Part shown: piece by piece, positions 1 to 64,000 of the stretch
Layout of the letters: the number at the start of each line of letters is the position of its first letter
How positions within the stretch are numbered: the first letter of the stretch is position 1
NCBI RefSeq assembly: GCF_015240255.1
Contig: NZ_CP061205.1
Span: forward strand, 3,582,501 to 3,646,500
Source of the DNA: Kordiimonas pumila
GTDB taxonomy: Bacteria; Pseudomonadota; Alphaproteobacteria; Sphingomonadales; Kordiimonadaceae
DNA: 64,000 bases
Direction of reading: 5' to 3'
Made by a program: the position numbers and the translations under genes
The notes under the pieces: generated by a model
What the model saw: only the letters and a program-made list of their open reading frames with translations
The model's database searches: none
Told to the model about the DNA's origin: nothing

Positions 1-74
1 GACTGTCCAAGGGTGCCCGGAAACATGTCAGGAAAGATGGTCAACACCTGTGCTGTAAAGGATGGCTGTGTCAT
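1..74 (-). CDS. trmD: tRNA (guanine-N1-)-methyltransferase TrmD, N-terminal fragment
   Basis: Only the first 24 codons are inside the window; the gene runs off the left edge. The translation begins MTQPSFTAQVLTIFPDMFPG, which matches the conserved start of TrmD (LTxFPxMFPG). The ATG at 74-72 overlaps the rimM stop codon in an ATGA arrangement, the usual translational coupling in the rpsP-rimM-trmD operon. TrmD methylates G37 of several tRNAs and prevents frameshifting. The identity rests on a short stretch plus gene order, but both agree. Confidence 0.9.
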   Translation of the reverse strand, partial: MTQPSFTAQVLTIFPDMFPGTLGQ

Positions 75-667
75 ACTTCATCAGCCCCATCGCGTTCGCT
101 CACCTGGGTTTTTTGCCATTCTTTAAAGGCAATTGAAACGGTCCCTGCGCCAAGCGCCACTTCAGGCACAAAAGCCTTCCTGAAGGGCACATATATATAG
201 CGGCCAAGGCCTTTTATTGGCTCGGGCAGCACCAGTTCCAGCAGGTCTTCCGCACCGAAGTTTTCCACTGCCCGCACAAAACCAATATCTATACCGTCTT
301 CATCTATTGCCCTTAGACCAATAAGGTCGGCAAGATAAAATTCATCATCATCTGCATGCTCTGCAAACGCTGCGCGGCTGACATAAAGCTTGGTGCCACT
401 TAGGGCTTGGGCATCTTCGGGTGTTAAAAGCCCTTCAACACGCACAATAAAACCTTCTTTACTGTCGCGCAGTTTTTTAAAACGCAGCAAGGGGCCGGTC
501 GGCCCCTTGTGTATTTCCGTATAGGAAAAAATGGCGGCAGGATCTTCCGTAAAGGACTTTAGGCGCACATCGCCTTTGACACCGTGGGAACCAGCAAAAG
601 CCCCCACACATATCCAGTCACCTTCAACACCAGCTTGCTGGCGTTCTGTTTGATCCGTGGCAGCCAT
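71..667 (-). CDS. rimM: Ribosome maturation factor RimM
   Basis: This is the 16S rRNA processing factor that binds S19 and assists assembly of the 30S head. About 198 residues carry an N-terminal RimM barrel (roughly 18-100, with GxxxGxHGVKGDVRLKSFT) and a C-terminal PRC barrel (roughly 105-180, with the typical end of the form YIYVPF). A TTG six bases upstream (673) is in frame, but a GGAG sits seven bases before the ATG at 667 and only one base before the TTG, so I take the ATG. It lies 33 bases after rpsP and overlaps trmD by four bases, as in the canonical operon. Confidence 0.95.
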   Translation of the reverse strand: MAATDQTERQQAGVEGDWICVGAFAGSHGVKGDVRLKSFTEDPAAIFSYTEIHKGPTGPLLRFKKLRDSKEGFIVRVEGLLTPEDAQALSGTKLYVSRAAFAEHADDDEFYLADLIGLRAIDEDGIDIGFVRAVENFGAEDLLELVLPEPIKGLGRYIYVPFRKAFVPEVALGAGTVSIAFKEWQKTQVSERDGADEV

Positions 668-700
668 TTCCAAACTCCGGTTGCCAGAAAAACTGAGGTT

Positions 701-1153
701 TTACTCAGTAACTTCTTCTGCTGGTGCTTCTTCTGCAGCAGGCTCTTCAGCTGGTGCTGGAGCGGCAGCAGCGGCAGCAGCGGCTTCTTTTGCCTCAGCT
801 TCAGCGGCGGCGGCAGCTTCTGCTTTTTCTTTTTTCTCTTCAATCCGGTCAACGGCTTTCTGACCAGGCTTACCTTTATTCGGGTTATTGCGGGCTTTCA
901 CTTCAACAATACCAGCTTTACCCAAAATCTTCTCAACGCGGTCAGAAGGTTTTGCACCTTTACCGATCCACTCTTTAATACGGTCTTCAAGAAGCGTAAC
1001 GCGGTTTTCGTCGTCCTTTGGCAGCATAGGGTTATAGGCGCCTACTTTTTCAATATATTTACCATCACGTGGTGCGCGCGTATCAGCCACAACGATACGG
1101 TAGTAAGGACGTTTTTTTGCGCCGCCACGGGCGAGACGAATTGCTAGTGCCAT
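701..1153 (-). CDS. rpsP: 30S ribosomal protein S16 with long Ala/Glu/Lys tail
   Basis: Residues 1-83 are a complete S16 domain ([20 protein letters not shown] at the start, then [11 protein letters not shown]). From about residue 95 to 150 the protein is a low-complexity tail of Lys, Glu and Ala, ending in Ala/Pro/Glu repeats; the encoding DNA is a run of GCA/GCG/GCT-type codons at 720-840. S16 is about 80-90 residues in most bacteria, and acidic-basic tails are frequent in alphaproteobacteria, so this is lineage-typical though long. The start has an AAGGAA ribosome site eight bases upstream. The gene is second in the ffh-rpsP-rimM-trmD operon. Confidence 0.97.
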
Positions 1154-1170
1154 TTTAAGTTCCTTTCAGA

Positions 1171-1222
1171 TTTCCAGCACCGTGCCGGAAATATTCTCAA
1201 GTTGGTTAATCCCTTAAGGGAT
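1171..1222 (-). promoter_or_regulatory. Paired hairpins in the ffh-rpsP intergenic leader
   Basis: The 81 bases between ffh and rpsP contain a perfect 14-base palindrome (ATCCCTTAAGGGAT, 1209-1222) followed in the transcript by a second hairpin (1171-1191, arms TTTCC/GGAAA around GCA/TGC). Neither has a U-tract, so they are more likely an mRNA processing site, partial attenuator or ribosomal-protein-type leader than a full terminator. The function is inference. Confidence 0.4.
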
Positions 1223-1234
1223 AGTTAGGTCGCT

Positions 1235-2635
1235 CTATTTGAGCAGTTTATCAAATCCGGGGGGAAGGCCGCCGGGCATACCGCCCATCATGCCACCCAT
1301 ACCACCGGGCAGTCCCGGCATCCGGCCACCTTTGCCCATTCTGGACATTTTTTTCATCATTTTGGCCATCTGCATATGCATTTTAAGAAGCTTATTCACC
1401 TCAGGCACACCAACACCTGCACCAGCGGCAATCCGCTTTTTGCGTGAGGCATTTATAACCTGTGGTTTTTTCCGCTCCATTGTCGTCATGGAAGAAATAA
1501 TTGCTTCCTGACGTTTAAAAACTTTATCATCCATACCTGATTGGTTGATGGCACTTTTCATCTTCCCGATACCCGGAAGCATGTTAAGCACGCCCTTCAT
1601 GCCGCCCAGTTTGGACATTTGCTGAAGCTGGCTCCTGAGATCATCAAGATCAAACTCACCCTTGGCCATTTTCTTGGCCATTTTTTCAGCGTCAGCCTGT
1701 TCGATTGTTGCAGCCGCTTTTTCAACAAGGCTAACAACATCGCCCATGCCAAGAATACGGCCTGCTACACGCTCGGGATGGAAATCCTCAAGCGCATCCA
1801 TTTTCTCGCCGTATCCCGCAAGCTTGATCGGTTTGCCGGTAACCGCACGCATGGAAAGCGCCGCACCACCACGGCCATCGCCGTCCATCCGTGTAAGCGC
1901 AACGCCCGTAATACCAACCTGCGCGTCAAATTCTTTCGCAACATTAACGGCATCCTGCCCGGTAAGACTATCCGCAACCAGCAGCGTTTCTACAGGGTGG
2001 GTAGCATCACGCACCGCCACGACTTCTGCCATCAGACTTTGGTCAATGTGCAAACGCCCCGCCGTATCCAGCAGCACAACGTCAAAACCCTGCAACCGCG
2101 CAGCGTCCATTGCCCTACGTGCAATATCAACCGGCATCTGGCCGTTTATGATAGGCAGTGTTTTAACACCGATCTGTTCACCAAGAATTTTAAGCTGTTC
2201 TTGTGCTGCCGGGCGGCGCACATCAAGGGATGCCATCATCACCTTAAGCTTGTCTTTTTCGGTCAGGCGTTTTGCTATTTTAGCGGTGGTGGTTGTTTTA
2301 CCAGAACCTTGCAAACCCACCATCAGGATAGCGGTTGGCGGCACACCAAGGGTGTTGATGGTACTGGCTTCAGAACCGAGCATGGCGATCAGTTCATCGT
2401 TAACAATCTTAATAACCTGCTGGCCGGGGGTTACTGATTTCAGAACCGTGCTGCCAACTGCCTTTTCAGATACTTTTTTAATGAAATCTTTAACAACCGG
2501 TAGCGCAACATCTGCTTCAAGCAGCGCAATGCGCACTTCCCGCATAGCTGCTGTAACATCTGATTCCTTTAAGGCACCACGACGTTTCAGGCCATCAAAA
2601 ATGCCACTCAGTTTATCCGAAAGGCTATCAAACAT
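1235..2635 (-). CDS. ffh: Signal recognition particle protein Ffh (SRP54)
   Basis: This is the GTPase of the bacterial SRP; with 4.5S RNA it binds signal sequences emerging from the ribosome and docks on FtsY. An N domain (1-90) is followed by the G domain with P-loop GLQGSGKTTT (about 107-116), DTAGR (about 190), TRMDGDGRGG (about 248) and the closing GEKMDALEDFHP. The M domain (about 300-466) ends in a Met/Gly-rich tail typical of alphaproteobacterial Ffh. Its partner ftsY is encoded at 9806 on the other strand. It is the first gene of the operon with rpsP, rimM and trmD. Confidence 0.97.
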   Translation of the reverse strand: MFDSLSDKLSGIFDGLKRRGALKESDVTAAMREVRIALLEADVALPVVKDFIKKVSEKAVGSTVLKSVTPGQQVIKIVNDELIAMLGSEASTINTLGVPPTAILMVGLQGSGKTTTTAKIAKRLTEKDKLKVMMASLDVRRPAAQEQLKILGEQIGVKTLPIINGQMPVDIARRAMDAARLQGFDVVLLDTAGRLHIDQSLMAEVVAVRDATHPVETLLVADSLTGQDAVNVAKEFDAQVGITGVALTRMDGDGRGGAALSMRAVTGKPIKLAGYGEKMDALEDFHPERVAGRILGMGDVVSLVEKAAATIEQADAEKMAKKMAKGEFDLDDLRSQLQQMSKLGGMKGVLNMLPGIGKMKSAINQSGMDDKVFKRQEAIISSMTTMERKKPQVINASRKKRIAAGAGVGVPEVNKLLKMHMQMAKMMKKMSRMGKGGRMPGLPGGMGGMMGGMPGGLPPGFDKLLK

Positions 2636-2699
2636 TAAGGTTATTACCCTTTAAAAAAGCATTCTATTTCAAACCGTTACCCCTTGAAAGCTAATCCAA

Positions 2700-2737
2700 G
2701 CAAAAATACACCAGTGGGCGAAACTCGCTAACTGGTG
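2700..2737 (-). terminator. Rho-independent terminator of the histidine kinase gene
   Basis: A seven-base-pair stem (CACCAGT/ACTGGTG, 2709-2715 and 2731-2737) has an inner GCG/CGC pairing and is followed on the minus strand by TATTTTTG. It lies 126 bases downstream of the kinase stop and upstream of ffh. The rest of the 227-base gap (2636-2862) shows nothing else convincing. Confidence 0.6.
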
Positions 2738-2862
2738 GGCATCTCAGGGCGAACCATTAAAGACGCATGCTGAATTGTTTCTTCCACGGGAAGCGAAGGC
2801 TGTTTATGGCAATAACCGCACCAAGTCAAGTAAAAGCAGCCCTGACTAACCCTTTAGAAAGG

Positions 2863-4659
2863 CTATGGCTTACTATCTTTCTGTTGCAACACCTGCATAA
2901 TGATTGACCTAAACTGATTCAGATCAATAGGCTTTGCAATAACTCCCGCCATGCCCGCAGATTTGTAATCTGCAATATCTTCCATGCTTGTATTAGCCGT
3001 CATCGCAATGATTGGCGGGGAAGATGTAAACTTTGCCTTAATAACACGGGCTGCTGTTATACCGTCCATCACAGGCATCTGAGCATCCATAAAAATCAGG
3101 TCAAAAGGTTCTTCACTGTCACTAAGGGCCTGAACCGCCTCTTCCCCGTTTGATACGATAGACACTTCCATACCAAACTGACCTAAAATACGAGAAATAA
3201 GCACCTGATTAATCTCATTATCTTCTGCGAGCAGCACCCTTAGGCCCAGTTCTGCATATAGTGCATCATCATAAGCCACCGCTTTACTGGCTTTCTGGTC
3301 AGCAAGTTCAGGCTCGGCTGAATCCAATTGAAGTGTCACGGTGAATATAGAGCCTTTGCCTATTTCGCTTTTCAACGAGACAGACCCTTGCATCAGGTCT
3401 AAAAGTTCATGAACTATGGCAAGCCCAAGGCCTGTACCATAGCTTGCACGCGTTGCCGCAGAATCCACCTGTTCAAAACGCTCAAAGATCGCCAAAGATT
3501 TTTCTTCCGGAATACCAGGGCCTGTATCCGCTATATGCCAAACCAATTGATCTTTCTTTTGCTCAGGCCTTGCTTCCGCTGGTGTCCATACAAGATAAAC
3601 AAGTACGCTGCCTTCATCCGTAAATTTGACTGCATTCCCCATTAAGTTAAAAAGAATTTGGCTAATACGCATACCGTCTGCATGGACATAAATGGCTTTG
3701 TCTTGCGGCAAAATAAAATCTAGCGCTATCCCTTTTGCTTGAGCCTGACCGCGCAGGCTTTCAACCACATCACGGGTGATCGTAACCACATCAATGGTGC
3801 GCGGCCTAAGTGCCAGCTTTTTTGCGTCAAGTTGCGCCAAATCCAGCAGGTCATTCACAATATGCATCAAGTGTATCGCGCTTTTCTTTGCTGTTGTCAC
3901 AAGCAGGTTGCGGTCGCCTTCAAGGCCGGTATCCTCGAGCAGGTCCAGCATGCCCATCACGCCTGTCAGCGGCGTTCTAAGTTCATGCGTTACATTTGCC
4001 AGAAAAACATCCCTTGCCGCATTTGCTTGCTGTAATTCAGCCATTTTTTCGCGCAACTGTTTTGATGTAGCTGCAAGGCTTTGGGTTCTTTGCTTATTAA
4101 CCAGAGAAAGCTTAACCCACTTATAAAGGGTAATATATCGAAGGTTAAAGCCCATCACACTGAGCGCAAGCGCTGCAATTAACACAAACATAAAATGTAA
4201 GGCATAATCACCGGGTAAAACAGCAAGAGCCAACAAGTACAATAAAACAGCAATGCCCGTAAATGCATAATAAAGGACAGGCGATAACGTAACGAAGCCA
4301 AAACCATACAGTATCAGGATCGCACTCATAAGCTCCATTTGGTTACCGCCAGTGAATACATGGGTGTAAACGGTCGTGAGCGCAAAAAGTCCAATGGGTA
4401 TAAAAGCTTTATGGCACTGGTCTGCCGTAATTCGTTTTAACCGGAGTAACAGGTTAACAGCCAGTGCTGTAACTGCTGTCAAAACCGAGGTCGTAAAAAT
4501 AGGCCAGAAAATATCTGCCTCAAGCACAAGCACATGGGAAATCGATATGAACGTGTAATAAGAACAAATAACAAGGCTGATAATATTCAGCTGTGCCTGA
4601 TAAACCGAATCAAGCTCCCTCTTGGTTTCTGGCTCTACTTTTCTGCCATACCAGTTCAT
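2863..4659 (-). CDS. Membrane-bound hybrid sensor histidine kinase/response regulator
   Basis: About 598 residues. Roughly six hydrophobic segments fill residues 20-180. A short coiled-coil linker leads to the HisKA dimerisation box (FLANVTHELRTPL, phospho-His near 225), an HATPase_c domain (N box LFNLMGNAVKFTDEG, G boxes DTGPGIP and GTGLGLAIV) and a C-terminal REC domain (FMDAQMPVMDG, phospho-Asp near 530). No PAS or periplasmic domain is visible, so the membrane region is probably the sensor. The open frame extends eight codons upstream to GTG 4683, but that start lacks a ribosome site, so I prefer the ATG at 4659. No separate output regulator is adjacent. It is divergent from the anion symporter gene, a possible target. 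Confidence 0.85.
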   Translation of the reverse strand: MNWYGRKVEPETKRELDSVYQAQLNIISLVICSYYTFISISHVLVLEADIFWPIFTTSVLTAVTALAVNLLLRLKRITADQCHKAFIPIGLFALTTVYTHVFTGGNQMELMSAILILYGFGFVTLSPVLYYAFTGIAVLLYLLALAVLPGDYALHFMFVLIAALALSVMGFNLRYITLYKWVKLSLVNKQRTQSLAATSKQLREKMAELQQANAARDVFLANVTHELRTPLTGVMGMLDLLEDTGLEGDRNLLVTTAKKSAIHLMHIVNDLLDLAQLDAKKLALRPRTIDVVTITRDVVESLRGQAQAKGIALDFILPQDKAIYVHADGMRISQILFNLMGNAVKFTDEGSVLVYLVWTPAEARPEQKKDQLVWHIADTGPGIPEEKSLAIFERFEQVDSAATRASYGTGLGLAIVHELLDLMQGSVSLKSEIGKGSIFTVTLQLDSAEPELADQKASKAVAYDDALYAELGLRVLLAEDNEINQVLISRILGQFGMEVSIVSNGEEAVQALSDSEEPFDLIFMDAQMPVMDGITAARVIKAKFTSSPPIIAMTANTSMEDIADYKSAGMAGVIAKPIDLNQFRSIIMQVLQQKDSKP

Positions 4660-4698
4660 AGTTCGACCCCGCTTCATCACCACATGCTATAAATATCC

Positions 4699-4742
4699 AG
4701 AATAAATTAGCATATTGGTTCTCGATAATAGAATAAATTAGC
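4699..4742. repeat. Direct repeat of 13 bases in the kinase/symporter divergent promoter
   Basis: AGAATAAATTAGC occurs at 4699-4711 and again at 4730-4742, start to start 31 bases (about three helical turns). It sits in the 170-base region between the divergent kinase and DASS symporter genes, so a dimeric regulator site is plausible. No regulator is identified. Confidence 0.5.
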
Positions 4743-4829
4743 CAATCAGCAATACCTACCCCGAAATAACTTCACATCCGTTTTTTTTCCCTATACTCCA
4801 AAGAGACTTGGACTATAGGGGAGGGAACC

Positions 4830-6308
4830 GTGAATACCACAGATGCAGGCACAGGCCGCGCACTTTACCAAAACATTGGCCTTATTTTAGGCCCCGTATT
4901 ATTTGCTATTGTTCTGATGACACCGGCACCAGAAGGCATGCCCGATATTGCATGGAAAACGGTAGCAGCCAGCTTGTTCATTGCCTGCTGGTGGGCAACC
5001 GAAGCCATTCCCGTACCTGCAACCAGTCTCCTGCCGCTCATACTTTTGCCGCTTCTTAACATAACCAGCAGCAAGGAAGCCTCACTCCCGTACGCTGAAC
5101 CTGTTATTTTTCTACTCCTCGGCGGCTTTATTGCGGCTATGGCCATGCAAAAGTGGCAATTACACAGGCGGATTGCCCTTAACATTTTGGCGCGCGTTGG
5201 TGACCACCCTTATGCCCTAATAGCTGGCTTTATGGCAGCAAGCGCACTTCTGTCCATGTGGATATCAAACACGGCTACCACACTTATGCTGGTGCCTATT
5301 GCCCTGACAGTAGCGACAACTATCCTCGGCAATAAAGCTCATGGTCACCGCTTTACGGTTGCCCTTATTATTGGCTGTGCGTGGGCTGCTTCCATCGGTG
5401 GGCTTGGTACCTATATTGGAACGCCGCCTAACCTGTTTGTAAAAGGGTTTATTGAGCAAACAACCGGGCGGGAAATTCTATTCATTGAATGGATGGCTTT
5501 TGGTGTTCCTGTAGTTCTGGTAATGGTGCCCCTTGCATGGCTTGTATTAACGCGTATTTGCTTTCGTTTTGAAGCCCACCTGCTTATGGGTGGCGGCTCA
5601 GTAGTGCAAGACGAACTTAAAGCGCTGGGTGCTATGAATAAACCCGAAAAACGGGTTGCTTTTGTGATGAGCAGCATGGCGTTTTTGTGGTGTTTCAGGC
5701 AAGTTTTGGTCACGTGGCAACCTCTGATAGACATATTGCCTTTTGTTGCTAACCTGCAAGATATGCATATCGCTGTGGGCGCTGCGCTTACCATGTTTTT
5801 AATCCCCTCCGGCTGCAAACGTGAAGGCGGCATGCTACTTGACTGGGAAAGCGCTGTTGGCCTGCCCTGGAGTGTAATTTTACTATTTGGGGGCGGCCTT
5901 AGTATCGCCGCTGCCATTAAAGCAACTGGTCTGGCCCTTTGGCTCGGCGAAAGCATGGCCGCAATCGGCAATGCACCGCTCTTTATCATTATGCTCGCAA
6001 CTGTTGCCCTTATTACCTTCTTGACCGAGCTCACCAGCAATACGGCGACAACAGCCGCCTTTGTACCTGTTCTTGGTGCCCTTGCGGTTAGCGCTGATCT
6101 GGACCCCATTTTTCTGGCGGCGCCTGCGGCAATGGCGGCAAGCTGTGCTTTCATGCTGCCTGTTGCAACAGGACCGAATGCTGTTGTTTTTGCAACTGGC
6201 CAAATAAAAATACCGCAAATGGTAAGGGCTGGCTTATGGCTCAACGTACTTGGCACCTTTGCGGTTTCAAGCGTATGCTACTTTATTCTGCCCCTGATCT
6301 TTTCTTAA
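4830..6308 (+). CDS. DASS/SLC13 family sodium:anion symporter
   Basis: A 492-residue inner-membrane protein with about 11-12 hydrophobic segments. It shows the two family signatures: SNTATTLML in the first half, followed by GTYIGTPPN, and LTSNTATTAAF in the second half; SNT motifs bind substrate carboxylates and sodium in this family. Members import di- and tricarboxylates (succinate, malate, citrate) or sulfate; which one cannot be read here. The start is GTG, set by a strong GGGGAGGG ribosome site six bases upstream. It is transcribed alone and divergent from the histidine kinase, which may control it as C4-dicarboxylate kinases do elsewhere (inference). Confidence 0.88.
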   Translation: MNTTDAGTGRALYQNIGLILGPVLFAIVLMTPAPEGMPDIAWKTVAASLFIACWWATEAIPVPATSLLPLILLPLLNITSSKEASLPYAEPVIFLLLGGFIAAMAMQKWQLHRRIALNILARVGDHPYALIAGFMAASALLSMWISNTATTLMLVPIALTVATTILGNKAHGHRFTVALIIGCAWAASIGGLGTYIGTPPNLFVKGFIEQTTGREILFIEWMAFGVPVVLVMVPLAWLVLTRICFRFEAHLLMGGGSVVQDELKALGAMNKPEKRVAFVMSSMAFLWCFRQVLVTWQPLIDILPFVANLQDMHIAVGAALTMFLIPSGCKREGGMLLDWESAVGLPWSVILLFGGGLSIAAAIKATGLALWLGESMAAIGNAPLFIIMLATVALITFLTELTSNTATTAAFVPVLGALAVSADLDPIFLAAPAAMAASCAFMLPVATGPNAVVFATGQIKIPQMVRAGLWLNVLGTFAVSSVCYFILPLIFS

Positions 6309-6347
6309 GGAAATAGCAGAAAGCGCACCTATAGTCACAGCTTTACC

Positions 6348-6372
6348 AGCACTTTGACAAGCTCAAGGTGCT
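6348..6372 (+). terminator. Hairpin downstream of the DASS gene, probable terminator
   Basis: A ten-pair stem (AGCACTTTGA / TCAAGGTGCT, one G-T pair) with a five-base loop lies 40 bases after the symporter stop. The following bases are not U-rich, so the call is tentative. Confidence 0.4.
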
Positions 6373-6454
6373 GTCTAAAATCATGATAGGGTTTAGATGA
6401 TACTTTATTCGTAGGCTGGCTGTTTCACGGCACATACCCTAGCCTTGCCAAAAT

Positions 6455-6486
6455 GGACAGGAACGCTCCTGAAAGCGCTCATGTCC
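6455..6486 (-). terminator. Terminator-like hairpin of the sulfotransferase-like gene
   Basis: The arms GGACA..CGC and GCG..TGTCC form a 10-pair stem with two mismatches and are followed on the minus strand by ATTTTGG. It lies 54 bases past the stop of the gene ending at 6540, between convergent genes. Confidence 0.45.
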
Positions 6487-6539
6487 TTTGGTAAATATTT
6501 TGCTGGTAGAGTTTTCCGGGCCAATTATCAAAAGCAGCT

Positions 6540-7529
6540 TTAAAGCCAGATATTAGCTTTTGCTTTCACTTCAGGGCGCACAAGGAAACGGTGATTTGCC
6601 TGTTTAAGGTCAGCGAGAAACGCTTCTCTATCACTGTCAGTAAAGGTCACAGCATGGTTTTCCCCAATATGGGCCTTGATGCTTGCAAGCTGTTCTTTGG
6701 TCAGCGGCATAGCCGTTAATGTGTTCATCACGTCGGCCCCTGCTTTTTCTGCCTCATCAAGGGCTGGAAACAGCTTCTCTTTACGCTCCACCTGGTCTGG
6801 CAGTAATTTCAGGCGGTTAAGCGCGAGAACAAGTTGCAGACTTTTTACGCCAAGCCTGCGATTACCGCGCCCGGCCAAAGGTTTAACAGGCGTTTCTGCA
6901 CCCATAAAAGCCAGTGCTGCTGCAGCAAAATTATCAGCCTTTTGCCAGTTTTCAATAACCGCTATTTCAGCACGAATACCAAAAGGCAACAATGCTTCTG
7001 CAAACGGGTTAAAATCAAACGTACAAGCACCAAAGCTTTTAACAAAATCAGGAAAATCAAGCGTTAGCCCGCGCGCAACCCGAAACGCATATATTGATTC
7101 GAGCAAGCCATCCTGCCGCCGCACAACCAAGCGCGGATAAACTTTTGCATATTTATCAAGCCGCTTGAGCCCGGCCACAAATTTTGCATATTGCGGATAA
7201 AACTTTGATCCACCACCAAGGCCCGCTTTAATACCCGGCATCGTGCCTACAAGGTTTTCGTCGCTGATAATAATACGCCATCCCGGCAAACTATTCACGG
7301 AATGTGCAAACGAACTCTCGCGCGAGACAAGGCCCGACATCAGCCTGCTACCCAAAAAGCCTCCCCTGTGCCAACGCCGCATATCAAAAGCGGGATTGGC
7401 CTCCATGTCCTCGCGCAGAAGTAACTCTGTCGCCAGCACTTTGAGGGGCTTTTTAACTGCCTTTAATTGGGTTTGCAGCATTGTGGAGGCAGTTCTATGC
7501 AGACCCATGTGAATAATAATTTTTTTCAT
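6540..7529 (-). CDS. Sulfotransferase-like protein
   Basis: A 329-residue, probably cytosolic protein. The N-terminus reads MKKIIIHMGLHRTASTMLQ, which resembles the 5'-phosphosulfate-binding loop of PAPS-dependent sulfotransferases (GxxRTGSTxLxxxL). A possible 3'-phosphate-binding stretch (LVVRRQDGLLESIYAFR, about 136-152) follows, as in this family. No other domain is recognised. A strong GAAGGAGGG ribosome site precedes the ATG. No sulfate-activation or polysaccharide gene is nearby, so the acceptor is unknown. The family call rests on the two loops only. Confidence 0.6.
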   Translation of the reverse strand: MKKIIIHMGLHRTASTMLQTQLKAVKKPLKVLATELLLREDMEANPAFDMRRWHRGGFLGSRLMSGLVSRESSFAHSVNSLPGWRIIISDENLVGTMPGIKAGLGGGSKFYPQYAKFVAGLKRLDKYAKVYPRLVVRRQDGLLESIYAFRVARGLTLDFPDFVKSFGACTFDFNPFAEALLPFGIRAEIAVIENWQKADNFAAAALAFMGAETPVKPLAGRGNRRLGVKSLQLVLALNRLKLLPDQVERKEKLFPALDEAEKAGADVMNTLTAMPLTKEQLASIKAHIGENHAVTFTDSDREAFLADLKQANHRFLVRPEVKAKANIWL

Positions 7530-7662
7530 ACCCTCCTTCTACTTGTGAAGAGGTGTCGCTGTCACCTTTAATCCCCTAGTCAGATGAAAAAAGTTTAAAA
7601 TAGCATCAAGTGTGGTGAGTAAAGCATAGACTCTTCGCCTGCATCCCCCATATAAGCAGGCC

Positions 7663-8520
7663 ATGAGCACCAGTTTTGACATATGGCCCTTTATAAAGAT
7701 GCACGGACTCGGCAATGATTTTGTCGTGGTGGATGCCCGCATGTGTGAATTCGCCGTAAACCCAGAACGCGCCAGCATCATTGCGAACCGGCGGCGCGGT
7801 ATTGGCTGCGATCAGCTTATCATTATGCGCCCGTCTACAACCGCTGATGTCTTTATGGAAATCTGGAACGCTGACGGCAGCCGTGTGGGCGCCTGCGGTA
7901 ATGCTACAAGATGTATTGGCAAACTGATTCTCTCTGAAACAGGGCAACAGCAAATCACCATCGAAACCGACGCCGGAATTTTAACAGCTGAAACTGCTGA
8001 AAATGGCATCCGTGTGAATATGGGGCTTGCCCGACTGAACTGGGACGAGATACCGCTGGCACACGAAAGCCCAACAGACACAATTGTGCATAGTTTTGGC
8101 ACAAATACAGGCACACATGGCACAGATGTTGGCACACTTGGTACACCGGGCTGCGTGAATATGGGCAACCCCCATGCTGTCTTTTTTGTGGATGATGTAG
8201 AATCGGTTGCCCTCTCTACCTTTGGGCCAGAACTTGAGCACGACGCCCTGTTCCCTGAACGCGCGAACGTTTCGGTAGCGGAACTACTTGACGGCAATAT
8301 TATACGCCTCCGGGTGTGGGAGCGCGGCGCTGGCATTACAGAAGCGTGCGGGACTGCCGCTTGCGCCAGTGTTGTGGCAGCCACCCGGCGCGGCCTGATT
8401 GACCGCAAGGCAACTGTCCGGCTTGACGGCGGAGACTTGCTTGTTGAATGGCTGGCAGATGGTACCGTTCAAATGGCAGGCCCTGCTGAACTGGTGTACA
8501 CTGGCGAGTGCAGCCTATGA
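7663..8520 (+). CDS. dapF: Diaminopimelate epimerase
   Basis: Interconverts LL- and meso-diaminopimelate for peptidoglycan and lysine synthesis. The 285 residues show KMHGLGNDF (12-20), the first catalytic Cys78 in DGSRVGACGNATRC, and the second, Cys229, in EACGTAACAS. The usual family length is 270-290. Between the two lobes is a short Gly/Thr-rich insert (about 145-160, four copies of a GGCACA-like DNA word) that looks like local slippage. It overlaps mtaB by four bases (ATGA), giving the common alphaproteobacterial order dapF-mtaB-ftsY. Confidence 0.97.
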   Translation: MSTSFDIWPFIKMHGLGNDFVVVDARMCEFAVNPERASIIANRRRGIGCDQLIIMRPSTTADVFMEIWNADGSRVGACGNATRCIGKLILSETGQQQITIETDAGILTAETAENGIRVNMGLARLNWDEIPLAHESPTDTIVHSFGTNTGTHGTDVGTLGTPGCVNMGNPHAVFFVDDVESVALSTFGPELEHDALFPERANVSVAELLDGNIIRLRVWERGAGITEACGTAACASVVAATRRGLIDRKATVRLDGGDLLVEWLADGTVQMAGPAELVYTGECSL

Positions 8521-9791
8521 GTAAAAACCTCGACATTGTCACTTTCGGTTGCCGCCTCAATACCTATGAGAGCGAAGTGATGCGCCGCCACGCGGAAGAC
8601 GCTGGCCTTAATGATATGATCATTGTTAACACCTGTGCTGTAACAGCAGAGGCCACTCGCCAAGCACGCCAAAGCATTCGCCGCATGAAGCGTGAGCGGC
8701 CAGATACACCTATCATTGTAACGGGCTGCGCTGCCCAAGTGGACCCTGCAAGCTTTGCCGCCATGCCCGAAGTGGCAAGCGTGATGGGTAATCAGGAAAA
8801 GCTGGAAGCTAAGTCGTTTGCTGGCTTAAAACTTGACGGGCTCGAGCGGGTGCAAGTGAACGATATTTTCTCGGTTACAGAAACCGCTGGGCATTTAATT
8901 GACGGCCTGATGGACCGCGCCCGCGCCTTTGTGCAAATCCAGAACGGTTGTAACCACCGCTGCACATTTTGCATTATCCCTTATGGCCGCGGTAACAGCC
9001 GGTCTGTTGCCATGGGCGAGGTGGTAGACCAGATCAAACGGCTGGTGGCCAAAGGCTATAACGAAGTGGTGCTAACGGGTGTTGATATCACCAGTTACGG
9101 CGAAGATCTGCCCGGTAAACCCACACTGGGTACGCTCACCCAGAAAATTCTGAAACTGGTGCCCGACCTGCCGCGCCTGCGCATATCATCGATTGACAGT
9201 ATCGAGGTAGATGAACCCCTGTATGATGCCATCATCGGCGATACGCGCCTGATGCCGCACTTGCACCTAAGCCTGCAAGCGGGCGACAATATGATTTTAA
9301 AACGCATGAAGCGCCGCCATCTGCGCGAGGATGCCATTGCATTCTGCGACCGGGTGAGCAAAGCCCGACCCGACATGGTATACGGTGCTGACATTATCGC
9401 CGGTTTTCCAACAGAGACAGAAGCAATGTTTGAGAACAGCCTGAAACTGATAGAAGACTGTAACCTTACATGGCTGCATGTGTTCCCCTACAGCGAACGC
9501 GAGGGCACACCTGCCGCCAAAATCCCGAGCAAAGTGCCCAAGGCAGAACGCAAAGAGCGCGCCGCCCGCTTACGTGCAGCCGGTGAAGCACAGGTTGAAA
9601 AACTGTTTGCTGCATCCACCGGCAAACCAGCACAAGTGTTGATCGAACGCGCAAGCGGTGACGGAAAAGCAACTGGTCACACCGAGCAGTTTATCCCTGT
9701 TGCTCTTGAAACACCTGTAAACCCTGGCGATATAGTAGACGTGATATTAAAGGCGGGCACAAATACGGCCATGCACGCAGTAATAAAGTAA
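8517..9791 (+). CDS. mtaB: tRNA t6A37 methylthiotransferase MtaB
   Basis: A radical-SAM enzyme that converts t6A37 to ms2t6A37 in tRNAs. The N-terminal methylthiotransferase domain (TFGCRLNTYESEV, with further Cys in NTCAV and GCAAQ) binds one 4Fe-4S cluster. The radical-SAM motif CNHRCTFCIIPYGRG (near 143) binds the second, and a C-terminal TRAM-like stretch follows. A GTG nine bases upstream is also in frame, but the ATG overlapping the dapF stop is the natural coupled start. The related RimO is encoded at 14722; GRGNSRS here versus LRGDLVSRP there separates the two subfamilies. Confidence 0.93.
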   Translation: MSKNLDIVTFGCRLNTYESEVMRRHAEDAGLNDMIIVNTCAVTAEATRQARQSIRRMKRERPDTPIIVTGCAAQVDPASFAAMPEVASVMGNQEKLEAKSFAGLKLDGLERVQVNDIFSVTETAGHLIDGLMDRARAFVQIQNGCNHRCTFCIIPYGRGNSRSVAMGEVVDQIKRLVAKGYNEVVLTGVDITSYGEDLPGKPTLGTLTQKILKLVPDLPRLRISSIDSIEVDEPLYDAIIGDTRLMPHLHLSLQAGDNMILKRMKRRHLREDAIAFCDRVSKARPDMVYGADIIAGFPTETEAMFENSLKLIEDCNLTWLHVFPYSEREGTPAAKIPSKVPKAERKERAARLRAAGEAQVEKLFAASTGKPAQVLIERASGDGKATGHTEQFIPVALETPVNPGDIVDVILKAGTNTAMHAVIK

Positions 9792-9805
9792 ATGGATTTA
9801 GGCGT

Positions 9806-10915
9806 ATGACGGAGAAAAAAAACTGGTTCCAGCGCTTGAAGGGCAAAGAACCCCCTAAAGAGCAACCATCAGCGCCAGAAATGCCACCAGAAATGCCTGC
9901 TATTGCAGAACCAACTATCGTTTCAGATGCGGAACATAATACACCGTCCCCTGCCCCGCCTGTAGAAGCGGTTGAGACCACGCAGCAACAAGCCGGGAAA
10001 CGCGGCTGGTTTCAGCGCTTGCGCGACGGCCTGAAAAAATCAACCGGGGCGATCTCTGGCGGTATTACAGATATTTTCACCAAAGCAAAGCTGGACGCAG
10101 ACACACTGGAAGACCTTGAGGACTTGCTGATCACCACAGACCTAGGTGTTACTGTGGCGGCTAAACTAACCGAAGCCCTCTCGAAAGACCGCTTCAACAA
10201 GGAAATTACCGGCGACGAGGTAAAAGATATTCTCGCCGCTGAGATTGAAAAAATTCTTGAGCCGGTAGCAAAACCCCTCACCGTAAACCCCGCGAACAAA
10301 CCACACGTGATTTTAATGGCAGGGGTGAACGGCGCTGGCAAAACCACCACTATTGGCAAGCTTGCAAAAAAATTCCGCGACGACGGCAAATCTGTAATGC
10401 TGGCAGCGGGCGACACGTTCCGCGCCGCAGCGGTTGAGCAATTGCAGGTGTGGGGTGACAGGAACGGCGTGCCGGTTGTCACGAAAGAGATTGGTTCAGA
10501 AGCTGCAGCCCTTGCGTTCGAAGCGGTAGACCGCGCCGTGCGCGAAAATATTGATGTGCTGCTGATCGACACCGCTGGCCGCCTGCAAAACCGCGAGGAA
10601 TTGATGGCAGAACTTGCCAAAGTGATCCGCGTTATCGGTAAAAAACTGGACGGTGCCCCGCACGATACAGTGATTGTGCTGGATGCCACCACTGGCCAAA
10701 ACGCCCTGCATCAGGTGGAAGTGTTCCAAAAACTTGCAAACATTACCGGCATTATCATGACCAAGCTTGATGGCAGCGCAAAAGGCGGCGTACTAGTGGC
10801 CTGCGCCGAAAAATTTGGCCTGCCTGTACACGCGATCGGCGTGGGGGAAGCGATTGAGGACCTACAGCCCTTCAGCGCGCGCGATTTTGCCCAAGCCCTT
10901 GTAGGTGCTGAATAA
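9806..10915 (+). CDS. ftsY: Signal recognition particle receptor FtsY
   Basis: The SRP receptor GTPase at the inner membrane. The N-terminal 70 residues are Pro/Glu-rich and shorter than the E. coli A domain, which is usual in alphaproteobacteria; two similar amphipathic stretches (NWFQRLK at 6, GWFQRLRDGLKKS near 69) probably act as lipid-binding helices. The NG domain carries GVNGAGKTTTIGKLA (about 173), DTAGRLQNREELM (about 255), TKLDGSAKGG and the closing GVGEAIEDLQPF. It is third in the dapF-mtaB-ftsY operon, 14 bases after mtaB, and its partner Ffh is encoded at 1235. Confidence 0.96.
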   Translation: MTEKKNWFQRLKGKEPPKEQPSAPEMPPEMPAIAEPTIVSDAEHNTPSPAPPVEAVETTQQQAGKRGWFQRLRDGLKKSTGAISGGITDIFTKAKLDADTLEDLEDLLITTDLGVTVAAKLTEALSKDRFNKEITGDEVKDILAAEIEKILEPVAKPLTVNPANKPHVILMAGVNGAGKTTTIGKLAKKFRDDGKSVMLAAGDTFRAAAVEQLQVWGDRNGVPVVTKEIGSEAAALAFEAVDRAVRENIDVLLIDTAGRLQNREELMAELAKVIRVIGKKLDGAPHDTVIVLDATTGQNALHQVEVFQKLANITGIIMTKLDGSAKGGVLVACAEKFGLPVHAIGVGEAIEDLQPFSARDFAQALVGAE

Positions 10916-10924
10916 CTCCTGCGT

Positions 10925-10953
10925 TTGTCTGAACGGCCTATTTCATGTATAAT
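10925..10953 (+). promoter_or_regulatory. Sigma70-type promoter of the ParD-like gene
   Basis: TTGTCT (10925-10930), a 17-base spacer and a perfect TATAAT (10948-10953) precede a GGAGGG ribosome site 16-ish bases before the ATG at 10981. This is the cleanest consensus promoter in the window, and the short leader suggests autoregulation of a small operon. Confidence 0.7.
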
Positions 10954-10980
10954 GCCCTCCCATGATAGGAGGGATTAGTC

Positions 10981-11289
10981 ATGAAAAATACTTCCATAAA
11001 TCTAACACCTGACCTTGCTAAATTTGTAGAAAACCAGATTGTATCTGGTGCCTATACAAATGAAAGCGATGTTATTGCTGATGCTTTGTCCTTTTTGAAG
11101 GCAGAACAGCAAAAGCAGCAACTGGCATGGCAGTACCGCCCGCGCTCAAAGCGGCGTTTTATGATGCTCGGCGGCATTGGCCGGGGTACTGGTGCAAGTT
11201 TGCTGTCTGAGCGTATGGCTGCCAACCACAAGCCACGCGATCTTTCGGCCCTCAGGCTTTCAAGATTTTTCTCTAACGCGAGGGCCTAA
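10981..11289 (+). CDS. Orphan ParD/CopG-type antitoxin-like protein
   Basis: A 102-residue protein. Residues 1-45 (MKNTSINLTPDLAKFVENQI, then SGAYTNESDVIADALSFL) match the ribbon-helix-helix DNA-binding half of ParD antitoxins. The C-terminal half, which in ParD wraps the ParE toxin, is instead Arg-rich (YRPRSKRRF, then small and basic residues) and unlike the family. No toxin gene follows; the next feature is a terminator and a convergent receptor gene. It could be a remnant whose toxin was lost, a frameshift that replaced the tail, or a stand-alone repressor. The second frame over the tail does not clearly restore a ParD end. Confidence 0.65.
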   Translation: MKNTSINLTPDLAKFVENQIVSGAYTNESDVIADALSFLKAEQQKQQLAWQYRPRSKRRFMMLGGIGRGTGASLLSERMAANHKPRDLSALRLSRFFSNARA

Positions 11290-11300
11290 CCATAATAAAA

Positions 11301-11324
11301 GCCCCGCCTAACATGTGGCGGGGC
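11301..11324 (-). terminator. Strong intrinsic terminator between convergent genes
   Basis: A perfect eight-pair GC stem (GCCCCGCC/GGCGGGGC) with an eight-base loop is followed on the minus strand by TTTTATTAT. It terminates the receptor gene whose stop is at 11353, and it may also stop readthrough from the ParD-like gene. Confidence 0.85.
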
Positions 11325-11352
11325 CCTATAAAGTCACTTTGCGGACCGTGTA

Positions 11353-13452
11353 TTAAAATGCACCTGTCCAGCTTACACGCAGTTTTGCATTTCTACCGGG
11401 GTCAATCACACCTGCATAAACAGACTGCACCGCAGCATCTGTAATATTATCGAGACCCGCATCGACCCGAAGCCCGTCAAGGGTGCCCTTGGGTTGCCAT
11501 ACTGCAAACACATCCAGCGTTTCATAGCTTGGGCGTCCCTCTGTGCTATCATTTACTTTGTCAAATTTACTTGCGACCGTGAGGCGAGCACCAAGCCGCG
11601 CTGACAAGGACGGCACTTTAAACTCCCCTGAAACAAAAAAGCGGTTTGGTGATAAAATACCAACATAATCGCCGCTATCACTGTCTTTACCTGTCACGCT
11701 TGAATAAGAAGCAAGCGACTTGAAATACTGACTGTCATACACAGCCTCTATTTCAATACCGTCAAGTGTCGCACTGCCTGTGTTTATATTGCGGCTAGTA
11801 CCTGCGCTACATGGCAACGGTATTGTTGGTACAAAACAGGATGGTGAAAATTCAAAATCCACTTCAAGGTCAATCAAATCATTTACATCAGATGAAAAGT
11901 AAGACCCTTTAATCACAAACCTGTCGTCATCAAACATCAGATTTGCAAAATCAAGACCCGCGCCCACTTCCCATGTTTTTGATTTTTCGGCGCTTAGGTC
12001 AGTGTTCGCAATAAAGAAATTAGAAGCTTCCAAGCCCGGGCCTAACGGAATGGTGAAATGCACATCATCGGCAAAAATTTCATTGAATGACGGCGCCCTA
12101 AACGCTTCACCGTAACTACCGTAGATCATCACCTGCGGCACCGGCTGCCACGAGAGCGCAACCTTGGGTGACGTCGCGCTTTCCTTTGTTTCCATGCTGC
12201 CGTCATCAAGTTTGTTTTTAAAGCTGTCATAGCGTAGCCCCGGTACCAGATAAAAGTCACCTAATGCGGTTTCTGCCTTGAATTCCGCTTGCAAAAACAG
12301 GCCTAAAGTTTCCGCTTCCGCATTCGGCACACCACCGCGTGTTCCTTCAACCGTGTCCGTATCAGTACCAACCTGTTCATCGCGGTAATATTCCCCGCCG
12401 TATGTAAAAGTTAGAAGGGCGGTAGGAGCAAGGTCAAACCGGCTACGGTTATCGAGGGAAAAGCCTGTAGTTTTAACCTTGCGGTTAATCACACGCGTTG
12501 TATCAAGGTCTGCCTCTTTCACGTGTGCTTTATTAATAAAAGTAACAAAAGACAAATCAATCAGGTTACTATCCGGGTTGTAGATACCGCCCATGCGGAA
12601 GGTATCACTTTTGATATCTTTATCCATCAGGTCGCCTGTATTGTTAGCCATGCCATTGTTTGGCTCAACGGCATCATTTGCATACCGCATCCAGCTAAAG
12701 GTTAATTTCAGGTCGTCTGTGGGTGCAATGGTGCCCTTGGCCAAGCCCGAACCAATATTGTCATCAGACTGCAGGCTGTTTCCATCACCAAGGCTGATAT
12801 CGCCGGAATTGCGGAAACTGAAACTCACAAGACCATCAAGAAAGCCATCATCCGTTTTCCCAAAAAGGGCTGCACTTTGCATCCATTCATCATGTACACT
12901 CTGGTATCCACCAGAAAGGCGATACCCTAAGGATGAGCCTTCTTTTAACAAGTCAGCAGCATCAACGGTATTAAATGTAATAACACCACCAACAGCCCCT
13001 GAACCATAAAGGGAAGACCCGCTGCCGCGTACAACCTCAGCCGATTTAAGAAGGTCTGGTTCAATAAAAAAGCGCCCATCATGGCCAGACAGAAAGCTCT
13101 GGCGGACACCATCAAAAAGGATAACAACCCCCTCACCCTGAACACCGCGAATAGCAGGCACTTCGCCTGTTCTGCGCGGGCCACCATCAAAAAACACGCC
13201 GGGCACGCTTTCAAACATATCGGACACAGAAGAAACGACGAGATCATCAATCTCTTCCTTGCTGATAATGCTAACAGAAGCTGGAACAGAGAAAACAGGC
13301 ACCGCGTTTTTTGTGGCACTGACAGTAATTTCAGTAATGTCTGCTGCTGCCATATCTGCTTTGGCGGATGCAGCAACCGCCAATATTGAAATACCAGAGC
13401 AAAGTGTCAACTTTACAGGCCTTGTTAATAGCGCATGGAATAAATGGGTCAT
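11353..13452 (-). CDS. TonB-dependent receptor of the haem/haemoglobin type
   Basis: An outer-membrane gated channel of about 699 residues with a signal peptide (MTHLFHALLTRPVKLTLCSG, cleavage after SAKA). A TonB box-like ITEITVSATK is followed by the plug domain (AIRGVQGEGVVILFDGVRQ, VVRGSGSSLYGSGAVGGVI) and a 22-strand barrel ending in an aromatic terminal strand. The plug wording is closest to haem/haemoglobin/transferrin receptors. An upstream ATG at 13503 is in frame, but its codons overlie an iron-box-like site, whereas the ATG at 13452 has AGGAAG nine bases upstream; I use the latter. The divergent DUF6607-like lipoprotein shares the promoter region. Confidence 0.85.
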   Translation of the reverse strand: MTHLFHALLTRPVKLTLCSGISILAVAASAKADMAAADITEITVSATKNAVPVFSVPASVSIISKEEIDDLVVSSVSDMFESVPGVFFDGGPRRTGEVPAIRGVQGEGVVILFDGVRQSFLSGHDGRFFIEPDLLKSAEVVRGSGSSLYGSGAVGGVITFNTVDAADLLKEGSSLGYRLSGGYQSVHDEWMQSAALFGKTDDGFLDGLVSFSFRNSGDISLGDGNSLQSDDNIGSGLAKGTIAPTDDLKLTFSWMRYANDAVEPNNGMANNTGDLMDKDIKSDTFRMGGIYNPDSNLIDLSFVTFINKAHVKEADLDTTRVINRKVKTTGFSLDNRSRFDLAPTALLTFTYGGEYYRDEQVGTDTDTVEGTRGGVPNAEAETLGLFLQAEFKAETALGDFYLVPGLRYDSFKNKLDDGSMETKESATSPKVALSWQPVPQVMIYGSYGEAFRAPSFNEIFADDVHFTIPLGPGLEASNFFIANTDLSAEKSKTWEVGAGLDFANLMFDDDRFVIKGSYFSSDVNDLIDLEVDFEFSPSCFVPTIPLPCSAGTSRNINTGSATLDGIEIEAVYDSQYFKSLASYSSVTGKDSDSGDYVGILSPNRFFVSGEFKVPSLSARLGARLTVASKFDKVNDSTEGRPSYETLDVFAVWQPKGTLDGLRVDAGLDNITDAAVQSVYAGVIDPGRNAKLRVSWTGAF

Positions 13453-13481
13453 GATAAGAAGCTTCCTGAAGCAATAGTTAT

Positions 13482-13557
13482 TGCAAATGATTATTAGTTT
13501 CATTAAAAGGCCAATACATAACTCGAATTATAAATGCAAGTAATTATCATTATTAAC
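13482..13557. promoter_or_regulatory. Fur-like boxes in the receptor/lipoprotein divergent promoter
   Basis: Two AT-rich sites resemble the Fur core TGATAATCATTATCA: minus-strand TAATAATCATTTGCA (13482-13496, 12 of 15) and TAATTATCATTATT (13541-13554, 11 of 14). Next to the first is a perfect inverted repeat GCAATA-GT-TATTGC (13471-13484). Placement between an iron-type receptor and its divergent neighbour supports iron control; whether by Fur or another alphaproteobacterial iron regulator is open. Confidence 0.6.
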
Positions 13558-13571
13558 TTAGGATGAATCAT

Positions 13572-14615
13572 ATGACCGTGGCACGTTTTAAACAACACAT
13601 CGCACAGGTAATGCTGCTGGGTACGCTCACGTTCACTGCAGCATGCAACACAACAACTGTGGCAGATGCACCAAAAACACAGATAATCAAAGCAGCTGAA
13701 AGCAGCACTTATGCTGAAGACAGGTCCGCCATTATAAAAATGGCCGGTGATTTTAAAGTGACTTTTGATTTTCAGGAAACAGTTGCTTTTCAAGAAAACT
13801 ATACCCCAAAAGACCGCTACAAAACAGGCGCACATGAAATTGTCCGCGTGATTGAAGACCGCCCGAACTTTATCAGCCTTCAGCATATTTTGGTGGTGTC
13901 GGACGATGACGGCAGCACATTCCCCGTAAAGCACTGGCGGCAAGACTGGATTTATGAGCCAACGTCGATTGTAACATATGACGGTGCAAACATCTGGCAC
14001 AAAGAAACAATTACAGCAGCAGGCAGCAAGGGTAAATGGGCCCAGATTGTCTATCAGGTGGATGATGCCCCGCGCTACGCGGCAGTGGCCGCATGGTCCC
14101 ATGAAAATGGTGTTTCCTCATGGACATCGCCGCCAAGCAAACGCCCCCTACCCCGGAGGGACGCCACAAAAAGGGACGATTATCACGTAATTGTTGCCCG
14201 TAACCGGCACGCCATCACACCACAAGGCTGGGTGCACGAGCAAGATAACGCCAAAGTCGTGCTTTCAGGCGCTGAACCAGCAACACTGGTGCATGAAATC
14301 GGGATCAACACCTACATTCGTGACAACAGTTTTGATACAAGCACAGCCCTAACTTACTGGGATAAAACAAAAGGCTTCTGGGCAGAAATTCGTGAAAGCT
14401 GGAACAACCTTGCCGCCACACACGACCGTTTTGGCCTGACTGTGCTTGGTGAACCAACCGAGATTTATATGGCAATTCTGGGCATTGCGAGCGAAGTGGA
14501 AGAAGGCACAAAAACCGCCTCTGTTGCTGCCAAAGAAGCTGAGGAAGTGATTCTTGAACACACTCTTACGGCTCCTCAAAGCGTGCGGGAGCGCCTAAAC
14601 GGCAAACAAGGCTGA
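13572..14615 (+). CDS. DUF6607-like lipoprotein
   Basis: A predicted lipoprotein of about 347 residues: basic N-terminus, hydrophobic core, then TFTAACNTT as lipobox with Cys near 26. The body has GDFKVTFDFQETVAF, ISLQHILVV and VKHWRQDWIYEP, which I associate with the DUF6607 family often found beside TonB-dependent iron receptors; no enzymatic motif is seen. The ATG at 13563 is too close to the AGGA ribosome site, so the ATG at 13572 is preferred. It is divergent from the receptor across iron-type boxes, suggesting a periplasmic helper or handling role in haem or siderophore uptake (inference). Confidence 0.6.
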   Translation: MTVARFKQHIAQVMLLGTLTFTAACNTTTVADAPKTQIIKAAESSTYAEDRSAIIKMAGDFKVTFDFQETVAFQENYTPKDRYKTGAHEIVRVIEDRPNFISLQHILVVSDDDGSTFPVKHWRQDWIYEPTSIVTYDGANIWHKETITAAGSKGKWAQIVYQVDDAPRYAAVAAWSHENGVSSWTSPPSKRPLPRRDATKRDDYHVIVARNRHAITPQGWVHEQDNAKVVLSGAEPATLVHEIGINTYIRDNSFDTSTALTYWDKTKGFWAEIRESWNNLAATHDRFGLTVLGEPTEIYMAILGIASEVEEGTKTASVAAKEAEEVILEHTLTAPQSVRERLNGKQG

Positions 14616-14631
14616 TAAAGGCCGCGAACCA

Positions 14632-14659
14632 GCCCCTTTAAATCAATATTTTAAGGGGC
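14632..14659 (+). terminator. Hairpin after the DUF6607-like gene
   Basis: GCCCCTT and AAGGGGC arms (plus three further A-T pairs) close a short AT-rich loop 17 bases after the stop codon. There is no U-tract, so it is terminator-like rather than a textbook intrinsic terminator. Confidence 0.45.
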
Positions 14660-14721
14660 AAATGCCGAGTATCTTTAATTACACTGGATTCCACGGGGCG
14701 GGCGCTGTATAAGCCCGCTCC

Positions 14722-16077
14722 ATGACACAGACACACACATCAAAAGTTGGTTTTGTTTCCCTCGGCTGCCCCAAGGCGCTGGTGGATAGCGAACGCATCC
14801 TGACAAAGCTACGCTCTGAGGGCTATGAAATCGCCGCTGAGTATAAAGGCTCTGACGTGGTGATTGTGAACACCTGCGGTTTTATTGATAGCGCGAAGGA
14901 AGAAAGCTTTAACGCAATCAAGGAAGCCATGAACGAGAACGGTAAGGTTATTGTAACCGGCTGCCTAGGTGTCGATGAAGGTGCTGTGCGCGAAGTAACC
15001 CCCGGTGTTCTAGCGGTCACTGGCCCACAGCAATATGAGCAAGTGGTAAACGAGGTGCATAAAGCTGCACCGCAACCCCATGACCCCTTCACACATCTGG
15101 TGCCAGAAGCAGGCCTAAAACTAACGCCGCGCCATTATAGCTATGTGAAAATTTCAGAGGGCTGTAACCACCGCTGCAAATTTTGCATTATCCCAAGCCT
15201 GCGCGGCGATCTGGTATCACGCCCTATTCGTGCGGTTCTGCGTGAGGCAGAAAAACTGGTGGAAGCTGGCACACAGGAACTGCTGATTATTAGCCAAGAT
15301 ACCTCGGCTTACGGCCTTGACCTGAAGCACGGCCTTGAAAAATGGAAAGACCGCGAGATCCGCGCCCATATGACAGACCTTGCAAACGCGCTTGGTGATA
15401 TGGACGTTTGGGTACGCCTACATTATGTTTACCCTTACCCGCACGTGGACGATGTGATCCCCCTTATGGCGGAAGGTAAAATTCTGCCTTACCTCGATAT
15501 ACCGTTCCAGCATGCAAGCCCCAAGGTGTTGAAGGCGATGAAACGCCCAGCAAATGATGCCAAGGTGCTAGAGCGCCTTAAGAAATGGCGTAGCATTTGC
15601 CCTGAAATTGTTATTCGGTCCACTTTCATTGTGGGCTTTCCCGGTGAAACAGAAGAAGATTTTGAATATCTGTTGAACTGGTTGCAGGAAGCACAGCTCG
15701 ACCGTGTTGGCTGCTTTAAGTATGAAGCGGTTGATGGCGCTGCCGCAAACGCCCTGCCAGACCCAGTACCTGAAGATGTGAAACAGGATCGCTGGGAACG
15801 CTTTATGGCGGTTTCACAGGAAATTTCTGCTGCCAAGCTCCAACAGCGCATTGGCATGGAAATGGCCGTACTCATTGATGAGGTAACTGACGAAGGCGCG
15901 ATTGGCCGCACCTATGCCGACGCACCCGAAATTGACGGTAAAGTTTTCCTTGAGGGCGCAATCGACTATGTACCCGGTGATATGGTGATGGCGCATATTG
16001 ACGATGCAAGTGCCTATGACCTCTACGGCCATGTTGTTATTGATGACGATCAAGACGAGGAAGGCTGGGACTGGTAA
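14722..16077 (+). CDS. rimO: Ribosomal protein S12 methylthiotransferase RimO
   Basis: A radical-SAM enzyme that methylthiolates Asp of ribosomal protein S12. The N-terminal domain reads [18 protein letters not shown], with additional cluster Cys in NTCGF and GCLG. The radical-SAM motif is [17 protein letters not shown] (near 150), followed by the RimO-specific LVSRP and the DTSAYG stretch. A C-terminal TRAM domain (about 385-450) binds the substrate. The 451-residue length is normal. It ends six bases before a convergent gene and appears to be a single-gene unit. Confidence 0.95.
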
Positions 16078-16083
16078 GCCACG

Positions 16084-16836
16084 TTATTCAGCAGCCGGTG
16101 TCGTATCAACCAGCGCATAATTACCCTCAGCAATAAGGCCTTGATATGCGGCTTTGATATTTTGCCGAATATTCTCAGGAACCTGTGTACCTGCTGCCAG
16201 AAAAAGGCCGGTTTTACCATTCAACCGCATAACAGGCTTGGTCAGATCAAGAGAATAGCCTTCCTGTTTTCTAAGCTGCGCATTAACCGCCAGATCACTG
16301 AGGTAAATATCTGATCTACCTGCTATAACCATACGAAAATCGCCCGTACCTTCTTTCGAAATCGGGATAATGTTATTTGAGCCAATATCAGTCCAATTGA
16401 GCAAATCACACGCCAAGTCCCCCGTTACACAGGATGCTGTAAACATGCCAGAGCGCAGTGTTTCTGGTGTTACAGAGCGCGTTTCATCGGCACGCACAAA
16501 CAGATAGAAATTTGATTTTGCAATAGGAACTAGCCAATCAAACATCTCTTCCCGTTTCGGAGTACGTGTGATTGTATAGATGAGGGCATTTTTCTGCGTC
16601 TGCGCATTATACATTGCCCTTGTCCAAGGTACGAGGCGTATCTGGTACTCAAGCCCCGCAGCGTCCAGAACCTTGCGGATATTCTCGGTCGCAAGACCCA
16701 CAACTTCGCCGTTTTCATTCATATAATTATAGGGGGGATAGTTTTCAGTATAAACCATCATAGTATCCGCATGCGCCGAAGGTACCACCAAGTGCGCTAC
16801 CATCCAGAATATAGAAAGACACCCCTTACTCAACAT
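16084..16836 (-). CDS. Periplasmic solute-binding protein, amino-acid (SBP_bac_3) type
   Basis: About 250 residues with a signal peptide (MLSKGCLSIFWMVAHLVVPS, cleavage after SAHA). The mature protein begins MMVYTENYPPYNYMNENGEV and continues GLATENIRKVL, the start of family-3 extracellular binding proteins for polar amino acids. No permease or ATPase gene is adjacent. Such orphans, with VPWTRAMYNA-like stretches, are common in gammaproteobacteria and alphaproteobacteria and are often of unknown role. An upstream ATG (16896) would put a charged segment before the signal peptide; the ATG at 16836 has GGGATCAG upstream and is preferred. Confidence 0.75.
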   Translation of the reverse strand: MLSKGCLSIFWMVAHLVVPSAHADTMMVYTENYPPYNYMNENGEVVGLATENIRKVLDAAGLEYQIRLVPWTRAMYNAQTQKNALIYTITRTPKREEMFDWLVPIAKSNFYLFVRADETRSVTPETLRSGMFTASCVTGDLACDLLNWTDIGSNNIIPISKEGTGDFRMVIAGRSDIYLSDLAVNAQLRKQEGYSLDLTKPVMRLNGKTGLFLAAGTQVPENIRQNIKAAYQGLIAEGNYALVDTTPAAE

Positions 16837-17016
16837 GTACTGATCCCAACAAAACACAAAGCGAAACAGGCTTCCGTTGCCACCACCCCCAAACACACTA
16901 CAGCTTAGAGGTTAATGCCTTAAGATTCAACTAACGCATTATTATGACAGAAAAGCCTTTAAGCAGGCATTTCTGAGCCAGTTTCTTATAAATCAGAACG
17001 GGGTGGGATAATACCC

Positions 17017-17646
17017 TTACGCGGAACCTAATTGATACACACCGCCGCGTTCAATAGCGCGCTTATAGGCTGGTCGGGCCTGCATATTTTTCAGGTACGC
17101 ATCCAGATTAGGGAAATTAGACAGAGCCCCTCTCACATTCGCGGCCTCTAATACAAAAACAAGCTGCACATCAGCGCCCGTTAAACTGTCACCCACAAAA
17201 AAACTGCGACCCCCTAGCGACTTGGCCATATAGCTAAAATGGTTGATAAACTCGCTTTGAATGCGGGGTTGCAGCGGTGCGCCTGCCTCGCCTAACCGGC
17301 CAACATACAGCCCCAACATTAAAGGCAACATGGCCGAACCTTCACCGTAATGCAGCCATTCAACATAGCTATTATACTCTGCACTGCTAGTGTCTGGAGC
17401 AAAGTTTCCATTACCATATGTGCGAATAAGATAGTCAATAATAGCGCCAGATTCAGCAATAATCACGTTGCCGTCTTCCATCACTGGTGATTTACCAAGT
17501 GGGTGCACGGCTTTAAGGCTGTCTGGGGCTAAATGCGTTTCAGGATTTCGTTTATACGATATAATTTCGTACGGCACAGCCAATTCTTCCAGCATCCATA
17601 AAATACGCTGGGACCGCGAATTATTAAGGTGGTGCACTTTTATCAT
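17017..17646 (-). CDS. Glutathione S-transferase family protein
   Basis: A cytosolic protein of 209 residues. The N-terminal thioredoxin-fold domain (1-78) shows HHLNNSRSQRILWMLEEL, with Ser in the position used to activate glutathione in beta/zeta-like classes, the cis-Pro in GKSPVMEDG and the glutathione-contacting ESGAIIDYL. The C-terminal helical domain (90-200) has SLTGADVQL, matching the family N-capping box. The substrate is unknown. It is a single gene with no catabolic partner beside it; glutathione reductase lies 4 kb away at 21690. Confidence 0.85.
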   Translation of the reverse strand: MIKVHHLNNSRSQRILWMLEELAVPYEIISYKRNPETHLAPDSLKAVHPLGKSPVMEDGNVIIAESGAIIDYLIRTYGNGNFAPDTSSAEYNSYVEWLHYGEGSAMLPLMLGLYVGRLGEAGAPLQPRIQSEFINHFSYMAKSLGGRSFFVGDSLTGADVQLVFVLEAANVRGALSNFPNLDAYLKNMQARPAYKRAIERGGVYQLGSA

Positions 17647-17843
17647 GGCTTTAGCCCTCTCATATTATGATTACACAAACTGATTTAGAGCGATTAAACC
17701 CCCAGCACAGAAAAACTTGTAAAAGATGCCTTTATAGCTAAAACGCTAAAAAATATATCAAGATGAAAAGGTTCTTGTCAGCTAATGTCGTATAAACACA
17801 AATAAACACAGTATAAAACTCAATTCTGGAAGACCTCCCTGCA

Positions 17844-18548
17844 ATGCATGACACTTTACAAACAAAGCCAAAAACACCCAAAGGGCTTGGGTATCATTTT
17901 ATTCCAAAGGAATATCAGAAGGCTAAAATTCTGATGTGGCTAAAACGCACCCATGCTTGGACTGGCATTTTTGGCGCTGTGATGTTTCTTGTCATCGGTA
18001 TATCTGCGGTTCTGTTAAACCACCGAGGTACCATGAAAATTGATACCGGTGCTCCAACAGAAACGGCGAATGTGAACGTCGCGGTTGACCCACAAAAAAT
18101 GACATCAATTGAGGCCTTTCAACAATGGCTTTTTAGCGAGTTTTCACTTTCTTCTGGCAGGGCATACCCAAAAGTTTCCCCATCAGAAACAGTGCAATTT
18201 GAGGGTAAAACCATAACGTTACCAGAAGCTTGGGAAATTACTGTGTATGCGCCAAACAGCACAATAAAGGCATCTCATACAACAGGCAGCAACAATATCA
18301 ATGTGCGGTCTACCGCAAACAACTTTTGGGGCATTTTGAAAAACATGCATAAAGGCAGTGGTTTTGGCGTGGCATGGATATTGTTCTTTGATGTTCTTGC
18401 CGGTAGTTTCATTTTTATGAGCCTCTCAGGCATTCTGCTCTGGAGTAAACTGCACGGGACACGCCTGCTCGGGGTCGGACTTATTACAGGTTCTATTGGC
18501 CTCGCTCTGATTGCTGGTATCCCAGCGATAATGACTTCCACGTTATAA
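17844..18548 (+). CDS. PepSY-associated transmembrane protein
   Basis: A 234-residue membrane protein. TM1 (about 38-58) carries the family signature LKRTHAWTGIFGAVMFLVIG, a periplasmic domain spans 65-165, and two further TM helices occupy about 170-195 and 205-230. The TM signature matches PepSY-associated helix proteins (PiuB-like), frequently linked to siderophore or metal reduction and uptake. It may belong functionally with the iron-type receptor at 11353, though it is not in that operon. The start has only a weak ribosome site. A strong terminator follows. Confidence 0.75.
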   Translation: MHDTLQTKPKTPKGLGYHFIPKEYQKAKILMWLKRTHAWTGIFGAVMFLVIGISAVLLNHRGTMKIDTGAPTETANVNVAVDPQKMTSIEAFQQWLFSEFSLSSGRAYPKVSPSETVQFEGKTITLPEAWEITVYAPNSTIKASHTTGSNNINVRSTANNFWGILKNMHKGSGFGVAWILFFDVLAGSFIFMSLSGILLWSKLHGTRLLGVGLITGSIGLALIAGIPAIMTSTL

Positions 18549-18564
18549 AATATGATTTTAAGCT

Positions 18565-18605
18565 AAAAATAGCGTCAACATCTAAGGTTTCAGGCGCTAT
18601 TTTTT
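18565..18605 (+). terminator. Intrinsic terminator after the PepSY-type gene
   Basis: A perfect ten-pair stem (AAAAATAGCG / CGCTATTTTT) with a 20-base loop ends in a T-run at 18600-18605, 17 bases past the stop codon. The A/T flanks make it potentially bidirectional. Confidence 0.75.
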
Positions 18606-18641
18606 ATCTTCCTAAATGAACTACCCAATAGCAATTCTTTG

Positions 18642-18745
18642 TTGTCACATAGAAAAATCATGATATGGTCCGCGAAACATTCACCGGATCCGGCATACCG
18701 TATTGCCGCTTTGCTCCCATAACCTTTTTTTTGCGAGTGACCGCC
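18642..18745 (+). promoter_or_regulatory. Promoter and possible structured leader of the decarboxylase gene
   Basis: TTGTCA (18642-18647), a 16-base spacer and TATGGT (18664-18669) form a promoter-like pair. The following leader of about 75 bases contains a CCGGATCCGG palindrome (18684-18693), a hairpin-capable GGCATACCGTATTGCC (18692-18707) and a run of eight T (18725-18732) just before the ribosome site. An RNA motif called speF has been described upstream of alphaproteobacterial ornithine decarboxylase genes; this may be it. The open frame through the leader (from 18665) could also encode an N-terminal extension or leader peptide. Confidence 0.4.
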
Positions 18746-19909
18746 ATGACAACAGATATTGAAGACTATTATCTACCCGAAACGTTTGCTCGTATTAAAG
18801 CTGAAGCCGACAAGCACGAGACCCCTTTTTTGGTGGTAGACACACAAACTGTCGGGCAGTGTTATGATGAGCTAACAGAAGCATTTCCTGTTGCAAAAGT
18901 ATATTATGCGGTCAAGGCTAATCCTGCGCCCCAGCTTATTTCGCTTTTGAAGGACAAGGGGTCGAACTTTGATATTGCCTCTATCTATGAACTGGACCGC
19001 GTGCTCGGTGAAGGTGTTAGCCCTGACAGGTTAAGCTACGGCAACACGATTAAAAAATCAAAAGACATTCGCTATTTCTACGAAAAAGGCGTGCGACTTT
19101 TTGCAACCGATTCTGAAGCTGACCTTCGTAACATTGCAAAAGCAGCACCAGGTTCTAAAATATATGTGCGCCTCTTAACAGAGGGAACGCATACTGCAGA
19201 TTGGCCGCTATCCCGCAAATTTGGCTGCTCAAATGACATGGCGCTTGATCTAATAATTTTAGCACGGGATCTCGGCCTTGAGCCTTACGGCATTTCTTTT
19301 CATGTTGGATCGCAGCAACGCGACATCGGCGCTTGGGATTCGACAATTGCCAAAGTAAAAAGCCTGTTTGACCGCTTGAGCGATGAAGACAATATCAAGC
19401 TTAAAATGATCAATATGGGCGGCGGCTTCCCCGGCAATTATGTTATGCGTACGCATGACTTAAAAACCTACGCAGAAGAAATCACACGGTTTCTGGAAGA
19501 AGATTTTGGCGATGATATGCCAGAGATCATTCTCGAACCCGGCCGGTCAATGGTGGCAAACGCTGGTATATTGGTAAGCGAAGTTGTGCTGACCTCCCGC
19601 AAATCCAGAACATCGCTGCATCGCTGGATCTATGTTGATGTTGGCAAATTCTCTGGCCTGATCGAAACAATGGATGAAGCCCTTAAATACCCGCTTTACA
19701 CAGAAAAGAACGGCGAAGTGGAAGAGGTTATCATTGCGGGCCCAACATGCGACAGCGCCGATATTATGTATGAGGATTATAAGTACGAATTGCCACTTAA
19801 TTTGGCGATTGGAGACAGGTTATACTGGTTCACAACAGGTGCTTACACCACCAGTTACAGCGCGATTGAATTTAACGGTTTTCCGCCGCTGAAAGCCTAT
19901 TATATCTAA
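18746..19909 (+). CDS. Type III PLP-dependent ornithine/lysine-type decarboxylase
   Basis: An alanine-racemase-fold decarboxylase of about 387 residues. The PLP Lys57 lies in KVYYAVKANPAP; other signatures are FHVGSQQRD, the phosphate-binding EPGRSMVANAG, and the C-terminal GPTCDSADIM, whose Cys supplies the active-site thiol at the dimer interface. This arrangement fits ornithine decarboxylase, or the dual lysine/ornithine enzyme, making putrescine or cadaverine. The open frame extends to 18665, but the residues upstream of 18746 fall in the leader and are not family-like. It is a single-gene unit; no spermidine synthase is adjacent. Confidence 0.88.
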   Translation: MTTDIEDYYLPETFARIKAEADKHETPFLVVDTQTVGQCYDELTEAFPVAKVYYAVKANPAPQLISLLKDKGSNFDIASIYELDRVLGEGVSPDRLSYGNTIKKSKDIRYFYEKGVRLFATDSEADLRNIAKAAPGSKIYVRLLTEGTHTADWPLSRKFGCSNDMALDLIILARDLGLEPYGISFHVGSQQRDIGAWDSTIAKVKSLFDRLSDEDNIKLKMINMGGGFPGNYVMRTHDLKTYAEEITRFLEEDFGDDMPEIILEPGRSMVANAGILVSEVVLTSRKSRTSLHRWIYVDVGKFSGLIETMDEALKYPLYTEKNGEVEEVIIAGPTCDSADIMYEDYKYELPLNLAIGDRLYWFTTGAYTTSYSAIEFNGFPPLKAYYI

Positions 19910-19933
19910 GGTATAGGCTAGGCTGCTAGTAGC

Positions 19934-21439
19934 TTAGTTAGACCGCGACAACAAGTAAACGGCCAGAGCCTTACGTTCTGCGTCAGAAATCTCCGGCCGG
20001 GGCATTGGCCCCGGTGGAATATCCAGAATATCCATTACCTCTTCAACGCCGTACCGACCCTTTAATCCTTTAAATATCTCAACTGATGGCTTACCTGTAG
20101 TCGCTAACGGTTCGTGGCACTGGGCACAGTTATTTTGTTCAAACAGCGCTGCACCCTGTGCCAAAAGCGCAGCAGACGGCACCTCAAGCGCTGCGTCCAC
20201 AGGGTCACCATCTGTTTTATCTTCCGGTGCAATCACCTGATCTGACGAGACCGGAATAGTATCCCAGCCAACACGGTAAACAACGCCCGCATAATCGTCT
20301 GAAATATAAATACTACCATCGCTCCCTGTAACAATATCCACGGGCCGACCAATAACATCACCGTCTTTCTCAAAGCCGGTTAGAAAGTCTTCCTCCGTTA
20401 TAGTGTCATCTGCCGCAAAATGCAGCGCAACCACTTTGTAGCCAGATAGTGTACTGCGGTTCCACGAACCGTGAAGTGCCACAAGAGCAGAATTTTCAAG
20501 CCCCGGCACAGAAAGGCTGGGCGCAATAAACCGAATTCCAAGAGGCGCCACATGAGCACCAAGGCCGTGTTCCATAACTCTTGCTCTTGCAATCTCTTTA
20601 CTGTGCCCGGCACCAACATCAGGGTCTACTACCTTATCGTCATAGGTATAGGGCCATCCATAAAACTGGCCTTCCTCAATATAATTTATTTCACAGTTTG
20701 GAATGTTATCGCCCAAGAGGTCACGGCCATTATCAGTACCGTAAAGCCGCCGTGTGCCCGGCTGCCAATCAAAGCCTACTGTATTTCTAAGGCCATGCGC
20801 GTAAACGATAGCATCTTTGCCGTTGGGGCGCATCCGCAGCATGGCAGCCCTGTATGGGTGATCTTCAACACATACATTGCAGCTACTGCCAACCGTCACA
20901 TATAGCCAGCCATCAGGGCCAAAACCAATGGTTCGGGTACGGTGGTTGCCACCCGGTGGCAGACCATCAAAAACCGTTTCAAGCGCACCTACGCTGCGGG
21001 CCGCATCATTATACGGTGCCCGTACAATGCGCCCAGTTTCTGCGATATATATATAACCGTCATGGAATGCGATCCCGTGCGGTACATTCAAGCCTGAAAA
21101 AAGGATAGTGCGTCCATCACTTTTACCATCAGCATTTACATCACGGTGTAACAGAATGACATTTCCATCCCTCATACTGGAAACCGCAATATCACCGGTT
21201 TTAGTGACAGCCATCATTCTGGCATGTGGTACATTATCTGCAAAAATGCCTATTCTAAAACCAGCAGGTAACTTTAGGCGCGCCTGCAACATAGCATCTG
21301 ACGGAGTAGCAGCTTGCCTGCCCGTTATAAAGTCGAACACAGGGCCGCGTACAGACCAGTTAGCTGGCCAGAAAAACCAGCCAAGTAAAATGGCCCCTGC
21401 AACAATACTTAACAGCCACAACAGTGTTTTTTTAATCAT
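19934..21439 (-). CDS. PQQ-type sugar dehydrogenase-like beta-propeller fused to cytochrome c
   Basis: About 501 residues. An N-terminal anchor helix (MIKKTLLWLLSIVAGAILLG) leads to a six-bladed propeller like soluble glucose/sorbosone dehydrogenases (GIAFHDGYIYIAETGRI, NHRTRTIGFGPDGWLYVTVG, GFDWQPGTRRLYGTDNGRD). A C-terminal cytochrome c domain has the haem motif CAQCH (about residue 435) and an axial-Met candidate in GPMPRPE. It should oxidise a sugar or alcohol in the periplasm and pass electrons through its own haem. The GTG five codons upstream (21454) is less well placed than the ATG at 21439. No pqq synthesis genes are visible. Confidence 0.8.
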   Translation of the reverse strand: MIKKTLLWLLSIVAGAILLGWFFWPANWSVRGPVFDFITGRQAATPSDAMLQARLKLPAGFRIGIFADNVPHARMMAVTKTGDIAVSSMRDGNVILLHRDVNADGKSDGRTILFSGLNVPHGIAFHDGYIYIAETGRIVRAPYNDAARSVGALETVFDGLPPGGNHRTRTIGFGPDGWLYVTVGSSCNVCVEDHPYRAAMLRMRPNGKDAIVYAHGLRNTVGFDWQPGTRRLYGTDNGRDLLGDNIPNCEINYIEEGQFYGWPYTYDDKVVDPDVGAGHSKEIARARVMEHGLGAHVAPLGIRFIAPSLSVPGLENSALVALHGSWNRSTLSGYKVVALHFAADDTITEEDFLTGFEKDGDVIGRPVDIVTGSDGSIYISDDYAGVVYRVGWDTIPVSSDQVIAPEDKTDGDPVDAALEVPSAALLAQGAALFEQNNCAQCHEPLATTGKPSVEIFKGLKGRYGVEEVMDILDIPPGPMPRPEISDAERKALAVYLLSRSN

Positions 21440-21613
21440 ACCTGTTCCCGGCACACGTGGCCACAGCCACCAATGTCTATGTTAACCATAAAGTAACCCT
21501 ATGGAAAAACGACACAGGTATCAAGGATGGTTTTATACTGCCAGCACCATTTCATGCACCATACCGGGTCATATCGGCGCCGAATATTAAGAGCTATATC
21601 ATCAGTTCACCTA

Positions 21614-21639
21614 GGCACAGAGTGCCAGCACTCTGTGCC
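21614..21639. repeat. Perfect 12-base inverted repeat with 2-base centre
   Basis: GGCACAGAGTGC-CA-GCACTCTGTGCC lies in the 250-base gap between gor and the cytochrome-fused dehydrogenase gene. It is 51 bases past the gor stop, but no U-tract follows on either strand. It could be a factor-dependent terminator, an mRNA-stabilising stem or a protein site. The remainder of 21440-21689 shows nothing else. Confidence 0.6.
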
Positions 21640-21689
21640 ACGTTTGCGGCACAAAGCTTACTTCGAAAATATCATCACAGCCCCAGTAA

Positions 21690-23045
21690 TTATGAAGCCG
21701 CTCTCTCTGTGCGCATTAAAACAAACTCTTCTGCGCTTGAGGGGTGTACAGCTACCGTGGCATCAAACTGCGCCTTTGTCAGCCCTGCTTTTACAGCAAT
21801 ACCAATACCTTGAATAATCTCGGCAGCATCCATGCCAATCATGTGTGCTCCAACAACCACATCTGTTGCCCTATCAACAATAAGCTTTGTAAAGGCACGC
21901 TCGCTTGACCCACCAAGCGTATGTTTCATTGGCTTAAAGTCGGACACAAAAACAGCAATATCACCGTATTTAGCGCGAGCCTCTTTCTCTGTTAGCCCCA
22001 CAGTGCCAATTGGAGGCTGCGAGAATACAGCAGAAGGCACTGCATCATGCTCAGGTGATACAGCTATATTACCAAACACAGTTAAGGCAAAGGCATGCCC
22101 CTCTTTAATAGCGACAGGCGTTAGCTGGACACGGTCTGTCACATCACCAACTGCATAAATACTGTCGCAGCTTGTTTTGCTAAACTCATCAACTTTTATG
22201 GCACCGGATTTGGTAGTAGCTACACCTGCGGCATCAAGACCAAGGCCTTCTGTTTTCGGTGACCGCCCTGTTGCATACATAACCTTTTCCGTTTCAAGGA
22301 CTGAACCATCCGTGAGGGTCAGGCTAACACCCTGTGCTGTTTCAGCGATCGCGGTAATATTTGTCTGAAGCCGAAGATCAATACCTTTTGCAACAAGTTC
22401 CTTCGCTAGTCTTTCGCGAATATCATCATCAAAGCCGCGCATAATTTGCTCGCCGCGATAGAGCAAGGTTACTTTACTGCCCATACCAGCAAAAATGCTG
22501 GCAAATTCAACAGCAATATAGCCGCCGCCAACAATAACAATATCCTTAGGCAGCTTGTCTAGATGCAGTGCCTCGTTTGATGTGATTGCGTGCTCTATAC
22601 CGGGGACATCCGGTATGGAAGGCCAGCCACCAACTGCCACCAGAATTTTGCTGGCCGTGTATGTTTTACCGCCAACTGAAACACTATTGGGGCCTGTAAT
22701 AACTGCGCGGCCATCTATAAGCTGCACCCCAGCGCCTTCAAGAGTTTTAAGATAAAGCCCATTTAACCGGTCAATTTCTGCATCCTTACGGGCGATCAGT
22801 GTTTGCCAGTTAAATTTTCTCTCACCAACAGACCAGCCATAGCCTTCAGCTGTTTCAAAATCCTCCGCAAAATGAGAAGCGTAAACAAGCAGCTTTTTAG
22901 GGACACAGCCCCGGATAACACATGTACCACCGACCCTGTACTCTTCTGCTACAGCAACCTTTGCACCAAAGCCCGCAGCAATACGGCTGGCACGAACCCC
23001 GCCAGACCCTGCGCCTATAACAAATAAATCATAATCAAAACTCAT
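21690..23045 (-). CDS. gor: Glutathione-disulfide reductase
   Basis: A flavoprotein disulfide reductase of 451 residues that reduces oxidised glutathione with NADPH. The FAD-binding GAGSGGVRASRIAA (about 11), the redox-active disulfide in GGTCVIRGCVPKKL (about 40-53), the NAD(P) Rossmann motif VGGGYIAVEFA (about 172), with Arg-rich LLYRGEQIMRGFD downstream fitting NADPH, the second FAD motif YAVGDVTDRVQLTP, and the C-terminal catalytic HPSSAEE are all present. The gene stands alone. Together with the GST at 17017 it indicates a glutathione-based thiol pool. Confidence 0.93.
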   Translation of the reverse strand: MSFDYDLFVIGAGSGGVRASRIAAGFGAKVAVAEEYRVGGTCVIRGCVPKKLLVYASHFAEDFETAEGYGWSVGERKFNWQTLIARKDAEIDRLNGLYLKTLEGAGVQLIDGRAVITGPNSVSVGGKTYTASKILVAVGGWPSIPDVPGIEHAITSNEALHLDKLPKDIVIVGGGYIAVEFASIFAGMGSKVTLLYRGEQIMRGFDDDIRERLAKELVAKGIDLRLQTNITAIAETAQGVSLTLTDGSVLETEKVMYATGRSPKTEGLGLDAAGVATTKSGAIKVDEFSKTSCDSIYAVGDVTDRVQLTPVAIKEGHAFALTVFGNIAVSPEHDAVPSAVFSQPPIGTVGLTEKEARAKYGDIAVFVSDFKPMKHTLGGSSERAFTKLIVDRATDVVVGAHMIGMDAAEIIQGIGIAVKAGLTKAQFDATVAVHPSSAEEFVLMRTERAAS

Positions 23046-23211
23046 ACATTCTCTCCGGCCTTAATGCTTATAGATAACTTATATGGGTAAGGGGCCTTTG
23101 TGAACCAAGTAAAATTTGTGCGCCCAACCATATTGCCTTAGCCAGCTGTTTCATTACTTGCTTTCCTCATATACAAAACTACATTGTTTTACGAACTTGA
23201 GGGAGAAAGCA

Positions 23212-24333
23212 ATGGGGCCTCTAACTGGTATAAGAATAATAGAAATATCAGGCATCGGCCCCGGCCCGTTTGCTGGTATGATGTTTGCTGATATGGGTGC
23301 AGACGTTATTGCGGTAGACAGACCCGGGCCTAATAACCCACTTGGCTTAAAAGTGGATATGAACCGGCGCGGCAAGCGCACTGTAATCCTCGATCTAAAA
23401 ACAGATGCTGGCAAAGAAGCTTTATTAAAACTTGCAGAGACAGCAGACGGCCTGTTTGAAGGCTTTCGGCCTGGTGTTATGGAAAAGCTAGGTTTAGGGC
23501 CTGATGATGTTGCAAGTAGAAACCCAAAACTTGTCTATGGGCGCATGACAGGGTGGGGCCAAACCGGGCCGCTTTCGAAAGCAGCTGGACACGACCTCAA
23601 TTACATTGCCCTATCTGGCGCCTTATATTCTATTGGTAACCCAGACATACCACCAACTGTACCCCTTAACCTGATTGGTGATTACGGCGGTGGTGCCATG
23701 ATGCTGGCATTTGGCATGGTAAGCGCGCTGCTTGAAGCACAGAAGTCCGGCAAAGGCCAAACGGTTGACGTTAGTATGGTTGAAGGGGCTTCCCTTCTAA
23801 TGTCACTGATGCATTCCTTGAAAGCAAGTGGATTATGGGCAGAAAAGCGAGCCTCCAATATGCTTGATGGTGCCGCGCACTTTTACAGCACATACCAAAC
23901 AGCCGATGATCAATATATCAGCTTTGGGGCCATTGAGCCTCAATTCATGCAAGCATTCATAGATAAAGTTGGGTTAGATAAAAGCTGGCTGCAAAACCAT
24001 ATGAACCCTTCTATGTGGCCAAAACTCAAGGAAGAGCTAACAGCGCTTTTCAGAACTAAAACCAGTGTAGAGTGGCAAGAAATCCTTGAAGGTACAGACG
24101 CCTGCTTTGCCCCTATTTTACCCTTCTGGGAGGCCCATAACCACCCCCACAATAAAGCCCGCAATAGCTTTATTGAAATTGACGGGATGCTTCAGCCCGG
24201 CCCGGCACCCAAATTTTCCAGAACAAAACCAGAAGTGCAATTTGGCCAAACACCAAATGGCACTGATACCGAAACCCTTTTAAGGGAACTTGGATATACT
24301 GACGCAGAAATTACCGACCTAAAAAGTAGCTAA
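23212..24333 (+). CDS. CaiB/BaiF family CoA transferase, alpha-methylacyl-CoA racemase-like
   Basis: A family III CoA-transferase-fold protein of about 373 residues: MGPLTGIRIIEISGIGPGPF at the start, then RGKRTVILDLKTDAGK, LFEGFRPGVMEKLGLGPDDV, YGRMTGWGQTGPLS and the active-site region GHDLNYIALSGAL, whose Asp is catalytic. This wording is closest to alpha-methylacyl-CoA racemase, which epimerises 2-methyl-branched acyl-CoAs from isoprenoid or sterol side chains. The frame extends upstream to 23116, but the ATG at 23212 has GGGAGAA and the family start. Its stop overlaps that of the convergent photolyase gene. Confidence 0.85.
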   Translation: MGPLTGIRIIEISGIGPGPFAGMMFADMGADVIAVDRPGPNNPLGLKVDMNRRGKRTVILDLKTDAGKEALLKLAETADGLFEGFRPGVMEKLGLGPDDVASRNPKLVYGRMTGWGQTGPLSKAAGHDLNYIALSGALYSIGNPDIPPTVPLNLIGDYGGGAMMLAFGMVSALLEAQKSGKGQTVDVSMVEGASLLMSLMHSLKASGLWAEKRASNMLDGAAHFYSTYQTADDQYISFGAIEPQFMQAFIDKVGLDKSWLQNHMNPSMWPKLKEELTALFRTKTSVEWQEILEGTDACFAPILPFWEAHNHPHNKARNSFIEIDGMLQPGPAPKFSRTKPEVQFGQTPNGTDTETLLRELGYTDAEITDLKSS

Positions 24334-25763
24334 TCTTTAATGCTGGCAAGGGCGGCAAGGGCTGATGCCCTAGCTTTTTTTCTGTCTACCAGAGGTGCCG
24401 GGTATGTGTGCCCAAGCGTAATACCTGCCACTGCAAGAACCTCAAGCGGGGCATCAAAAGGTTTATGAATCCATTCATTCGGCAAATCGCACAATTCTGG
24501 TACAAAGCTACGGATATAGGCACCCGCCGGATCAAATTTTTCACCCTGCGTTACAGGATTAAAAATTCTAAAATACGGCGATGCATCAGCACCGCACCCT
24601 GCTACCCACTGCCAACTAGCCGCATTACTGGCAATATCGGCGTCAACAAGGGTATCCCAGAACCATGTCTCGCCTTCATGCCAGTGCCATAGCAAATCTT
24701 TGACCAAAAATGAGCCAACAATCATCCTGACACGATTATGCATCCACCCGGTTTGCCAAAGCTGGCGCATCCCTGCATCCACAATAGGAAACCCTGTCAT
24801 TCCTTTTTGCCATGCCTTCACCGCGGGGCTTGTGCCTTCATGCCACGGAAAATGCAGAAACTTAGCCTTCAACGGCTTGATGCGCATCTCTGGATTATAA
24901 AAGAGCTGATGATAGCTAAAGTCACGCCAACCCAACTCCCTAAGATACGCAAGCGCTGCCGTGCTTTTAGTCGCATCACCAAGGTGCATACTGACCTTAT
25001 GCCAGATTTGGCGCGGGCTTATTTCCCCGAAAGCTAAATAAGGAGATATTTTTGAAGTACCATCAACCCCCGGAATATCACGCGCTGTTTGGTATTCATC
25101 CATCGTGGCATCTACAAAAAAGTCTAACCTTTCAATAGCCGCCTCTTCGCCCACTTGCCATTCTGCTGCTATTGGTTCAGCCCATGATGCTGGTTTTGGC
25201 TCAAGCCCTAATGCGCCAATACTGGTTGTTGCGGGCCAGCTTACTGGCGCCTGTATTTTTTGGGGCACAGGTAGCGGCACTGCGTTATCTATTAACGACA
25301 GGGCCTGTTTCCAGAACGGCGTAAAAACACTGTACGGCGTGCCAGATTTGCTCACGACCTGCTCTGGCTCTAAAAGCAGCCGCCCAGCATAGCGCTTACA
25401 CGTCAGCCCATTTTTCTCGGCAAAGTCATGCAGGTATTCTTCGGTTTTTTTATCATGCTCGCTGTAACCTCGTGTCATGTAAACACCGCATGCCCCAGTC
25501 TCCGTGCACACATCCATCACTACATCTGCAACGGTGCCGCGCCTTACAACAAGGCCTGAACCTAGCTTTTTAAGGCTGGCATCAAGTTTAGAAAGAGATT
25601 GCAACAGCCACCAGCGCGAAGCGGCACCCGGTGCGTTATCATGCGTATTATCATATACATACAGCGGTATAACCGGGCCGGATGTAGCGCATGCCGCCGC
25701 CAAAGCAGGATGGTCTGCGAGCCGAAGGGCATTATTCATTAAAACTATTAAAGGCGTTTCCAT
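24330..25763 (-). CDS. phr: Deoxyribodipyrimidine photolyase
   Basis: A light-dependent repair enzyme of 477 residues for cyclobutane pyrimidine dimers. The N-terminal antenna domain (LIVLMNNALRLADHPALAAA) and C-terminal FAD-binding domain are both complete: WRDFSYHQLFYNP, GFPIVDAGMRQLWQTGWMHN, then VKDLLWHWHEGETWFWDTLVD and YFRIFNPVTQGEKFDP. These are the class I CPD photolyase signatures. It lies only 15 bases after the sodium symporter gene on the same strand, so the two may be co-transcribed, an arrangement with no obvious functional logic. Confidence 0.92.
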   Translation of the reverse strand: METPLIVLMNNALRLADHPALAAACATSGPVIPLYVYDNTHDNAPGAASRWWLLQSLSKLDASLKKLGSGLVVRRGTVADVVMDVCTETGACGVYMTRGYSEHDKKTEEYLHDFAEKNGLTCKRYAGRLLLEPEQVVSKSGTPYSVFTPFWKQALSLIDNAVPLPVPQKIQAPVSWPATTSIGALGLEPKPASWAEPIAAEWQVGEEAAIERLDFFVDATMDEYQTARDIPGVDGTSKISPYLAFGEISPRQIWHKVSMHLGDATKSTAALAYLRELGWRDFSYHQLFYNPEMRIKPLKAKFLHFPWHEGTSPAVKAWQKGMTGFPIVDAGMRQLWQTGWMHNRVRMIVGSFLVKDLLWHWHEGETWFWDTLVDADIASNAASWQWVAGCGADASPYFRIFNPVTQGEKFDPAGAYIRSFVPELCDLPNEWIHKPFDAPLEVLAVAGITLGHTYPAPLVDRKKARASALAALASIKD

Positions 25764-25778
25764 ACAGGGCCGATATAG

Positions 25779-27275
25779 TTACAAATCGAGTATCCGGTCA
25801 ATATCTTTAGGAAGCGCTTTCTGCTTTTCCAAAAGAGAGATGCCAATAAAAAGGATCATTGATGTTAGCATTGCTAAAAAACCCGCAGATATACCGTACG
25901 GTATTTTAATCTGTAAAAGATGAACCGTAAGGTTAATGGCTACGCTGCTTATGATAGCAACAATGGCGGCATTAGCTGATGCCTTTTTCCAATTCAGACC
26001 AAAAAGTACAATTGGCGTTAAAGCTGCAGCAAATGTGCCCCAGCCAAATGCCCCCAGCAAAGCAACAAGAGCCGCATTTTCATAATAACTATACAGCGCA
26101 AAACCCGCCGCCAACACAGACAACCCTACCGTTGCAACACGCGCCCACAACAATTCATTATTGAGAGACCTACCCCGCAAAGCCTTTGGAATATCATGAA
26201 TAATAGCCGCAGCCCCAATGTTTAAAAAGCTATCCGCTGTAGACATAATGGCCGCAAATAACCCTGCAAACACAATGCCTGCCAGTAAAGGCGGTGCGTA
26301 TGCTGTTAGAAAAAAGGGAGCTGCTTCATCCGGGCTACCAAGCGGCAAGGCAACATCACCAAGCACCAGTGCCCGCATCACAACGCCAACAGAAATCCAT
26401 AGCATTGCAGCAACAAGATAGCCAAGTGTTGTCATGGGCAGGATAATACGGTTATCAGAAATATTCCTATTCATCATCATTTTGGTAACAACATGCGGCT
26501 GACCAGAAAGCCCTAACCCAAATAGGAAAAACCATGAAAGTGAGGCCATTGCCCCCATTGTACCAAAGGGCATAATATCTTCGCCGTCATGCATCAGTAA
26601 AATGCTGCTTGCTTCCGCAAAACCGCCCTCAAACACATGCGCCGCAGTAATTACAACAAGCGCGCCAGACACAATCATGACAATACCCTGTACCAGGTCA
26701 GTATATACTGACGCGATAATACCGCCCGTAACACAGTAAAAAATAAGCACTGTTGACGAAATAACCACACAGGTAAACAGGCTGATCCCTGCAAACATTT
26801 CTGTTGAAATCAGGATAGACTGTAAAACAAGCGCCATAGCCAAAATCTGTGTTGCCATGTACCCCATTACCCCCAGCAAGATCGTGCTTGCTGTCAAGAG
26901 CCGGGTAGCTTCACTGTTATATCTGGCAAAAATGAGATCAGGCAGCGACATTGTATCTCTGACCTCGGCGATCATGCGGATACGCTTTGAGATCAGGTAA
27001 AATCCTGTTGCATATCCAAGAGCTGCACACACCACCATCCACACCGACGATAGGCCACTTGCATAAACAAGCCCCGGCCCACCAACAAAACCAAAGCCGG
27101 AAAGTGTCGAGGAAAATACCGCAAGGCTAACAACAACAGGCCCAAGGCCGCGCCCTGCTACAAAAAAATCCCCTGCCGACTTTGTACGGCGCATAGCCCA
27201 AACGCCGACCCCAATACAGATGAGCAAATATATAAAAACGCATGACAGTATGATGGCCTGACGCATATCTTCCAT
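25779..27275 (-). CDS. Sodium:solute symporter (SSS/SLC5 family)
   Basis: A 498-residue inner-membrane protein with about 13 hydrophobic segments. Family features include DFFVAGRGLGPVVVSLAVFSS near the N-terminus and the segment SLPDLIFARYNSE, with GLFAAIMSTADSFLNIGAAAI in the second half, the sodium-site region of PutP/PanF-like carriers. The substrate cannot be assigned. The ATG overlaps the stop of the upstream small membrane protein by one base (TAATG), so the two are translationally coupled and likely function together, as small subunits do with acetate- or pantothenate-type symporters. Confidence 0.88.
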   Translation of the reverse strand: MEDMRQAIILSCVFIYLLICIGVGVWAMRRTKSAGDFFVAGRGLGPVVVSLAVFSSTLSGFGFVGGPGLVYASGLSSVWMVVCAALGYATGFYLISKRIRMIAEVRDTMSLPDLIFARYNSEATRLLTASTILLGVMGYMATQILAMALVLQSILISTEMFAGISLFTCVVISSTVLIFYCVTGGIIASVYTDLVQGIVMIVSGALVVITAAHVFEGGFAEASSILLMHDGEDIMPFGTMGAMASLSWFFLFGLGLSGQPHVVTKMMMNRNISDNRIILPMTTLGYLVAAMLWISVGVVMRALVLGDVALPLGSPDEAAPFFLTAYAPPLLAGIVFAGLFAAIMSTADSFLNIGAAAIIHDIPKALRGRSLNNELLWARVATVGLSVLAAGFALYSYYENAALVALLGAFGWGTFAAALTPIVLFGLNWKKASANAAIVAIISSVAINLTVHLLQIKIPYGISAGFLAMLTSMILFIGISLLEKQKALPKDIDRILDL

Positions 27276-27805
27276 TATATGCCCCTCTCAGAACTCTTGC
27301 ATTCCTGAACAAGCTTTTTAAAAGCGGCCTCATCATCGTGGGTGAAAAAATACCGACGAAACCCTATGACATAAAAAATATTAAACAGCATGTACCCAAG
27401 CCAAATACCCCAAAAGGTCCAATTGGTTGGTGCAGGAAACCCAAACGCAATGCTGGTTTCCCCTGTTTGCAGATACGCCTCATACCCTGTATATAAAAAC
27501 GCCCAAACAGCCAAATTAACAAACGTGACAAGCACTATAAAACCGATAAGCGGTTTATCGCGCCTTGCAGGGGCAATCCCCATATACAGGAGTACGCCAG
27601 CAAGCCCTGTTACAACCAGTTGAAAATAAAATGGCGCGCGGCCAATAGTCTCAAGGCGGGCGGCACCATCTCCGCCCATCTTCATGCCTCTCGCAAACTC
27701 GGAGCTGATACCTGTTGCGTGTTGAGGTTCCCCACTCAGCAAGACAAAAACTGTTATGGCTGCCAGCATCAGCAACAACACAAAAACAAGATAGATTGGC
27801 TTCAA
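27275..27805 (-). CDS. Small four-helix membrane protein coupled to an SSS symporter
   Basis: A 176-residue protein with hydrophobic segments at about 5-24, 62-80, 87-107 and 130-152, then a charged C-terminal tail (HDDEAAFKKLVQECKS) probably in the cytoplasm. I do not recognise a named family. The start codon is TTG: a strong GGAGGGGAG lies eight bases before it, and the ATG upstream is out of frame. Direct coupling to the symporter gene suggests an accessory subunit. A role as stand-alone transporter is less likely given its size. Confidence 0.75.
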   Translation of the reverse strand: MKPIYLVFVLLLMLAAITVFVLLSGEPQHATGISSEFARGMKMGGDGAARLETIGRAPFYFQLVVTGLAGVLLYMGIAPARRDKPLIGFIVLVTFVNLAVWAFLYTGYEAYLQTGETSIAFGFPAPTNWTFWGIWLGYMLFNIFYVIGFRRYFFTHDDEAAFKKLVQECKSSERGI

Positions 27806-27926
27806 AACTGGTCTCCCCTCCAGAACATGAGTGAGACTAGTGGCAGATGACTACAGTGGTCAAGCACAACTGCTTGCACATTCATCAAATGTTGAATTTC
27901 AAACCGAGGTTATGATGGGAAGCACA

Positions 27927-28553
27927 TCAGGCGTTGCTATATTCCGCCATAGAACTTGCAAGTATTTCAAGATGTTCCTGAATTGCTATTTCAGCATACG
28001 CTATTGCCGTGCGGTATAACATCGGAGCTTCGTCCATAGCTGAAAAGTCGATATTATGATGTTTGGTGCCACGATGAATTCGCCACATAGTTTCAGTTTT
28101 AAAAACATACAAAGGGTCAGATTCAGTGGTGATGATAAAGTAGGGTATAGGTGATGTAATCTGGGTTGTCCGTGAATATCGTGGGTAAACAAAGGTACAG
28201 TTAGAAAAATCCTCAGGTCCTATCAACCCGCCGATGATACAGTCCGTAAAACTTGTATCAATAACGGATGCACCTTTAATATCTGTATACGTCAAGTTAC
28301 AGGAAATAAACTCACAGCCATCAATATCACACGCCCGAAAATGGGCACCAGAGAAGTCGCACTTAAAAAAGATCGCACTTGTCATCATAAGCAAATGGAA
28401 CTGAGTTTCACTAAAGTCACAATTCACAAAAATAGTATCAGACCAATTCAAGATCGCCTTAATTTTCAAGGCGCTAATGCTTTCTTGTGCGAACTGTTCA
28501 CCCATTACCAGCTTATGATCTGGAAACATACTTGTTAAAGTTTTCAAATCCAT
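27927..28553 (-). CDS. Pentapeptide-repeat-like protein of unknown role
   Basis: A 208-residue soluble protein without signal peptide. Residues about 35-115 contain loosely spaced pentapeptide-like units (NCDFS, KCDFSGAHF, ACDIDGCEF, SCNLTYTDI, GASVIDTSF, DCIIG), which would form a right-handed quadrilateral helix of about four turns. The C-terminal 90 residues are not repetitive and not recognised. Pentapeptide proteins include gyrase-protecting factors, but no such claim can be made here. The coding stretch is noticeably more AT-rich than its neighbours, and the gene is isolated. Confidence 0.65.
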   Translation of the reverse strand: MDLKTLTSMFPDHKLVMGEQFAQESISALKIKAILNWSDTIFVNCDFSETQFHLLMMTSAIFFKCDFSGAHFRACDIDGCEFISCNLTYTDIKGASVIDTSFTDCIIGGLIGPEDFSNCTFVYPRYSRTTQITSPIPYFIITTESDPLYVFKTETMWRIHRGTKHHNIDFSAMDEAPMLYRTAIAYAEIAIQEHLEILASSMAEYSNA

Positions 28554-28831
28554 TTTTAAATACGACCCCGCTACGCATCACCCATGCAAACTAGAGGATA
28601 ATGGCCTTTGCTAGTGTCTCCGTAAAGAATTGATTAAAATTTTAGTTAAAATTTAATCAATAGCATAAAACATACATAATCAATTGATATTACTACACTT
28701 TTAAATACAACCGTGATCTGGAAAAACAATAAATCAACAGACTTTTTTACAGTTTTATTGCTTTATAATGCCTCTTTTTCCTCTGAGATGAATGTATTCA
28801 TCCTTTAAGGCAATAGTGTGTCATGCACTTT
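28554..28831. other. AT-rich intergenic region with two inverted repeats
   Basis: This 278-base stretch lies between glpK and the pentapeptide-type gene. It contains TTGATTAAA/TTTAATCAA arms (28630-28660) and a tight GATGAAT-GT-ATTCATC (28787-28802) just after glpK, possibly part of its transcription end, although no U-tract follows. No gene is seen. Confidence 0.5.
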
Positions 28832-30340
28832 TCACCCTTCATCACTCATGCCATCCCTCGCAAAAGCACGGGTAGCCTCTACCGCATGTCGCCACCGTGT
28901 CAGTTCTTTAGCTTTACTCGCCGCCGGTTTAAAAAGCCTGTCCTGTTGCCATATTTTTGCGACCTCTGACAAAGAGCCATATAACCCCGCTGATAACCCA
29001 GCAAGCATAGCCGCACCCAGAGCCGTTGTTTCCATAATTACAGGTCTTGAAACTGGCAATTGCAAAACATCAGCAAGGAACTGCACCAGCCAGTCGTTTC
29101 CAACCATACCACCATCAACCCTAAGGTCAGCCGGGTGCGTACCATCAGCGGCCATAGCCTCTAAAAGGTCTGCTGTTTGAAAACAAATAGATTCGAGTGT
29201 GGCCCTAACAATTTCTGCCTTGCCTGTGGCGCGAGTCATACCAAACAGGCTGGCTCGCGCCTCCGGGTCCCAGTAGGGCGCGCCTAACCCAGTAAAAGCT
29301 GGCACCATATAAACACCGTTGTTTGACTTCAAACTTGCTGCCAGGTCTTCCGTTTCTGCCGCGCTCTGAACAATTTTCAAGCCGTCCCTTAACCACTGCA
29401 CAGCGGCACCCGCTATAAAAATAGAGCCTTCAAGGGCATATGTTGGTTTTCCGCCCAGTCGAAACGCGGTCGTTGTAAGCAAACGGTTTTTGGAAAATAG
29501 CGGCTCAGATCCTGTATTAAGTATAGCAAAGCACCCTGTTCCATAGGTGCTTTTAATAGTGCCTTTATCAAAACAGCACTGGCCAAATGCCGCAGCTTGC
29601 TGGTCGCCCGCAACGCCCATAATAGGAATTTCTCGGTTTAAAATACCCTCCGCTGTTACGCCGTATTGTGCCGCACAGTCGAGCACTTCTGGCACCATCG
29701 AAGCTGGCACCTTAAAAAGTGAAAGCAATTCCTGGTCCCAGCACTGAGTTGTTATATTAAACAGGTTTGTTCGGCTTGCATTTGTGGCATCCGTCACGTG
29801 CTGTGTGCCCCCGGTTAGGTGCCATATGAGAAAGCTGTCTACTGTTCCAAAAGCAAGCTCACCGTTATCAGCCCGCACACGGGCACCTTCAACATTATCT
29901 AGAATCCAGGTAATTTTACTGGCTGAAAAATAAGGGTCCAGTAGCAGCCCTGACTTTTGCTGAACGCTTTCTTCTGCCCCGGCATCAGACTTTAGGCGCC
30001 TGCATTCAGCCGCTGTGCGGCGGTCTTGCCAGACGATTGCATTATAAACTGGCTCACCCGTTTTTTTATCCCAAACAAGGGTGGTTTCACGCTGGTTTGT
30101 AATACCGATAGCTTCAACACTAAACCCTTTTCCCTCAGCTTCCTGAAAAGCCTGCTGCGCTGTTGCAAGGCTGGTTTTCCATATATCAGCAGGGTCATGC
30201 TCTACCCAGCCATCGTGAGGATATATTTGTCTAAACTCTTGCTGCGCCACAGCAATAACAGAGCCGTCAAGGCCAAAAACCATTGCCCGACTACTGGTTG
30301 TTCCTTGGTCCATTGCTAGAATACAGCACTTTTTCAGCAT
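28832..30340 (-). CDS. glpK: Glycerol kinase
   Basis: Phosphorylates glycerol to glycerol 3-phosphate. The 502 residues match the family length and show the FGGY-family phosphate-binding [16 protein letters not shown] (7-22), [39 protein letters not shown] (about 263) and the second ATP-site motif [26 protein letters not shown] is the glycerol-kinase-specific substrate segment. There is no glpF or glpD next to it. The start has AAAGGGGAG upstream and is divergent from the dipeptidyl peptidase gene. Confidence 0.95.
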
Positions 30341-30439
30341 GTCATGCTCCCCTTTCGCAGCAAAATAAGCTTGCGATTATTCAAACATTTCGTTCTGATG
30401 CTTGCAACAACCTATCACAGGATAGACAAGGGGATAACA

Positions 30440-32464
30440 ATGCGCAAAAAAAATAATCCAATATCAAACCTGCTGGCACTCAGCGTGTTTCTAGCAAGCT
30501 ATGCTGTTCAAGCTGATACCACGCCTGTTATCAACCCCGATGATATTCTCGCGCTTAAAGTGCCCCTAAACCCTGCGCTAAGCCCAGATGGTAAATGGAT
30601 TGCCTATCAGGTGCGCACCAACGATATGGAAAAAGACAAACGCACCAATCAGCTTTGGATTACGTCATCTGACGGTAAAACCAGCCTTCCTATGACCGCA
30701 AATGATTATTCTGCCAACACACCGCGCTGGTCACCTGACGGTACATGGCTTGCCTTTATGGCAGCAAAAGGCGGCGATGATGCCACAGACCAAGTTTGGG
30801 TGCTAGATATGCGCGGCGGTGAAGCACAACAATATACTAATGTGAAACAAGGCGTGTCTGATTTTTCTTGGGCACCCGACAGCACAAAAATGCTGCTTAT
30901 TGTGCAAGACATGAGCGACGCAGAAAAAGAGCAACTAGAGAACCCGGATGAAGAAGAAAAACCCCGCCCATGGGTTATAGACCGGCTTCAGTTTAAAGAA
31001 GACTATGTAGGTTACCTAGACCGGACCCGGACCCACATTTATATACAAAATGGTATGATGGCACCAGCTGAACAGGTCACTTTCGGTGATTATGATGACA
31101 GTGAAGCATTATGGTCGCCAGATGGTAGCGAGATTGCCTTTGTCAGCAACCGCACAGAGGAACCTGATAGCAATACAAACAGCGATATTTGGGTTGTTTC
31201 AGCAACACCCTCTGGCGCGCCTGCAGAGCTGCGTCAAATCACCTCTAATCCGGGCGCAGACCATAGCCCAGCGTGGAGCCATGACGGCAAAACCATAGCC
31301 CATGTTTCCGTAACGGCTGTTAACAAAATCTGGTATGCCACCAACCATCTTGCAATCACCCCCGCAACGGGTGGGGAGCTTCAGATTCTAACGGCCGGCC
31401 TTGACCGCAATATTAACAGCCCCGCTTTCACACAAGACGATAAAGGCATTGTTTTTTCCCTTGAAGATAGCGCCGAGCAACAACTTGCTAGCCTCACGCT
31501 AAAGTCTGGTAAAATAAACCGGCTGGTTAAAGGCGACCTCGCGATAAGCAGCTTTGACTATAACACTAAAAACGGCACAGCCCTGCTTATTTCCAAGCCC
31601 GACCTACCAGATGAAGTGTTTTTCTATAAAAATAACACTCTTAAACAGGTAACAAACCTTAACAAAAACTTGTTGGCCAACAAACCCCTAGCCAGCGTTA
31701 AAAATATTACGTTTCCATCAAGTGATGGAACAGAAATAGAAGGATTTATATTCCTGCCCCCCTCCTATGAAGCGGGTAAAAAATACCCGACGTTACTGCG
31801 CATACACGGTGGCCCGGTTTCCCAGTATGATTTTTCCTTCAATTATGAAGCGCAGCTACTCGCTGCACAGGGTTATGTTGTGGTGATCTCTAATCCGCGG
31901 GGTTCTTCTGGCTACGGCGAGGATTTTTCCGCCGTCCTGCTGGCAGACTGGGGTAATAAAGACTTTGAAGATGTAAACGCCGCTATAGATTACGCCATTA
32001 AAGAAGGCTACACCGACCCCGACAAAATGGGCGTTGGCGGCTGGTCTTATGGTGGCATTCTGACCAACTATGTCATTACAAAAACGGGACGCTTTAAAGG
32101 TGCCATATCTGGTGCAAGCGAAGTTAACCATACTGCAAACTATGGCCATGATATTTATCAGGCTCTATGGGAGGCAGAGCTGGGCTTGCCGTGGGAAAAC
32201 AAGGATGCATGGGAGCGCATAAACCCGTTCAACAACCTTGGGCATATTACCACACCAACCCTAGTTATGGGCGGCAAGGAAGATTGGAACGTACCAATTT
32301 TAAATTCAGAGCAGCTCTACCAAGCCCTAAAACGTATCGGCGTACCCACCCAGCTTGTCGTTTATCCCGGTGAATCGCATGGGTTCACCCGTCCAAGCTT
32401 TATAAAAGATAAATATGAGCGTTATATTGACTGGTATAACAAATATGTAAAAGGCGGGGAATAG
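30440..32464 (+). CDS. Secreted S9-family prolyl oligopeptidase/acylaminoacyl peptidase
   Basis: About 674 residues with a signal peptide (MRKKNNPISNLLALSVFLAS, cleavage after VQA). The N-terminal half is a WD40-like propeller with TolB-type repeats (NPALSPDGKWIAYQV, PRWSPDGTWLAFM, ALWSPDGSEIAFVSNR, PAWSHDGKTIAHVS). The C-terminal alpha/beta-hydrolase domain has the nucleophile in GGWSYGG (Ser536), Asp in GGKEDWNVP and His in GESHGF. It should hydrolyse short peptides in the periplasm. The frame runs upstream to 30344, but the ATG at 30440 has AAGGGGA and the signal peptide. Confidence 0.9.
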   Translation: MRKKNNPISNLLALSVFLASYAVQADTTPVINPDDILALKVPLNPALSPDGKWIAYQVRTNDMEKDKRTNQLWITSSDGKTSLPMTANDYSANTPRWSPDGTWLAFMAAKGGDDATDQVWVLDMRGGEAQQYTNVKQGVSDFSWAPDSTKMLLIVQDMSDAEKEQLENPDEEEKPRPWVIDRLQFKEDYVGYLDRTRTHIYIQNGMMAPAEQVTFGDYDDSEALWSPDGSEIAFVSNRTEEPDSNTNSDIWVVSATPSGAPAELRQITSNPGADHSPAWSHDGKTIAHVSVTAVNKIWYATNHLAITPATGGELQILTAGLDRNINSPAFTQDDKGIVFSLEDSAEQQLASLTLKSGKINRLVKGDLAISSFDYNTKNGTALLISKPDLPDEVFFYKNNTLKQVTNLNKNLLANKPLASVKNITFPSSDGTEIEGFIFLPPSYEAGKKYPTLLRIHGGPVSQYDFSFNYEAQLLAAQGYVVVISNPRGSSGYGEDFSAVLLADWGNKDFEDVNAAIDYAIKEGYTDPDKMGVGGWSYGGILTNYVITKTGRFKGAISGASEVNHTANYGHDIYQALWEAELGLPWENKDAWERINPFNNLGHITTPTLVMGGKEDWNVPILNSEQLYQALKRIGVPTQLVVYPGESHGFTRPSFIKDKYERYIDWYNKYVKGGE

Positions 32465-32519
32465 CAGCGCCTATAGTCATTTGTGCCTGAAGAAAACTCC
32501 AAGCAGGCAAGCATCTTTT

Positions 32520-32549
32520 GTGAAATAAACTCCCGTGAGTTTATTTCAC
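32520..32549. terminator. Bidirectional terminator-like hairpin overlapping the ilvE stop
   Basis: A perfect 13-pair stem (GTGAAATAAACTC / GAGTTTATTTCAC) with a CCGT loop lies between convergent genes, and one arm contains the last codons of the aminotransferase. No long U-tract follows, but the stem is AT-rich and symmetric. Confidence 0.6.
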
Positions 32550-33602
32550 ATTCTGCATCCAGCCGAACAAATCTTCGGCACGGCCTTCCTGAATATCAAC
32601 CAGAGCAGCCCTAAGCTTGCTTGTGACCGGGCCCGGCTCTGTGCCCACCACAAACTCCTGCCCGTCAATCTCCTTAAAGGATTTAATTGGCGAGATTACA
32701 GCGGCAGTTCCACTTGAAAAAGCCTCAATCTCACGTCCCTTTTTAAGGTCTGCCACCAGCTCATTAATATCAATTGGCTGTTCCACCGTTTCGATACCTA
32801 GGTGGTTTGCCATCTGCAAAATAGACTGGCGGGTAAGGCCCGGCAGGAAGCTTTTTGTAAGCTCTGGTGTGTATAATTTCTCGTCCTTCACAATAAAAAA
32901 GTTCATGAGAGACAGTTCTTCTACATACCTATGTTCGATAGGATCCAACCATATACTGGTTGCACAACCAACCGAGCGTGCCCGCTGCACAGAAAGGAAA
33001 CTTGCAGCATAATTCCCTGCCGCTTTCACGCCCCCCGTACCGCCAACCGCTGCGCGGGTGTTTTCCCGCTCTATCAGAACCGATTTCATATTCACTGAAA
33101 ACGGCACAGTAGGCGCTACATGAACGGTAAAGCTGTAGCCAGCCGAAGGCGTTATTTCGAGCGAATAATCGTCACCAAATAAGGCGGGCCGAACATAAAG
33201 CGCGCTATTATGTTCACGTGGGATCAGGTCTGTATATAAATCGGCTATTTTTTTAACCGCACTTACAAACAACTCTTCTGGTACATGAGGCATGCACAAA
33301 CGGTCAGCAGACCGCTGAAACCGTTTCGCGTGATCGTAGGGGCGAAAAATTTGCGGTATATCCTGCGTAACCCTGTATGCCTTCATGCCCTCAAAAATAC
33401 TTTGTCCGTACTGTACAACAACAGACCCAGCCGATACCGCATGTTCTGTATCAAGCTTAATCTCAAGATCTGACCATGTACCATTGCGGTAAGTGGCCGC
33501 CGCAATGACCGGAAACAGAGCCCGTCCAAAAGTTTTATCTTCCGGCACTATAGTGTTTTTTATTGCAGCCAGAATCTCTGGTCGGATATGTGCTGTCGTC
33601 AT
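32541..33602 (-). CDS. ilvE: Branched-chain amino acid aminotransferase
   Basis: A PLP fold-type IV aminotransferase of about 353 residues. PLP Lys193 lies in GGVKAAGNYAAS; other signatures are YGQSIFEGMKAYR, RPYDHAKRFQRSADRLCMP, LYVRPALFGDD, the substrate-site ATSIWLDPIEHRYVEELSLMNF, and SSGTAAVISPI near the end. This is the longer BCAT type found in eukaryotes and many proteobacteria. It catalyses the last step of Leu/Ile/Val synthesis or the first of degradation. Upstream in-frame codons reach 33671, but GAGAAA precedes the ATG at 33602, where homology begins. Confidence 0.92.
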   Translation of the reverse strand: MTTAHIRPEILAAIKNTIVPEDKTFGRALFPVIAAATYRNGTWSDLEIKLDTEHAVSAGSVVVQYGQSIFEGMKAYRVTQDIPQIFRPYDHAKRFQRSADRLCMPHVPEELFVSAVKKIADLYTDLIPREHNSALYVRPALFGDDYSLEITPSAGYSFTVHVAPTVPFSVNMKSVLIERENTRAAVGGTGGVKAAGNYAASFLSVQRARSVGCATSIWLDPIEHRYVEELSLMNFFIVKDEKLYTPELTKSFLPGLTRQSILQMANHLGIETVEQPIDINELVADLKKGREIEAFSSGTAAVISPIKSFKEIDGQEFVVGTEPGPVTSKLRAALVDIQEGRAEDLFGWMQNVK

Positions 33603-33709
33603 TGTATTTCTCGTTATGCTATACATACAAACAAGCATACCCAAGTGCTTGTTAATAGCGGCTTTGTACATAGGCAGCCGTCAAATAACAAGGCATTGAT
33701 ACCCTATAG

Positions 33710-33743
33710 CCTAAAAAATAAAGGCGCCTAAAAAGACGCCTTT
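33710..33743 (-). terminator. Intrinsic terminator of the small secreted protein gene
   Basis: A stem of AAAGGCG/CGCCTTT (33720-33726 and 33737-33743), with inner CT/AG pairs, is followed on the minus strand by ATTTTTTAGG. It begins 25 bases past the stop of the gene ending at 33769. Confidence 0.8.
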
Positions 33744-33768
33744 AAAGATTCAATATGCCAAAGCTGCT

Positions 33769-34296
33769 TTATTTAGCTTTTAGGCTCGCAAACTGTGCGC
33801 TGATTTGCTGAGAACGTTCCAGAACCATGTAAGAATCAAATACCTGTTCCATGGAATCAACCATCATGGTGTCATCGCTCCCCATAGCAGTTTCAGGGCC
33901 AGCAGCTGGTGCCATATCAGACAAGGCAGAACTTGAGATATCATCAAGTGTTTTTTCAAACTGGGCTTGCGCCAAGCGGAAAATACGAGATGCCTCTTCT
34001 GCACCAGCTTGCAGTTTTTCTATTTTTGCTGCATCGCTCGTCGCAGCAATTTTACCAGCATAACATTCTTGTGCTTCTGTCGCACCTTTCATGGCAGCCT
34101 TAAAAATTGTTGTGGTTTCTTCAATCTTCTGGTTATTTGAAAGAGCACTAGCACCTTCATTAACAGGTAAACCGTTCGTAAAATTCATCAGTGGTTGCAG
34201 GCACTCTGCGCCTTCATCACCAGCGAATACAGATTGGTTACCAAAAACAACAAATGCTGCACCAAGTGCAGCTACACGTACAAATTGGGTTTTCAT
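33769..34296 (-). CDS. Secreted protein of unknown function
   Basis: About 175 residues: signal peptide MKTQFVRVAALGAAFVVFG with cleavage near VFAG, then a mostly helical, Ala/Glu/Gln-rich mature domain. Two Cys (in AECLQPL and QECYAGK) could form one disulfide. Residues about 125-150 are a Met/Asp/Ser-rich linker (MAPAAGPETAMGSDDTMM). No family is recognised. The ATG at 34296 is preceded by GGGGA. With its own terminator it is a single-gene unit; an envelope or periplasmic structural role is only a guess. Confidence 0.65.
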   Translation of the reverse strand: MKTQFVRVAALGAAFVVFGNQSVFAGDEGAECLQPLMNFTNGLPVNEGASALSNNQKIEETTTIFKAAMKGATEAQECYAGKIAATSDAAKIEKLQAGAEEASRIFRLAQAQFEKTLDDISSSALSDMAPAAGPETAMGSDDTMMVDSMEQVFDSYMVLERSQQISAQFASLKAK

Positions 34297-34550
34297 AATC
34301 AAGTCCCCTAAATCACACCCTCTAACAACAAGAAATTTGAAGCAATTTTAATAAAAACGCAACGATTCTATCTCATCCCACATTTTACCCAGTGGTCTAG
34401 CTGTGGATATTTTCGCCTATTTTTACTAGCTTTCCAGCAAACAGACGGGATTGAAAACAATAGTAGCAAAATCAGATTTATATGCTTGTAAGCCGCAGAA
34501 AGCCTACTATGCTAAGCTGGCACAAACACATGAAAAGGTTTCAGGTTTAT

Positions 34551-35525
34551 ATGGAAAACCCCGTTTCTTACAGAGACATCCTAGACGCAGCCAGCCGTAT
34601 TGAAGGCATTGCGGTTAGAACCCCTTTAATCGAGAATCTCTACCTTAATGACTTTACTGAAGGCCGAGTCTTTCTAAAACTCGAAAACCTCCAGCATGTT
34701 GGAGCCTTCAAATTTCGTGGGGCTTATAACCGCCTTTCAGCACTTGATACAACCGCCCGCCAAGCTGGTGTGGTGGCATGGTCATCAGGGAACCATGCAC
34801 AGGGTGTTGCAGCAGCCGCCAAGATGCTCGGCATCGAAGCGACTATCATCATGCCCGAAGATGCCCCTTATATGAAAATTGAAAATACACGTGCATTTGG
34901 GGCCCATGTACATCTTTACAACCGTTACACTGAAAGCCGAGAAGAAATTGGTACTCACATTGCTGCTGAAAAAGGTGCAGTAATTGTACCACCCTTTGAC
35001 GACCCTTATATTATTGCAGGGCAAGGTACCATTGGGCTTGAAATCATGGCGGACTTAACCGTACTGGGTATAAAGCCGGATGCTATTCTTGTGCCGTGTA
35101 GCGGCGGCGGTTTGTGCGCTGGCGTTACCATTGCCGTGAAAGAAACCAGCCCAAACACACAGATTTATACCCTTGAACCCGCAGCCTATAATGATACCGA
35201 GCAATCCCTTGCAGCAGGCCACCGTATAAAGCTTACACCTGATAGCACATCCATATGTGATGCCTTAATGGCACCCTCACCCGGCGAGCTTACCTTTCCC
35301 ATTATGCATGCAAAAGGCGTCAGCGGCATTTCGGTTACAGACGATGAAGTAAAGGCCGCTATAAGATTTGCCTATCAGGCCCTTAAAATAATTATTGAGC
35401 CCGGCGGCGCAACAGGCTTAGCCGCTATACTGGCAAAAAAATGCACCACACAGAACAAAAATACTGTGCTGGTAATAAGTGGCGGGAATATTGATCCACA
35501 TCAGTTCAGGGAGTGCATCCGCTAA
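34551..35525 (+). CDS. Threonine dehydratase/serine racemase-like PLP enzyme
   Basis: A fold-type II PLP enzyme of about 324 residues without a C-terminal regulatory domain. PLP Lys54 lies in VGAFKFRGAYN; the Asn loop SSGNHAQGVA and the phosphate-binding glycine loop SGGGLCAG are intact, and GGATGLAA occurs near the end. This short form is typical of catabolic threonine dehydratases, serine racemases and hydroxyaspartate dehydratases, which cannot be told apart here. The frame extends to 34482, but the ATG at 34551 fits the family start and has AGG upstream. Confidence 0.85.
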   Translation: MENPVSYRDILDAASRIEGIAVRTPLIENLYLNDFTEGRVFLKLENLQHVGAFKFRGAYNRLSALDTTARQAGVVAWSSGNHAQGVAAAAKMLGIEATIIMPEDAPYMKIENTRAFGAHVHLYNRYTESREEIGTHIAAEKGAVIVPPFDDPYIIAGQGTIGLEIMADLTVLGIKPDAILVPCSGGGLCAGVTIAVKETSPNTQIYTLEPAAYNDTEQSLAAGHRIKLTPDSTSICDALMAPSPGELTFPIMHAKGVSGISVTDDEVKAAIRFAYQALKIIIEPGGATGLAAILAKKCTTQNKNTVLVISGGNIDPHQFRECIR

Positions 35526-35550
35526 GCACTCCCCGCCAATTTAGCCTGTT

Positions 35551-37209
35551 TTAGTCGTGTGCAAGCTTAATGAATGTGCCACTAGCTGTACCTGTAGGCT
35601 TGCCATCTTTAAGAACAAGCTTACCAGCAACAATAACATCCACCATACCCACAGACATTAAATCAGGGTCCACCCATGTTGAGCGATCAACAATCTCATC
35701 CGGGTTAAAGATGGCAATATCGGCCACATACCCTTCCCGGATGATACCACGCTTGCCAAGCCCCATAAAAGCAACAGGAAACGAGGTCATTTTACGAATG
35801 GCTTCTTCCATGCTCATAAGCTTCAAATCACGAGCATAATGCCCCACAACACGTGGGAAGCTACCCGTTGAGCGGGGGTGATGCATACGCAGTTCTTTAC
35901 TGGCATCTGCCCATGCTCCATCACTGGAAACCATGTTCCATGGCTGCACGAGAAGCTTCTGGACATTGCTTTCTTCAACAGATCCCAAAGTCATTAAAAT
36001 AGGCTGGCTTGAGTTAACAATGATACGGGCCAGCGCTTCAAACCCCGAAACAGCCCATTCAGATGCAAGCTCTGAGATATGCTTACCTACAAGCTCAGGG
36101 TTTTCGGGCGCATCCACAATACGCATCGCTGTGTATCCTACAGCGTCAACCCAGCTAAAACCGCGCCCACCTGCTTCATTAAACGCTGCAATTGAAGGCA
36201 GGTTTTCCTGCACAGCAAGTAAGGTCTTTAAAGTAGCCCTGTCCTTTGCACTGCCATATGCGTCATCTTTATTCTGAGACTCTGCAAATTGCTCTGGCAG
36301 AGCAATCATGTCCCACAAAAAACTGGTTGCAGCACCGTTATAAGGGTATTGGTCTGTCACCACATTCAATCCTTCACTGCGGGCATCCTCTACCAGTTTC
36401 AGGAATTCTGGCATCTTCGATTTGTTTGGCAACCCAACAAGCTTTGCGTGGCTTATTTTAGCACCAATACCTGCAGAACGGCCGATTTCAATTGCTTCTG
36501 TTGCTGAGCCAATTAAGTCGTGTACCGGATTTCTGATGTGCGAATCGTACGTACCGCCATACGGAGCAGCTTCTTTTGCCAGTGCAATAACTTCCGCAGT
36601 ATCAGAGAACTTACCCGGATCGTACATCAAACCTGTTGAAAAGCCTATTGCGCCCTCTTCCATGCCTTCATGCACTAATGCCTTCATTTTTGCCAGTTCT
36701 TCACTGGTCGGGGCGCGCTGCTCACTACCCATAACAACACGCCGAACACCGTTATGCCCGACATAGGCAGCCACATTTGTGCCCGTTCCATATTCGGCGA
36801 TATATTTTTGCAAACCTTTGATCTGTTCTGGGTTTAAAAAACCATCGTTTCCAACAATAGTAGTTGTCACCCCTTGCAACAAATAAGCTGTGTTTAAATG
36901 GTCTGCAGGGTTTATATACACACTTTCCGAATGGTTATGTGCATCAACAAACCCTGGTGAAACAACAAGCCCCTTAGCATCAACAACCTCGTCTGCATCC
37001 AGGCTTTCAGCATCCCCAACATATGTGATCAAACCATCTTTAATACCTATGGTTGCGGCAACGCCGGGCACACCAGTGCCATCAACCATTATACCGTTTT
37101 TAATGACAAGGTCGTAATCAGCCGCGAGCAATCCTGCTGTCAAATACGATACGCTTAGCGCACCACTCAGCACCTTAAGTGCTGTTTTAAGTCCCACATT
37201 CTTTTGCAT
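35551..37209 (-). CDS. Secreted N-acyl-D-amino-acid deacylase family amidohydrolase
   Basis: A 552-residue metal-dependent amidohydrolase with an N-terminal signal peptide (about 1-29). Features include YDLVIKNGIMVDGTGVPG, the metal ligands DAHNHSE (about 91), GFSTGLMYDPG, further ligands in DSHIRN and ISHAKLVG, and the C-terminal RGIIREGYVADIAIFNPDEI. This order matches D-aminoacylases/dihydroorotase-like enzymes acting on N-acyl-D-amino acids. It is divergent from a MarR-type regulator across a perfect palindrome, so that regulator probably controls it. Confidence 0.87.
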   Translation of the reverse strand: MQKNVGLKTALKVLSGALSVSYLTAGLLAADYDLVIKNGIMVDGTGVPGVAATIGIKDGLITYVGDAESLDADEVVDAKGLVVSPGFVDAHNHSESVYINPADHLNTAYLLQGVTTTIVGNDGFLNPEQIKGLQKYIAEYGTGTNVAAYVGHNGVRRVVMGSEQRAPTSEELAKMKALVHEGMEEGAIGFSTGLMYDPGKFSDTAEVIALAKEAAPYGGTYDSHIRNPVHDLIGSATEAIEIGRSAGIGAKISHAKLVGLPNKSKMPEFLKLVEDARSEGLNVVTDQYPYNGAATSFLWDMIALPEQFAESQNKDDAYGSAKDRATLKTLLAVQENLPSIAAFNEAGGRGFSWVDAVGYTAMRIVDAPENPELVGKHISELASEWAVSGFEALARIIVNSSQPILMTLGSVEESNVQKLLVQPWNMVSSDGAWADASKELRMHHPRSTGSFPRVVGHYARDLKLMSMEEAIRKMTSFPVAFMGLGKRGIIREGYVADIAIFNPDEIVDRSTWVDPDLMSVGMVDVIVAGKLVLKDGKPTGTASGTFIKLAHD

Positions 37210-37281
37210 TGGTATCCCCCTAAATATTACGGTAAATTCACAACAAACGTTGAAAATTCAATAAAATCGTATCAGCAATTC

Positions 37282-37319
37282 GTTGCATATGCAACACTTA
37301 GGGCACATGCGATTGCAAT
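37282..37319. promoter_or_regulatory. Palindromic operator between deacylase and MarR genes
   Basis: GTTGCATATGCAAC (37282-37295) is a perfect 14-base palindrome; a shorter related ATTGCAAT lies at 37312-37319. Both carry the word TTGCA. The site is centred in the 144-base divergent promoter region, which is the usual position for a MarR-family operator. Confidence 0.6.
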
Positions 37320-37353
37320 TGATATTTCAACCCAATTACGCAAGAGTAGCTTT

Positions 37354-37842
37354 ATGAAAAATGAGACGCCTGAAAAAGACTTACTAACGCACAATATGGA
37401 ACCTGCTTCGCACATCAGCTATCAGGTGACCATTGTATCAAACTTGATGGCGTTTGGCGGCACTAAAGAAAACCAAAAACGCTATGGGTTAACGCTGTGT
37501 CAGTGGCGTATTATAGGGTCTATCGCAAATGCAGGCCCTTTAACACTTGGGGAAATTGCAAAAATTATTTTCCACGACAAATCCACTTTAAGCAGAGCAG
37601 CAACTGAGCTTGAGAAAAAAGGCCTCTTAAAACGCCTTGCTAATGATCAACACAAATCCAGTCCAATTCTTGCTTTTACAAAACAGGGCAAAGCTTTTTA
37701 CCGCGAAACAGAACCGCATTTTATTCGCCAAGCAGAAGAACTAACCGCAGGCCTTAACCTACAGGAAAAACAGCAGCTTTGCTTCTTGCTGGATAAACTA
37801 AAAAACCATGCGGTTAACGTACGCCGCAGCTATGAAAGCTGA
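37354..37842 (+). CDS. MarR-family transcriptional regulator
   Basis: About 162 residues with the winged-helix core: LTLCQWRIIGSIANAGPLTL (helices 2-3), GEIAKIIFHDKSTLSRAATELEKKGLLKR (recognition helix and wing start), then a wing with DQHKSSPILAFTKQG. The N- and C-terminal helices would form the dimer interface. The frame extends to 37204, but AAGAG precedes the ATG at 37354 and upstream codons would cover the operator. It probably represses its own gene and the divergent D-aminoacylase; the ligand is unknown. Confidence 0.85.
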   Translation: MKNETPEKDLLTHNMEPASHISYQVTIVSNLMAFGGTKENQKRYGLTLCQWRIIGSIANAGPLTLGEIAKIIFHDKSTLSRAATELEKKGLLKRLANDQHKSSPILAFTKQGKAFYRETEPHFIRQAEELTAGLNLQEKQQLCFLLDKLKNHAVNVRRSYES

Positions 37843-37852
37843 CACTTTACGT

Positions 37853-39058
37853 TTAAACTCGCTCAATAACCATCGCCGTTCCAACACCCGCACCACCAGA
37901 AACCGAAATCAGCCCTGTTGTTAAATCCCTACGCTCTAGTTCATCCAGCGCCATACCAATCAGGCTTGTACCTGTTGAGCCCATTGCGTGGCCAAGCGCT
38001 ATAGCACCACCATTGACATTTACGCGGTCCATATCAAACCGCATATCACGCATAAATTTAATAACAACCGCAGCAAAAGCCTCGTTAAACTCAACCAGAT
38101 CAATATCAGAGGCCACCATATCAGCACGTTTCAAGGCCAGCCCTGCTGCATCAATACCACCAGTCAGCATTAAAACCGGATCAACACTTACATTCGCCAT
38201 GGAAAGAACTTTAGCCCGTGGCTTTAAGGTATGTGCCAAAACAGCATTTTGGTTTGCCAGCAAAATTGCAGAGGCGCCATCCGCCATTGCTGGGGAATTA
38301 CCAATATGATGTACATGATTAATAGCATTCAGTGCTCGATAGCGCTTCAAGGCCAGATCATCATATCCTTCTTTACCAAGGTCCGCAAAAATTGGCTCAA
38401 AGGCAGCCAAACTATCAACTGTTGTATCTTCCCTAATGTTTTCATCCGCCTCAATGGTGTCACCAGATAGCGGGTCAGTTACAGGCACCATTGACTTATT
38501 AAAATACCCATCCCTGCGAGCACGGGCGGCACGCTGCTGTGATGTAGCTGCGTAGCCATCAACATCACTGCGGGATATATTCTCAAGTGTGGCTACCAAA
38601 TCAGCAGCGATACCCAGTGGTATAAAAGGCGCGCGGCTCGCCACATCCGGGTCTGCATAGTATGCGCCGTTATCAGACAGCATTGGCACACGCGACATAA
38701 CCTCTATTCCACCCGCGACAGAGAGGGAATCGACACCTGCCATAATTTTGGAACTTGCAAGAACCGCCGCATCAAGACCTGATGTACAATAACGGTTAAT
38801 TGTCATGCCGGGCACCATAGAAGACCAGCCCCCCACTAGACATGCCGTACGGGCAATGTTACCGCCCTGATCACCAACCTGCGTTACACAGCCTAAAATA
38901 ATATCATGGACAGCTTTAGTATCAAACCTATTACGTTCTTCTAGAGCCTTAAGGACTAATGCCATAAGATCAACAGGCTTAACAGCATGTAACCCACCGC
39001 CTGCACGCGCCTTACCGCGCGGCGTTCTAACTGCATCACATATAAAAACAGGCGACAT
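37853..39058 (-). CDS. Acetyl-CoA acyltransferase (thiolase) with altered second catalytic residue
   Basis: A degradative-type thiolase of about 401 residues. The nucleophile Cys91 lies in NRYCTSGLD and the catalytic His357 in GGAIALGHAMGSTG (usual GHP is GHA here). The usual second Cys (CxGxGxG near the C-terminus) is replaced: the segment reads SVSGGAGVG, with Ser387 in its place. If the alignment is right, the Claisen/thiolysis base is changed, which may alter activity or specificity. GGAG lies eight bases upstream of the ATG at 39058; a longer frame reaches 39100. It is convergent with the MarR gene and divergent from a TonB-dependent receptor. Confidence 0.87.
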   Translation of the reverse strand: MSPVFICDAVRTPRGKARAGGGLHAVKPVDLMALVLKALEERNRFDTKAVHDIILGCVTQVGDQGGNIARTACLVGGWSSMVPGMTINRYCTSGLDAAVLASSKIMAGVDSLSVAGGIEVMSRVPMLSDNGAYYADPDVASRAPFIPLGIAADLVATLENISRSDVDGYAATSQQRAARARRDGYFNKSMVPVTDPLSGDTIEADENIREDTTVDSLAAFEPIFADLGKEGYDDLALKRYRALNAINHVHHIGNSPAMADGASAILLANQNAVLAHTLKPRAKVLSMANVSVDPVLMLTGGIDAAGLALKRADMVASDIDLVEFNEAFAAVVIKFMRDMRFDMDRVNVNGGAIALGHAMGSTGTSLIGMALDELERRDLTTGLISVSGGAGVGTAMVIERV

Positions 39059-39555
39059 GCATGAAACTCCATCCTGATCTAGACATATTTTATACGGCAC
39101 GATCGCTATTCATTAAAAATAAGTAACTTGCTTAATAGTACTAATAAGCAGTTAGCAAACTGTCAATCGCCAGATTTTTCCTTTTATTCCATAAATAATC
39201 TCAATATATTTTCAAAATTACTGAAAAATAAATGATTATAAGTACTATTATGCAATTAAATATGATATAGGGTTACAAAAGAAACTCTTGCAATAAACCC
39301 CACACGTCACCCCAAGCAGCACACGGCATTTTATTGCAATATAGTATTTTTATACAATCATAATAGATAATAAAAAAATTCTTATTATTGGCTTATATAG
39401 TGACATTTTTATAAAATTAATTACTCATATAAGACTTGCATTGACATACCTACTATTTCCAGCGTAACGTATTTTCATGAAATCCCAGCTCCACAAGCTT
39501 ATTTGAGGAGACACAGGCGGGGAGGCCTAGGGATTGTCAAGGGGAAGGAAAAAAA
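39059..39555. promoter_or_regulatory. Long AT-rich divergent control region with twin 22-base palindromes
   Basis: This 497-base region separates the thiolase and receptor genes. Near-perfect palindrome TGCTTAATAGTACTAATAAGCA is at 39129-39150, and a 17-of-22 copy with the same AGTACTA core lies at 39233-39254, 104 bases on. A TTGACA (39441-39446) has only a poor -10 partner near 39465. A purine-rich ribosome site (GGGGAAGGA) precedes the receptor ATG. I see no gene inside. The regulator is unknown. Confidence 0.6.
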
Positions 39556-41865
39556 ATGCGCTACCATTCAACCACATCTTTTTCTGTCATGGCGTGGGCT
39601 TTGCTTGCGTCTTCAACCTATACCGCAGCAGCTACAGCAGAGAATGCCGCTGCGGAACCAAGGCAACTTGAAGAAATACTTATTACATCGCAGCGCCGCG
39701 AAGTTGGCTTGCAAGACAGCGCCGTTGCTGTTTCTGCGGTTACAGGCGCATCACTGGAGAAAGATCGGATTTATAACTACTCTGACCTTGCTCGTAGTGT
39801 TGCTTCACTTTCATACACAGAAAACTCGCCGCTCGACCAAGAATTCAATATTCGCGGCATTACCAACACGCGCCTTGATGCGCCGTCCGCCGACCAATCT
39901 ATCGGTATATTCATCGATGATGTATATGTTGGCCGCTCTGGCTTATTAAACGCAGACTTTTACGACATTGAACGCGTAGAAGTGGTGCGCGGCCCACAAG
40001 GTGTGCTACTTGGTCGTAATGTTGTTGGCGGTGCTATCAGCATTATTACAGCAAAACCAGAAGAAGAAACATCAGCCCATGTTACGTTTGGATACGGTAA
40101 TTATAATGCCATGCATACATCTGGTTATATTACTGGTTCTTTAAGCGATTCTCTCACAGGCCGTTTCTCCTTTCAGGCCCGGCACCATGATGGCTACAAC
40201 CATGATATCCTGCATGACCGCGACCTTGATAACCTTGATTCCATACAGATGCGCGGCCAGCTTGCATATGCACCAGATGGCTCTGATTTCAGTGCCCGCC
40301 TGATTGTAGATTATATGAAAGATAGCTCTAACGGCATTCACCGTGTCGCTATTGCAGACCCAAACAACCCTGGGTTAAACCCATGGAGCACAACGCGTGC
40401 CTTCATTGCAGCAAACCGCGAAGGTGGGCTTAGCATCAGGGAAAGCTTGCCAGAGCACCCACGTTATAAGGGTGACAACTTCGATACACCCCAAGGCCAT
40501 AAACGTGAAGCCCTTGGCCTAACCTTGCAAATGGAGAACAAAATCAGCGATGATATTGTTCTCACCAGCATAACAGGGTACCGCGACGGTGATGCAACAG
40601 GCGTGTACGACCAATCCGGCGCTGGCCCAGACAGCGGCTTTGGAGTCATAAGCCCCTTTGCGTTTTCATTTCCTGTGAATGAAGAAGAAAAAATTTCTCA
40701 GTTCACACAAGAGCTACGCTTAACATCTGATTATAGCGATAGTCGTTTTGACTGGATTTTAGGTGCATATTATCAACATGACAAAGTTGATAAGTACGAT
40801 AAATACTGGGGCGAGATTCCTGTGGGTTTACCTTCTATTTCTGGTGAATCTCACTGGGATAATGTCGGTAAAACCACCAGTTATGCAGCCTTTGGCCAAG
40901 TTGGGTACCAATTTGCTGACGCATGGAAACTAACAGCTGGCCTTCGCTATTCCCGAGACAAAAAAAGCGGAACAGTTACAGGTATTGCGGTTGAAACGGG
41001 TGACCAGTTCTTCCCGAATGACACAGTTTCGCTAACACCTATTGTCGGCCTTGCGGAAGGTGAAAGCTTTACAACCGAGTACGGTGAAAGCTGGGGTGAA
41101 TTTACACCGCAAGCAATCCTTGAGTTTACACCAACAGACAATCTGATGCTCTATGTAAGCGCCGCAAAGGGCTACAAAGGTGGCGGCTTTGAAGACACTC
41201 CAGCCAACGCTGTTGCTGCTCAAATTGCATATGACCCTGAAACGGTTACAAGCTATGAAGTGGGCGCAAAGTGGGAGTTCCTTGACGGTCGTGCAAGGCT
41301 CAATACTGCAGCTTTCACAATGGATTATAAAAACCTGCAAGTCACACAAACCGATGATGGCTGCTTATGCAACATTACAGACAATGCCGCAGATGCAAAA
41401 ATCAAAGGGATAGAAACAGAGCTACAATTTGTAGCCACTGACTTCCTGTATATCTGGGCTGCTGGTACAATTCTTGACACTGAATATAAAGACTTTATCG
41501 ACAGTAATGGTCTTGTGAACACCGGCAACAAACTGCAACGCACACCAAACTATCAGTTTAACATCGGCGCAGAAGTAACAACTGATTTTATGGACATGCC
41601 CGATGCCCTGCAAATACGGGCAAATTACTCGCAGCAAGGCAAACTATACTGGTTACCAGACAACTTCCAGTATGAAGATTCGTACGGTCTTCTTGATGCA
41701 CGGATCACATTGCACCCCGCAGATTCCAACTGGTCATTCTCTATCTGGGGTAAAAACCTGACAGATAAACTTTATCGCACGAACATTATTGCCTTCCTCG
41801 GTGACGAAGTATCTACCCTTGGCACACCAAGAACCTATGGCATTGAGTTATCACTAGACTTCTAA
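39556..41865 (+). CDS. TonB-dependent receptor, catabolic-region type
   Basis: An outer-membrane receptor of 769 residues. The signal peptide (about 1-28, cleavage after TAAATA) is followed by a TonB-box-like LEEILITSQRRE, a plug (about 50-165) with NIRGITNTRLDAPS, IGIFIDDVYVGRSG and VEVVRGPQGVLLGRNVVGGAIS, and a barrel ending in IELSLDF with a terminal Phe. This is the FepA/IroN-like plug wording abundant in sphingomonads, where many such receptors import hydrophobic or plant-derived compounds rather than iron. It is followed by a terminator, then an NTF2-like gene, and it is divergent from a thiolase, so uptake of the pathway substrate is likely (inference). Confidence 0.88.
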   Translation: MRYHSTTSFSVMAWALLASSTYTAAATAENAAAEPRQLEEILITSQRREVGLQDSAVAVSAVTGASLEKDRIYNYSDLARSVASLSYTENSPLDQEFNIRGITNTRLDAPSADQSIGIFIDDVYVGRSGLLNADFYDIERVEVVRGPQGVLLGRNVVGGAISIITAKPEEETSAHVTFGYGNYNAMHTSGYITGSLSDSLTGRFSFQARHHDGYNHDILHDRDLDNLDSIQMRGQLAYAPDGSDFSARLIVDYMKDSSNGIHRVAIADPNNPGLNPWSTTRAFIAANREGGLSIRESLPEHPRYKGDNFDTPQGHKREALGLTLQMENKISDDIVLTSITGYRDGDATGVYDQSGAGPDSGFGVISPFAFSFPVNEEEKISQFTQELRLTSDYSDSRFDWILGAYYQHDKVDKYDKYWGEIPVGLPSISGESHWDNVGKTTSYAAFGQVGYQFADAWKLTAGLRYSRDKKSGTVTGIAVETGDQFFPNDTVSLTPIVGLAEGESFTTEYGESWGEFTPQAILEFTPTDNLMLYVSAAKGYKGGGFEDTPANAVAAQIAYDPETVTSYEVGAKWEFLDGRARLNTAAFTMDYKNLQVTQTDDGCLCNITDNAADAKIKGIETELQFVATDFLYIWAAGTILDTEYKDFIDSNGLVNTGNKLQRTPNYQFNIGAEVTTDFMDMPDALQIRANYSQQGKLYWLPDNFQYEDSYGLLDARITLHPADSNWSFSIWGKNLTDKLYRTNIIAFLGDEVSTLGTPRTYGIELSLDF

Positions 41866-41876
41866 TAACCCCAGTC

Positions 41877-41911
41877 CTGCCCGACCTTCTCTTTACTGAA
41901 TGGTCGGGCAG
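41877..41911 (+). terminator. Intrinsic terminator after the receptor gene
   Basis: A perfect ten-pair stem (CTGCCCGACC / GGTCGGGCAG) with a 15-base loop starts 12 bases past the stop codon; the following CTATTTCTC is only moderately U-rich. It may allow partial readthrough into the small gene at 41956. Confidence 0.65.
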
Positions 41912-41955
41912 CTATTTCTCTAAATCAGAAAACCTTTTGGAACGGGAACATACCC

Positions 41956-42438
41956 ATGATCAAACACTTAAAAACCGCTTTAATTGGAGTAATATTTGCC
42001 ATGTCAACACAAGCAATCGCTGAAACAGAAACTGAAAAAGCCTCTCTAAGCGTTGCCATGGATATGGTGCAGGCATGGAATGAGCTAGACGTTGATAAAA
42101 TTGCTGATCTTTTTGCAGAGGATGCCGTTCTACATTCTGTCATGATAGAACCCATACAGGGGCGTGAAGTTCTACGTGCTCACCTTGCTGCCCTTTTAAA
42201 AGGTGCCAGTTATCTGGAGCTGCAATTAAAGAATGTTGCCGTTTCAGGAAATGTTGTTTTTCTTGAACGTGTAGACACCTTTAAGGTTGGCGAACAGGAA
42301 GGCGCTGTTCCGGTTGTCGGTATTCTGGTGATCAAAGATGGCCATGTTCAGGAATGGCGTGAATATTATGACCGTGCTCAACTACTATCAGAAATGGGTG
42401 TGGCACAAATTGATAGCCCGGCACTAAACAAACATTAA
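41956..42438 (+). CDS. Exported limonene-epoxide-hydrolase-like NTF2-fold protein
   Basis: 160 residues with a signal peptide (MIKHLKTALIGVIFAMSTQA, cleavage after AIA). The mature part is an NTF2/SnoaL cone: WNELDVDKIADLFAEDAVLHS, then FLERVDTF and VQEWREYYD. Limonene-1,2-epoxide hydrolase uses an Asp-Arg-Asp triad from the motifs ERVD and WRDYFD; here Arg105 and Asp107 are kept but the last Asp is Glu136. It may be a periplasmic hydrolase, isomerase or binding protein. It sits between two terminators, downstream of the receptor. Confidence 0.7.
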   Translation: MIKHLKTALIGVIFAMSTQAIAETETEKASLSVAMDMVQAWNELDVDKIADLFAEDAVLHSVMIEPIQGREVLRAHLAALLKGASYLELQLKNVAVSGNVVFLERVDTFKVGEQEGAVPVVGILVIKDGHVQEWREYYDRAQLLSEMGVAQIDSPALNKH

Positions 42439-42458
42439 ATTTTCCCATACTTGCAATG

Positions 42459-42487
42459 AAGGCATCCAGTACTGGGTGCCTTTTTTT
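42459..42487 (+). terminator. Strong intrinsic terminator
   Basis: AAGGCATCCA and TGGGTGCCT arms (one T-G pair) close a GTAC loop and are followed by seven T (42481-42487). It ends the transcript of the 41956 gene, just before the convergent ligase gene. Confidence 0.88.
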
Positions 42488-42498
42488 CGCACCGCGCC

Positions 42499-44340
42499 TT
42501 AAAACACAATAACCTTTTCAGAGGGGTCGTCGGCGTAAAGTGCCTCAATTTCTTCAACCCGATTTTTAGACGCTATTGCCTGATTAATAGTCCCCTTATC
42601 TGACAATTCGTGCTGATCAGCACTTAGGGGGGTTGCAAGAAAAGCCGCCCTAGCAATACGGCTAGACTTACCAGGATTTACCGCATTATAGGCTGTAAGC
42701 TTTTCTTTTACATACCCAAGTACTTCAGGATGCGCTGATAGATCATCGGCCAGCGTAAGACCAAAAATGGATTTTAGGCCCGGCGCATTAAGCACCAAAA
42801 GCGCCCCAAGTGCATCACGGCCTTCACCGCACAGAATAAGATCTGTAACAAGCGGCGAGAGACACGCTATTATGCCCGCCCGCACTTGCCCCCCCGACAC
42901 CCATGAACCCGTACCAAGCTTAAACTGTTCTGCAAGTCTGCCTGAAAAATACATACCCTTTGCAAAATCATTCGGGTCATGAAAGTTAACCAGATCCCCA
43001 AGCTTGTAAAAGCCTTCACTATCAAAAGACTGCGCCGATTTTTCTGGGTCATCAAGATAGCCAGACATGATATGAGGGCCGCGCATACGGATTTCAAACT
43101 CACCGTCCGTTGGCACCAGCTTCACCTCTACACCCGGTAGAGGTAGCCCAACACCCACCTTGCGGGTATCAAAGAAAATAGCCATACAGCCAGATGTTGT
43201 TTCGGTTGCTCCATACCCTGTTGTGATAAAAATCCGGTGTCCCGTTTCGGCCACCGCCATTGCCTGCAATCGCTCATAAAGGTCTTGCGAAAGGCCCGCA
43301 CCCCCGTAGAGCATTAAATGCAGGTTTTTAAAAAAAGCTTTACGAAGCAGCGGGTCGTCCTCCAGTGCCCCAACCAGCATTGCATAGCCAAACGGCACAT
43401 TTGCAAAATAAGGCACTGACAGTTCTTTAAGGTTTTTCAGTGTTTTTTCAAAGAGGCCCGGCGCTGGTTTACCGTCGTCAATATAAAAACTACCGCCAAA
43501 AACAAGGGCGCCCACCAAATTAGTAGCACCCGAAACATGGCTCCAAGGTAACCAGTCGAGTATTTTATCATCCCAGTGCATTCCTGCGCCCAAAATAGCA
43601 TGGGCCTGAAAGATGCTGGTCATAATCATACGCTGGGTCAAAATAACTGCTTTTGGCCTGCCCGTTGATCCTGATGTTAACATGTAAACCGCGTGACCAT
43701 CTGGATTGACCGAACCAATAACATCCTCCAATGATTGGGCTGGCACAGTTTCCAGAAGCTCCGAATAGCTTACTGTTTTTACAGACATATTGTCAGTTAA
43801 AGCTGAAATGATAGTACAGGCCGACAAATCGAGGGATAAAAGCGCCTTATTATAAAGGCTCCCTTCTTCGGCATAGATCAGAGCAGGCTTTACCAGCTCG
43901 AAAACATATTTTAACCGACCGAAGTCTCCCCCCATCAGGGCGTAATTACTGCTGATAGGGCACACAGGGACACCTGCCGCAACTGCCCCCAAACGCATAA
44001 CGGCATGCCCAATTGTATTGCCTGAAATAATCATAAGGGGCCGCTCAGAACCCACCTCAAACTTTAAAAGCCACTGCGCTACAGACCTAATTCGCGCCAT
44101 CAGTTCAGCAAATGTGCATGTCCTCCATGCGCCTGTTACCTTGTCTCTTTCTGCCAAAGCAATCTTATCCGGGCTTATGGCAGCACGTTTTTTCAGATGC
44201 CCATACAAAAGGGGGTCAAAGTCCGGTAGCGCAACATTGTTTTTTAAAAATATTGTGCCGTCAGATAGCTTCTTGATATCCAAATCCACCGCAGGCAGGT
44301 CTATCTCTCTAAGGGTAGCATCTTTTATTGATAGTTGCAC
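42499..44340 (-). CDS. Acyl-CoA synthetase, feruloyl-CoA-synthetase-like
   Basis: An ANL-superfamily ligase of 613 residues. The phosphate-binding loop is YMLTSGSTGRPKAVILT (about 218), the adenylate region is ITTGYGATETTSG (about 373), and the hinge is YKLGDLVNF with FSGRLAEQFKLGTGSWV instead of the usual GRxKD...G wording. That hinge and the length match feruloyl-CoA synthetase/long aromatic-acid ligases, which activate cinnamate-type acids. The start is GTG with AAGG upstream. It is divergent from an NTF2-like gene across a nested inverted repeat. Confidence 0.8.
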   Translation of the reverse strand: MQLSIKDATLREIDLPAVDLDIKKLSDGTIFLKNNVALPDFDPLLYGHLKKRAAISPDKIALAERDKVTGAWRTCTFAELMARIRSVAQWLLKFEVGSERPLMIISGNTIGHAVMRLGAVAAGVPVCPISSNYALMGGDFGRLKYVFELVKPALIYAEEGSLYNKALLSLDLSACTIISALTDNMSVKTVSYSELLETVPAQSLEDVIGSVNPDGHAVYMLTSGSTGRPKAVILTQRMIMTSIFQAHAILGAGMHWDDKILDWLPWSHVSGATNLVGALVFGGSFYIDDGKPAPGLFEKTLKNLKELSVPYFANVPFGYAMLVGALEDDPLLRKAFFKNLHLMLYGGAGLSQDLYERLQAMAVAETGHRIFITTGYGATETTSGCMAIFFDTRKVGVGLPLPGVEVKLVPTDGEFEIRMRGPHIMSGYLDDPEKSAQSFDSEGFYKLGDLVNFHDPNDFAKGMYFSGRLAEQFKLGTGSWVSGGQVRAGIIACLSPLVTDLILCGEGRDALGALLVLNAPGLKSIFGLTLADDLSAHPEVLGYVKEKLTAYNAVNPGKSSRIARAAFLATPLSADQHELSDKGTINQAIASKNRVEEIEALYADDPSEKVIVF

Positions 44341-44410
44341 AATAATACCTTATGATCATTTTTAATGAGTAAAATAACAAAATTTAACCAAAAAAGGCAT
44401 ATTTATATTA

Positions 44411-44461
44411 TTTTTGTTTCTTTATGAAAGTAACAAAATGTTACATAAAGACCAACAAAAA
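44411..44461. promoter_or_regulatory. Nested inverted repeat in the ligase/NTF2 divergent promoter
   Basis: Three successive arm pairs share one axis: TTTTTGTT/AACAAAAA (outer), CTTTAT/ATAAAG (middle) and GTAAC-AAAAT-GTTAC (inner, 44430-44444). The 179-base divergent region otherwise shows only AT-rich promoter-like sequence. GTAAC-N5-GTTAC resembles dimeric helix-turn-helix operators. Confidence 0.6.
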
Positions 44462-44519
44462 TCGATACAGGCCTGTCATCTAACCCAGTATATTAGACCT
44501 TAGACAAAGGACATCATAA

Positions 44520-44945
44520 ATGACTGCGCTCTCAACCCTTAAAACGCTCATTTCTTCTTGGAAAGCTGGCGATATAGAAACAATCCTTGCTCAACTCGCT
44601 GATGATGTTGTCTATCACTACCATATTGGATCACCGCCCCTTGAAGGCAAGACTGCAGTAAAAGCCTTTCTGGACAAATTTGGATCAGGGCAAACGAACA
44701 TCAATTGGCGTTTAACCAACTATGCCGAAACCGGAAATGCCGTACTGGTTGAAGGCATTGATGACTATGTAAACGCCGAAGGCGTCCATATTCAAATGCC
44801 CTATATGGGTATTCTGGAATTAAAAGACGGCCTTGTTATTCGCTGGCGTGACTATTTTGATTCAAGCCTGCTGCAAAAGGTCAAAGAAGGTGGCTCACAA
44901 TCTATGTGGACAAAAGCACTGCGCGATATAGAAACGGCCTCATAG
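44520..44945 (+). CDS. Limonene-epoxide-hydrolase-like NTF2-fold protein, cytosolic
   Basis: 141 residues without a signal peptide: SSWKAGDIETILAQLADDVVYHYH, GKTAVKAFLDKF, LVEGIDDYV and IRWRDYFDSSLL. Against the limonene-epoxide-hydrolase triad, Asp81 and Asp111 are present but the Arg of the ERVD motif is Gly79. It is thus complementary to the exported paralogue at 41956, which keeps Arg but loses the second Asp. AAAGGA lies nine bases before the ATG. It ends 20 bases from the convergent catabolic operon. Confidence 0.75.
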   Translation: MTALSTLKTLISSWKAGDIETILAQLADDVVYHYHIGSPPLEGKTAVKAFLDKFGSGQTNINWRLTNYAETGNAVLVEGIDDYVNAEGVHIQMPYMGILELKDGLVIRWRDYFDSSLLQKVKEGGSQSMWTKALRDIETAS

Positions 44946-44965
44946 CCACCACCTTTAACAGATAA

Positions 44966-45499
44966 CTAGAAGCGCTGGTAGGATAGGTCTGCCTGTCCGC
45001 GCTTACCCATAATCATGCCTGGGTCTTCGGGCTTAAAAAGACCGAGGCACCAACCTTCGCTTGATGGCATGTCATGGTTCCAGTCAAACGCCATTTTACG
45101 GTGTGCAATTTTCCACACACCATCACGGCATTCAAAACGATCAACAATACGCCCTCCGGTTAGTGTATCCCATGGATCTGTGCCTTTATCAAAGCGTGCA
45201 AATGTCAGTAAATAACTTTCAACATACGCAATATTTTGGCCTAAATTCAGATCAATGTGCACATTGCACAAATAGTGTGCCATCGGATGTTTGAGCTTCA
45301 TAAGCCGCTCTGCCGCACCGTCCGCATAAGCGTGGGCTGGCCCGGTGTATGTATTACCGTGTTCTTCAATAGCATCACTGTGATAACAGGACTTAAGTAG
45401 AGGTGCATCTGCCCGGTCGACCGCACGTGCATAATTCACAAGAACATCATGAATATCCTGCTTCGCAAGTAATGTTTCTAGCGTATTTGGCTGTGTCAT
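44966..45499 (-). CDS. SnoaL_4-type NTF2-fold protein (second copy)
   Basis: About 177 residues: LAKQDIHDVLVNYARAVDRA, CYHSDAIEEHGNTYTG, a central HYLCNVHIDL strand, RIVDRFECRDGVWKIAHRKMAFDWNHDMPSSEGW. The spaced Tyr, Arg, Asp, His and Glu residues of the first helix pair and the WNHDMP stretch match SnoaL_4 proteins of aromatic and steroid catabolic loci; the superfamily also contains the gamma-formaldehyde lyases of lignin-dimer breakdown. It is paralogous to the gene at 46252. The ATG at 45499 has AGGGA; the frame extends to 45562. It is last in the eight-gene operon. Confidence 0.75.
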   Translation of the reverse strand: MTQPNTLETLLAKQDIHDVLVNYARAVDRADAPLLKSCYHSDAIEEHGNTYTGPAHAYADGAAERLMKLKHPMAHYLCNVHIDLNLGQNIAYVESYLLTFARFDKGTDPWDTLTGGRIVDRFECRDGVWKIAHRKMAFDWNHDMPSSEGWCLGLFKPEDPGMIMGKRGQADLSYQRF

Positions 45500-45512
45500 A
45501 CTTTTATCCCTT

Positions 45513-46250
45513 CTAGGTACGTACTTGCGCTGCCATGGCATGTTCCAAGGCTTTTGGGTCACGGGCTAGTGCTGCCCGCACTTCCATTGCGTGCGGGTCT
45601 GTATCCATTTCATCAACACCGTTTCGGGCAGCAGCGATACCTGCTCTTGCAATCGCTTCCGGTGTAGATTTTTCTCGTTTTATATGAGAAGCCATGCGCG
45701 TATCAACTGATCCAACAATAAGCGCAGAAACTGTAGTGCCCTGCCCCGCAAGCTCTGCCCTGATACAGGTTGAGGCTGCCCGCGATGCAAACTTGGACGG
45801 GCTATACCCCCCCATGCCCGGCACGGCAACAATGCCACCTGCCGACAACACATTAACAATTGCCCCGCCGCCATTTCGCTTCAAAACAGGGGCAAACGCA
45901 CGGCACATAGCAACCACACCAAAATAGTTGACCTCCATCTCAGTGCGCATGGCCGACATGTCTTTGGCGCCAATAAGCCTTTCATTAATAAAGGCCCCAG
46001 CATTATTCACCAGCAAAGAAACATCGGTGCAGTTCATGGCAGCATTTTCAATAGTCTCTGGCCTCGTAACATCAAGTGCAACAGCAACCAGTTGTTTTGG
46101 GTTTTCTGTGGCAATAGCCTCACCTTCTGATAAGGACCGGCAACCAATATATACTTTTTTAGCGCCCGCTTTTAAAAGCTCGGTTACAAAACCAAGCCCT
46201 ATGCCTCGATTGCCACCAGTTACAAGGGCAACTGCGTTCTCGATGTTCAT
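45513..46250 (-). CDS. Short-chain dehydrogenase/reductase
   Basis: A classical SDR of about 245 residues: cofactor loop VTGGNRGIGLGF (about 10-18), NNAGAF, the catalytic Ser in LSAGG and YSPSKFA (Tyr/Lys pair near 150). An NAD(P)-dependent alcohol/ketone oxidoreductase; no substrate can be read. The ATG at 46250 is preceded by AGGGA and is separated by one base from the upstream SnoaL_4 stop; 13 bases separate it from the downstream SnoaL_4 gene. An upstream extension to 46304 is out of family. Confidence 0.85.
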   Translation of the reverse strand: MNIENAVALVTGGNRGIGLGFVTELLKAGAKKVYIGCRSLSEGEAIATENPKQLVAVALDVTRPETIENAAMNCTDVSLLVNNAGAFINERLIGAKDMSAMRTEMEVNYFGVVAMCRAFAPVLKRNGGGAIVNVLSAGGIVAVPGMGGYSPSKFASRAASTCIRAELAGQGTTVSALIVGSVDTRMASHIKREKSTPEAIARAGIAAARNGVDEMDTDPHAMEVRAALARDPKALEHAMAAQVRT

Positions 46251-46251
46251 T

Positions 46252-46794
46252 TCATTCCCTCCCGAAACCAAAATTATAGAGAATATCATTCGGCTTTTTG
46301 CCACCTCTGATCAGTTTTGAAACATCTGGGGCTATCATGCCGCGCCCCCATGTTTCACGAGTTGGCATCTCATGATTCCATTCCCATGCAAGCCGCCGGT
46401 GCACGATCGCCCACTTACCACCCCGTTTTTCAAACTTGTCAATCAGGCGTGCCATCGTAAGGCTGTCAAAAGCCTCGCCTTTTGCCTCGCGCCGGGAAAA
46501 GGTCATAATATAGCATTCACTGGTGGCATGGGTGCTATCTTCAAGCTCAATCAGCATGTTTGTAATCGCATGGCTCATGCGCCCTGCAGACGGCAGAACT
46601 TTTCTAATCATTTCAAGATAGTCTGCCGCCGAACCAAGAAAAGTGCCGCCGTGATCTTCCGTTGCAGCAGGATGATAAGCTTCTGCAATCAGGTCCGCAT
46701 CCCCGCGGTCCGCCCCTCGGCAATATTTTACCAAAACTTCTTCAATTGCTTTTTTATCAAGCAGTGCCTGTATGGCATCATCATACTCAGCCAT
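46252..46794 (-). CDS. SnoaL_4-type NTF2-fold protein (first copy)
   Basis: About 180 residues: LLDKKAIEEVLVKYCRGADR, AYHPAATEDHGGTFLGS, RMSHAITNMLIEL, MARLIDKFEKRGGKWAIVHR and WEWNHEMPTRETWG. Tyr/Arg/Asp/Arg/Asp in the first helices and His/Glu/His of YHPAATEDHG are shared with the paralogue at 44966 and with SnoaL_4 enzymes. The reaction is unknown: candidates are an aldol-type lyase, isomerase or dehydratase on the pathway intermediate. The ATG overlaps the DUF1295 stop by one base (TAATG), showing translational coupling. Confidence 0.75.
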   Translation of the reverse strand: MAEYDDAIQALLDKKAIEEVLVKYCRGADRGDADLIAEAYHPAATEDHGGTFLGSAADYLEMIRKVLPSAGRMSHAITNMLIELEDSTHATSECYIMTFSRREAKGEAFDSLTMARLIDKFEKRGGKWAIVHRRLAWEWNHEMPTRETWGRGMIAPDVSKLIRGGKKPNDILYNFGFGRE

Positions 46795-47603
46795 TACACC
46801 CTCCCCTTTACGTTCTTTGGAAACCACGGAATGAATGACCGTGTCCGCGCCAAATAGTCTTCATACCCAGGTTTTGACCGTGACAAGCGCCGTTCCAAAA
46901 GGGCGGCACCAGACCATTTTACAAGTGTCCATGTCAAAAGGGCCGGACCAAAAATACTAAGGTATCCATACGGTGCCCCTAACGCGATAAGGTACAGGCC
47001 CCAGAAAACACAAGCGTCACCAAAATAATTTGGATGCCGGGTATAGCGCCACAACCCTTGGTCCATTACTTTACCTTTATTCTCTGGCTTACTTCGAAAA
47101 CGCGCCATCTGCCAATCACCCACGCTTTCAAAGAAAAAACCAAGTGTTGATAATCCAACCCCAACAAAGGCAAGAAGGCCCAAAGGCATGATCGTAGGTC
47201 CCGCCATCACAAAGAGAATTGGCAGCGCCACAATCCACAGCATAACGCCCTGAATAAGGAATACATTTTTCAGGGTATAGATATGCACATTGCCTTTTGC
47301 TTTTGCCTTTAGGGCCACATACCGGCCATCTGGCCCGTCTTTGCGCCACCGCACAAATATATAAAGGCCAAGCCGTGTTCCCCAAACCGCAGCGACTATC
47401 AGAACCAGTTGCTTAATACCGCCTCCTTCAGCACCGGTTACCCAGTAGCCAAAACCCGCAAGAACCACAAATCCTGCCGCCCAAAAGCTATCAACAAATG
47501 ATACATCATCAATGGCAATAGACAGCAGCCATAAGACGATCATACAAGCCATAATAACAGCAAACTCAACTGCCAAAAGTTCAGCTAAACCCGAAATTTC
47601 CAT
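46794..47603 (-). CDS. DUF1295 family membrane protein (steroid reductase-like)
   Basis: A 269-residue protein with about six to seven hydrophobic segments. The signature region VMDQGLWRYTRHPNYFGDACVFWGLYL (about 190) is the core of DUF1295 and the related 5-alpha-steroid reductase/isoprenylcysteine methyltransferase group, where RHPNYFG lies near the NADPH or SAM site. YxxYLARTRSFIPWFPK closes the protein. DUF1295 members are presumed membrane reductases of hydrophobic ring or isoprenoid compounds. It lies directly after the carotenoid-oxygenase-type gene, suggesting a lipophilic substrate. Confidence 0.85.
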   Translation of the reverse strand: MEISGLAELLAVEFAVIMACMIVLWLLSIAIDDVSFVDSFWAAGFVVLAGFGYWVTGAEGGGIKQLVLIVAAVWGTRLGLYIFVRWRKDGPDGRYVALKAKAKGNVHIYTLKNVFLIQGVMLWIVALPILFVMAGPTIMPLGLLAFVGVGLSTLGFFFESVGDWQMARFRSKPENKGKVMDQGLWRYTRHPNYFGDACVFWGLYLIALGAPYGYLSIFGPALLTWTLVKWSGAALLERRLSRSKPGYEDYLARTRSFIPWFPKNVKGRV

Positions 47604-47633
47604 TTTGCCTTACTCCCCTTTAAGACCCCGTAG

Positions 47634-49112
47634 CTATGAAGTTTTGTAGCCGGGATGCGAAATATCACTCGCATTTGCCCAGCAAGCATGTGTTCCACTT
47701 GAAATCCTGTGTGGCAGGATAATCCGGCATACTGGGCCAGCCTCAATATCTGCAGCGTCAAGCAGCACACATTCGGACCGGTTTTCATTCATGTCGGTAA
47801 TAAAGCTTACGATATATCCATCATCCTCCGTCTTTGCGTTTATCCGCGGTGCAAACGGAGCCTCACTACCATAACGCCCTTTACCAAACTCATACGACCA
47901 GCTTTTTCCCGTTTCCAGATCATGCTTCACAACACCGGTAAACAAAAACCAACCGGGCTTACTGGTGGTGCTATAGAGATAGCGGCCATACCGGCCTGCT
48001 ATTTTCTGGTTAAAGGACCCAAACTCCAACACCCGGTCATCAAGGCGCTGTTCTTTGGTTTCACCGGTTTTTAGGTTAAAACGCCAGCGGTGCAGCTTGG
48101 GTTTAAAGGAATGTTCATCCAGAAACGCCATCATCAGGCCGGCGCTTGGCGGCATGCCTTCAAGCGGCTTCGGATACGGCGATTCCTGAAAATATCCATC
48201 AAGGACAATTTCATCACCGTCCTCATAAGCATTCATCCAGTGCAATACATATGTGGGTGCAGCTTCAAACCACTTAATATCTTCTGGGTTTCCGTAGCGC
48301 GGCACAATGGCAAAACGGGTAGGAATATCGCGGAAAAACTTGCTCGTATGATAGCCGACTTTCAGCCCTTCAGGGTCCCAGAACAAGGGTAGATCTGCCA
48401 TTATGGAATAATTCTCAGTAAAGGCCATATCATGCGGCAAGCGCGGGCCGGGTAAGTCTACCGGTATATAGTGTTTCAGTTTATTGTCAGGGCCAACTAC
48501 CCCGTAATTCATATAGGGTGCATCTTTACCATAATTGAAAAACAGCATATCACCTGTTGCTTCATCAACCTTGGGATGCGCTGATATACCGCCTTTGGGA
48601 ACCCAACTTTCAGGGCCAAATTGATCAAGAGTATAAGGGTCAAGCCGGTATCCTTCACCGCACTGGTAAAAGGTCGACATAATCTTGCCCGCATGAACTA
48701 CAACATCTGTTGAGGACGAATCTTTTAAAGCACCCTGCGCGCCCCAACCCGGGCGTAGTGATTTATTGGGGTTTTCTGCAATACCCGCCCAAAGAGCATG
48801 ACCAACAGCGGCTTCTTCATCAAAGCCCTTTGTGCGCACAAATCGGTTTCGATATTCTGCCTTGCCATCCTCAAACCGCATGATGTGCACCATGCCATCA
48901 CCGTCAAAAGGGTGATACTTACCAATTGCTTCATGGACAGGGTTTTCAGTATTGCGCACATAAACACCGTCAATATCAGAAGGTATTTCGCCAATAACTT
49001 CCATATCTGTAGCGTTATATTCATCAAAGTTTGGTGTCCATGCCCCATTCATATAGGGGTGGTCATTTTCTTTAAGCGTGCTGTGCACATGCTGCACTAG
49101 GGTGGCTGGCAT
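47634..49112 (-). CDS. Carotenoid cleavage oxygenase family protein
   Basis: A seven-bladed-propeller non-haem iron dioxygenase of 492 residues. All four iron-binding His can be placed: His179 in ISAHPKVD, His227 in LPHDMAFTENY, His291 in YVLHWMNAYEDG and His475 in SSGTHACW; second-shell Glu candidates are present. The family splits C=C bonds of carotenoids, apocarotenoids or stilbenes into two carbonyls. GDGMVHIMRF and HPFDGDG are typical. The start has AAGGAG. It sits mid-operon among SDRs, a DapB-like dehydrogenase and SnoaL_4 proteins, which points to catabolism rather than pigment formation. Confidence 0.9.
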   Translation of the reverse strand: MPATLVQHVHSTLKENDHPYMNGAWTPNFDEYNATDMEVIGEIPSDIDGVYVRNTENPVHEAIGKYHPFDGDGMVHIMRFEDGKAEYRNRFVRTKGFDEEAAVGHALWAGIAENPNKSLRPGWGAQGALKDSSSTDVVVHAGKIMSTFYQCGEGYRLDPYTLDQFGPESWVPKGGISAHPKVDEATGDMLFFNYGKDAPYMNYGVVGPDNKLKHYIPVDLPGPRLPHDMAFTENYSIMADLPLFWDPEGLKVGYHTSKFFRDIPTRFAIVPRYGNPEDIKWFEAAPTYVLHWMNAYEDGDEIVLDGYFQESPYPKPLEGMPPSAGLMMAFLDEHSFKPKLHRWRFNLKTGETKEQRLDDRVLEFGSFNQKIAGRYGRYLYSTTSKPGWFLFTGVVKHDLETGKSWSYEFGKGRYGSEAPFAPRINAKTEDDGYIVSFITDMNENRSECVLLDAADIEAGPVCRIILPHRISSGTHACWANASDISHPGYKTS

Positions 49113-49123
49113 ACTATTTCTCC

Positions 49124-50191
49124 TTACTGATCGTCAGGTGCCAAACGGCACTGAAATATTGGTGCAGATGGCATAGCCAGCACACCCGGCGCGGCGCTCA
49201 TAAGCAATGGAATGGAATTCATCACAGACCCAGCAACACCGTATTGTTCTGGTGATGTTTTATAAGGGTCATCGGCTCTGCGGCTCAGGTCTATTTTCAA
49301 ATCAACGCACGGGTCACCTGTGATGGAAACATGCCAAAGGGGGAACTCCGGCTCTGGCAGATGTACAGTTTCCATAATCCAATCAATTGCAAGCGACACA
49401 AAAGGCTTTCCGCCAGACATTGCATGCCAGCACCATGCCGTGTGACTGATCGTTCCTTTTGGAATAATGCCTGCTGCCATTTCAATATCGGTACTGGCGG
49501 GCAGCATCTTATGTTCTGTTTCAATTACATCTGGCACACGGCCAAGGCGCGCTGCCAACTGGGCAACCACTTCGCTATAGAGACCGTTCAACAATTCCGC
49601 AGGTGGCCACTTGACGTTATTCGGGTTTATCTTGCCGGGTTTAGAGCCAAAACCCAGCATATCAAATACATACTGCGGGCTGCGCATTTCATTACATTTA
49701 ACAATCTCACGAACTGTAATATTATCAAGGCGCGTACATATACCCGTTGCCGTTGCAGCAATACGCTCAACAATAAATCCAGGATTTAAACCACCACCCA
49801 ACAAGGTGGATTGCCCTTTATTACAAGCATCTTCAAACTTGCTAAAGTGATCGGCACCCCAATGCTGTGGATAGCTATGACCATTAATGCTAATAACATT
49901 CTTACCGGATGCCAATAAGCGCTGGATGTCGCTGTCATGGCTTGTATACGGCGGCTGCACCATAGGGGTGTGAATAACAATATCAGCATTCAGTGCTAAA
50001 ATATCATCAATAGCATTTGTTGCAAGAATGCCTGTTTTGGCGCGGTGGGCAATGTCGCCTGCATCAGCACCAACTTTCTTGGGATTATAAACATAAAGGC
50101 CCACAAGCTCCAGATCTGGGTGGTCTATCACAGCCCTTAAACAGGTTTTCCCCATGGCACCCGTTGCCCATTGTACAACTTTATAGGTCAT
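49124..50191 (-). CDS. DapB-like NAD(P)-dependent dehydrogenase
   Basis: A Rossmann-fold protein of 355 residues: VVQWATGAMGKTCLRAVIDHPDLELVG (1-30) is the NAD(P)-binding start of dihydrodipicolinate-reductase-like and 2,4-diaminopentanoate-dehydrogenase-like proteins, followed by DIVIHTP, NVISING and LGGGLNPGFIVERIA. It is not a lysine-biosynthetic DapB: it is about 80 residues longer and the usual dipicolinate motif is absent. Such proteins recur in steroid and terpenoid loci of actinobacteria and sphingomonads with unproven substrates. It overlaps the upstream SDR by four bases and lies 11 bases before the oxygenase gene. Confidence 0.8.
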   Translation of the reverse strand: MTYKVVQWATGAMGKTCLRAVIDHPDLELVGLYVYNPKKVGADAGDIAHRAKTGILATNAIDDILALNADIVIHTPMVQPPYTSHDSDIQRLLASGKNVISINGHSYPQHWGADHFSKFEDACNKGQSTLLGGGLNPGFIVERIAATATGICTRLDNITVREIVKCNEMRSPQYVFDMLGFGSKPGKINPNNVKWPPAELLNGLYSEVVAQLAARLGRVPDVIETEHKMLPASTDIEMAAGIIPKGTISHTAWCWHAMSGGKPFVSLAIDWIMETVHLPEPEFPLWHVSITGDPCVDLKIDLSRRADDPYKTSPEQYGVAGSVMNSIPLLMSAAPGVLAMPSAPIFQCRLAPDDQ

Positions 50192-51105
50192 GGCAGCGCC
50201 TTTTTTGAAACCATTATTTTGTTTACCAGATCAACAAACGATGCTTCCGCACCTACAAAACCACAAGCGCCACTCATATCCGTAAGCGTATCTAGATTTT
50301 CATCGAACCACGCCGATGTACTATCCACATTAGGTGTAACAGCGGCCCCTGTGCTCTCAACTGTTTCAGCAACCCTAAAATAACCACCGCCTGCAACCCA
50401 CACATCCCCTGTTCGATTGCAGGCATCACTTGCCAACCATTCTATTAGTGGGGCTACCTTAGCAGGAGCCATATCAGGAGCAGCACTATCGCCGCCCATA
50501 CCTGCTGTCATTTGTGTTTCTGCATAAGGCACCACAACATTCACATAAATATCAGAGCGTCGGACTTCTGCAGCCAATGTTTTAGCAAAAGCAATAAGAG
50601 CGCCTTTTGATGCCGAATAAGGGGCGCGCCCCCGCACACCGTATAGCCCCGCTGTAGAACCAATGAAAATCACCCGCCCAGCAGAAGACTTTTGGATATA
50701 AGGCAAGGCTTCCTGCGTGATAGAAATAGCAGAGAACAAGTTAGTTTCAAAAACAGACATAAAGGCCGATAATGCTGTATCTTGCACTTTACTTGCCGTG
50801 CCTGAAATACCTGCATTCAAGATTAAAACATCAATGCTGCCAAAAGCCGTCAGCGCTGTTTTAACGATTGTCTCTGCAGCGTTACCATCTTGCATGTCGC
50901 TATAGTCAGCAACAGCTTTGCCTCCAAGAGAAAGTATTTCAGAAACCACTTTATCTGCGGCGTTCTCTTGGTCTGCGTGCACACGGTTATTGACCACAAC
51001 ATTATAACCAGCTGCCGCTAAAGCATGCGCAAAAGCACGACCCAAGCCTTTGCCTGCACCTGTTATAACAGCAGTTTTGCATAAAGATATGCCTGCCATA
51101 GTCAT
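50188..51105 (-). CDS. Short-chain dehydrogenase/reductase
   Basis: An SDR of 305 residues: VITGAGKGLGRAFAHALAAA (about 13), LILNAGISG, FIGSTAGLYG (catalytic Ser) and YSASKGALIAFAK (Tyr/Lys). The extended C-terminus (about 215-305) resembles the SDR domain of peroxisomal multifunctional 17-beta-HSD4-type enzymes, which oxidise 3-hydroxyacyl-CoAs; here no hydratase domain follows. GGGGAGG precedes the ATG. It follows the HxlR regulator by 72 bases and overlaps the DapB-like gene, so it opens the structural part of the operon. Confidence 0.85.
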   Translation of the reverse strand: MTMAGISLCKTAVITGAGKGLGRAFAHALAAAGYNVVVNNRVHADQENAADKVVSEILSLGGKAVADYSDMQDGNAAETIVKTALTAFGSIDVLILNAGISGTASKVQDTALSAFMSVFETNLFSAISITQEALPYIQKSSAGRVIFIGSTAGLYGVRGRAPYSASKGALIAFAKTLAAEVRRSDIYVNVVVPYAETQMTAGMGGDSAAPDMAPAKVAPLIEWLASDACNRTGDVWVAGGGYFRVAETVESTGAAVTPNVDSTSAWFDENLDTLTDMSGACGFVGAEASFVDLVNKIMVSKKALP

Positions 51106-51177
51106 ACATAACCTCCCCGTTATCTAACAGAGACGCTAGCATAGTAAGTATGATTTTAAAAGTTACTTTTTGAAATT

Positions 51178-52137
51178 TTATTCAGCAAACACCTTAGCTG
51201 GCTTTTCTGCTACGGTTGATAACTCATAAGCCACATCACCAGCCCTAATAGCGCCCCCACAATGAGAACAATTCACTGTTGGTGTAAGCTCGTGTCCACA
51301 AGGTGTATGGTTAAGCAGCAGCGGTGGCCCCTCGGGTGAGGCATACCATTTATCACCCCATTGCAGCAGCATCAGCAGCACAGGGTAATAATCCCAGCTC
51401 CTGTCTGTAAGCCTGTATTCATACCGTGTAGGCGCATCTTGATAGGCGTGCGTATACAAAAAACCATTATCAACCAGCTGGTTTAATCTGTCAGACAAAA
51501 TATTTGTGGCAATACCTGTGTCTTTTCTGATTTCATCAAACTTGCGCAACCTTGTAAAAACAGACCGCAAGATAAGACCAGCCCACCGGTCGCCCGTCAC
51601 CATCGCAATTTCATGAAACAAGCTTGTACACTCAGCAACATTTTGGCGGCCTTCACCTTGCCTGCGCCTGCTGTAAGATGGTGCCATCCAGCCAACTCCT
51701 GGGCCTTCGTCCCACGTTACATCTCGCGCAAAGATTTCTTTCTCACAGTGGCCACAACTTGGTACTGGGTCAAACACATGCCCACACACCTTGTGTGTAA
51801 GCTGGACACTGGTCTTTTCCTGTCCAGAGCTCCATTTTTTTTCCCAGCGCAGCATCATGAGCGCGGTCCAATAAAGCTCCATACATTTTTCAGTCATACG
51901 GTAATCATAGCGCTTGGGCGTTTCGCTGTAAGCTACTTTCACTAATAGACCATTAGCAATCAATTGCTTCAGGCGACCACTTACAAGCGCCTTCAGCATA
52001 CCCGTGCGTGTTTGAATTTCGCTAAAGCGCCGGGCACCTTGCCAAATAGACTCTAAAATCAGCAGCGTGGCAAAATCTCCCACAACACCTAGTGCACGCC
52101 ATATAGAACATGTACGTATAAATTTTTGTTCTGCCAC
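51178..52137 (-). CDS. Tandem HxlR transcriptional regulator with two Cys-rich knuckles
   Basis: 319 residues formed by an internal duplication. Each half has an HxlR winged helix (about 8-102 and 168-262; compare SIWRALGVVGDFATLLILES with SLFHEIAMVTGDRWAGLILR), then a CGH-N8-CxxC metal-knuckle (Cys118/128/131 with His120; Cys280/290/293 with His282). Single-domain HxlR proteins are about 110 residues and act as dimers, so this chain may be a self-contained dimer that binds metal. Cys10 and Cys170 lie at the position of the redox Cys in many HxlR proteins. It is the first gene of the operon and divergent from an acyl-CoA ligase. Confidence 0.85.
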   Translation of the reverse strand: MAEQKFIRTCSIWRALGVVGDFATLLILESIWQGARRFSEIQTRTGMLKALVSGRLKQLIANGLLVKVAYSETPKRYDYRMTEKCMELYWTALMMLRWEKKWSSGQEKTSVQLTHKVCGHVFDPVPSCGHCEKEIFARDVTWDEGPGVGWMAPSYSRRRQGEGRQNVAECTSLFHEIAMVTGDRWAGLILRSVFTRLRKFDEIRKDTGIATNILSDRLNQLVDNGFLYTHAYQDAPTRYEYRLTDRSWDYYPVLLMLLQWGDKWYASPEGPPLLLNHTPCGHELTPTVNCSHCGGAIRAGDVAYELSTVAEKPAKVFAE

Positions 52138-52303
52138 AGATTTCCCTTACACACTGAATTTTTAGATCACTAACTAGTCAAGCTATTTCTCTGCATAATA
52201 CCCCATTTCCGCAGATAGTCTAGGCCCCGAAGTGGCTGTCACTTTATCACAATCTTTGGTATAAGATATTTTCAGCCCATATTGACTTTCCATAAGACCT
52301 GTA

Positions 52304-52331
52304 TATTGGTATCTTTATGCAAGTTATAAAT
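52304..52331 (+). promoter_or_regulatory. Shared 28-base motif, copy A (ligase/HxlR divergent promoter)
   Basis: The motif TATTGGTAT..TTATGCAAGTTATA..AT ends 20 bases before the ligase ATG. It matches 24 of 28 bases of copy B at 55980. A partial word TTGGTAT also lies at 52256. The 214-base divergent region (52138-52351) further holds a TTGACT (52282-52287). The likely binder is the neighbouring tandem HxlR regulator (inference). Confidence 0.65.
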
Positions 52332-52351
52332 GGGACGGGAGGGCACCACAC

Positions 52352-54031
52352 ATGCAAACAACAGATCCGGCTAAGTCCGCATATTTTAGGGAAAAAGGTT
52401 GGTGGGGGAACACCACCTTTACAAGCCTTATGGATGAAGCCATTTTGGGAGCGCCAGATAGAGTAGCCCTCATTGACCCTCTGAACCGCGCCGTCATCAC
52501 GGGTGGCACACAGTGCCGGCTCACGTACACTGATGTGTCAAGGCTTGCTGATTTTCTGGCGCACAGGTTTAGAGAAAAAGGAATTGGGCAAGGCGACAAG
52601 GTTATAGTGCAATTACCTAACATTGCAGAGCTGGTTATCTCGTATCTGGCACTTGACCGCCTTGGTGCCATATTAAGCCCGGTTCCCATGCAATATGGCA
52701 GGTTTGAGTTATCACATGCTGCACAGGAAACTGAAGCTGATGCCTACCTTACGGTCGCAGATTTTAACGGCAAAAATTATCTGGAAAACCGGCTCACTGC
52801 GTTTCCGGCAAAAACTAAACTGTTTACTTTTGCCGCAGAACCAAAAGAAAACTACATAACAGTACCCTACTTTTCAGATATCAGCCCCGAAACGCTTGAA
52901 GGCCAAGCTGTCTTTGACCGAGCGATAAGTTCCGCTGATGATATATACACTATTTGCTGGACATCTGGCACAACAGGTGTGCCAAAGGGTGTGCCACGCC
53001 ATCATAATCACTGGCTATCACAAGTTTATGCTGTACGAGATGCCGCCCCAGTTGATGACGGTGCCGTCATGTTAAACCCTTTCCCTCTTACCAACATGGG
53101 CGCAATTTCAGGATTTCTATACTATTGGCCGATGGCCAAAGCCTGCCTTGTTTTGCATCACCCATTTGATCTGCAACTTTTCCTTACCCAGATTATGCAG
53201 GAGAAAGTTTCCTATACTATTGCCCCGCCAGCTGTGCTCAGCATGTTCTTGCAACACACAGAACTGCACGACAAAGTCGACCTTAGTCATGTGCGTTATA
53301 TAGCTTCAGGATCAGCCCCGATAAGCCCTGCCGTTACCAAAGGCTTTAAAGAGCTGTTTGATGTTGAAATCGTAAATTTCTTTGGATCAAATGAGGGCGC
53401 TGGCCTTGTTGGTGGCCCTGTAGATGTGCCAGATACTGAAGTGCGCGCGACCATGTTCCCACGCTTTGGCCGACCCGAGATAAAATGGTCAAACAGATTT
53501 GCTGCCCGCAGCCGCACAAAGCTTGTGGACTGGCAAAATGGCGACCGCGAAATTACTAGCGCCAAAGAAACCGGAGAACTGCTCGTAACTGGGCCCAATG
53601 TTTTTGACGGCTACTTAGGAGACATACCTAATAACCCGGCGGTTTTTGACCCAGAAGGATATTTTCGAACGGGCGACTTGTTCCAAATATCTGATGATGG
53701 ACGTTTTTATATATTTGTCGGTCGCCGCAAGGAGCTGATTATCAGAGGCGGCATGAATATATCGCCAGAAGAACTAGATACTGTGGTCGGTGACCACCCC
53801 TACATTACAGAAGCTGCTGTTGTTGGATACCCTGATGACGTGATGGGCGAAAAAGTTGCTGCCGTTATCGTAACATCACAGACAGACTTCACACTCGAAA
53901 CTCTCAAGGCCTATTTGGCCGAGCGCGGTGTAGCAAAATACAAATGGCCAGAAAAACTTGTAATTACAAACGCCTTGCCCCGCAATGCCATGAACAAAGT
54001 CGTGCGCCAGCAACTTAGCGATTTCCTGTAA
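52352..54031 (+). CDS. AMP-dependent acyl-CoA synthetase
   Basis: An ANL-superfamily ligase of 559 residues: nucleotide loop ICWTSGTTGVPKGVPRHHNHW (about 204), adenylate-site FFGSNEGAGLV (about 345), FRTGDLFQISDDGRFYIFVG with GRRKELIIRGGMNISPEELD hinge, and the CoA-site PRNAMNKVVRQQL at the C-terminus containing the catalytic Lys. It forms an acyl-CoA from an acid produced by the pathway; chain or ring type cannot be read. Divergent from the HxlR regulator, with the shared 28-base motif in its promoter; GGGAGGG precedes the ATG. Confidence 0.9.
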   Translation: MQTTDPAKSAYFREKGWWGNTTFTSLMDEAILGAPDRVALIDPLNRAVITGGTQCRLTYTDVSRLADFLAHRFREKGIGQGDKVIVQLPNIAELVISYLALDRLGAILSPVPMQYGRFELSHAAQETEADAYLTVADFNGKNYLENRLTAFPAKTKLFTFAAEPKENYITVPYFSDISPETLEGQAVFDRAISSADDIYTICWTSGTTGVPKGVPRHHNHWLSQVYAVRDAAPVDDGAVMLNPFPLTNMGAISGFLYYWPMAKACLVLHHPFDLQLFLTQIMQEKVSYTIAPPAVLSMFLQHTELHDKVDLSHVRYIASGSAPISPAVTKGFKELFDVEIVNFFGSNEGAGLVGGPVDVPDTEVRATMFPRFGRPEIKWSNRFAARSRTKLVDWQNGDREITSAKETGELLVTGPNVFDGYLGDIPNNPAVFDPEGYFRTGDLFQISDDGRFYIFVGRRKELIIRGGMNISPEELDTVVGDHPYITEAAVVGYPDDVMGEKVAAVIVTSQTDFTLETLKAYLAERGVAKYKWPEKLVITNALPRNAMNKVVRQQLSDFL

Positions 54032-54034
54032 AGA

Positions 54035-54064
54035 AAAACGGGCAGTGCTTTTGCTGCCCGTTTT
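54035..54064. terminator. Bidirectional intrinsic terminator
   Basis: A perfect 11-pair stem (AAAACGGGCAG / CTGCCCGTTTT) with an eight-base loop lies between the convergent ligase and thiolase genes. The A- and T-rich ends provide U-tracts on both strands. Confidence 0.9.
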
Positions 54065-54086
54065 ATACCTTCATGAGTATAATTGG

Positions 54087-55325
54087 TTATCGTCCCACGA
54101 TGAAGGATACAGTGGTGGTCGCACTACCCCCGATATTCAGTGTACCAACACGGCGGGCCCCTTCCACCTGATAGTCGCCAGCCTTACCTGCAACCTGTTT
54201 TGCCGCATCAAGCACCATTCGGGCACCGGTTGCACCAACAGGGTGCCCGAGCCCGATAAGCCCGCCACTTGGGTTAACAGGTAGTTTTCCGTCAAACGCA
54301 ATGGTGCTATCTTCAATAGCTTTCCAGCTTTCACCGGGCTTGGTAATACCAAAATGATCAATCGCCATATATTCTGTTGTGGTAAAACAGTCATGTGTCT
54401 CAATGGCATCCAAATCGAACGAGCCATTTATCGCGGCACGGCCAAACGCATCCATAATCGCGCGCCTTACATGCGGAAATATATAAGGTGAATTACTTTT
54501 CATACCTTCTGCCAATTTGCTATCAAGAGAAATGGGCGCCACAGAATGCCCCCAACCTTGAATACGGGGAATATTTTCCAAGGCAAGGCCGTGTTTGCTA
54601 GCATATTTTTCTGCGCCTTTGCGGCTTGCCAGAAACACAACAGCAGCCCCGTCCGTTACTTGACCGCAGTCTTGTCGACGAATGCGGCCATCAATAACAG
54701 GGTTTGCCTCGTTATCTTCAGTAAAGCTTTTCGGGCCAAACTCCCATTTTTTGGTCTGTGCATTAGGGTTTCGTTTTGCGTTCGCAAAGTTCACTTCCGC
54801 GATGCCTGCCAAATGCTGCTGCTTTAGTCCGTAACGCCTATCATATTCATCCCCAAGGCGGGAAAACATATGTGGCCAAGGGTATTTCACATCTGTGCAT
54901 TCATGACCTGCCCACATTGCAGTACCACCGATAAATTTAGCAGCCTGATCACCCGGTATATTGCGCATCATTTCAATGCCTAGCACAGCCACCACATCAT
55001 ATCGGCCCGCTTCAATTTCTGCAGTGGCAGAAAGCATGGCAATGCTACTTGATGCACATGCCGCTTCATGACGCCCTGCGGGCATGCCAGAAAAAGCCGG
55101 ATCAGCTTCGGCAAAAAAGCCACCTAAATGACCTTGACCACAGAAAAGTTCCGCCGTGAAGTTACCCACATGAGCAGCGTCAATATCTGTAGCGGCAAGC
55201 CCAGTTTCTGCCATGCCTTCTTCTAGAGTTTCCTTGAACATATCCATAAGCTCAAGGTTTTCGCGTGCCCAGTTCCTGCTGAAATCCGTCTGGTAGCCGC
55301 CTAAAATAAAAACATCATTCGCCAT
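54087..55325 (-). CDS. Thiolase, SCP2-type acetyl-CoA acetyltransferase
   Basis: About 412 residues. The nucleophile Cys90 lies in HEAACASSSIAML and the catalytic His in NPSGGLIGLGHPVGATGARM; the C-terminal GGSATTTVSFIVGR lacks the second Cys, as normal for the SCP2-like subfamily. These thiolases cleave bulky 3-ketoacyl-CoAs such as sterol side-chain or ring intermediates. The ATG at 55325 has AGGGAA; the frame extends to 55430. It is 13 bases after the isomerase gene, forming a two-gene operon under the shared 28-base motif. Confidence 0.87.
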   Translation of the reverse strand: MANDVFILGGYQTDFSRNWARENLELMDMFKETLEEGMAETGLAATDIDAAHVGNFTAELFCGQGHLGGFFAEADPAFSGMPAGRHEAACASSSIAMLSATAEIEAGRYDVVAVLGIEMMRNIPGDQAAKFIGGTAMWAGHECTDVKYPWPHMFSRLGDEYDRRYGLKQQHLAGIAEVNFANAKRNPNAQTKKWEFGPKSFTEDNEANPVIDGRIRRQDCGQVTDGAAVVFLASRKGAEKYASKHGLALENIPRIQGWGHSVAPISLDSKLAEGMKSNSPYIFPHVRRAIMDAFGRAAINGSFDLDAIETHDCFTTTEYMAIDHFGITKPGESWKAIEDSTIAFDGKLPVNPSGGLIGLGHPVGATGARMVLDAAKQVAGKAGDYQVEGARRVGTLNIGGSATTTVSFIVGR

Positions 55326-55338
55326 TTTCTTTTCCCTG

Positions 55339-55932
55339 TTACCAACCGCCTGTTTCACACCAGCGTTTTGCGTGCTCAAGCCTGTCTGCTCCCCAAAAAA
55401 GCTCATCTCCAATCGCAAACGTCGGCGCACCGAATACGCCCTTTTCCAATGCTATAGCCGTTGCACTGCGCACCGCTGCCTTGATTTCATCACTACCGCT
55501 TTTTTCCAGTATATTTGCAGCATCCACGTTCAGTTTTTGCAAAAGCTTGCCAATCACTTCCTGGCTTGCTGCATCTTGCCCTTCTGCAAAAACAGCATGG
55601 AATATAGCCTTTGCAAATAGCACCGCCGTCGCTTCAGGCAACGTATAAAAAACTCTGGCTGCAAGCATACTGTTGTAAGGAAAAACCTTAGGTAGCTTGA
55701 ATACAAGCTTTTCAGCCCGTGCATAGCGGGCCACATCACAAAAAGTATATTTACCCTTTGGTGTATCAGGCGTAACTGGGGACCAGCCATTTTCCCGGAA
55801 AATAATACCCAACAAAATAGGCTGCCATTTAACAGTTACACCTGTATTTGCAAAAGCCTCTTCCACGGTTTTTTGGGCGATATAAGAATAGGCCGATGAA
55901 AAATCAAAATAGAATGTAAGCTCCTTGCTCAT
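55339..55932 (-). CDS. 2-hydroxychromene-2-carboxylate isomerase-like DsbA-family protein
   Basis: About 197 residues with the kappa-class GST/DsbA fold: LTFYFDFSSAYSYIAQKTVE (Ser at the glutathione-activating position), KWQPILLGIIF, then the helical insert, and VFGAPTFAIGDELFWGADRL at the end containing the cis-Pro GAPTF. The family isomerises ring-opened aromatic intermediates with glutathione. The gor gene at 21690 would keep glutathione reduced. The ATG at 55932 has AAGGGGAAG. It heads an operon with the thiolase. Confidence 0.85.
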   Translation of the reverse strand: MSKELTFYFDFSSAYSYIAQKTVEEAFANTGVTVKWQPILLGIIFRENGWSPVTPDTPKGKYTFCDVARYARAEKLVFKLPKVFPYNSMLAARVFYTLPEATAVLFAKAIFHAVFAEGQDAASQEVIGKLLQKLNVDAANILEKSGSDEIKAAVRSATAIALEKGVFGAPTFAIGDELFWGADRLEHAKRWCETGGW

Positions 55933-55979
55933 ACCTTCCCCTTTCAGTTTGATACAGAGTGCTAAGCTGTAAGGTAGTT

Positions 55980-56007
55980 TATTGGTATTATTTTGCAAGT
56001 TATATAT
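55980..56007. promoter_or_regulatory. Shared 28-base motif, copy B (isomerase/NMO divergent promoter)
   Basis: TATTGGTAT..TTTTGCAAGTTATA..AT repeats copy A at 52304 with four mismatches. It lies 48 bases upstream of the isomerase ATG (minus strand) and 71 bases before the flavoprotein gene (plus strand), so one site could control both directions. Confidence 0.65.
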
Positions 56008-56078
56008 TTAATGCGGCTTATCTGCATAATAATGCCATTGCAAAGCATAACGAACCATTATAAACAAAAGGTATTATT

Positions 56079-57089
56079 ATGAAAGTTATGTATATGAACA
56101 GCACTGATACACACCATATATCAACACCTCAAGATAAGCTTTTAACGCTCATGGCCAGCATGAGCCTACCTGTTGTAGCGGCGCCTATGTTTTTGGTATC
56201 CGGCCCAGATTTGGTTCTCGCCGCATGCAGGAACGGTGTTATGGGGTCATTTCCATTTCCTAATGCCCGCACGCTTGAAGAGCTGGAAGCATGGCTTAAA
56301 ACAGTCACCGCAACACTTGCATTATGGAAAAAAGAACAGCCCGAAGCAAAAATAGCACCTTTTGCAGCCAATATGGTGGCACACAGTTCCTATGACAGAT
56401 TAGCTGCTGAACTAGAATTAGTCGCCAAGTATCAACCCCCTATTGTTATAACTGCTCTCGGTAGCCCCAAACCTGTTGTAGATGTAGTACATCAATACGG
56501 TGGGCTGGTATTTGCTGACGTGAATTCAGTAACATACGCCGAGAAAGCCTTATCTGCCGGTGCAGATGGCCTGGTGCTTGTCACCTCTGGCGCCGGTGGG
56601 CATACTGGCCATATGTCGCCGCTGGCGTTTGTAACAGCTGTACGAACTTTTTTTGACGGGCCTCTTATTGTTGGTGGCAGTATTTCAACAGGCGCTGCTG
56701 TACGTGCGGTTGAAATACTTGGTGCTAATCTTGCCTATATTGGAACCAGTTTTATTGCGGCAAACGAAAGCATCGCAAGTAGCGACTATAAAGACATGTT
56801 ACTGGCCGCAGAATATGAAGACCTGATACTCACAAATGCTTTATCAGGGGCTAATGCTTACTATTTGAAAGAGAGCCTTATTCGCATGGGGCTTGACCCC
56901 AATAACCCCGGCAGTAAAGACGGGCCTAATTTTGCAGGGTCACAGCAAAAGATAAACGCATGGCGGGATGTCTGGTCTGCAGGTCACGGTGTGGGCACCG
57001 TGAAAAAGATCGAGCCTGTTGCAAATATTGTTGCCCGTATTGAAGCCGAATATAAAGCCGCTGTTGCACGGCCCAGCTTCCTAAAATAA
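56079..57089 (+). CDS. Nitronate monooxygenase-like flavoprotein
   Basis: A TIM-barrel FMN protein of 336 residues: MSLPVVAAPMFLVSGPDLVLAA (about 28-48), FADVNSVTYAEKALSAGADGLV (about 145), then TSGAGGHTGHMSPLAFV with the conserved FMN-contacting GGHTG and GGSISTGAAVRAV as phosphate site. The family includes nitronate monooxygenases and enoyl reductases of the 2-nitropropane-dioxygenase type; family members in steroid loci act on hydrophobic ketones, so a nitro substrate is not implied. AAAGG precedes the ATG. It is divergent from the isomerase gene and followed by a strong terminator. Confidence 0.85.
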   Translation: MKVMYMNSTDTHHISTPQDKLLTLMASMSLPVVAAPMFLVSGPDLVLAACRNGVMGSFPFPNARTLEELEAWLKTVTATLALWKKEQPEAKIAPFAANMVAHSSYDRLAAELELVAKYQPPIVITALGSPKPVVDVVHQYGGLVFADVNSVTYAEKALSAGADGLVLVTSGAGGHTGHMSPLAFVTAVRTFFDGPLIVGGSISTGAAVRAVEILGANLAYIGTSFIAANESIASSDYKDMLLAAEYEDLILTNALSGANAYYLKESLIRMGLDPNNPGSKDGPNFAGSQQKINAWRDVWSAGHGVGTVKKIEPVANIVARIEAEYKAAVARPSFLK

Positions 57090-57090
57090 C

Positions 57091-57126
57091 AATAGCAGCA
57101 CAGGCCTTTTGGGCCTGCGCTGTTAT
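57091..57126. terminator. Bidirectional intrinsic terminator
   Basis: A long stem (AATAGCAGC-A-CAGGCC paired with GGCCTG-C-GCTGTTATT, one mismatch and one G-T pair) lies exactly between the convergent flavoprotein and amidohydrolase genes. Confidence 0.85.
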
Positions 57127-57131
57127 TTGCT

Positions 57132-58418
57132 TTAATCTTCCATCGGTACAACCGCGCCTGACTTCATAACAAAAGCCATTTTTTCAAGCACTGTTACATC
57201 TTCAAGTGGGTTACCATTAACCGCGACAAGATCTGCAACCTTACCCGCAACAAGCGACCCTGACTGAGCATCAACACCCAAATGTTTTGCGGCCCAGACC
57301 GTTGCTGAACGAATGGTATCAAGTGGGGAAAAACCTGCTTTTACCATAAGCGCAAACTCTTTTCCGTTATCACCGTGCTCAGACACACCGCTGTCTGTAC
57401 CAAAAGCAAACTTAACGCCCCCTTCACGAGCACGGCTAGCAGCAGCCACCATAATGGGGCCAACTGTTTTAGCTTTTGCCCTTACAGCATCTGGCATCCA
57501 GTCTGATTCAGCCGCCGCAAGCGTAACTGTTGCGCCAGCAAGAAGTGTAGGCACAAGATAGGTGCCATTTTTCTTCATGAGCTTAATAGACTCGCCGTCT
57601 AGGTAACTACCGTGTTCAATCGAATCCACACCCGCTTTAACAGCCGCATTAATACCATCAGTGCCGTGTGCATGACATGCAACTTGCCGACCAAGACGGT
57701 GCGCTGTGGTTACAATTGCCTCTAACTCTGCATCTGTCATTTGCTGACCAACGCCCGTCGCGGTGTTAGACATAACACCACCCGTGGAAGCGATCTTGAT
57801 TACATCAGCTCCGTTCTGAATGGCCATACGCACAGACTGGGCACACTTATCTGCGCCTGTGCACACCAAAGGCGACCGAAAGGCCGCTATCACATCAGGA
57901 ATAAATCCGTTAATGTCGCCGTGGCCGCCGTGCACACCAACGCCGCCTGAGGCAATAATATGCGGTCCCTGAACCTTGCCTGCTTTAATCGCATCGCGCA
58001 GGGCATATATAGCTTCGGTTGGACCACCAAGGTCCGCCACTGTTGTAAAACCGGCCCGCAAGGTTTTTTGCCCATTTAACATAGCGTCAAACGTATAATC
58101 AGAATCCGTTTTCTTGAAGGCATCTAACTCGTCACTCTTCCCAGCCACACCGTATAAATGCACATGAGAATCCATAAAACCCGGTAATATGAATTTATCT
58201 TTAAGGTCAATGACCGTGCCTTCACCAACAAAACCGTCTTCAATGGAAGTAATTTTTCCATCCGTTACCACAATGGTTTTATCTTCAAGAACTTTTCCGT
58301 TTTCAGGATCTGCCAGTACACGCCCAACCTGAAGATAAATTGTATCGTCAGCGGCGCAAACAGCCTGCCCTGCAAACATCAGGCAGGCGCAAACGCCCAA
58401 ATATTTGATAAACTTCAT
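57132..58418 (-). CDS. Secreted amidohydrolase, imidazolonepropionase/prolidase-like
   Basis: A metal-dependent amidohydrolase of 428 residues with a signal peptide (MKFIKYLGVCACLMFAGQAV, cleavage after CAA). Metal ligands are DSHVHLYG (about 84), the Lys-site VIKIASTGGVM (about 215), HAHGTDG (about 252), HGSYLDG and FGTDSGVSEHGDN (about 343). This ordering matches Xaa-Pro/Xaa-Arg dipeptidases of the imidazolonepropionase-like group. AAGGAG lies upstream. Divergent from an acyl-peptidase of CocE type, with which it could cooperate in breaking down an amide-linked compound. Confidence 0.85.
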   Translation of the reverse strand: MKFIKYLGVCACLMFAGQAVCAADDTIYLQVGRVLADPENGKVLEDKTIVVTDGKITSIEDGFVGEGTVIDLKDKFILPGFMDSHVHLYGVAGKSDELDAFKKTDSDYTFDAMLNGQKTLRAGFTTVADLGGPTEAIYALRDAIKAGKVQGPHIIASGGVGVHGGHGDINGFIPDVIAAFRSPLVCTGADKCAQSVRMAIQNGADVIKIASTGGVMSNTATGVGQQMTDAELEAIVTTAHRLGRQVACHAHGTDGINAAVKAGVDSIEHGSYLDGESIKLMKKNGTYLVPTLLAGATVTLAAAESDWMPDAVRAKAKTVGPIMVAAASRAREGGVKFAFGTDSGVSEHGDNGKEFALMVKAGFSPLDTIRSATVWAAKHLGVDAQSGSLVAGKVADLVAVNGNPLEDVTVLEKMAFVMKSGAVVPMED

Positions 58419-58593
58419 GAAACTTCTCCTTATTATTGTTATAAAAGGAGCTTGATATATGCCTCAAACCACAGGATTCGTATAACCCCCTGCCATCTAT
58501 GCTGCACAAAAGCCCCTTGCCTGTCTGGTATTTTCCCTGCCGTCCAGATGCGCCATCATGTCTTGGTCTTTTAAAAAGTCAAACTCTATCAGC

Positions 58594-58666
58594 AATATAT
58601 TCTCTGATTATATAATATATTCTCCAATTAGGTTGACATCGCGGGATACAGGGTTTTACATCGCGG
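58594..58666 (+). promoter_or_regulatory. Two sets of direct repeats upstream of the CocE-type gene
   Basis: AATATATTCTC-N2-ATTA occurs at 58594-58610 and 58614-58630 (period 20). Just downstream TT-N-ACATCGCGG occurs at 58633-58644 and 58655-58666 (period 22), the first containing a TTGACA -35-like word. Both periods equal about two helical turns. They lie in the 267-base divergent region with the amidohydrolase gene; nothing else is seen there. Confidence 0.6.
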
Positions 58667-58685
58667 TAAAATAAGGGGAGATAAA

Positions 58686-60566
58686 ATGAGACACGCAGCG
58701 ATAGCCATACTGGCCTTACTATCCTTTGCCGTTACAGCAGTAGATAAAGACTATAGCCTGTATAGCGAAGAAGCTCTTCAAAATATTTTGGCACAAAAAG
58801 CCGATCTGCACTCCAAGGAAATGGTTCCAACACGCGATGGTACCAGCCTCGCATCAGATATTTACATACCCAAAGGCGCCAAGGGCGTGCTGCCAACTAT
58901 TCTGTGGCGAACACCCTATAACTATTCAAAGCTTAACTGGCTTCAACTACGTTATGCCGCTGAAGCAATAGACAATGGGTTTATTTTTATTATCCAAAAC
59001 GAGCGCGGACGCTATTTTTCTGAAGGTGAATTTGAAATTCTAGGCCACCCTCGCACAGATGGCTATGATACCTTAAGCTGGATTGAAAAACAGTCTTGGT
59101 CAAATGGCAAGGTAGGTACGCTTGGGTGCTCGTCATCAGCTGAATGGCAATTAGCGCTTGCCGCACAAAACCACCCGGCACATGCTGCGATGGTACCCAT
59201 GGCATCAGGTGCTGGCATTGGCCGTGTCGGACCCTTCCAAGAACAGGGCAACTGGTATACAGGCGGCGTACCCCGCACGCTGTTTTTTGTCTGGCTTTAT
59301 CATGTAGACAACCCCTTACGCGCTACAATCCCATTTGGCCTTGATCAAGAAACACGCGCCAGAATAGCAAGCTATAATGACCTGGCAGCCCAAAAACCCA
59401 AGGTAGATTGGCCCACACGCATTAAACATTTACCTTTAATTGACCTGCTAACCGGGTTGGGTGAACCTGAAGGGACATACGAAAAATTCATTGCTCGCAA
59501 ACCAAATGATCCAGAATGGTTCGAAGGTGGCTTATATCACGACAATGAGGGCTGGGGCGTTCCGGCTTTATGGTTCAATTCATGGTATGATGTTTCTATT
59601 GGCCCCAATCTCGCACTCTTTAACCATGCCCGTAACGCCAAAACAGACAAAGAAGCGAGCGCAAACCAATATGCTGTCATCGCGCCGGTGCCACACTGCC
59701 AGTACAACAAGCTTGGCCCTGACACAGTGGTAGGCGAACGTCCTATGGGTGACACAAGTTTTGAGGTTGATAAATCAATCTTTGCTTGGTTTGACTATTG
59801 GCTAAAAGGCAACAAGTCTGCGTGGCCTAAATCTACCCCGCCTGTTCAATATTTCACAATGGGCGAGAATAAATGGAACTCTTCGAACGAGTGGCCACCG
59901 CGCAAAACCAAATCAAAACGTTTTTACCTGCATAGTGATGGCAATGCCAATAGCCTATACGGTGACGGCACCTTGAGAGCAACTGCTCCTGAAACAGATC
60001 AAGCAGCTGACACATTTGTATATGACCCGCAGAACCCGGTACAAACAATTGGGGGGGCTGATTGCTGCAACGGCGGCCTCGTGATACCGGGTGCATATGA
60101 TCAGCGCATTATTGAAGCAAGAAACGATGTGTTAGTTTACACAACTGAAGCCTTTGATAAGCCGCTTGAGATAACGGGTGCGATTACACCAGTTATTTAT
60201 GTTTCTTCAGATGCAAAAGATACAGACTTTGCCGTCAAACTTGTTGATGTAACACCAGAGGGCACTGCATACATAATTGGTGATACGATTCTGCGAGCAC
60301 GATACAGGGAAGGCTTTGATAAAGAAGTAATGATGGATAAAGATCAAGTTTACAAACTTGAGCTTTCCCCCATGACAACAAGCCTGACCATTGAAAAAGG
60401 CCACAAAATTCGTATTGAAATCACATCGTCAAACTTTCCAAAGTTTGCCCGAAATCTCAACACAGGTGGCGATAATGTGACCGAAAGCGAAAGTGTTACT
60501 GCACGGAATAGTGTACACCACACTATAGACGCAGCTTCCTATATAGAGTTTTCTATTATGCCTTAA
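58686..60566 (+). CDS. Secreted CocE/NonD-family hydrolase (X-Pro dipeptidyl-peptidase S15-like)
   Basis: 626 residues with a signal peptide (MRHAAIAILALLSFAVTAV). The alpha/beta-hydrolase half has VPTRDGTSLASDIYIPKGAK, WRTPYNYSK, QNERGRYFSEGEF and the nucleophile elbow LGCSSSAEWQLALAAQNHP (Ser near 150). The usual elbow GxSYxG is here GCSSSAEWQ, a deviation to note. WFDYWLKGNKS leads to the C-terminal jelly-roll domain (about 400-626) with VYVSSDAKDTDFAVKLVDV. Substrates of the family are acyl esters or X-Pro peptides. GGGGAG precedes the ATG. Confidence 0.87.
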   Translation: MRHAAIAILALLSFAVTAVDKDYSLYSEEALQNILAQKADLHSKEMVPTRDGTSLASDIYIPKGAKGVLPTILWRTPYNYSKLNWLQLRYAAEAIDNGFIFIIQNERGRYFSEGEFEILGHPRTDGYDTLSWIEKQSWSNGKVGTLGCSSSAEWQLALAAQNHPAHAAMVPMASGAGIGRVGPFQEQGNWYTGGVPRTLFFVWLYHVDNPLRATIPFGLDQETRARIASYNDLAAQKPKVDWPTRIKHLPLIDLLTGLGEPEGTYEKFIARKPNDPEWFEGGLYHDNEGWGVPALWFNSWYDVSIGPNLALFNHARNAKTDKEASANQYAVIAPVPHCQYNKLGPDTVVGERPMGDTSFEVDKSIFAWFDYWLKGNKSAWPKSTPPVQYFTMGENKWNSSNEWPPRKTKSKRFYLHSDGNANSLYGDGTLRATAPETDQAADTFVYDPQNPVQTIGGADCCNGGLVIPGAYDQRIIEARNDVLVYTTEAFDKPLEITGAITPVIYVSSDAKDTDFAVKLVDVTPEGTAYIIGDTILRARYREGFDKEVMMDKDQVYKLELSPMTTSLTIEKGHKIRIEITSSNFPKFARNLNTGGDNVTESESVTARNSVHHTIDAASYIEFSIMP

Positions 60567-60586
60567 CGGCATCAAGGGACGAGCAA

Positions 60587-61264
60587 CTAGCTCTCTGCTA
60601 CGGCGGAGAGCCTTTTTTGTTCTGCCTCAGCAAGCGTTACAAGTTTTGACTGAAACTCGTGGTCATCGCTGGAGCAAATGCAGAGAATTTCTGCCTCATC
60701 ACAGTCTAGCGCAATATAGGCGTGCCCCATACCACTATCAATATATATGCCTTGCCCTGCATCAAGCCTTATGGGTGTATAAAAAGCCAAATGCACCTCA
60801 ATAGATCCTGAAAGCACATATAGAAACTCTTCACCGTCGTGTTCAGCAAGAGGGCCAAATTCTTCAAGGCTTTTTGTGCGGACCGTCACTAGAATTGGTA
60901 CCATTCTCTTTTTTCTAAGATCAGCGCACAGATATTTATAATCGTAATTAGCGGTTTCAACTCGCAATTGGTTTGCGCCATTCACAAGGCTGCGACGTGC
61001 CGTAACAGGGATAGTTACCGTTTCAGGCTTGTCTGAAGGCCCTGCCACGAATTCTGCAATACTCATACCCAAGCGGGCTGTTACCTGTTGTAATTTATCA
61101 AAAGTAAGGGAAAGCTTATCACTTTCAACCTTGCCAAGAGTTGAGAGCGGAATACCAATCACTTGGCTCATCTGCTTCAAAGTCCAGCCGTTACTGCGCC
61201 TTACCGCACCAAGCAAACTGCCCAGCGTTTTTTCCTCAGGTTTTTTTGTGCTTTCTTGGATCAT
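60587..61264 (-). CDS. XRE-family regulator with C-terminal cupin
   Basis: 225 residues: an N-terminal lambda-type helix-turn-helix (about 15-70: GSLLGAVRRSNGWTLKQMSQ, IGIPLSTLGKVESDKLSLT) and a C-terminal cupin_2 barrel (about 145-215: HDGEEFLYVLSGSIEVHL and DAGQGIYIDSGMGHAYIAL). Such regulators sense a small ligand through the cupin. It lies 65 bases downstream of the fumarylpyruvate-hydrolase-like gene on the same strand, with a ribosome site TAGGGA, and could control either that module or the convergent CocE gene. Confidence 0.88.
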   Translation of the reverse strand: MIQESTKKPEEKTLGSLLGAVRRSNGWTLKQMSQVIGIPLSTLGKVESDKLSLTFDKLQQVTARLGMSIAEFVAGPSDKPETVTIPVTARRSLVNGANQLRVETANYDYKYLCADLRKKRMVPILVTVRTKSLEEFGPLAEHDGEEFLYVLSGSIEVHLAFYTPIRLDAGQGIYIDSGMGHAYIALDCDEAEILCICSSDDHEFQSKLVTLAEAEQKRLSAVAES

Positions 61265-61329
61265 TTTTCCCTATTAACCAGTTATCTATAATGAGGCAAG
61301 AAGAGACGTGCCCCTCAAGGCACTAAAGA

Positions 61330-62028
61330 TTAATCAGCAGCGATAGGGCCTATACTGACTTTCAAGTCTGTCAATTTGCTAATCTGTACAAGTATTTCAT
61401 CACCTGTCTCAACAGGTCCGATGCCAGCTGGCGTCCCTGTATAAATCAGATCGCCAGCCTCAACACGATATAGCCTCGACAGGAGCGAAATAATATCAGC
61501 GACCGGCCAAATCATGTCCGCTAGGTCAGCTTGCTGCCTAGTATCACCGTTCACTGACAAGCTTATAGAACCAGAACTCAGATGCCCAACATCAGCAACT
61601 CGGTGAATAAGCCCTAGCGGTGCTGACTGTTCCACATTTTTACTGGTATCCCAAGGCCAGCCTTTTTCGCGGGCCATAGTTTGAATATCGCGCCGGGTCA
61701 TATCCAGCCCTGTCGCATAGCCAAATACATGGCTCAACGCATCGGCACTTTGAATATTACGCCCTGACTTGCCAATGGCAACAACAAGCTCTGCTTCATA
61801 GTGAAAATCAGTAGTGCCCTGAGGATAAGGTATAATACTACCCGATGGCACCACAGTCTCAGACCATTTTGTAAAAAAGAAGGGTGGGTTTCGTTCAGGG
61901 TCTTGCCCCATTTCACGAGCATGTTCCGCATAATTTCGGCCAACACAAAAAACTCGACGTACAGGAAATTTTGCGCCGCCAGCAATTGCAGCTACAATCG
62001 GGCTTGGGCATTCAAAAGCATAGGCCAT
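61330..62028 (-). CDS. Fumarylacetoacetate hydrolase family protein, fumarylpyruvate-hydrolase-like
   Basis: 232 residues with the full FAH domain: FPVRRVFCVGRNYAEHAREM, DPERNPPFFFTKWSETVVPS, DFHYEAELVVAIGKSGRNI (metal-binding Glu pair), GLDMTRRDIQ and DLIYTGTPAGIGPVETGDE. The wording is that of fumarylpyruvate hydrolases of the gentisate pathway, which yield fumarate and pyruvate. Upstream on the same strand are DUF2783 and a flavin monooxygenase. The 186-base gap to DUF2783 shows no gene. The ribosome site is weak. Confidence 0.85.
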   Translation of the reverse strand: MAYAFECPSPIVAAIAGGAKFPVRRVFCVGRNYAEHAREMGQDPERNPPFFFTKWSETVVPSGSIIPYPQGTTDFHYEAELVVAIGKSGRNIQSADALSHVFGYATGLDMTRRDIQTMAREKGWPWDTSKNVEQSAPLGLIHRVADVGHLSSGSISLSVNGDTRQQADLADMIWPVADIISLLSRLYRVEAGDLIYTGTPAGIGPVETGDEILVQISKLTDLKVSIGPIAAD

Positions 62029-62214
62029 TCAGGACTCTCTATCGTTGGAAAATCTACTTAATGCCACATTGCCCAAACCGCATGAAAAAGACAAGTTTCT
62101 AACGTAAAGCAAACGCTTTGGCGCACTAACACCAGAACACCAATTATAATAGAGCAACGCCTAACGCCTGTTTACAAGAAGGGCTACGGGCTTAAAAATT
62201 CAGAAGTATTTTCA

Positions 62215-62415
62215 TTATTTAAGGCTATTACCTGCGGCAAGACGAAGAGCCTGCTCTAGAATATCTTTATCCCCTACATGATTTGCGAGGATCAGGATCA
62301 AGCGGGCGTTTATCCTCATACTATCTTCTATCTTGCGGCCATCATGCAGCCTGATGAGTGACCCGTAAAAATCATCAGCCGCAGCTATATTAGCCGAGGT
62401 GTTTAACAAGCTCAT
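62215..62415 (-). CDS. DUF2783 small protein
   Basis: 66 residues: DDFYGSLIRLHDG, then RINARLILILANHVGDKDIL and EQALRLAAG, the signature of DUF2783. This family is found almost only next to flavin-dependent hydroxylases of aromatic catabolism and is thought to be an accessory of that enzyme; its exact role is unknown. The ATG is one base after the monooxygenase stop, so the two are translationally coupled. Confidence 0.8.
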   Translation of the reverse strand: MSLLNTSANIAAADDFYGSLIRLHDGRKIEDSMRINARLILILANHVGDKDILEQALRLAAGNSLK

Positions 62416-62416
62416 A

Positions 62417-64000
62417 TTAATACCCTTTCGCTTTTTTCAAAGCTGCACGTAGGCTAGGCACATCAACCTGTTTCCACCTAGCCGCAACATACTGATCAGG
62501 CCTAATCAAGTAGGCACTACCCGACATAAGGTCATACCGATCGAGAACAATGCGACAATCACCTACCGCGTTATCAATATCTACAACCATAATACCTAGG
62601 TCACAGTCAACCCCACCACCCTTTGTTAGAAGCACAAAACCAGCTTGAAGAAAATCGTAAAGCCAACCATTGCCTATAGGGGCATCTAGAGCTGGCGCGC
62701 CGGGCTTTATTCCCTTACCTGACCAATCATCTCTATCAGGCGTGTTCAAGCTACTTTCTGGGTAGCATACAGCTGTTGATAGCCGGCCTGAATTTACCAG
62801 TGGTCGCGCAAAAGCTACCTCAGAAGCAAGCTCCAGTACGGCATCCCGAAAAATCCGGCTCATTTCTGTTTTTGGTGTCATAAAATCAGTTGAACGGCTT
62901 GAATTAAGGATATTTTCATCGGCCGTGATAATGGCTTCTGTATTATAACTCTCCAGCAACCCTTCACCGGCTTCACCTCGTAAAATCAGGTCCAGCTTCC
63001 AGCCAAGGTTATCAATGTCAGCAAGGCCGCCATTACAGCCTCGCGCGCCGAAAGGCGAAACCAAATGGGCACTATCGCCCGCAAAAATGATATTCCCGTG
63101 TACAAACCTACTCATACGCCGACACTGAAAAGTGTAAACACTATACCATTCTTCAGTAAATTCGATATTATCCCCAAGCATTCCTCTTACCAAGGGCTCA
63201 ACATTTTCTGGTTTCATGGCCTCCTGACGGTCAATATTCCAACCAAGTTGAAAATCAAGGCGCCACACATCATCAGGCTGCTTGTGTAGCAATGCTGACT
63301 GCCCTGGATTAAAAGGTGGGTCAAACCAAAACCACCTCTCCGGCGGGTGGTTTCCAGTCATCTTTATATCTGATATCAGAAAGTTATCTTCAAAAACTCT
63401 TCCATCAAAATCAAGCCCAAGCGCAGTGCGAACGAGCGAGCGACTACCATCACAAGCAATTAACCATTCTGTCTTCACTGAATACGCGTAATCACCTGCT
63501 TGAACCTCAAGCTGTACATACCCTTCCTGTTGCTCCACGCCCACAACCCCGTGCCCCCACCGCACTGTTATGTTAGGGTTACGGCAGACAGCTTCATAGA
63601 GATACTCTTCAACATAATACTGTTGAATATTAATAAATGCTGGCCGTTTCTGGTCTTTCACCGGCAACAAATCAAACTGGTAAATCGCGTCAGCCCTATC
63701 GCCCCAAAAGACTTTTCCAACATTCCATATCACGCCCTTTTCAACCATTTTATCCCCAACACCAAGCCGGTCAAAAATATCGAGTGAGCGCTTTGAAAAG
63801 CAGATTGCTTTCGAGCCTGCTGCTATAAAATCAAACAGCGTAAGAACCAGCACCTTGTGACCCCGCTGAGCAAGATCAAGAGCTGCAGCAAGGCCAACAG
63901 GACCTGCTCCCACAATCACCACCCTAGCATCTTCGACACCTGTGGCCATTAAAGGCAGCGGTGTTTGGCCAATTTCCCGCCAAACGGGAATCCCGGAAAC
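62417..64000 (-). CDS. FAD-dependent aromatic monooxygenase, 5' end beyond the window
   Basis: A class A flavin hydroxylase: GxGxxG loop VVIVGAGPVGLAAALDLAQRG, the DG motif CDGSRSLVRTALGLDF, and FAGDSAHLVSPFGARGCNGG as second FAD/ribityl site; a C-terminal thioredoxin-like domain follows (about 430-510). It resembles 3-(3-hydroxyphenyl)propionate and 3-hydroxybenzoate hydroxylases. The frame stays open to the right edge: the 17 codons before the ATG at 63949 read as protein (GIPVWREIGQTPLPL), and that ATG has no ribosome site, so the true start is probably outside. It leads the operon with DUF2783 and the FAH protein. Confidence 0.87.
   Translation of the reverse strand, partial: VSGIPVWREIGQTPLPLMATGVEDARVVIVGAGPVGLAAALDLAQRGHKVLVLTLFDFIAAGSKAICFSKRSLDIFDRLGVGDKMVEKGVIWNVGKVFWGDRADAIYQFDLLPVKDQKRPAFINIQQYYVEEYLYEAVCRNPNITVRWGHGVVGVEQQEGYVQLEVQAGDYAYSVKTEWLIACDGSRSLVRTALGLDFDGRVFEDNFLISDIKMTGNHPPERWFWFDPPFNPGQSALLHKQPDDVWRLDFQLGWNIDRQEAMKPENVEPLVRGMLGDNIEFTEEWYSVYTFQCRRMSRFVHGNIIFAGDSAHLVSPFGARGCNGGLADIDNLGWKLDLILRGEAGEGLLESYNTEAIITADENILNSSRSTDFMTPKTEMSRIFRDAVLELASEVAFARPLVNSGRLSTAVCYPESSLNTPDRDDWSGKGIKPGAPALDAPIGNGWLYDFLQAGFVLLTKGGGVDCDLGIMVVDIDNAVGDCRIVLDRYDLMSGSAYLIRPDQYVAARWKQVDVPSLRAALKKAKGY

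Follow-up and report, generated by a model that had tools for sequence, protein, structure and literature searches.

A recurring gene block around a carotenoid-oxygenase-superfamily dioxygenase in Kordiimonas pumila, possibly for catabolism of an isoprenoid compound

In Sphingobium SYK-6 and Novosphingobium, the lyases LdpA and PcfL and lignostilbene dioxygenases (LSDs) follow a make-then-cut logic, in which an NTF2-fold partner creates a double bond and an oxygenase of the carotenoid cleavage superfamily splits it. Also known in this superfamily are plant CCD1, represented by OfCCD1 (PDB 7vud/9m6z), and the apocarotenoid 13,14-dioxygenases of the NACOX1/NSC3 type (model NF052295). The SnoaL_4 fold, for its part, is shared by LinA, scytalone dehydratase and bile-acid 7-alpha-dehydratase. 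Here we describe a bacterial locus that combines an oxygenase of this superfamily with SnoaL_4 proteins, CoA ligases and thiolases. The author of an earlier note on this DNA knew of no described pathway with its set of genes, and our literature search likewise found no published pathway for it.

The locus lies in a 64,000-nt stretch of the genome of the marine bacterium Kordiimonas pumila (GCF_015240255.1, NZ_CP061205.1, forward strand 3,582,501–3,646,500), referred to below as the window. Eight ORFs with open frames, all on the minus strand between 44966 and 52137, encode in order a tandem HxlR regulator, an SDR, a DapB_N-like protein, an RPE65/carotenoid oxygenase, a DUF1295 protein, a SnoaL_4 protein, a second SDR and a second SnoaL_4 protein (Pfam). 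ORF positions and Pfam matches thus agree with the single same-strand unit, and the families, that the earlier note had claimed. Its 4-base overlaps or gaps of 1–72 bases hold for the first four junctions (72, −4, 11 and 30 bases); the last three are −34, −53 and −50 bases with the longest, GTG-started ORFs, and become −1, 1 and 13 bases with inner ATG starts picked by eye. The unit is real, but its limits were drawn too narrowly, since genes that recur with related oxygenases spread over window positions 37853–57089. The eight genes are the core of this larger block of about 17 genes, which includes two acyl-CoA ligases, two thiolases and a TonB receptor (Table 1). A scan of the sequence found promoter-like sites (15 versus 12.3 in shuffles) and terminator-like sites (10 versus 8.7) close to the shuffled mean.

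Table 1. Features of the block by window position, with recurrence among the best 80 of 205 oxygenase relatives and among 20 control loci; p values are one-sided Fisher tests of the 64 loci of at least 13 kb against the 20 controls, unadjusted and ignoring relatedness, the loci being kin.
Position	Strand	Feature	Model match	Related loci	Controls	p
37853..39100	-	thiolase	Thiolase_N/C	21/80	0/20	<0.05
39556..41865	+	TonB-dependent receptor	barrel 162 bits, plug 57 bits	7/80		0.14
41956..42438	+	limonene-epoxide-hydrolase (LEH)-like protein, apparent signal peptide (by eye)	LEH 51.1 bits	9/80		0.1
42499..44340	-	acyl-CoA synthetase, PRK12582 type	669.8 bits, below cut-off 777	8/80		0.1
44520..44945	+	SnoaL_2/LEH-like protein	SnoaL_2 59.4, LEH 50.1 bits	8/80		0.1
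44966..45562 (likely ATG start 45499)	-	SnoaL_4 protein b, dehydratase-like	SnoaL_4 65.0 bits	8/80		0.1
45513..46304 (likely ATG start 46250)	-	SDR2	PRK08264.1-4 model 292.3 bits, cut-off 279	13/80	0/20	0.04
46252..46827 (likely ATG start 46794)	-	SnoaL_4 protein a, dehydratase-like	SnoaL_4 76.6 bits	9/80		0.075
46794..47603	-	DUF1295 membrane reductase-like protein	DUF1295 210.8 bits	22/80	0/20	<0.05
47634..49112	-	carotenoid-oxygenase-superfamily dioxygenase, clade A	RPE65 (PF03055) 401.5 bits, cut-off 27			
49124..50191	-	DapB_N-like oxidoreductase	DapB_N 30.1 bits, cut-off 25.6	8/80		0.14
50188..51105	-	SDR1, short-chain dehydrogenase/reductase	adh_short 157 bits	5/80	0/20	0.25
51178..52137	-	tandem HxlR transcription regulator, operon's first gene	HxlR, 2 stretches, 108 bits	25/80	0/20	<0.05
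52352..54031	+	acyl-CoA ligase (AMP-binding)	214 bits	24/80	0/20	<0.05
54087..55430 (start uncertain; longest ORF overlaps next gene)	-	SCP2-type thiolase	Thiolase_C_1 90 bits	38/80	0/20	<0.05
55339..55998	-	DsbA-like protein	DSBA 121 bits	2/80		0.58
56079..57089	+	NMO-family flavoprotein	NMO 88 bits	29/80	0/20	<0.05

The oxygenase belongs to the carotenoid cleavage oxygenase superfamily, as judged from its sequence and a predicted structure, and its predicted reaction is the oxidative cleavage of a C=C bond. All four iron histidines are present, as the earlier note had reported; the alignment, which includes this protein, shows them in 157 of 157 oxygenases. The model has a pLDDT of 94.4, with PDB matches covering residues 19–494 (propeller fold). 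Its best Foldseek match is OfCCD1 (E 3e-44), a plant enzyme of 32–34% identity that is not part of a catabolic operon. Plant CCD1 is also the best match by sequence (235.6 bits, against 187.5 bits for LsdA), whereas by Z OfCCD1 ranks below LSD structures.

The phylogeny that the earlier note had proposed as a check places the oxygenase outside both the lignostilbene and the apocarotenoid-13,14 clades, in a separate clade of 93 sequences (clade A). In this quick tree, which has long branches that meet, 23 clade-A rows and 13 LSD rows each fall on one side of a branch with an SH-aLRT of 100. Of the NCBIfam models, NF052295 scores highest, at 237.3 bits, yet this is far under its cut-off of 675, and with the separate clade it leads us to reject an apocarotenoid 13,14-dioxygenase identity. 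Nine alignment rows carry that label, two of them scored against the model and the rest placed by the tree. Two members of this type, L141 (791.9 bits) and L144 (742.4 bits), exceed the NF052295 cut-off, and their genomes also carry clade A.

A lignostilbene-type pathway, in which a SnoaL lyase would convert a lignin dimer into a stilbene for the oxygenase to split, shares with the window's block the oxygenase superfamily, an NTF2-fold partner and the proposed make-then-cut logic. The score of 219.8 bits against the lignostilbene dioxygenase model NF053778 is below the cut-off of 800, as is that against the NOV2 model (185.5 bits, cut-off 650). According to PMC8191317, the phenol site of lignostilbene dioxygenase comprises Phe-59, Tyr-101 and Lys-134. 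All three are kept in 13 of 13 LSD rows, whereas clade A keeps the Phe in 93 of 93 sequences and the Tyr and the Lys in 0 of 93; in the window's oxygenase the column under Tyr-101 holds Ala in the pairwise and Ile in the multiple alignment, never Tyr. We therefore reject a lignostilbene dioxygenase identity on clade, score and the replaced Tyr/Lys clamp, and the lignin-dimer analogy drawn in the earlier note falls on the same grounds. The block further differs from the LdpA/PcfL systems in having CoA ligases and thiolases as partners; the thiolases and the DUF1295 protein would have no obvious role in a lignostilbene-type pathway, and PDB sequence searches with the SnoaL_4 proteins gave no match to LdpA. 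Such a pathway is very unlikely here.

Tentatively, the SnoaL_4 proteins resemble dehydratases more closely than they do LdpA, the lyase that forms stilbenes, and the predicted reaction is the elimination of water (or HCl). Both align with LinA at an Asp/His dyad (16 of 16 rows plus LinA), which we take to be the catalytic dyad of SnoaL_4 dehydratases. The model of SnoaL_4a (pLDDT 84.5) has as its top Foldseek matches 3ef8 (putative scytalone dehydratase), bile-acid 7-alpha-dehydratases and LinA, at 14–22% identity. In PDB sequence searches SnoaL_4a had no match at E 0.1, LinA gave the only matches of SnoaL_4b (best E 3e-5), and neither protein matched LdpA. For the LEH-like protein with the apparent signal peptide, the closest PDB kin is LEH (E 8e-13); relative to what is presumably the Arg/Asp/Asp triad of limonene-1,2-epoxide hydrolase, ERVD is kept and WRD is changed to WRE, with Asp replaced by Glu.

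Among the remaining enzymes, the SDR motifs TGxxxGxG and YxxxK are conserved in 6 of 6 rows for SDR1 and 14 of 14 for SDR2. The DapB_N-like protein scores 87.6 bits against the 2,4-diaminopentanoate dehydrogenase model (cut-off 400); its closest solved kin are annotated as dihydrodipicolinate reductase and weaker ones as amine dehydrogenase (PDB 6g1h and 6g1m among the matches). The DUF1295 protein, with no PDB sequence match at E 0.1, keeps the motif HPNYFG in 26 of 26 rows. In the SCP2-type thiolase, the Cys is conserved in 41 of 41 rows, HDCF in 39 (2 gaps) and GHP in 38 (3 gaps), and we take these to be the nucleophile and the functional motifs; the 41 rows, the window included, come from codon-usage-called genes, and the recurrence rule gives 38 loci. 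SCP2-type thiolases work on 2-methyl-branched 3-oxoacyl-CoA.

Several of these features would also fit the degradation of a steroid or other terpenoid ring or side chain, with dehydratases making a double bond, the oxygenase splitting it and DUF1295 acting as a steroid reductase: the DUF1295 protein matches Steroid_dh below the cut-off (21.6 bits, cut-off 22.6), one SnoaL_2 protein weakly matches a ketosteroid-isomerase-related model (31.6 bits, cut-off 97.1), bile-acid 7-alpha-dehydratases are among the fold matches above, and an SCP2-type thiolase is present. NMO and DsbA families are likewise found in steroid degradation. Against this, we know of no carotenoid-type oxygenase acting on a steroid, and DUF35, the steroid aldolase partner, is missing from the block's Pfam matches. 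We regard steroid degradation as unlikely.

The synteny search suggested in the earlier note found sets of oxygenase, DUF1295 and SnoaL_4 genes elsewhere. Genes of the related loci, 16 of which are shorter than 13 kb, were called by codon usage; longest-ORF calling picked antisense frames at high GC. The controls, drawn from 17 genomes, surround other oxygenases of the superfamily and include one locus of 13 kb. Selective relative to these controls (each unadjusted p < 0.05, among loci that are kin) are six core partners, namely the SCP2-type thiolase, which is the commonest, NMO, HxlR, the AMP-binding ligase, DUF1295 and the thiolase, and also SDR2. The SnoaL_4, DapB-like and SDR1 genes are found in 5–9 of 80 loci each, too few for any one of them to stand out from the controls; the two SnoaL_4 proteins are similar enough that one gene may count for both (at L021, two counts gave one SnoaL_4 gene and both). 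The count and p value of the DsbA-like gene make a weak case for its membership of the block.

The arrangement exceeds chance, since one locus (L002, judging by contig number and place apparently from the same genome as G049, a genome of the window's genus) repeats the identical eight-gene order with flanking genes, L003 holds seven of the eight genes, rearranged, and L016, L020 and L023 hold all eight or seven. Carriers with deposited genomes include Maricaulis salignorans, Marinicauda pacifica, Euryhalocaulis caribicus and Phenylobacterium kunshanense. Clusters with aldehyde dehydrogenase, MFS or TonB genes lie near relatives' oxygenases (one representative of each scanned), and a divergent TonB receptor cluster occurs in 15 loci (one representative scanned). 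Under a looser match rule, genes outside the block (35551, 32541, 60587, 61330 and 62417) match singly, at about 26–34% identity, in a few loci.

All six core partners are absent from 25 of the 80 loci, and in a Sphingorhabdus-like group (12 loci) the oxygenase adjoins a dapD-like gene together with one for a HAD hydrolase, as might be expected if its general role were to detoxify or modify apocarotenoid signals and its catabolic neighbours varied from host to host through chance or shared regulation. The core partners recur in the other 55 loci, however, in records titled Alpha- and Gammaproteobacteria, and a detoxifier role seems to us quite unlikely.

The reading we prefer, at a probability of roughly 45%, is that the block serves the catabolism of an imported, methyl-branched molecule, probably an isoprenoid, that contains a conjugated double bond, such as an apocarotenoid or similar terpenoid. 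The earlier note's interpretation is supported in part. In favour of an isoprenoid we count partner recurrence, with the motif-keeping SCP2-type thiolase as commonest partner, the higher scores of the oxygenase against CCD1 and the apocarotenoid model than against LsdA and the lignostilbene model, the lack of a phenol clamp and the LEH-like protein. The TonB receptor would carry the compound across the outer membrane. Opening of an epoxide, or movement of a double bond, may fall to the SnoaL_2/LEH-like proteins; the SDRs and the DapB-like enzyme may tune alcohols and carbonyls, while dehydration by the SnoaL_4 proteins may lengthen the conjugation. With O2, the oxygenase would then cleave one C=C bond to leave two carbonyl fragments, and DUF1295, perhaps with the NMO flavoprotein, would saturate enone or enal double bonds. 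An aldehyde dehydrogenase, found in 10 of 80 related loci and absent from the window's block, would yield acids, which the two ligases would turn into CoA thioesters for cleavage to propionyl-CoA and acetyl-CoA by the SCP2-type thiolase and the ordinary one. HxlR would be the operon's regulator.

Clade A is widespread: in one genus titled Sphingopyxis it is present in 43 of 60 genomes, in the window's own genus in 10 of 19, and the models and literature examined give it no function. Yet a CrtI-family match above the cut-off, our sole marker, is found in 1 of those 19 genomes, which is not K. pumila, so the cell probably does not make the substrate itself and an endogenous carotenoid is unlikely. 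Carotenoids and apocarotenoids are plentiful algal and plant products; our literature search turned up no publication describing a set of bacterial genes that degrades them for carbon. That the block represents a dedicated, horizontally spread route for mineralizing carotenoid-derived (apocarotenoid or retinoid) carbon to propionyl-CoA and acetyl-CoA in bacteria of the sea, fresh water and soil, with clade A making the cut, is a bolder proposal that we hold to be possible if somewhat unlikely. The block offers a concrete, testable candidate for bacterial use of carotenoid or apocarotenoid carbon, with its genes named.

An ORF and family search bore out the earlier note's claim of eight genes on one strand, encoding HxlR, SDR, DapB-like, oxygenase, DUF1295, SnoaL_4, SDR and SnoaL_4 proteins. 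Junctions measure 72, −4, 11, 30, −1, 1 and 13 bases with inner ATG starts for the last three genes, where the longest ORFs instead give overlaps of 34–53 bases. The K. pumila genome (4.04 Mb, one contig) holds a single match to the oxygenase query. By eye, a CGH..CxxC-like stretch lies behind each HTH of the tandem HxlR protein, possibly forming a zinc site.

The eight genes lie within a larger block. We scored window genes in the best 80 of 205 loci encoding an oxygenase relative, requiring at least 38% identity over at least 60% of length, and in 20 control loci around other carotenoid-type oxygenases, drawn from 17 of the genomes holding loci of this set; no tabulated partner occurred in any control. 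Eleven window genes outside the block were found in 0 of the 80 loci by this rule, with a few weak matches at a looser one. Cupin-HTH regulator, fumarylacetoacetate-hydrolase-type and FAD_binding_3 genes at 60587–63949, which look like another catabolic operon, gave that same outcome.

Window features and their recurrence in the 80 oxygenase loci (one-sided, unadjusted P on the 64 loci of at least 13 kb)
Feature	Position	Strand	Loci	P < 0.05
Block	37853–57089
Eight-gene unit	44966–52137	−
Oxygenase	47634–49112	−
SCP2-type thiolase			38	yes
NMO (flavoprotein)	56079–57089		29	yes
HxlR (tandem)	51178–52137	−	25	yes
Acyl-CoA ligase			24	yes
DUF1295			22	yes
Thiolase			21	yes
SDR2			13	yes
SnoaL_4a	46252–46827	−	9	no
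SnoaL_2 protein	41956		9	no
SnoaL_4b	44966–45562	−	8	no
SnoaL_2 protein	44520		8	no
FCS-type ligase	42499–44340		8	no
DapB-like			8	no
TonB receptor			7	no
SDR1			5	no
DsbA			2	no
Other putative operon	60587–63949

Six core partners (SCP2-thiolase, HxlR, DUF1295, thiolase, ligase and NMO) recur, at least one in 55/80 loci and at least three in 27/80, with none in 25/80. The SnoaL_4, DapB-like and SDR genes, on which the earlier note had focused, are a lineage-limited extension of this commoner core, because they are seen in far fewer loci. Counting eight further genes (both SnoaL_4, SDR2, DapB-like, FCS, both SnoaL_2 and SDR1), loci L016 and L020 each hold 6/6 core and 8/8 further genes, L002 5/6 and 8/8, L023 4/6 and 7/8, and L003 2/6 and 7/8. 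Relatives' loci also carry genes absent from the window block, one representative of each having been scanned: divergent TonB receptor (15 loci), aldehyde dehydrogenase (10), MFS transporter (9), beta-lactamase-fold hydrolase (8) and tannase-family gene (4).

Other settings occur. In twelve loci (L060, L062–L066, L068, L071, L072, L075, L076 and L078), all lacking core partners, a HAD hydrolase and a dapD-like gene precede the oxygenase. Upstream lie lysA- and argH-like genes in L006, which has DUF1295, L011 and L013, and only an argH-like gene in L012. SCP2-thiolase, thiolase and clade-A oxygenase are consecutive in L014, a record titled Deltaproteobacteria, reflecting either a binning error or transfer. 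In L003 and L016 the cluster with the clade-A gene also holds a divergent second oxygenase, of clade B with ~42% identity (L003:808-2340 and L016:16502-18013), which in L016 adjoins NMO and ligase genes.

The oxygenase's own clade, A, comprises 93 distinct sequences, the window's included, each scoring at least 742 bits against the window protein; seven paralogues, B, show 38–43% identity, and relatives beyond both reach at most 232 bits. In a phylogeny of 87 rows, run as the earlier note had proposed, a branch with support 100 sets the 23 clade-A rows used apart from all others, and another branch of equal support does so for twelve lignostilbene dioxygenase (LSD) anchors over the NCBIfam cut-off together with PDB LsdA. 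Apocarotenoid 13,14-dioxygenases are placed apart from both, and the nearest outside row to A and B is the plant dioxygenase CCD1 (9m6z, support 92). All four iron His, as previously noted, and one Glu are kept in 157/157 aligned oxygenases. Of the LSD phenol site, given in PMC8191317 as Phe-59, Tyr-101 and Lys-134, Phe is general, and Tyr and Lys are both kept in 13/13 LSD rows. All 93 clade-A rows have Leu/Ile/Cys/Trp for Tyr-101 and Tyr/Trp/Phe for Lys-134; Tyr and Lys are also missing in 13/13 LSD-like rows under the cut-off. On these criteria clade A belongs neither to LSD nor to a known apocarotenoid family, and the suggested lignin-dimer analogy is left unsupported. An AlphaFold2 model (pLDDT 94.4) has OfCCD1 as best Foldseek match; its VIA-align Z scores (LsdA 44.0, NOV1 42.7, VP14 42.7, CCD1 40.9) do not favour carotenoids.

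Kordiimonadaceae oxygenases are not one clade (12/44 rows, AU p 2.4e-5). Those of the window and L002 cluster with Euryhalocaulis (Maricaulaceae), and the others (L050, L055, L113–L118, L121 and L122) form two further groups. These three separate groups indicate that the gene, judged from its phylogeny, moved horizontally between families. Clade-A-level matches occur in 12/29 Kordiimonadaceae genomes (at least 761 bits) and 43/60 Sphingopyxis genomes (at least 749 bits). The oxygenases of a same-genus genome (G058, L117) and of Kordiimonas laminariae (L050) are nearly identical.

Thiolase type, DUF1295, the missing phenol site, CCD1 kinship by sequence and lack of a CrtI-family match make an isoprenoid the best, but unproven, substrate. 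For this one marker, no match over cut-off was found in the K. pumila genome, and 1/19 genomes of the genus has one. A distant oxygenase (G060:C1:1142845-1144164, 45 bits) lies ~8 kb from that only match; the clade-A gene, unlike it, has no such neighbourhood. Gene anatomy, the core's selective recurrence and the retention of catalytic motifs are established; the order of steps we infer would be import of the substrate, handling of an epoxide or isomer, dehydrogenation plus dehydration to build up conjugation, cleavage of a C=C bond, reduction of double bonds, activation with CoA and thiolysis, with propionyl-CoA from methyl-branched pieces.

In published work, eight homologues of LSD and 62 of the NTF2 superfamily are counted in SYK-6, and further pathways are said to await description (PMC12997858); SaCCO, which we take to be one of the two putative oxygenases in Sphingopyxis alaskensis, is reported to cleave apo-8′-carotenal and not beta-carotene or zeaxanthin (PMC5133782). 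Because 43/60 Sphingopyxis genomes carry a clade-A-level match, one of these two may belong to clade A. Among the matches listed in open-access literature, we found no account of the gene set. The block around the oxygenase is real and conserved; it is apparently a catabolic gene set not described before, and the oxygenase clade at its centre is uncharacterised.
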